DNA of 20,989 nucleotides from a virus, in the IMG/VR virus record IMGVR_UViG_3300017773_000191, positions 1 to 20,989 of that record. The stretch is one strand, 5' to 3'. The translations under genes and the position numbers were made by a program. The notes under the pieces were generated by a model that saw only the letters and a program-made list of their open reading frames with translations, was not told where the DNA came from and did not search any database. This document shows, piece by piece, positions 1 to 20,989 of this stretch (the stretch's first letter is position 1; every line of letters starts with the position of its first letter).

Positions 1-341
1 AAATACAGTCGCTCATTGATCGCTGGGATATTGATTACATTTATATTGACAGCGCAGCTCAACAAACAAGGTATGATTTCGCGCAGAACTACGATATTTC
101 CACCATCAACGCGAAGAAGTCCGTACTTGACGGAATTGGACATGTGTCAGGGGTTGTTGACAACGACATCCTCTTTGTTGATCAAGAAGCAAAAGAATCC
201 TTGAGTTGTTTAGATGCGTATCAGTGGGACCCAAACCCAAATCTTATGAAGGAAAAACCGAAGCACAACATGGCATCTCACATGGCAGATGCGTTGCGTT
301 ATGCATTGTACTCATTTCAAACCTCGAATATATCCTTCTAG
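1..341 (+). CDS. terL: Terminase large subunit, C-terminal fragment (5' end outside window)
   Basis: This is the end of the ATP-driven DNA packaging motor subunit, specifically its RNase H-like nuclease domain, which cuts concatemeric phage DNA. The frame is open from base 3 and gives 112 residues before TAG at 339-341; the start and the ATPase domain lie upstream of the window. What can be seen is YIYIDSAAQQTRYDF near the fragment start, where the Asp after YI is in the position of a metal-binding catalytic Asp, followed by AKKSVLDGIGHV and, close to the C-terminus, HMADALRYAL. The Asp in ADALRY is typical of the last active-site acidic residue of terminase nucleases. The position just before HNH and portal genes agrees. 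An internal ATG at 144 is in the same frame and is not the real start. Family assignment is confident; the subfamily cannot be judged from the fragment. Confidence 0.9.
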   Translation, partial: IQSLIDRWDIDYIYIDSAAQQTRYDFAQNYDISTINAKKSVLDGIGHVSGVVDNDILFVDQEAKESLSCLDAYQWDPNPNLMKEKPKHNMASHMADALRYALYSFQTSNISF

Positions 342-364
342 CGATACCAACTCAAAAATAATGT

Positions 365-393
365 TTGACAAGTTAGCTTAAAGTCGATATAAT
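365..393 (+). promoter_or_regulatory. Sigma70-type promoter upstream of the HNH gene
   Basis: A perfect TTGACA (365-370) and a perfect TATAAT (388-393) are separated by exactly 17 bp, the ideal spacing. Transcription would start near 399-401, about 25 bp before the HNH ATG at 426. It lies in the only gap between terminase and HNH (342-425), so it would drive the HNH-portal-capsid block up to the terminator at 4335-4368. Promoter function is inferred from consensus match alone. Confidence 0.75.
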
Positions 394-425
394 TCTTTAG
401 ATAAAAATTAAGGAACCAAAGGAAA

Positions 426-791
426 ATGCCTAAGTTAAAACGTGATTATGTAAAGTATGTACGAGACAAGGCAAAGTCCAAGTATGAAAAGGGTTCCTCT
501 TGCAGAATTTGCGGTGCAACAGAGCAGTTAGATTTTCACCATTTTTACAGTCTAACACCTTTGTTGAACAAGTGGTTGAAAGATAACAATCACAATCCTG
601 AGTACATACAAGCACTTCGGGAAGACTTTATAGAAGAACATCATGCTGAGCTATATGAACACACAGTTACATTGTGTCACAAGCATCACTTAAAACTTCA
701 CTCAATTTATGGTAAAGATCCTGCGCTAACAACAGCAAAAAAGCAGATGCGCTGGGTAGAGATTCAAAGAGAAAAACATGGCTTGGTATAA
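426..791 (+). CDS. HNH endonuclease (terminase-associated)
   Basis: A 121-residue HNH-family nuclease. C26-x2-C29 and C84-x2-H87 are likely structural zinc ligands, and the DFHH segment (H38, H39) and the HKHHLKLH segment (H85-H92) supply the HNH catalytic and metal-binding histidines. The start ATG at 426 follows purine-rich AAGGA at 410-414 and a second AAAGGA that lies very close to the ATG. The stop overlaps the portal start by 14 nt, so the two are translationally coupled. HNH proteins next to terminase genes are common in HK97-like phages, and in HK97 the HNH protein gp74 is known to aid packaging with the terminase. That role is inferred here; a free-standing homing endonuclease is the alternative, but the tight overlap with portal and the own promoter fit a resident gene better. 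Confidence 0.85.
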   Translation: MPKLKRDYVKYVRDKAKSKYEKGSSCRICGATEQLDFHHFYSLTPLLNKWLKDNNHNPEYIQALREDFIEEHHAELYEHTVTLCHKHHLKLHSIYGKDPALTTAKKQMRWVEIQREKHGLV

Positions 792-1965
792 TAACATATT
801 TGGTAGAAAACCTGTCGAGGAGAAATTGAATCCTGCCCAACAATATATTGGGAATGAAAAGGAGTCTTCGAGAGAGCCAGTATTTAGCTTTGAGCAATAC
901 TATGAGCGTTTAGAAATTGTAAATCGTGGCGTCAATATGCTTGTAGATGACGTTGCTGCAATACCTACGATTGTTCAAAGAGAATACAAAAATGATGGGG
1001 TTGTAAAAGGTGTAAAAAGAGCAAGAGTTGAAAACTTACTTAATCATCAACCAAATCCTTATCAAGATGTTAGCTCGTTTAGAAGAAATCTTATTACAGA
1101 TTATCTACTAGATGGAAATATTTTTATATATTTTGACGGTGCTCATATGTACCATCTGCCCGCAGATAAAGTTACTGTTCATGCAGACAAGCAAACATTT
1201 ATTGAAAAATATACTTATCAAGACATAGAGTATGCTCCTAACGAGATTATTCATGTAAAAGAGAATTCTTTTTACTCAATATACAGAGGAGTTTCTCGAC
1301 TAAAACCTGCAGTTCGCACGATGAAACTTATCTATCAGATGCGTAATTTTCAGGATAACTTTTTTAAGAATGGGGCGGTTCCAGGATTAGTACTAAAGTC
1401 TCCGAATACTCTTTCAGAAAAAATTAAAGAACGTATGATGATATCGTGGCAGACACGTTATCGTCCAGATACAGGAGGTCACAGACCTCTTATACTAGAC
1501 GGAGGTTTAGAAGTAGATTCTCTTACAGATGCAAACTTTAAAGATCTTGACTTCCAAAACTCTATCTTAGAAAACGAAAAAATTATTTTAAAAGCTCTAG
1601 GTATACCACCTATCTTATTGGACTCAGGAAACAATGCAAATATTCGTCCAAATATGAGATTGTATTACTTAGAAACAGTTTTACCCATAATACAAAAACT
1701 AAATCACTCTGTAGAAAGATACTTTGGTTTTGGTATTAAAGAAGATATTACAGACATTCCCGCACTTCAACCAGAATTGAGAGATGCGGCATCTTATTAC
1801 TCTTCTTTGGTAAACGGAGGAATTATCAGCCCCAATGAAGCTCGAGAAGCTCTAGGATATGACGCTAGAGAAGAGGCTGAGGATATAAGAGTACCTGCAA
1901 ATATTGCAGGTTCAGCGGCTAACCCAGATGAAGGCGGAAGGCCTGTAGAAAACGAGGAAGAATAA
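778..1965 (+). CDS. Portal protein (HK97 family)
   Basis: This is the dodecameric ring at the unique capsid vertex through which DNA enters and leaves. Its 395 residues match the usual HK97-type portal length of about 380-430. Visible family features are an N-terminal VNRGVNMLVDDVAAIP-type helix, a central NIFIYFDGAHMYHLP segment, HVKENSFYSIYRGVSRLKPA (the typical 'G.SRL.pa' motif), FFKNGAVPGLVLKSP, and the C-terminal LGIPPILLD, followed by a helix ending in SPNEAREALGYD. The tail (about 375-395) is acidic and probably disordered. The gene overlaps the HNH gene by 14 nt at its start and the next gene by 1 nt (TAATG) at its end. It lies between packaging and protease/capsid genes, the standard place. 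Confidence 0.92.
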   Translation: MAWYNNIFGRKPVEEKLNPAQQYIGNEKESSREPVFSFEQYYERLEIVNRGVNMLVDDVAAIPTIVQREYKNDGVVKGVKRARVENLLNHQPNPYQDVSSFRRNLITDYLLDGNIFIYFDGAHMYHLPADKVTVHADKQTFIEKYTYQDIEYAPNEIIHVKENSFYSIYRGVSRLKPAVRTMKLIYQMRNFQDNFFKNGAVPGLVLKSPNTLSEKIKERMMISWQTRYRPDTGGHRPLILDGGLEVDSLTDANFKDLDFQNSILENEKIILKALGIPPILLDSGNNANIRPNMRLYYLETVLPIIQKLNHSVERYFGFGIKEDITDIPALQPELRDAASYYSSLVNGGIISPNEAREALGYDAREEAEDIRVPANIAGSAANPDEGGRPVENEEE

Positions 1966-2273
1966 TGATTACACCTACCAGACGAAGAATAGTTCATGAA
2001 CAAGTTGCAATGTTATTAGCAGAACACGGCATAGAAAAGATTTCTAATGAAACCGATTTTTTGGAACATAACATCCCTTCTTGTAATAATATGACTGATT
2101 TTAGAAAAATCTTTAATCATTGGAACAACATGATTAGTGTACTTGATCGAGAATTCCCAGATCTAATGGGTTTATATAGATCTAAAAAAGCTACACCAAA
2201 GCCAAAAGCTACACCAAAGCCAAAAGCTGCGGCTAAGCCTGCTGCGAAACCAGCAGTTAAGAAAGGAAAATAG
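1965..2273 (+). CDS. Small protein with histone-like Lys/Ala/Pro tail
   Basis: A 102-residue protein I cannot assign to a named family. Residues 1-70 look like a small soluble alpha-helical domain (MITPTRRRIVHEQVAMLLAE at the start, with FRKIFNHWNNMI further on). From about residue 73 the chain becomes low-complexity and strongly basic (KATPKPKATPKPKAAAKPA and onward), resembling histone H1 or bacterial HU-tail sequences. At DNA level the tail contains an 18-bp direct duplication at 2186-2221. The gene overlaps the portal stop by 1 nt and ends 2 nt before the protease/capsid start, whose Shine-Dalgarno AAGGA (2263-2267) lies inside its tail. The position suggests a head protein. A DNA-contacting or portal/scaffold-associated role is inference only. 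Confidence 0.6.
   Translation: MITPTRRRIVHEQVAMLLAEHGIEKISNETDFLEHNIPSCNNMTDFRKIFNHWNNMISVLDREFPDLMGLYRSKKATPKPKATPKPKAAAKPAAKPAVKKGK
2186..2221 (+). repeat. 18-bp tandem duplication encoding KATPKP repeats
   Basis: The 18-bp unit AAAAGCTACACCAAAGCC occurs twice in perfect tandem (2186-2203 and 2204-2221) and begins a third, diverging copy. It encodes the repeated KATPKP in the basic tail of the 102-residue protein and could expand or contract in frame. Confidence 0.9.
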
Positions 2274-2275
2274 TT

Positions 2276-4315
2276 ATGAATAAACTATTTAATTTAACGT
2301 CTACTTTCAAATCTCACGAAACCGATGACGGTTCTGTGATGATTCGTGGTATGGCAAGCACTGCTGATTTTGATCGCGCGGGTGACTCAATATCTGCTGA
2401 AGCTTGGACAAAGGGTGGACTTGCAAATTTTGAAAAAAATCCAATTATCTTATTTAATCACGATTATGATAAGCCAATTGGTAGAGCCACAGGTCTGAAA
2501 GCCGGACCAGATGGACTAGAGTTAGAATGTAAGATTAGTAAGGCGGCGCCTGCTAATGTTGCACAACTTGTTAAAGACGGTGTTCTTGGAGCCTTTTCTG
2601 TTGGTTTTCGAGTCAAGGACGCTGATTACTTAAAGGAAACCGACGGACTAATGATTAAGGACGCTGAGCTGTTTGAGGTATCGGTAGTATCTGTACCATG
2701 CAACCAATCAGCTACTTTTTCGCTCGCGAAATCATTTGACTCAGATGAAGAGTACAATGAATTCAAAAAAACTTTCACAAATCGTGTAGATCTAGCCGGT
2801 CAGTCTCTGGCTAAAGACGAAGTTAATACTTCTAGCGTAGGTAGTGACACACCGAAAAGCGCGGAAGAAAAATCCGCAGATCAGGAGATCATGATGGATA
2901 ATAAAGACATCGACTTGGAAGCTTTCGCAAAACAAGTAGCAGAAGATACTGCTGCTAAGATTGCTATGAAGCAAGCCGAGCAAAAAGCAGCTGAAGAAGC
3001 ACAAGCTAAAGCAGCTCAAGAAGCATCTGAAGCGAAAGCTTTAGAAGCAGAATCAATTAAAAGTGTAGTAAACTCTGGTGTTGCAACTGGCGTTGAAAAA
3101 CTTATGGCAGACGTTGACGCTAAAATGTCTGAAAAAGACGCTTCTCTACAAGAAGTTATGGAAACTTTCCGTAATGAACTTACAGAGAAGAAAGCTGAAA
3201 TCGAAGCTATGCAAAACAGCAAAAAAACTTTTGCTGATCGTAAATCATCAGGTGACCTAAGTTCGTTTGGTAAAGAGTTCCTAAATGCTAAACTTTTAGG
3301 TGCTATTACTAATAAAGGTTTCGACACTGCCTATGGTCGTGGCGTTATCGAAAAAGCAGGCGTTGACGTTGCAGACGCAGCTTCTGGCTTAAACACTATT
3401 ATTTCTAATACCTTTGTTGACGAAGTATCTTATGCAAGCCAACTAGGCGATCTTTTTGACGAACTAGCTGTAAGTTCAGGTAAAACTGTACTTCCTATTT
3501 CTAAAAAGCCTGCAGCGGCTGTTTTCAATACGGGCGGTTTCACTGATACTACTTCATTGACTGACACAGGTACTGGATCAGACGGTTACTCTTTCGACGA
3601 CGTTACTGTTTCAGCCTATCGTCTAATCGCAGGTACTTCTCTAAGCAATGACCTAGATGAGCAATTAGTTGTATCACTATTGCCACAGCTTACTAAGCAG
3701 CTTGCAAAAGCTCACGCTGTAGCAATCGATAAAGCTATTCTTCTTGGTCATGGCTCTACAGACCCTGCTAGTGGTATTAAAGGTCTAATTGGTAAAGAGA
3801 ATACTCAAAGTGTTGCCAATCTAGCAAATGGTTTTGCTACAGGTACCGCGACCACTGGTCTTGTGGGTGCAGCAACAGAGCGTCGTCCTACTCCGGCTCA
3901 GTTAGCAGGCTTACGCTCTAACTTAGGTGCTTATGGACAGAACACTAATGATCTAGCTATCATTGTTGCTCCAGACGTTTATTACTCACTCATTCATACA
4001 ACTGGATTTACTGACATCTCAGAAATTGGTAGCGATCTAGCTACTAAACTAACTGGTGAAGTTGGTAGTATCTTCGGTATTAAGGTTGTAGTTTCTGACC
4101 TTATGCCTACAGCTACATCATTGAATGTTGCAGGTATGATGGTTAATACTGCTAACTTTGTACGTCCACGTCTTGGTGGTGTAAACTTCGAGACTGAGTA
4201 CTCTGTTGTTAATCAGAAGACTAACCTTGTTGCTAGTCAGTCAGTTGGTTTCGACCGATTGGTTGCAGATAATGCTTCTGCTTCGATTATTCGTTACCCA
4301 GCAGCATCATCATAA
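2276..4315 (+). CDS. Prohead protease - major capsid protein fusion
   Basis: A single 679-residue frame combines functions that are separate genes in HK97. Residues 1-155 are an S78-type prohead protease: FNHDYDKPIG carries the likely catalytic His62, GAFSVGF the likely nucleophile Ser108, and ELFEVSVVSVP the third acidic residue. Residues about 156-206 form a Ser/Glu/Lys-rich linker. Residues about 207-325 are an Ala/Glu/Lys-rich coiled coil like the scaffolding delta domain. Residues about 330-679 are an HK97-fold capsid protein (DTAYGRGVIEKAGVDVADAA, VDEVSYASQLGDLF, ending NASASIIRYPAASS). The start ATG has AAGGA 8 nt upstream. A strong internal start at residue 206/207 is listed separately. 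A terminator follows closely. Arginine codons in the capsid part are almost all CGT/CGC, unlike the AGA-rich neighbours, which fits very high expression. Protease and capsid families are secure; processing sites are not visible. Confidence 0.9.
   Translation: MNKLFNLTSTFKSHETDDGSVMIRGMASTADFDRAGDSISAEAWTKGGLANFEKNPIILFNHDYDKPIGRATGLKAGPDGLELECKISKAAPANVAQLVKDGVLGAFSVGFRVKDADYLKETDGLMIKDAELFEVSVVSVPCNQSATFSLAKSFDSDEEYNEFKKTFTNRVDLAGQSLAKDEVNTSSVGSDTPKSAEEKSADQEIMMDNKDIDLEAFAKQVAEDTAAKIAMKQAEQKAAEEAQAKAAQEASEAKALEAESIKSVVNSGVATGVEKLMADVDAKMSEKDASLQEVMETFRNELTEKKAEIEAMQNSKKTFADRKSSGDLSSFGKEFLNAKLLGAITNKGFDTAYGRGVIEKAGVDVADAASGLNTIISNTFVDEVSYASQLGDLFDELAVSSGKTVLPISKKPAAAVFNTGGFTDTTSLTDTGTGSDGYSFDDVTVSAYRLIAGTSLSNDLDEQLVVSLLPQLTKQLAKAHAVAIDKAILLGHGSTDPASGIKGLIGKENTQSVANLANGFATGTATTGLVGAATERRPTPAQLAGLRSNLGAYGQNTNDLAIIVAPDVYYSLIHTTGFTDISEIGSDLATKLTGEVGSIFGIKVVVSDLMPTATSLNVAGMMVNTANFVRPRLGGVNFETEYSVVNQKTNLVASQSVGFDRLVADNASASIIRYPAASS
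2883..2896 (+). promoter_or_regulatory. Internal ribosome binding site and double ATG in the protease/capsid frame
   Basis: AGGAG is followed by ATC and then ATGATGG, in frame with the capsid protein and located exactly at the boundary between the linker after the protease domain and the coiled-coil scaffold domain. The match to Shine-Dalgarno is better than at several real gene starts in this window, for example 4388 and 15440. Confidence 0.55.
2894..4315 (+). CDS. Possible nested product: scaffold (delta) domain plus capsid protein from an internal start
   Basis: Within the fusion frame, AGGAG at 2883-2887 is followed by two in-frame ATGs at 2891 and 2894. The second lies 6 nt from the AGGAG, an ideal distance. 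Initiation there would make a protein of about 473 residues beginning MDNKDIDLEAFAKQ. It would have a delta-like coiled coil of about 120 residues and then the HK97-fold shell domain, which is the layout of a normal capsid precursor without protease. This would solve the stoichiometry problem of a 1:1 protease-capsid fusion. The sequence shows the site; actual use is inferred. Confidence 0.5.
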   Translation: MDNKDIDLEAFAKQVAEDTAAKIAMKQAEQKAAEEAQAKAAQEASEAKALEAESIKSVVNSGVATGVEKLMADVDAKMSEKDASLQEVMETFRNELTEKKAEIEAMQNSKKTFADRKSSGDLSSFGKEFLNAKLLGAITNKGFDTAYGRGVIEKAGVDVADAASGLNTIISNTFVDEVSYASQLGDLFDELAVSSGKTVLPISKKPAAAVFNTGGFTDTTSLTDTGTGSDGYSFDDVTVSAYRLIAGTSLSNDLDEQLVVSLLPQLTKQLAKAHAVAIDKAILLGHGSTDPASGIKGLIGKENTQSVANLANGFATGTATTGLVGAATERRPTPAQLAGLRSNLGAYGQNTNDLAIIVAPDVYYSLIHTTGFTDISEIGSDLATKLTGEVGSIFGIKVVVSDLMPTATSLNVAGMMVNTANFVRPRLGGVNFETEYSVVNQKTNLVASQSVGFDRLVADNASASIIRYPAASS

Positions 4316-4334
4316 TAGTAATACTTTTACTTTT

Positions 4335-4368
4335 AAACTTCGGGGAGGTTCGCCTCCCCCAAGTTTTT
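4335..4368 (+). terminator. Intrinsic terminator after the capsid gene
   Basis: The hairpin has GGGGAGG (4342-4348), loop TTCG, and CCTCCCC (4353-4359), extended after one C/C mismatch by AAACTT pairing with AAGTTT, then TTTTT (4364-4368). It lies 20 nt after the capsid stop. It would end the HNH-to-capsid transcript or reduce expression of the connector and tail genes relative to capsid. Confidence 0.85.
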
Positions 4369-4387
4369 ACTAATGGACTTATAGAAA

Positions 4388-4999
4388 ATGGCAAATTTAA
4401 TAGCACTATCAGATTATAAAGTAGCAGAAGGTATCCAATCTACTAAAGATGATGCCAAGCTAGACTTGTTGATTAATTCTGTAAGTCAATTAGTAAAAAC
4501 TTATTGTGGAAATAGTATTGTAGATTTTTATAGTACAGCAGTAGATGGAACTTATAATAATACAAAAACAGAAACTATTAGTATTAACTGGGCTTCAAAC
4601 ATTGTACAGCTTACTGAAAGTCCCCTTGTACAGGTACATTCTGTAAAGGAACGAGATAGTTTATCTTCAGCCTATGTAACTCTTACTGCAAATGAGGACT
4701 ACTATGTTGACCTAAGTACTGATAGTATTTATAGAACTACTTCTAGTGGTTCTGCAAAGAACTGGCCCAATGGACCAGGTGCTGTAGAAGTACTTTATAA
4801 TGCAGGATATGGTTCTTGTCCACAAGACTTAAGATTAGCAGTTTTTGATTTAGTTACTTATTATCATAAAGATGAGCATAAAGCTCGTCAAACCATAGCA
4901 GGTGCGAGCATACAGAACCAGGGGTCTACAAGTCAGCGCAATAATGTAGCGTTTCCAGACCATATAAAACGTGTTCTAGACTTGTATAAAACCTTCTAA
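4388..4999 (+). CDS. Head-tail connector (HK97 gp6-like adaptor)
   Basis: A 203-residue protein at the usual connector position after the capsid gene. The N-terminus (LIALSDYKVAEGIQSTKDDA, then LDLLINSVSQLVKTYCGN) matches the helical opening of gp6/gp15-type adaptors that dock under the portal. The middle is beta-rich (TESPLVQVHSVKERDS, YYVDLSTDSIYRT). It continues with GAVEVLYNAGYG and PQDLRLAVFDLVTYYHKDE, the 'VrY.AGyg..P.dL..A...lv.y' signature of the family. The start has only a poor ribosome binding site (TTATAGAAAATG), so low translation or coupling through terminator read-through is possible. It ends with a 1-nt TAATG overlap with the next gene. Confidence 0.82.
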   Translation: MANLIALSDYKVAEGIQSTKDDAKLDLLINSVSQLVKTYCGNSIVDFYSTAVDGTYNNTKTETISINWASNIVQLTESPLVQVHSVKERDSLSSAYVTLTANEDYYVDLSTDSIYRTTSSGSAKNWPNGPGAVEVLYNAGYGSCPQDLRLAVFDLVTYYHKDEHKARQTIAGASIQNQGSTSQRNNVAFPDHIKRVLDLYKTF

Positions 5000-6384
5000 T
5001 GAGTGATACTAAGCTCAAAAATGCAACAAAGTATATTGTACAGAGAGCAACTCAAAAAGATAAAAGAAATAAAGAATCTTTAGAAAGATACGATGCTCAA
5101 CGTCATAGAGGTCAGATACTGGTTATGAACAGTAAGACTCAAGCCTCTATGTTAAAGAAGTTTTTTGATATAACTTTAAGTAAAACTGAGTTAGATCAAA
5201 TGATGTCCGAAATAGACACTTTTTTAAAAGGCAAACAACCCGAACAATTTAGAAAACTAGAAAAAGACGCGGGTGAGCAGAGAGTTAAGCACGTACAGAA
5301 GTTACTAAAACAGGCAGAAACTCAACCAGGGGATAAAGCCTATCTAGTAAATAGTTATGAAGTTGCAAAATCTCAAAAACTAGCAAAAGGGACAAAGAAT
5401 GGAGAAGCTGATAGTGTATCCGCAATCCAATCAAGGTTCGTAAATAAGTTAGAGCGAAGAAGAGATAAAAAACCTATTAGTTCTAAAGAAATTAGTAGTA
5501 AACAGCAACTAGGTCATGGTGATAGAGGTGCGGCAGCTTCCCAGTTCGGTGTGGATCGTGCTATAAGTGAAGCAGTTGCAGAGTTTAATTTAAGTGTTAA
5601 ACAAGAAGCACAGTTACGAACAATTGCTTCAAAACATAGAGAACGTTACGGAATAAAAGTAAATGTTACTCATGATCAAATGTTTACAGATGGTGGTAAG
5701 TTTAAAAAAGATTTTGCTTTCATACTTACTTACCAAGATTTTGATATAAACTCAGAAGAAGGAAAGCTAGAGAAAAAATCAAAACAAGATGCACTTGCAG
5801 AGTTTGATTTCGTTGGTCAGGAAACAAGTACTAAAGTGCGAGATGCTTTAGCTCAAACTCATTTAAATAGTTTAGCGGGTCAGAGCAGAAAAAATAAAAA
5901 AGTTAAAGGTAAAAAACGTCAAAAAATACACGAAAAGAATAAAGTAAGTGAGAGTTTTAATTTTGAACGCGAAATACACGATTCTTACCAAATACAAAAA
6001 GGTGTGTCTGCAAAAGGCGTAAAGAGAAGTAAGAAAAGAAAAACATCAGCCAGAGGTATAGCTTCTCAACCTTTAACTCTACTGGCTATTTTAAATAAAG
6101 AGCTACCAGATACTATAAGAAAAAATATGAATCCACCTGCACTTGAAAATCGGTCAGGTACTTTCGCAGATAGTGTCAGAGTTACAGATGTAAGTAGGAC
6201 TGCAAAAGGTTTTCCAAGCGTAGGCTACACATACAAAAAAAATCCTTACCAAGTGTTTGAGATGGGGTCAGGAGATCAAAGATGGGCTACTCCCGAAAGA
6301 GACCCAAGAACTTTAATTGATAGATCTATAAGAGAAATTGCAGCACAGTTTGCAATGGGTAGATTCTACACTAGGAGACAATAA
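4999..6384 (+). CDS. Large basic virion protein with neck/tail-completion-like C-terminus
   Basis: A 461-residue protein I do not recognise over its full length. Residues 1-165 are charged and helical (coiled-coil prone). Residues 170-290 form a mixed domain (QLGHGDRGAAASQFGVDRAI, VNVTHDQMF, DFAFILTYQDFDI). Residues 298-349 are a very basic segment (KNKKVKGKKRQKIHEKNK, KRSKKRKTS). The last 105 residues resemble the HK97 gp10-like head-tail joining/neck group: ENRSGTFADSVRVTDV, FPSVGYTYKKNPYQVFEMG, then RDPRTLIDRSIREIAAQ. The position between connector and tail terminator is where gp10-type neck proteins sit, but those are only about 120-190 residues, so the N-terminal 340 residues look like an addition. 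It is joined to both neighbours by 1-nt TAATG overlaps. Neck role: moderate confidence; function of the N-terminal part: unknown. Confidence 0.5.
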   Translation: MSDTKLKNATKYIVQRATQKDKRNKESLERYDAQRHRGQILVMNSKTQASMLKKFFDITLSKTELDQMMSEIDTFLKGKQPEQFRKLEKDAGEQRVKHVQKLLKQAETQPGDKAYLVNSYEVAKSQKLAKGTKNGEADSVSAIQSRFVNKLERRRDKKPISSKEISSKQQLGHGDRGAAASQFGVDRAISEAVAEFNLSVKQEAQLRTIASKHRERYGIKVNVTHDQMFTDGGKFKKDFAFILTYQDFDINSEEGKLEKKSKQDALAEFDFVGQETSTKVRDALAQTHLNSLAGQSRKNKKVKGKKRQKIHEKNKVSESFNFEREIHDSYQIQKGVSAKGVKRSKKRKTSARGIASQPLTLLAILNKELPDTIRKNMNPPALENRSGTFADSVRVTDVSRTAKGFPSVGYTYKKNPYQVFEMGSGDQRWATPERDPRTLIDRSIREIAAQFAMGRFYTRRQ

Positions 6385-6836
6385 TGGCAGCAAGAGATTA
6401 TACAACCCGACGTTTAGGTATTGTAAATGCTATTGTTGATAAATTGAAGGATATAAATGGGACTGGAGCATTCTTAACTGATTTAGGAGAGAATGTATCT
6501 CCCAGACTGAAGTTTTGGGATGAAGTGGAAGAATTTCCGGCGGTTCATCTCAATGCCGGTTCTGAGACACGAGAGTATCAAGGAAGCGGATACAAGGATA
6601 GGTTTCTTTCTATTACTCTACGCTGTTATGTACAGGATGAAGACTCTGTACTAGCCTTAGACGAATTACTAGAAGATGTGGAAACCGTACTAGAAAGCAA
6701 CTCGCGTTTAGAGTATAAAGACCGAACAGGAAATACTCAATATACGCAACAGATCACAATCATTAGTGTAGATACTGATGAAGGTGTACTAGAACCTTTA
6801 GGTGTTGGAGAAATACTTATTGAGGTTCGATACTAG
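6384..6836 (+). CDS. Tail terminator protein (lambda gpU-like)
   Basis: A 150-residue protein with the pattern of tail terminators, which cap the tail tube and join it to the head. The N-terminal helix (RRLGIVNAIVDKLKDINGTG) is followed by FWDEVEEFPAVHLNAGSETR, YKDRFLSITLRCYVQDEDS, a helix with acidic residues (LALDELLEDVETVLESN), and a final strand ending VGEILIEVRY. The 'FPavhl..G.e......g......l.l...vy' arrangement is typical. It sits just before the tail tube gene, as expected. The stop is TAG at 6834-6836 and a 61-bp gap follows. Confidence 0.75.
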   Translation: MAARDYTTRRLGIVNAIVDKLKDINGTGAFLTDLGENVSPRLKFWDEVEEFPAVHLNAGSETREYQGSGYKDRFLSITLRCYVQDEDSVLALDELLEDVETVLESNSRLEYKDRTGNTQYTQQITIISVDTDEGVLEPLGVGEILIEVRY

Positions 6837-6897
6837 AAAATGCAGGCACGAGCAAACGTTCACGTCCTAGCCTTTTCAAGATACATAGGAGAAAACT

Positions 6898-8046
6898 ATG
6901 GCTAATAATTTATTTTTTAGTAGAGACACCAGAGTAATTGTAGGCGATGGCACTACTTACTGGGAGATTCCTGTTCTTGATGGATTCTCTTTCTCTCAAG
7001 CAACAAATACTTCAGAGATTACTCTGAATGAGATGTCTTCAGCAGCAACTGGTAATGCCAGTCGTAGAGGGCGTAGAATGTTTAATGATTCTTATGCCCC
7101 TGCGGAGTGGAGCTTCTCAACATATATTCGTCCTTTCAAGTCAACCATTGATGCAGCAAATGGCTGGGACGGAACTTCTGCAGCGATGCACGCAGTAGAA
7201 GAAGTTCTTTGGGCTGCTCTTGTTGGTAATGCTGCCTTTACTGATGGAGGTGCAGATGCTAACAGTGCATGGAGCTCTAACCACGGTATAACAAACTCTG
7301 CTACTGCTTTAACCATTGACTTTGAAGATTCAAATACTTCTTCTCTTAAAGAGTTAGAAATATATTTTGTAATGGGACAAGGAGCTTACGATGCCGCGAC
7401 TCATACAATTTACAAGATCGATGGATGTTGCGTAAACGAAGCCTCTATAGAATTTGATGTTGAAGGTATTGCTACAATTAACTGGAGTGGTTTCGGAACT
7501 CTAATTTCTGAACAGGAAGGCTCTATTCCAACTGTAGCTATTTCAGAAGGAACTACAAGTACTGCCAACTTCATTCGTAATCGACTAACTACTTGTGCGA
7601 TAACTGCGACAACCGCAGAAAGTATTGTAGCTGCTTATAATCTAACTCTAACAGGCGGTAATATTACTTTTAACAATAATATTACTTTCTTAACTCCTGA
7701 GACTTTGGGTGTTATTAATCAGCCTATTGGTCACGTTACGGGTACTAGAAATATTTCTGGTAACTTTACTTGTTACTTAGGTAATCACTCTGCAGGAAGT
7801 GCAGACTTGTTTGAAGATCTGATCGAGTCTACAACCACTATTACAAACGACTTTAACTTAGTGTTTGCAATAGGCGGTTCATCTGCACCAAATGTTACGA
7901 TCACTTTGCCAACTTGTCACTTAGAGATACCTACTCATTCTATTGAAGACATTATATCTCTTGAGACTAACTTCCATGCGCTACCATCAACTATTGACGG
8001 AGCAGATGAAGCAAGCATTGTTTATGCAGGTCCTACCTTAACATAG
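6898..8046 (+). CDS. Major tail tube protein, apparently internally duplicated
   Basis: A 382-residue beta-rich protein preceded by a good AGGAGA site (6887-6892). It follows the tail terminator and precedes the tail chaperones, the place of the tube subunit. The first half (about 25-203) has the tube-type order: DGFSFSQATNTSEITLNE, a polymerisation-loop-like stretch (GNASRRGRRMFNDSYAPAEW), FSTYIRPF, a helix (MHAVEEVLWAALVG), LKELEIYFVMGQ, and CCVNEASIEFDVEGIATINW. The second half (about 245-362) repeats this order in shorter form: LTGGNITFNNNITFL, GTRNISGNFTCYLG, the helix ADLFEDLIEST, NDFNLVFAIGG, and TCHLEIPTHSIEDIISLETN. At 382 residues it is about twice a simple tube subunit. Siphophage T5 has a duplicated tube protein (pb6) that forms trimeric pseudo-hexamers, and the same may apply here. 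Confidence 0.8.
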   Translation: MANNLFFSRDTRVIVGDGTTYWEIPVLDGFSFSQATNTSEITLNEMSSAATGNASRRGRRMFNDSYAPAEWSFSTYIRPFKSTIDAANGWDGTSAAMHAVEEVLWAALVGNAAFTDGGADANSAWSSNHGITNSATALTIDFEDSNTSSLKELEIYFVMGQGAYDAATHTIYKIDGCCVNEASIEFDVEGIATINWSGFGTLISEQEGSIPTVAISEGTTSTANFIRNRLTTCAITATTAESIVAAYNLTLTGGNITFNNNITFLTPETLGVINQPIGHVTGTRNISGNFTCYLGNHSAGSADLFEDLIESTTTITNDFNLVFAIGGSSAPNVTITLPTCHLEIPTHSIEDIISLETNFHALPSTIDGADEASIVYAGPTLT

Positions 8047-8059
8047 TAAAAAATATTTC

Positions 8060-8088
8060 TTGACATTTATGGTCATTTCGACTATACT
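8060..8088 (+). promoter_or_regulatory. Sigma70-type promoter just upstream of a terminator
   Basis: TTGACA (8060-8065) and TATACT (8083-8088) are separated by 17 bp, five of six at -10 and six of six at -35. The predicted start is near 8094-8096, only about 16 nt before the terminator hairpin at 8111. Unless the terminator leaks, this promoter would make an RNA of about 40 nt; with read-through it would drive the chaperone and tape measure genes. Confidence 0.65.
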
Positions 8089-8110
8089 ATGAAATAGAAA
8101 ATCGAAAGAA

Positions 8111-8134
8111 GGGGTGATTTTCACCCCTTTTTTT
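8111..8134 (+). terminator. Intrinsic terminator between tail tube and chaperone genes
   Basis: GGGGTGA (8111-8117), loop TTT, TCACCCC (8121-8127) and a run of seven T (8128-8134) form a textbook intrinsic terminator with a purine-rich lead (AAAGAA). It would stop transcription coming from the tail tube gene and from the promoter at 8060-8088. GAAAATC at 8097-8103 is exactly complementary to GATTTTC at 8116-8122, which overlaps the top of the stem, so a competing weaker hairpin is possible. Confidence 0.85.
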
Positions 8135-8165
8135 ATTCCACAAATTTATTAAGGATAACAAAAAT

Positions 8166-8588
8166 ATGAGCGACACCCCTATTTCTTTGGCGAGTCTGAT
8201 GACTCCAAGTAAAACCGTAACAATAGACTTCCCTGGCTGTAAGGACATGACAGTAGATCTTTGCTATCTCTCTAGAGAAGAGTTAGTTAAATTACGCAAA
8301 AAGTGTGTAAGTACAAAGTTCAGCAAAAAGACCCGACAACCAGAAGAAGAACTAAACGAAGAGTTATTCTTAGAACATTACTGTAAGGCAGTTATCAAGG
8401 GCTGGAAAGGCTTAAAATATCGTTACCTAGAAGAGCTTCTTTTGGTAGATATATCGGAATTGAATGCTGATGATGAACTTGCCTATACTTTTGACAATGC
8501 AGAACTCCTTATGAAAAACTCAGGTGACTTTGATACTTGGGTAACTGATACTGTGAGTGATCTGGAAAATTTTACTGGGAACAAGTAG
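8166..8588 (+). CDS. Tail assembly chaperone (lambda gpG-like)
   Basis: A 140-residue acidic, helical protein located between tail tube and tape measure, the invariant place of the G-type chaperone that keeps the tape measure soluble and recruits tube subunits. The N-terminus (PISLASLMTPSKTVTIDFPG) and the helical part LSREELVKLRKKCVS, then EELFLEHYCKAVIKGWKGL, are characteristic of such chaperones in phages with 'lm.p.k.v.vdfpg' starts. The start ATG has AAGGA at 8151-8155. Near the 3' end, A AAT TTT at 8567-8573 allows a -1 shift into the next frame (separate entry). No recognisable enzyme motif. Confidence 0.8.
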   Translation: MSDTPISLASLMTPSKTVTIDFPGCKDMTVDLCYLSREELVKLRKKCVSTKFSKKTRQPEEELNEELFLEHYCKAVIKGWKGLKYRYLEELLLVDISELNADDELAYTFDNAELLMKNSGDFDTWVTDTVSDLENFTGNK

Positions 8589-8998
8589 CAGAGATAACTA
8601 AGCTACTTGAAAAATCTGTAAAACAAGAAGATCAAATAGACTTAGACAAGTATTTAAGCATCTGTGAACAGTTAGGAGAAGAACCAGACCCCGATAAAAT
8701 GCCGCTAGATACTTCGGACTTTCCGCCCGATGTTCAAGTGGCATTTTTTATATTTGGACTTTTAGAAGATAACTGGGATACTATGTCAGGGACATACCTA
8801 GGAAAGAAATGGGGATCAGTTGAATACTTTTTTAATCTTTATGAAGTTCAAGAACCTAAAGTAATTTTGCAATTTATGAAAATTTATGAACATATAATTG
8901 TAGAATATAAGCATCAAAAAGCGGAAGAAAAAAGAAAAGCAGAGAAACGCAAATCTGCAGGCGGTGGAAAAAATTACACCCATAACGTTCAAGGCTAA
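8166..8998 (+). CDS. GT-type frameshift fusion of the tail assembly chaperone
   Basis: The product is read from 8166 to 8573, then by -1 frameshift from 8573 to the stop at 8996-8998, giving about 277 residues (136 + 141). The -1 frame has stops up to 8558-8560, opens at 8561 and stays open to 8998. The slippery heptamer A AAT TTT (8567-8573) is in the correct phase in the 28-nt overlap before the zero-frame TAG (8586-8588). The T-like extension begins around YWEQVAEITKLLEKS and ends in a basic, low-complexity tail (KAEEKRKAEKRKSAGGGK). The only ATG in the extension frame near its start (8699) has no ribosome binding site and would lose 42 codons, so independent translation is unlikely. Programmed -1 shifting at this position is conserved in lambda and many siphophages. 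The end overlaps the tape measure start by 1 nt. Confidence 0.8.
8567..8573 (+). promoter_or_regulatory. Programmed -1 ribosomal frameshift site
   Basis: A AAT TTT fits the X XXY YYZ rule with zero-frame codons GAA AAT TTT re-pairing as AAA TTT in the -1 frame. It lies just after the last -1-frame stop (8558-8560) and 12 nt before the zero-frame stop. I did not find an obvious strong downstream hairpin by eye. Confidence 0.8.
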
Positions 8999-11900
8999 TG
9001 GCAAAGAAGCAAAAGGTAGAGATAGATGTAATTGTCGACGACAAGGGCACTAATAAAAAAGTTGCCCTTGAAAGTAAAAAAGCCGCCAAAGGCTTAGACG
9101 ATACTGCAAAAAGTGCTCATACCGCAGATAGAAATCTAAAAGGTGCTGCTCAGGCATCTGCAAACGGTACTAAAAACTTCTCTAAAATGTCGCAAGGCAT
9201 GGGAGGTCTTGTAGGTGCCTATGCAACTATTGCTGCCACTGTGTTTGCTACTACTGCCGCATTTCAGGCTTTGAAAACTGCCGCTGATTTCAGGGTAATT
9301 AAAGAGTCCCAGGTAGCTTTCTCTGCCGCAACAGGTCAAGGTATGCGAAGCCTTACTAGAGAGATTCAGACCGCTTCGGATAATATGCTAAATTTCCAGG
9401 CAGCATCTGAAGCCGCAGCTATTGGTATCGCTTCGGGTCTTTCGGGCTCTCAACTTAATGAACTATCGGAAGGTGCGGCAAACGTATCCAAAATTCTCGG
9501 TAGAGACGTAACAGATTCTTTCAATCGCCTCGTTCGAGGTGTAACTAAAGCAGAACCAGAACTCTTAGATGAATTAGGTATTACTCTTCGTCTTGCAGAC
9601 GCACAAGAGAATTACGCAACTAAGCTTAAGATAAGTGCTAAAGACTTATCTAATTTTCAAAAGAAACAAGCAGTATATACCGAAGTTCAAACTCAATTAG
9701 AAGAAAAATATAATGCTGTAGCAGATGCTACAGAGATGTCCGCAAATGCTATTTCACAACTTGCTGTAGCTTTCGATAAAGTACTAAACCCAGTAAAAGA
9801 CTTCTTTGCCTTGATAGCAGAGCCTGTAGCAGAATTTTTCTCACAGAATGTAAGATCTTTAAGTATTGTAATGGGTTTACTAGCTGTACCTCTGCTTAAA
9901 TCAGTTATACCAGGATTAGAGGGTTTTGGTGCAGCAGCCAAACAAAGCGCAGAAGACGCAACAAAAGCCTTTAAACAAACTAAAGGTGAAATTGATGAGT
10001 TAGCAAAATCCAAAAAGAGTATTAGTGCGGACCCTGTAAAAGCAGGTAAGTCAGCTTTATCTGGTGTTGATGCTCCTACGGGTTCAGGTGCTGCTCTACT
10101 AAAATCAGGCAAAAAACCTAATCAAAGACAGTTAGCCTCTATGCGTAGATTTGCACGAGAAGGTAAAGGTATTGTGAAGCAAATGAGTGCTTCACAAAGA
10201 AGAGACTATTTAGCGGCTATTGAATCAATGATACAAGGTAAAACAAAACTTGGTATCAAAGTAAAAAATGTTGGAAAGCAGATTCAAACAAGTTGGAAAA
10301 TAACTACTAAGCGCATGGAAATGGTATGGCAAAAAACCATGGCGAAAATGAGTACAGCTGCAACAAAGATGGCGAACGGCATTAATAAAGTTATGAAAAT
10401 GGCGGGTATCATTGGAATCATTATGATGGTCTTTGATCTGTTAAAAATGGCGGCAAATGCTCTAGGTTTAATGAAGCCCGATGAAAGAGTTCAAGCATAC
10501 GCGGCAGAGGTAGAAGGTCTTACTCAAGCACTAAAAGAACACAATAAAGAATTTAAAGAATTTGCAAAAACTCAGGAAGCATTAACTGAGAAAGGTTTTA
10601 ATCCTACAAAAAATAGTATGGCTGCCTTCGGCGGTCTTGTAGACGCTTATGTGCCAAAGATTACAAAAATGATGGATCTGTTAAATAATCCTGTAACTTT
10701 TAAACGAGAAATGGAAGATATAGTAAAGCTAGGCGGAAAAGAAGTAATAAGTCTAGAGGAAAGGATGAAACGGATGAAGGAGTTACAAAAGACAATGTCC
10801 TTCACCGAGTCTTATAAACAATTAAATAATACTACTATTACAGAAGGTAGTCCAACGTATAATAGAGAAAGAAGAAAGGCAGGCAAAGATGCACCAGGTT
10901 TATTAGATAAGTTAGTTACTGATAAAGCGGATGTTAATGCAGCTACTGAGCAAATGGCACAATCACTAAAAGTGTTGAAAGGCGGACTAGAAGCTACTAA
11001 GATGGCTTCTACTCAGGCAGGCGGCAGATTCTTAACTCTTCTTAATATGTTGATTGATGGCGAAAAACTAACTCCTGCACTGACAAAAGAATTCAAAGAA
11101 CTTGGTAAGCAGTTTTCAGAAGCAGGTCAAAAAGCAACTTTTGTAAAGATGCAGTTAAAAGAAGTAACTAAACAGTATACCGCTCAGATAAATGGTATTA
11201 AGTTTCTGAAAACCGGTCAAACAGACTTATTAAAACTGCTGAGAGATACTGCCTCCACTATCAGAGGTATGGATGCATATAAAGGAAGGGCCGAAGAACT
11301 AATACTATTAGATGAGCAAATAGATAAGATTGAAAGACTTCAGACTATTGAAATTGGTTTCCTAAATGAGAAGTTAAGACTTCAGGGTATTATTGCAGGA
11401 GCAAAAATTGGAGCAACTCCAATGGAGGCGAAAGAGTTAGAGCGTCAGAAAAAACTTTTAGAAGTAGAAATAAAAAGAAACAATATTATTGCAAAACTAA
11501 ATGAAGCAGAGGGAAGCCTAGACCCTGCGATGCAGGCAAATTATCAACATCAATTAATGATGTTAAACTTCCAAGAAGAGTCCCTACAAAGACAAATTGA
11601 CAGGGCAGCAGTATTAGGCGATACACTAAAAGCCGCATTTGAAACAAACATGGCATCGGGTATTGAAGAACTTATTACTGGAGCTGAAAGTAGTTTCACT
11701 GACTTCTTAGGAAAGATGGGTGAAAACGTACTTAAAGAGGGTGCAAAAGAGTTGTCAAGGAATCTAACACAAGATCTAATGGGTGGTCTATTCGGCAAGA
11801 AAAGCAGTCCAGAAGAGAAAATGAAGACCGCAATGAAAGAGGGCGGAGAAATTGCAGCACAGCAAATTAAAGACGCTCTCTCAGGAAAACTAACAACTAC

Positions 11901-12465
11901 CGGAGAAAGTACAGTTTCAGATGCCGTAGAAAATATGACAGGTGATGGAGACGGCGCATTATCCTCCTTCAGTAAAGATATTAAAGAAACTTTAGGTGCA
12001 GAAGCCCCCTTCTTATCAAAACTAAAAGATACTTTCAAGTCTGGAGGAGATTTCTTTTCAACTGCGTTCGGCGAAGTATTCTCAGGACTAGGTGAAATTG
12101 GGGGCGGTCTGCTAAGCATATTTGGTTTTGCAAGTGGAGGTATAGCCTCTCCAGGCAAGAAAGTACCCGGATATTCTACAGGAGGAGTTGCAAAAGGGTC
12201 TAAACAAGGCTATCCTGCAGTTCTTCATGGTACAGAAGCAGTTGTACCTTTACCTAACGGGAAGTCAATTCCCGTTGAGATGACAAGCGGAGGAAATACT
12301 CAAAACAATGTTGTTGTAAATGTTTCAACAGATGGAAGTGTACAAACACAATCAGATGCTCCAGATACAGAAGCATTAGGTAAGGCAGTAGCAGCAGCAG
12401 TTAAAGAAGAACTACAAAATCAAAAACGATCAGGCGGTATTCTTAATCCGTACGGAGCAGCATAA
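8998..12465 (+). CDS. Tape measure protein
   Basis: The 1155-residue protein is the longest complete gene here and sits directly after the chaperones. It sets tail length and is ejected with the DNA. Residues 1-68 are charged; a hydrophobic segment spans about 69-91 (GLVGAYATIAATVFATTAAF). A long Ala-rich helical region follows with the tape-measure-like ATGQGMRSLTREIQTAS and LFDELGI-type segment (ELLDELGITLRLADA). A second hydrophobic segment is at about 465-490 (MAGIIGIIMMVFDLL). Helical and coiled regions continue to about 900. Gly-rich C-terminal segments include ASGGIASPGKKVPGYSTGGV and YPAVLHGTEAVVPLPNGKS (about 1043-1094), a conserved tape measure ending. No peptidase or muramidase motif was recognised. 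By comparison with lambda (853 residues, about 135-150 nm tail), a tail of roughly 170-200 nm is inferred. Confidence 0.93.
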   Translation: MAKKQKVEIDVIVDDKGTNKKVALESKKAAKGLDDTAKSAHTADRNLKGAAQASANGTKNFSKMSQGMGGLVGAYATIAATVFATTAAFQALKTAADFRVIKESQVAFSAATGQGMRSLTREIQTASDNMLNFQAASEAAAIGIASGLSGSQLNELSEGAANVSKILGRDVTDSFNRLVRGVTKAEPELLDELGITLRLADAQENYATKLKISAKDLSNFQKKQAVYTEVQTQLEEKYNAVADATEMSANAISQLAVAFDKVLNPVKDFFALIAEPVAEFFSQNVRSLSIVMGLLAVPLLKSVIPGLEGFGAAAKQSAEDATKAFKQTKGEIDELAKSKKSISADPVKAGKSALSGVDAPTGSGAALLKSGKKPNQRQLASMRRFAREGKGIVKQMSASQRRDYLAAIESMIQGKTKLGIKVKNVGKQIQTSWKITTKRMEMVWQKTMAKMSTAATKMANGINKVMKMAGIIGIIMMVFDLLKMAANALGLMKPDERVQAYAAEVEGLTQALKEHNKEFKEFAKTQEALTEKGFNPTKNSMAAFGGLVDAYVPKITKMMDLLNNPVTFKREMEDIVKLGGKEVISLEERMKRMKELQKTMSFTESYKQLNNTTITEGSPTYNRERRKAGKDAPGLLDKLVTDKADVNAATEQMAQSLKVLKGGLEATKMASTQAGGRFLTLLNMLIDGEKLTPALTKEFKELGKQFSEAGQKATFVKMQLKEVTKQYTAQINGIKFLKTGQTDLLKLLRDTASTIRGMDAYKGRAEELILLDEQIDKIERLQTIEIGFLNEKLRLQGIIAGAKIGATPMEAKELERQKKLLEVEIKRNNIIAKLNEAEGSLDPAMQANYQHQLMMLNFQEESLQRQIDRAAVLGDTLKAAFETNMASGIEELITGAESSFTDFLGKMGENVLKEGAKELSRNLTQDLMGGLFGKKSSPEEKMKTAMKEGGEIAAQQIKDALSGKLTTTGESTVSDAVENMTGDGDGALSSFSKDIKETLGAEAPFLSKLKDTFKSGGDFFSTAFGEVFSGLGEIGGGLLSIFGFASGGIASPGKKVPGYSTGGVAKGSKQGYPAVLHGTEAVVPLPNGKSIPVEMTSGGNTQNNVVVNVSTDGSVQTQSDAPDTEALGKAVAAAVKEELQNQKRSGGILNPYGAA

Positions 12466-12842
12466 TGACAATAGGCTTTAATGTAGGGGGAACACTCGGT
12501 ATTGTAACCCCCGATAAATCAATGACTCGATCTAGTAAGCCAAATCTTTTAACAGCAACATTTGGTGATGGATACGAGCAAAGAGCCGTAGATGGTATAA
12601 ATCATTTAACTGAAACTTATACCGCAAGTTTTAAAACCAGAGGGAAGGCAGACATTGATGATATAGTAACATATTTGGAAAGTACAAATGGAGTTACAGA
12701 TTTTGATTTTACTATTCCTGATACGAATTCGGCAGGAGATAAAAAAACAATTAAAGTTGTATTCGTAGACTACAGTATTACCTATGAGTATGATAATTTT
12801 TATAGTTTAAATGTTAATTTAAGAAGGGTGTATGAACCATAA
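12465..12842 (+). CDS. Minor tail protein M-like (distal tail)
   Basis: A 125-residue protein of the phage minor tail (lambda gpM-type) group, a component of the distal tail between tube and tip. The visible pattern is SSKPNLLTATFGDGYEQRAV followed by DGINHLTETYTASFKTRG (family 'p.v....fGdGYeqr...G.n.....w...f'), then a helix IDDIVTYLESTNGVTDFDFT and C-terminal strands ending NFYSLNVNLRRVYEP. It lies directly after the tape measure with 1-nt TAATG overlaps on both sides, and before the L-like gene, as in lambda. Confidence 0.88.
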   Translation: MTIGFNVGGTLGIVTPDKSMTRSSKPNLLTATFGDGYEQRAVDGINHLTETYTASFKTRGKADIDDIVTYLESTNGVTDFDFTIPDTNSAGDKKTIKVVFVDYSITYEYDNFYSLNVNLRRVYEP

Positions 12843-14050
12843 TGACTGATGTAATTGCAACAGATTTACAAGGCCAACAGATTGAAAGTCCTATCGTTGA
12901 CTTGTTCGAGCTAACACTACCTTCGGGTTCTGTAGTTTACTTTCATCCTGGAAAAGATGACAGTTTATCAGATGTACAATTTAAATCAAAAGATGCAAAT
13001 AATAGTGGAAATTATACTGTAAATACATATACCGCTATACCTGCGGCTTTGGATGGTATGGAAATACAAGCAGACGGAGCAATTTCAAGACCTGCAATCA
13101 GTATTGCAAACGTGGGTCCTACTATATTAGCAAATAATCCTAGTCTTAAGTATTCGGACTTAGTAGGCCAGAATGTGATAAAGAGACAAACTTTAGCCAA
13201 GTATTTAGTAGGGGGCTCAGCATATGATAGCACTGCTACAACACCTCCAATGGAACTAGCGTCTGTAAAGTATAAAATTGATAGAGTATCTTCAGAAACA
13301 AATGTAGCTATAGTATTTGAACTAGCAGTTGCTTATGACTTAGAAGGTATTCAACTGCCTAGAAGAAAGGTGGTTGGGAAATATTGCTCATGGATGTATC
13401 AGGGTTTAAATATTTATGGCAAGGGTGGATGTACAGCGAGTTTAGATGGAGAAATTGTTTATAAGACACCCGGAAAAGGAAATACAACAAAAACAACTAC
13501 TATACTAACAGATATTGATAATAATTTTTTAGTAAGAATATCAGAGATAGACTTTAGTACTGTATCTAACTGGTTACAAAATACGCCTTACACTAAAGAC
13601 AGCAATTATGTAAAAACAGGTTCTGGTGCTAGTACACGAGCATGGCAATGTATTCAAGCCCACACGTCTCATGCTACGAATAACCATCCCACAGATTCTG
13701 GAGTAGGATCTAGTTATTGGGCGGAAATAAGACCTTATGCAGACTATGCAAATACTGGAACATATGCTTTAGGGTATTTAGTAAAACAAAGTATTACTCT
13801 AAATAATAAAACAGTAACAGCAATCTGGGAATGTATATTAGCGCATACATCCAGCTCTTCAACTATACCAGAGTTAGGAAGCCCTTATTGGAAAAGAATA
13901 GATTTATGTGGAAAAACTTTAACTTCCTGTAAGTGTAAGTTTAATTCTCTACCTAAAGACAACTCGGTAAATGGTAGTTTACCTAGTGGTAACAAGAGCG
14001 ATGCTCATCCACTTCCTTTTGGAGGTTTCCCTTCAACAGGAAGATTTTAG
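12842..14050 (+). CDS. Minor tail protein L-like with two inserted carbohydrate-binding-type modules
   Basis: A 402-residue protein, much longer than lambda gpL (232). Residues 1-200 are gpL-like: N-terminal LFELTLPSGSVVYFHPG, SRPAISIANVGP, and QLPRRKVVGKYCSWMYQG with C182 and C197. The C-terminal part has LCGKTLTSCKCKFN (C356, C363, C365) and the ending LPFGGFPSTGRF. Lambda gpL coordinates an Fe-S cluster with conserved cysteines, and the C-x6-C pair at 356/363 matches its second pair. Between the pairs lie two tandem modules, about 242-297 and 299-353. Each has aromatic residues and the same core, W-x-C-I-x-A-H-T-S (W268-S276 and W329-S337), then a Tyr-Trp pair near the end, the pattern of CBM5/12 chitin-binding-type modules. 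A sugar-binding role at the tail tip is inferred. Confidence 0.82.
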   Translation: MTDVIATDLQGQQIESPIVDLFELTLPSGSVVYFHPGKDDSLSDVQFKSKDANNSGNYTVNTYTAIPAALDGMEIQADGAISRPAISIANVGPTILANNPSLKYSDLVGQNVIKRQTLAKYLVGGSAYDSTATTPPMELASVKYKIDRVSSETNVAIVFELAVAYDLEGIQLPRRKVVGKYCSWMYQGLNIYGKGGCTASLDGEIVYKTPGKGNTTKTTTILTDIDNNFLVRISEIDFSTVSNWLQNTPYTKDSNYVKTGSGASTRAWQCIQAHTSHATNNHPTDSGVGSSYWAEIRPYADYANTGTYALGYLVKQSITLNNKTVTAIWECILAHTSSSSTIPELGSPYWKRIDLCGKTLTSCKCKFNSLPKDNSVNGSLPSGNKSDAHPLPFGGFPSTGRF

Positions 14051-14749
14051 ATGATAGAGTTTTTATCAGAAATAGAAAACCATTTTAAAGAATGTTACCC
14101 AAGAGAAGGCTGTGGTGTCTTAGCTGTATCAAAGGGCAAACTTAAATGGTTTCCTTGTACAAATATAGCAGAAGATAATGAAGATTTTATAATAGACTCC
14201 AGAGAATATATAAAAATATCTCAAAAATACGATATTGTAGGAGTAGTACACAGTCATCCAGATAGTACAGCAGATCCAAGCGATATGGATATAAAATATT
14301 GTAATGCTACCGGAATTACATACTATATATTTAGTTATCCGGAAATGGATATGCAAATAATTAATCCCGAAAAAGCAGAGAAAGATTTATATGGAAGGGA
14401 GTATGAATTTGGAGTAAATGATTGCTTTGAGGCAGCAAGAGATTATTATATATCTAAAGGTTTAAAAATACCAAATAGGCCTTTGTTTGAAGACGATTGG
14501 TGGGAAAAGGGTTTAAACTATTTTACGGATGAATATATTTCTTCGTGGGGCTTTAAAGTTGCAGAAGGTAATATGCAAGAGGGCGACTTAATAGTATTTA
14601 CAATCCAGGCGCACATACCAAACCATTGTGGCGTATATTTAGGAAACGATATTTTTTATCATCATGCAGAACACAGGCTTTCATGCCGAGAGAATTTATA
14701 TCCTTTATGGAAGAAAAACATAACCGGAGTTTACAGATATGAAACGTAA
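14051..14749 (+). CDS. Tail tip peptidase K-like: JAMM + NlpC/P60 domains
   Basis: A 232-residue protein of the lambda gpK type with two peptidase domains. Residues 1-105 form a JAMM/MPN metalloprotease: E19 in YPREGCG, then VGVVHSHP with H67 and H69, and S77 and D80 completing E...H-x-H-P-x6-S-x2-D, so the zinc site looks intact. Residues 115-232 are NlpC/P60-like: C125 in FGVNDCFEAARDYY, the GDLIVF strand, H192 in PNHCGVYLG, and FYHHAEHRLSC. The cysteine-histidine pair of a peptidoglycan endopeptidase is present. A role in cell wall penetration or tip processing is known for the family. The start ATG directly abuts the L-like stop; the end overlaps the I-like gene by 11 nt, as K and I genes overlap in lambda. 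Confidence 0.9.
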   Translation: MIEFLSEIENHFKECYPREGCGVLAVSKGKLKWFPCTNIAEDNEDFIIDSREYIKISQKYDIVGVVHSHPDSTADPSDMDIKYCNATGITYYIFSYPEMDMQIINPEKAEKDLYGREYEFGVNDCFEAARDYYISKGLKIPNRPLFEDDWWEKGLNYFTDEYISSWGFKVAEGNMQEGDLIVFTIQAHIPNHCGVYLGNDIFYHHAEHRLSCRENLYPLWKKNITGVYRYET

Positions 14750-15437
14750 TGTATATTTACAAGGAGAATTAGGGAAAAAGTTCGGAGAAAAATTCGTTGT
14801 AGATTCTGATAATTTACAGGATATTTTTAAGTGCATCTCCGTAAATAAACCTTCGTTTAGACCTTACCTTATGGAGTGTGAGGAAAACGGTATTGACTTT
14901 TCAGTAGAATTTCAAGGAGAGACGGTAGGGGAAGAAGACTTTTTATTTCCTATAAAACCAGGAGATGTTACAGTATCTATTATTCCTGCGGGCTCAAAGA
15001 AAGTAGGAAAAATTATTGCAGCAGCATTTCTGGTATTTTATGTTCTTCCTGCAATGGGTGCGAAAGCCGGCACTATAACAGGTACGGGACCTGGAGGGTC
15101 CGTAACTTTAGGAGATAAGATTGCGGCAGGTGTAAAAGCAAAAGGAGGAACTTTTGTAAGTAGTTTAGCAACTAATTTAGCACTTACAGGTTTACAAGAG
15201 TTGATGGCTCAGGATCCTTCTGTAGATGGAGATGCTCCTGCAAACTATATGTTAGATGGTGACACTCAGAATATTATGGAGGGGGATCCTATACCAGTAT
15301 TATATGGTCGTTTAAAAGTCCCTGGAAGGCCTATCGCTGTAGATATAAATAATTATGAAAGTTTTGTTAATAGTGGACACAGTATCAATGCTGCCGGAGA
15401 TATATCGGCAAATGCCAGTATGGAGAATGCGAGTTAA
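14739..15437 (+). CDS. Tail assembly protein I-like
   Basis: A 232-residue protein of the lambda gpI tail assembly group, needed for tail tip formation with J. Residues 1-85 look like the ubiquitin-like N-terminal fold (RNVYLQGELGKKFGEKF, DFLFPIKPGDVTVSIIPAGS). A hydrophobic, probably membrane-spanning or core segment is at about 89-108 (VGKIIAAAFLVFYVLPAMGA). It is followed by a Gly/Ala/Thr-rich stretch and the family-typical NIMEGDPIPVLYGRLKVPG (about 179-197). The C-terminal 25 residues are polar and low in complexity. It overlaps the K-like gene by 11 nt and ends 2 nt before the J-like start. Confidence 0.85.
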   Translation: MKRNVYLQGELGKKFGEKFVVDSDNLQDIFKCISVNKPSFRPYLMECEENGIDFSVEFQGETVGEEDFLFPIKPGDVTVSIIPAGSKKVGKIIAAAFLVFYVLPAMGAKAGTITGTGPGGSVTLGDKIAAGVKAKGGTFVSSLATNLALTGLQELMAQDPSVDGDAPANYMLDGDTQNIMEGDPIPVLYGRLKVPGRPIAVDINNYESFVNSGHSINAAGDISANASMENAS

Positions 15438-15439
15438 AT

Positions 15440-18400
15440 ATGAGTGATGGAACAGGAAAAATAGGTTCAAGATCTGGAATAGGTCCAACAACCCTAACTA
15501 GAACAGTAGGGGATAGACAGTATGTGTCTGTAACAGACGTACTATCAGAAGGCCCTATTGAGGGGTTAGTAAATGGTACTGCATCAGTATTTTTAAATAA
15601 TGATACGCTTGATGATATAGACAACAGTCCTAATAATCTTTCTCGAGGTAATATGCTACTTACCCTTGAGAAAGGTTCAAAAGATGGTACAGTTATAAAC
15701 TCAAATTTAACAAGCCCTTTTCCCACACTAGCAGAGAAAGAAGACTACCAACAGGACGATGCAGAGATGTATGTTCTAGTACGAAATACTTATCCTGCAC
15801 AAACAGTAACAGCAGTTAGTGATAGGAAGCCCGGAGGAGGTGATAGAAGATATATAGAACTTAGTACTACCGACAGCTCTAACTTTTTCCGTAAAGAAAT
15901 GCGTACACTTACAAAAAATAATTATGGAAGATATGTAGCAACAGAAGAGGATAAACGAACTAAGCCTGTAAGACTTATTCCTACCACCGACGGTGTAACA
16001 CTAAATAATGCACCTATAGAAGGTTTTATATATGAGGGTGATTTTGATGGTAACGCAACTACCACTGATACTGTACGTTTTCAAGGCTATGGTGAGTTTG
16101 AGAAAGTAATTCCTAATGGAACATATAATGTAGAAATTGATTACTATGCTAGACTAGCCATAGGTACTGGCGGAACAACTGTTAAACTTGCAGACAACTG
16201 GGCATTTCCGCCAAGTGCAGGCTCAGGCACATCTACAAACTATAAATTTGATATTCAAGGCCTATTGAAAGATAAGACCCAAAGAGTAGATAGTAACTAT
16301 AGTAGACACTATGACGAGTCAAGTATAGAATTTAGAACAGGTCATTTAGGGCAGCAGCCTATACAAGCAATGCTAGAGGGCGGGAGCGCTTTAACTTTTT
16401 CTCCTACAGGTACAGAATTAAATCAAATTTCAGACGGCTCTTTAACACTACCTTCCAATGATCCAGGTACTGGAAGTGCTGTTATTTTAAATGGCTTGGT
16501 CTCTGGCAGTAGCCACTTTAATCTAACATCCTCAAAAATGGCAACTGTAGATAGCGTAAAATTTAATATATCATATCCTGGAGGCTTCAAAAGAATAAAT
16601 AGTGGAGGGGAAGACGCAACTACAGCAGCTGTGTACTATGTAGACATAGGATTTAAGAACCCTGGAGAGAATACTTTTGGAGACTATATAATTATAAACG
16701 AAGAACTTACTCATAAAGGTAAGTTTAATAATGCAGTTGTTTTCCAACACTCAATAAATCTACAACCTTTTAGACCTTTTGACGATTTTAGAATACGTAT
16801 TAGAAGAAGAACTTCTGAATCTGGTGGAGGCTATACTTCTGACGTTAAAAGAAAGGCGAGCCATACTAACATAACAAGAGCTACTGTTGCTCAAACAACT
16901 TCTATTTTTAATGAGAAGTTGTTTCACCCTATGACGGCTTTAGCCGGTCTAACTTTTTCAACAGTTAATCATCAGCAAATACCCGCAAGGACTTATGACT
17001 GCCGAGGATTAAGAATAAAGGTACCTTCTAACTACGTTACAAGGGAAGAAAATGATAGTCTTCAAGCTACCTATAAAAGAAATACAACTACAGGTGCCGT
17101 AGAAACATCAGAACAAGATTGGGACGGTTCTTTCAGAAGTGAGCTGATATATACGGATAATCCTGCTTGGATTTTCTTCGATATGCTAACTAATAATAGA
17201 TACGGTTTAGGAGATTTTTTAGACGCTACAGATATAGATAAATATGCTCTTTATAGAATCGCAAGATACTGTGATGAGTTAGTAGACGATGGGAAAGGGG
17301 GACAAGAGCCTCGTTATAGATTAAACGCATATTTTACTAAGCAAGTAGATGCGTTTAAAGTTATGAAAGATCTTGCAACAAGTTTTATAGGTATGTTATA
17401 CTTCCTAGATGGAAAAGTATTCCCAGTTATAGATGCGCCTAGTACTCCTGTATACTCCTTTACAAAAGGTAATGTTATAAATGGAGCATTCTCATATGAA
17501 AGCACTGGTAGTAAAACCAGACCAAATCAAATTATTGTAAAATGGAATAATCCACAAAATAACTATATTTTAGAGCCTTTAATAGTAGAGGACTCTTTAA
17601 ATATCGCAGAAACACAGAGAATCATAAGCCAGGAGTCTGTAGCTTTTGGTTGTACTTCAGAAGGGCAGGCAAGTAGATACGGAAAGTGGAAACTGTGGAC
17701 TGCTGTAAATCAGAATGAAATTGTTTCATTTCAAACGGGTATAAATGGCTCGTATTTAGCCCCTGGAGATGTTGTAAATGTTCAGGATAGCGATAGAAGT
17801 GCCGCAAGATTTGGAGGAAGAATCAGCAAAGGCGGAACTAGAAATACAACAACAGTACCTTTAGATAGTCCTGTAACGTTGAGCTCTGGAACCAGTGCTT
17901 CAAACTATGAACTTAGTATAATTGTTAATAAAGCATCTCCAATAGCACTAAAAGAAGTAACAGTAGATAGTACTACTTACTCTCCAGGCGACATAGTTCC
18001 ACAAGCCTATATAGATAGTAATGGAGATGGTACACGAACTTTACAAAATATAGATACAGAAGTAAAAGCAGCAAATGCATTTACTAGTTCCTCAGGAGCC
18101 ACTCCAGTATTATTAAACTGGAAAGATGATTTTAGGGTCGAAACTAAAGAACTTCACTCAAGCACTACAATAGGTAGCCCTATATCGTCTCTAACAGTTG
18201 CTTCTGCGTTTTCAGAAACACCTTCTAGCGAAGATGTGTGGGTTCTAAAAGGCACTGACGCAGGTTTAAATATATTAGGAAGTAGCAAGCAATACAAAAT
18301 ACTTTCTATAGCTCAAGGCGATAAAAACATTTATGATATTACAGCAGCAGAACATTATAATGATAAGTATTCTGCTATTGAAGGCGTATTCAGAACATAT

Positions 18401-20989
18401 GTTCCTAATGCTACAATAGACTCTGGAGAAGCTGCTATATCAAACCATTATGAAGGTACTGTTCCAAAAGCACAAAGTGTAAAAGCAATACCAGGTAGAG
18501 ATAAGTTAAATGATTTAGAGCAAATAATCCTTGATTGGGAACACGCTAGCTCTACAATAAACAGTTCAATTAAATTTGAGTTTTTAAAGGGTTATGAAAT
18601 AGTAACTGATATTCCAGAATACCCTGATCCCATTTTTGTAGCTAAAGATGCCGATACTCTTTACGCCTTCACAGGTGTTGAAGCAGGAACTTATAATTTT
18701 GCTATAAGAACGGTGGACAATGAGGGAAGAACTTCTTCCCCTGTAGTAATACAGTTTACACTGCTAGAAGAAGAGTTTGAAAAACTTGCACTAAATGTTG
18801 CTGCAGGTGGTTTCTTAGATGGCGGATATAAGGATATTAATGCTTCTGGCGCAAACGGCATATTTGAGTTTAAGAGCAGAGGATATACCTTTACTCCTCC
18901 TCAAGTTTTTGCAAATGAAATTATAAATCCAGAGTCCTCAGATGTTCTCACAGATGATTTTAAACAAGATTGCTCAGGTATTCCAGCAATAGCTTGGACA
19001 GCAACAGATGCAGAAAATGCAGTTGGTAGATTTATACACGAACATCATTACCTATTAATGGATAATGACGGTACTTCTTCCAATGCCCAAAATAATTATA
19101 TAAAATTAATAAAACATAATATCGCTCTTACTAATGTTGTTAACGGCTCTAATGATGCCGGACTTACAACTGTTCCTTATTGGTTTGATACTGGAAATGG
19201 TTCAGACACTCTTGGTCTTATCAGAAAAAACGGTACTATTACTAAAGTTGCTCAATCCAATAAAATAACAGGCGCAAATACTTTATTTACCACACAAATG
19301 GCAGTAGGTCAAATTATATGTGCAACTAACAATAGTGATTCTGTAGGGGATTCTCTAGCAGCCAACCAAGTACTGGCAGTATACACTGTTATTTCTATCG
19401 AATCTGACACTGAACTTACTGTTAGTAGTAGTGTGGGGTCTTTTAGCGGTACGAATGTCGGAACTAATAACTTAAGATTTGATTTAAAACAAGATGCAGT
19501 TATTTCTAGTATTTATAAGGATTCTGCTGATTCTCAGTTTAAATTTTTCCATTATGCAGTTAGATCTTTAGAAGGCTTACCTGCCCCTTATTTTGAGTAT
19601 TCCAATGGTAATCATGGGGTGTTTATTAATCCCGACGGCACTCCAGAATGGGCAGCTAGTGGGGGCACACTTACTTTAAGAGAGGGTGAAACAACTTTAA
19701 CACTAAATGGTACTACTCAAAGTACTAGCTTTCCAACTACATTCGGAACTTATAATTTAGATATTACTAAAGTATATGGCAATGATTTAACAGAACCTGT
19801 CATAACAAATACAAGTAATGTTGTAGCTTTAGGAACTTTCGGAGGTTCTTTAGAGAATACCTCTGTATATAAACTTACAGCATACGTTACCGGCTTAACA
19901 GGCAAACAATTTACACTAAATACAGATATTACTCTAGTTCCTATAACTGATGGCCCACTAGGTCCACAGGGCGATCTTGGTCCTCAAGGACCTGATGGTG
20001 ATGTTGGTCCACAAGGTGACCCAGGTGCTAAAGGTGAGATCGGCCCTCAAGGTAGTCAAGGTGATACTGGTGCTCAGGGTGCTAAAGGTGCTCAAGGTGA
20101 TGTTGGTCCTCAAGGTAGTCAAGGTGATACTGGTGCTCAAGGTGGTAAAGGTGGTAAAGGTGATCTAGGTCCTCAAGGTAGTCAAGGTGATACTGGTCCA
20201 CAAGGTGATCCAGGTGCTAAAGGTGAGGTAGGTGATAAAGGTACAAAAGGTGATCAAGGTGCTAAAGGTGATACTGGTGCTAAAGGTACAAAAGGTGATC
20301 AAGGTGCTAAAGGTGATCTAGGTGCTAAAGGTGAGACAGGTGACAAGGGTACTAAAGGTGATCAAGGTGCTAAGGGTGAAGTAGGTGCTAAAGGTGAGGT
20401 AGGTGATAAAGGTACAAAAGGTGATCAAGGTGCTAAAGGTGACGTAGGTGCTAAAGGTGATACAGGTGCTAAAGGTGTTACCGGTCCACAAGGCGATCAA
20501 GGTGCTAAAGGTGAAGTAGGTACTAAAGGTGATGTAGGTGCTAAAGGTGATACAGGTGCTAAAGGTGTTACAGGTCCACAAGGCGATAAAGGTGCTAAAG
20601 GTGAAGTAGGTACTAAAGGTGATGTAGGTGCTAAAGGTGATACTGGTGCAAAAGGTGCTTTAGGTCCACAAGGTGATCAAGGTGCTAAAGGTGATCAGGG
20701 TGAGCAGGGTGCTAAAGGTGAAGTAGGTGCTAAAGGTGATCAAGGTGCTAAGGGTGATCAAGGTGCTAAAGGTGTTACTGGTGCTCAAGGCGATGAAGGT
20801 GCTAAAGGTGAAGTAGGTACTAAAGGTGACGTAGGTACTAAAGGTGATACTGGTGCTAAAGGTGCTCAAGGTGTGACCGGTCCGCAAGGCGATCAAGGTG
20901 CTAAAGGTACTAAAGGTGATCAAGGTGCTAAAGGTGACGTAGGTGCTAAAGGTGACGTAGGTGCTAAAGGTGAACAAGGTGCCAAAGGT
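15440..20989 (+). CDS. J-like tail tip / host specificity protein with collagen-like fibre (3' end outside window)
   Basis: The frame is open from ATG at 15440 to the window end, 1850 codons with no stop found on reading it through, and it continues beyond. N-terminal QYVSVTDVLSEGPIEGLVNG (about 28-47) is the classic gpJ opening. DWDGSF and NPAWIFFDMLTNNRYGLGDF (about 558-595), followed by RLNAYFTKQVDAFKVMKDLA and YGKWKLWTA, mark the tip-J hub domain. Residues about 1013-1110 look like a fibronectin III-type domain (LEQIILDWEH, AGTYNFAIRTVDNEG). Residues 1111-1504 are beta-rich and not assigned. From residue 1505 a perfect Gly-X-Y tract of 115 triplets runs to the edge. gpJ is a trimer in lambda, which fits a collagen triple helix. 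The start has a weak ribosome binding site 2 nt after the I-like stop, so translation is probably coupled. This is the likely receptor-contacting protein; the receptor-binding end is not visible. Confidence 0.9.
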   Translation, partial: MSDGTGKIGSRSGIGPTTLTRTVGDRQYVSVTDVLSEGPIEGLVNGTASVFLNNDTLDDIDNSPNNLSRGNMLLTLEKGSKDGTVINSNLTSPFPTLAEKEDYQQDDAEMYVLVRNTYPAQTVTAVSDRKPGGGDRRYIELSTTDSSNFFRKEMRTLTKNNYGRYVATEEDKRTKPVRLIPTTDGVTLNNAPIEGFIYEGDFDGNATTTDTVRFQGYGEFEKVIPNGTYNVEIDYYARLAIGTGGTTVKLADNWAFPPSAGSGTSTNYKFDIQGLLKDKTQRVDSNYSRHYDESSIEFRTGHLGQQPIQAMLEGGSALTFSPTGTELNQISDGSLTLPSNDPGTGSAVILNGLVSGSSHFNLTSSKMATVDSVKFNISYPGGFKRINSGGEDATTAAVYYVDIGFKNPGENTFGDYIIINEELTHKGKFNNAVVFQHSINLQPFRPFDDFRIRIRRRTSESGGGYTSDVKRKASHTNITRATVAQTTSIFNEKLFHPMTALAGLTFSTVNHQQIPARTYDCRGLRIKVPSNYVTREENDSLQATYKRNTTTGAVETSEQDWDGSFRSELIYTDNPAWIFFDMLTNNRYGLGDFLDATDIDKYALYRIARYCDELVDDGKGGQEPRYRLNAYFTKQVDAFKVMKDLATSFIGMLYFLDGKVFPVIDAPSTPVYSFTKGNVINGAFSYESTGSKTRPNQIIVKWNNPQNNYILEPLIVEDSLNIAETQRIISQESVAFGCTSEGQASRYGKWKLWTAVNQNEIVSFQTGINGSYLAPGDVVNVQDSDRSAARFGGRISKGGTRNTTTVPLDSPVTLSSGTSASNYELSIIVNKASPIALKEVTVDSTTYSPGDIVPQAYIDSNGDGTRTLQNIDTEVKAANAFTSSSGATPVLLNWKDDFRVETKELHSSTTIGSPISSLTVASAFSETPSSEDVWVLKGTDAGLNILGSSKQYKILSIAQGDKNIYDITAAEHYNDKYSAIEGVFRTYVPNATIDSGEAAISNHYEGTVPKAQSVKAIPGRDKLNDLEQIILDWEHASSTINSSIKFEFLKGYEIVTDIPEYPDPIFVAKDADTLYAFTGVEAGTYNFAIRTVDNEGRTSSPVVIQFTLLEEEFEKLALNVAAGGFLDGGYKDINASGANGIFEFKSRGYTFTPPQVFANEIINPESSDVLTDDFKQDCSGIPAIAWTATDAENAVGRFIHEHHYLLMDNDGTSSNAQNNYIKLIKHNIALTNVVNGSNDAGLTTVPYWFDTGNGSDTLGLIRKNGTITKVAQSNKITGANTLFTTQMAVGQIICATNNSDSVGDSLAANQVLAVYTVISIESDTELTVSSSVGSFSGTNVGTNNLRFDLKQDAVISSIYKDSADSQFKFFHYAVRSLEGLPAPYFEYSNGNHGVFINPDGTPEWAASGGTLTLREGETTLTLNGTTQSTSFPTTFGTYNLDITKVYGNDLTEPVITNTSNVVALGTFGGSLENTSVYKLTAYVTGLTGKQFTLNTDITLVPITDGPLGPQGDLGPQGPDGDVGPQGDPGAKGEIGPQGSQGDTGAQGAKGAQGDVGPQGSQGDTGAQGGKGGKGDLGPQGSQGDTGPQGDPGAKGEVGDKGTKGDQGAKGDTGAKGTKGDQGAKGDLGAKGETGDKGTKGDQGAKGEVGAKGEVGDKGTKGDQGAKGDVGAKGDTGAKGVTGPQGDQGAKGEVGTKGDVGAKGDTGAKGVTGPQGDKGAKGEVGTKGDVGAKGDTGAKGALGPQGDQGAKGDQGEQGAKGEVGAKGDQGAKGDQGAKGVTGAQGDEGAKGEVGTKGDVGTKGDTGAKGAQGVTGPQGDQGAKGTKGDQGAKGDVGAKGDVGAKGEQGAKG
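20042..20230 (+). repeat. Three 63-bp imperfect tandem repeats in the collagen region
   Basis: Units at 20042-20104, 20105-20167 and 20168-20230 each encode seven triplets starting GPQGSQGDT followed by GAQ or GPQ; the later triplets differ. The first 36 bases of each unit are nearly identical, which indicates segmental duplication. Confidence 0.88.
20465..20644 (+). repeat. Two 90-bp near-identical tandem repeats in the collagen region
   Basis: Units 20465-20554 and 20555-20644 each encode ten triplets in the order GAK GVT GPQ GDQ/K GAK GEV GTK GDV GAK GDT and differ at only a few bases. A diverged copy starts at 20762. This is recent in-frame duplication. Confidence 0.9.

Follow-up and report, generated by a model that had tools for sequence, protein, structure and literature searches.

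A Tandem of CBM5/12-Like Modules Inserted in the Iron–Sulfur Region of a gpL-Type Phage Tail-Tip Hub

What kind of domain do the additional residues of a long gpL-type tail protein form, and what might this domain do at the tip of a phage tail? The DNA studied, here called the window, comprises 20,989 nucleotides (IMG/VR virus record IMGVR_UViG_3300017773_000191, positions 1–20,989). Its tail genes follow the order tail tube, tape measure, M, L, K, I, J, with the M-L-K-I-J part arranged as in lambda. The tape measure protein was identified by size and place, as it has no significant Pfam match. The hub gene and its neighbors are as follows.

12465..12842, + strand: gpM-like distal tail protein, upstream neighbor of the hub gene (PF05939, E 4.6e-18)
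12842..14050, + strand: gpL-type tail-tip hub with tandem-module insert, 402 aa (PF05100; phrog_18, E 1e-29; Foldseek 8iyk_L)
14051..14749, + strand: gpK-like JAB and NlpC/P60 protein, downstream neighbor of the hub gene (PF14464; PF00877; phrog_30, E 7e-72)
14739..15437, + strand: gpI-like tail assembly protein (phrog_32, E 4.6e-21)
15440..20989, + strand: gpJ-like central tip protein with collagen-like repeats (PF13550, E 3e-16; weak Ig_J match)

The product of the reading frame at 12842–14050 is a tail-tip hub protein of the lambda gpL type. It matches PF05100 over residues 57–194 with 80.8 bits (cut-off 25, E 1.1e-22), and a Foldseek search with its model finds lambda gpL (8iyk_L) with E 1.1e-9. 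The two proteins share the core fold, the gene order and the four cysteines of the Fe–S motif. At 402 residues the hub is exactly 170 residues longer than lambda gpL (232 residues), a difference that the original prediction had given correctly as about 170. The same prediction placed all of the extra residues between C197 and C356. This assignment holds for about 136 of them: the second and third cysteines are 159 residues apart in the hub versus 23 in lambda gpL, which carries no inserted domain. The remainder lies mainly in the loop between Cys1 and Cys2 and in the C-terminal tail. The following elements emerge when the hub is aligned with gpL of lambda and of nine other phages.

12842..13351, + strand: HDI-like N-terminal hub core, residues about 1–170
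13385..13387, + strand: Cys1 of the Fe–S motif, C182, aligned with lambda C173
13430..13432, + strand: Cys2 of the Fe–S motif, C197, aligned with lambda C182
13907..13909, + strand: Cys3 of the Fe–S motif, C356, aligned with lambda C205
13928..13930, + strand: Cys4 of the Fe–S motif, C363, aligned with lambda C212

The same alignment shows that the insert opens in a loop between a D-x-P motif and the Asp that precedes Cys3. The four putative [4Fe-4S] cysteines (C182, C197, C356 and C363) are invariant across a 39-sequence alignment. The role of the Fe–S cluster in gpL-type hubs is still to be characterized (PMC10721106).

The insert consists of two consecutive modules.

13559..13732, + strand: CBM5/12-like module 1, residues 240–297 (25.9 bits; AF2 models)
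13733..13900, + strand: CBM5/12-like module 2, residues 298–353 (35.7 bits; AF2 models)

The original prediction described two modules in residues 242–353 (13565–13900) that share the motif W-x-C-I-x-A-H-T-S and a terminal Trp. Both coordinates and motif proved exact, since the motif occurs exactly twice in the hub (WQCIQAHTS at 268–276 and WECILAHTS at 329–337) and the modules end with W293 and W350, respectively. As a hallmark of the family the motif did not hold up: among 87 modules, only one besides the two in the window contains it in this form. The conserved module core reads W/Y/H...Y...V...W/Y...P...W, and of the CBM5/12 core residues the terminal Trp is present in 87/87 and the Tyr in 80/87 phage modules. 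With an HMM built without the window clade, the two modules score 25.9 and 35.7 bits. When the insert was shuffled 2000 times, the highest score was 13.5 bits, so this signal is beyond chance. Judged by their sequence profiles, modules 1 and 2 are homologous to each other (hhalign probability 98.2, P 3e-14).

The window protein scores 13.9 and 15.9 bits against PF02839 (CBM5/12), which is below the curated cut-off of 26.2. PF02839 is found at E 0.05 or better in 22 of 39 relatives (best 8.4e-10), and at least two of them pass the cut-off (L048, 38.0 bits; L034, 31.0 bits). The module profile matches CBM5/12 domains near 1e-8 when searched against PDB sequences, with the Vibrio chitin oligosaccharide deacetylase VhCOD (1.5e-8), the ChiA1 domain 1ed7 (1.9e-8) and Vibrio cholerae COD (9.5e-8) at the top and chitinase B and others at lower ranks.

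For structural information we relied on AlphaFold2 models, the full-length one being computed from 39 sequences. Within this model the insert has pLDDT values of mostly about 88–96, with one block of ten residues at 69; modeled alone, it reaches pLDDT 90.6 and pTM 0.78. The modules are confidently predicted to form a folding unit of their own, apart from the gpL core. Their orientation on this core is uncertain because the full-length model has a pTM of 0.53 and residues 167–182 fall below pLDDT 50. The best Foldseek match of the insert alone is the tandem of CBM12 modules in 3wx7 (E 1.5e-4, probability 1.00), and a single module superimposes on the CBM5 domain of SmChiB (1e6p) with 2.3 Å over 56 columns. 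Structure prediction thus shows a CBM5/12 fold, as had been proposed. The overall rmsd of the tandem match to 3wx7 is about 11 Å and single modules fit far better, so that the angle between the phage modules is unlike that in the enzyme. The full-length model finds lambda gpL first, followed by the T1, JBD30 and RcGTA hubs and the Sf11 tail protein, and then 3wx7. It also matches the RcGTA and R4C hubs 6tba and 8gtc, which are absent from the 50 best PDB matches of the insert-only model; we tentatively attribute the full-length matches to the common hub core. Many phage proteins among viral predicted structures are labeled ChiA1-BD. This module type is therefore common in phage proteins, and it is the site of insertion that is unusual.

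A scan of viral contigs returned 261 relatives, of which 80 were kept. Two modules were detected in 92 of the 96 proteins scored, a redundant set in which some contigs were entered twice. A single module was found at three loci (L091, L095 and L097), and L015 gave three module hits, as large insertions split one of its modules. The L015 protein (1165–3036, 624 residues) has large extra insertions, one with a weak match, below cut-off, to the endosialidase β-barrel domain PF12195. Three further relatives (L045, L050 and L057) have an additional insertion within module 1, and L021/L022 have one between Cys1 and Cys2. In a tree calculated from the core only, a branch with 100/99 support sets the 45 insert-bearing sequences apart, and cyanophage S-2L, which has a different insert, lies on the opposite side of it. 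Since the relatives were recruited with clade-specific patterns, other gains of the insert are possible. The module pair and the core residues are kept in this one supported group down to 31% identity. The tandem of CBM5/12-like modules inside the Fe–S region, the central element of the original prediction, is hence backed by profile, fold and relatives. Among cultured phages we found none with a module-pair hub, as every record falls short of 80% query coverage. With 261 relatives in one scan, this type of hub could be used to recognize a clade of considerable size among uncultured phages. One full-length relative (L100, 5001–6212) is located on contig PBHZ01000026.1 of a metagenome-assembled genome labeled Euryarchaeota, possibly a mis-binned phage contig.

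Inserts in this region have precedents. In the hub Rcc01696 of RcGTA and the hub of roseophage R4C, a domain described as oligosaccharide-binding separates the two cysteine halves of the Fe–S domain, and the authors proposed glycan adhesion for it (PMC7296036, PMC10276861). The hub of JBD30 has its cysteines at positions 147, 156, 238 and 245, a spacing similar to that in RcGTA and R4C (PMC11445458). Between the cysteine pairs, all three hubs appear to carry a different insert, of about 80 residues. In RcGTA and R4C it is one domain of roughly 82 residues that has been likened to LKA1 gp49, whereas the window hub carries two CBM5/12-like modules. In the gpL-like protein of S-2L (L105, 648–1955), the loop that holds the modules in the window hub contains about 160 residues of unrelated sequence. 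The inserts seem to differ by lineage, with CBM5/12-like modules in the window, a different one in RcGTA and R4C, and yet another in S-2L. This comparison suggests that the Fe–S cluster holds together a domain from whose loop adhesion modules are presented. A search of titles and abstracts for CBM5/12 modules in gpL did not find this arrangement, and one for ChiA1 together with tail fibers found nothing. The CBM5/12 pair is a new variation on a known hub-insert arrangement.

The domains most similar to the modules come from chitin-active enzymes, and their contact residues allow a direct comparison. For the ChiA1 domain, the putative contact with chitin is Trp687, and His681, Thr682, Pro689 and Pro693 have also been implicated (PMC2265269). 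CBM5 domains rely on a tandem aromatic pair, either Y-W or W-W (PMC8449059). Not one of the 87 phage modules has a Trp at the position of Trp687, where a Tyr occurs in three copies of module 1 and in one of module 2; in the window, module 1 has Asn here and module 2 has Thr. Nor is the second residue of the CBM5 pair aromatic in any of the 87 modules. Module 1 of the window retains the counterparts of Gln679, His681, Thr682 and Pro689, and module 2 those of His681, Thr682 and Pro689. The ChiA1 domain (1ed7, CBM12) and the CBM5 domains of SmChiB and SgChiC thus share the core Tyr, Val, aromatic residue, Pro and terminal Trp with the phage modules, but not the chitin-contact aromatics. Like the insert, the chitin oligosaccharide deacetylase of Vibrio (3wx7, 4nz1, 8yh4) contains two modules of this fold in a row. 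Unlike the phage modules, the deacetylase modules keep the Trp687 counterpart, and their carrier is an enzyme rather than a tail hub. Since both the Trp and the aromatic pair are absent, chitin binding is unsupported and was rejected as the default function. The phage modules may even retain the fold without binding activity. A CBM fold that lacks the contact residues calls for caution in naming a host or a ligand from the fold.

As the main reading we propose, with a probability of about 0.55, that the insert equips the outer tail tip with modules for weak, multivalent adhesion to glycans. The tail tip of lambda contains three copies of gpL. With two modules of CBM5/12 fold in the loop that leads to the third Fe–S cysteine of each copy, the assembled tip would display six modules around the outer surface of its cone. 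These modules would bind weakly and multivalently to a host surface polysaccharide, such as capsule, exopolysaccharide or LPS glycan, and would act at an early stage of adsorption, when gpJ has yet to engage the irreversible receptor. The outer position is plausible by analogy, because the iron-binding domain of lambda gpL is on the outer surface (PMC10721106). Lambda and RcGTA serve as the models for this position, for the copy number and for the adhesive role. From the original idea of sugar-binding domains on the ring around the tail tip, we would thus keep the position and drop the chitin ligand. In close pairs of relatives the modules are 62% identical and the HDI core 79%. Faster divergence is expected of an exposed adhesion surface, and would equally fit relaxed constraint on a surface loop.

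A more specific version of this proposal, which we regard as tentative, is that the modules form a CBM5/12 subfamily with a remodeled face, and that the pair before Cys3 acts as a non-chitin primary adhesin in one phage clade. If this were true, adhesion modules of different kinds could be exchanged on the Fe–S domain, which would act as their general docking platform.

It seems rather unlikely that the modules bind no sugar and instead serve in protein–protein contacts or decorate the structure, as a CBM5/12 scaffold that docks a side fiber or braces the ring of gpL and gpJ. Such a role would agree with the retention of scaffold residues at the loss of the known ligand aromatics, and with a two-module architecture that is nearly fixed (92/96). 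It would also agree with gp10 of KVP40-type Vibrio myophages, a wedge protein of the baseplate in which a similar tandem occurs. In KVP40 (L098, 1754–4000) this tandem lies around residues 258–358 of gp10. The modules appear to be of the same kind (tblastn 28–30%, E about 5e-5), but the module profile is weak there (16.6 and 11.6 bits), and gp10 belongs to a contractile tail and is no gpL homologue. A structural role fits poorly with the faster divergence of the modules relative to the core and with the three single-module loci. The extra inserts inside some modules would also be uncommon in an element that is packed tightly into the structure.

Less probable still is that the loop tolerates foreign domains with little functional consequence. 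The unrelated residues of S-2L at the same place, the other stretch of about 80 residues in RcGTA, R4C and JBD30 and the additional Cys1–Cys2 insert of L021/L022 would fit such tolerance, whereas the retention of the pair and its core residues in a single supported group argues against it. Finally, binding of chitin or chitin oligosaccharides on a chitin-associated host, as originally suggested, is very improbable: the nearest solved relatives are chitin-active enzymes and several of the ChiA1 positions listed above are kept, yet the Trp687 counterpart and the aromatic pair are missing throughout.

The remainder of the window allows some additional observations. The gpJ-like reading frame is still open at the end of the window, where long collagen-like G-x-y repeats (19960–20989) close the sequence. 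The region 778–8046 is nearest to T5-like phages in its portal (41%) and major tail protein (35%), so the window combines a T5-like head and tube with the lambda-like tip genes M, L, K, I and J. The nearest T5-like phages infect enterobacteria and Vibrio. With identities of only 33–41% for the portal and major tail proteins, they are too remote to indicate the host, and the outcome also depends too much on which phages the collection contains; we rejected such an assignment. Across the N-terminal half of a 679-residue reading frame (2276–4315) there are matches to head maturation protease families, and further along to families of the major head protein, which suggests a protease–capsid fusion. 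Close to the left end, a 121-residue reading frame (426–791) with CxxC and HH motifs resembles an HNH endonuclease and adjoins a reading frame that runs off the window.
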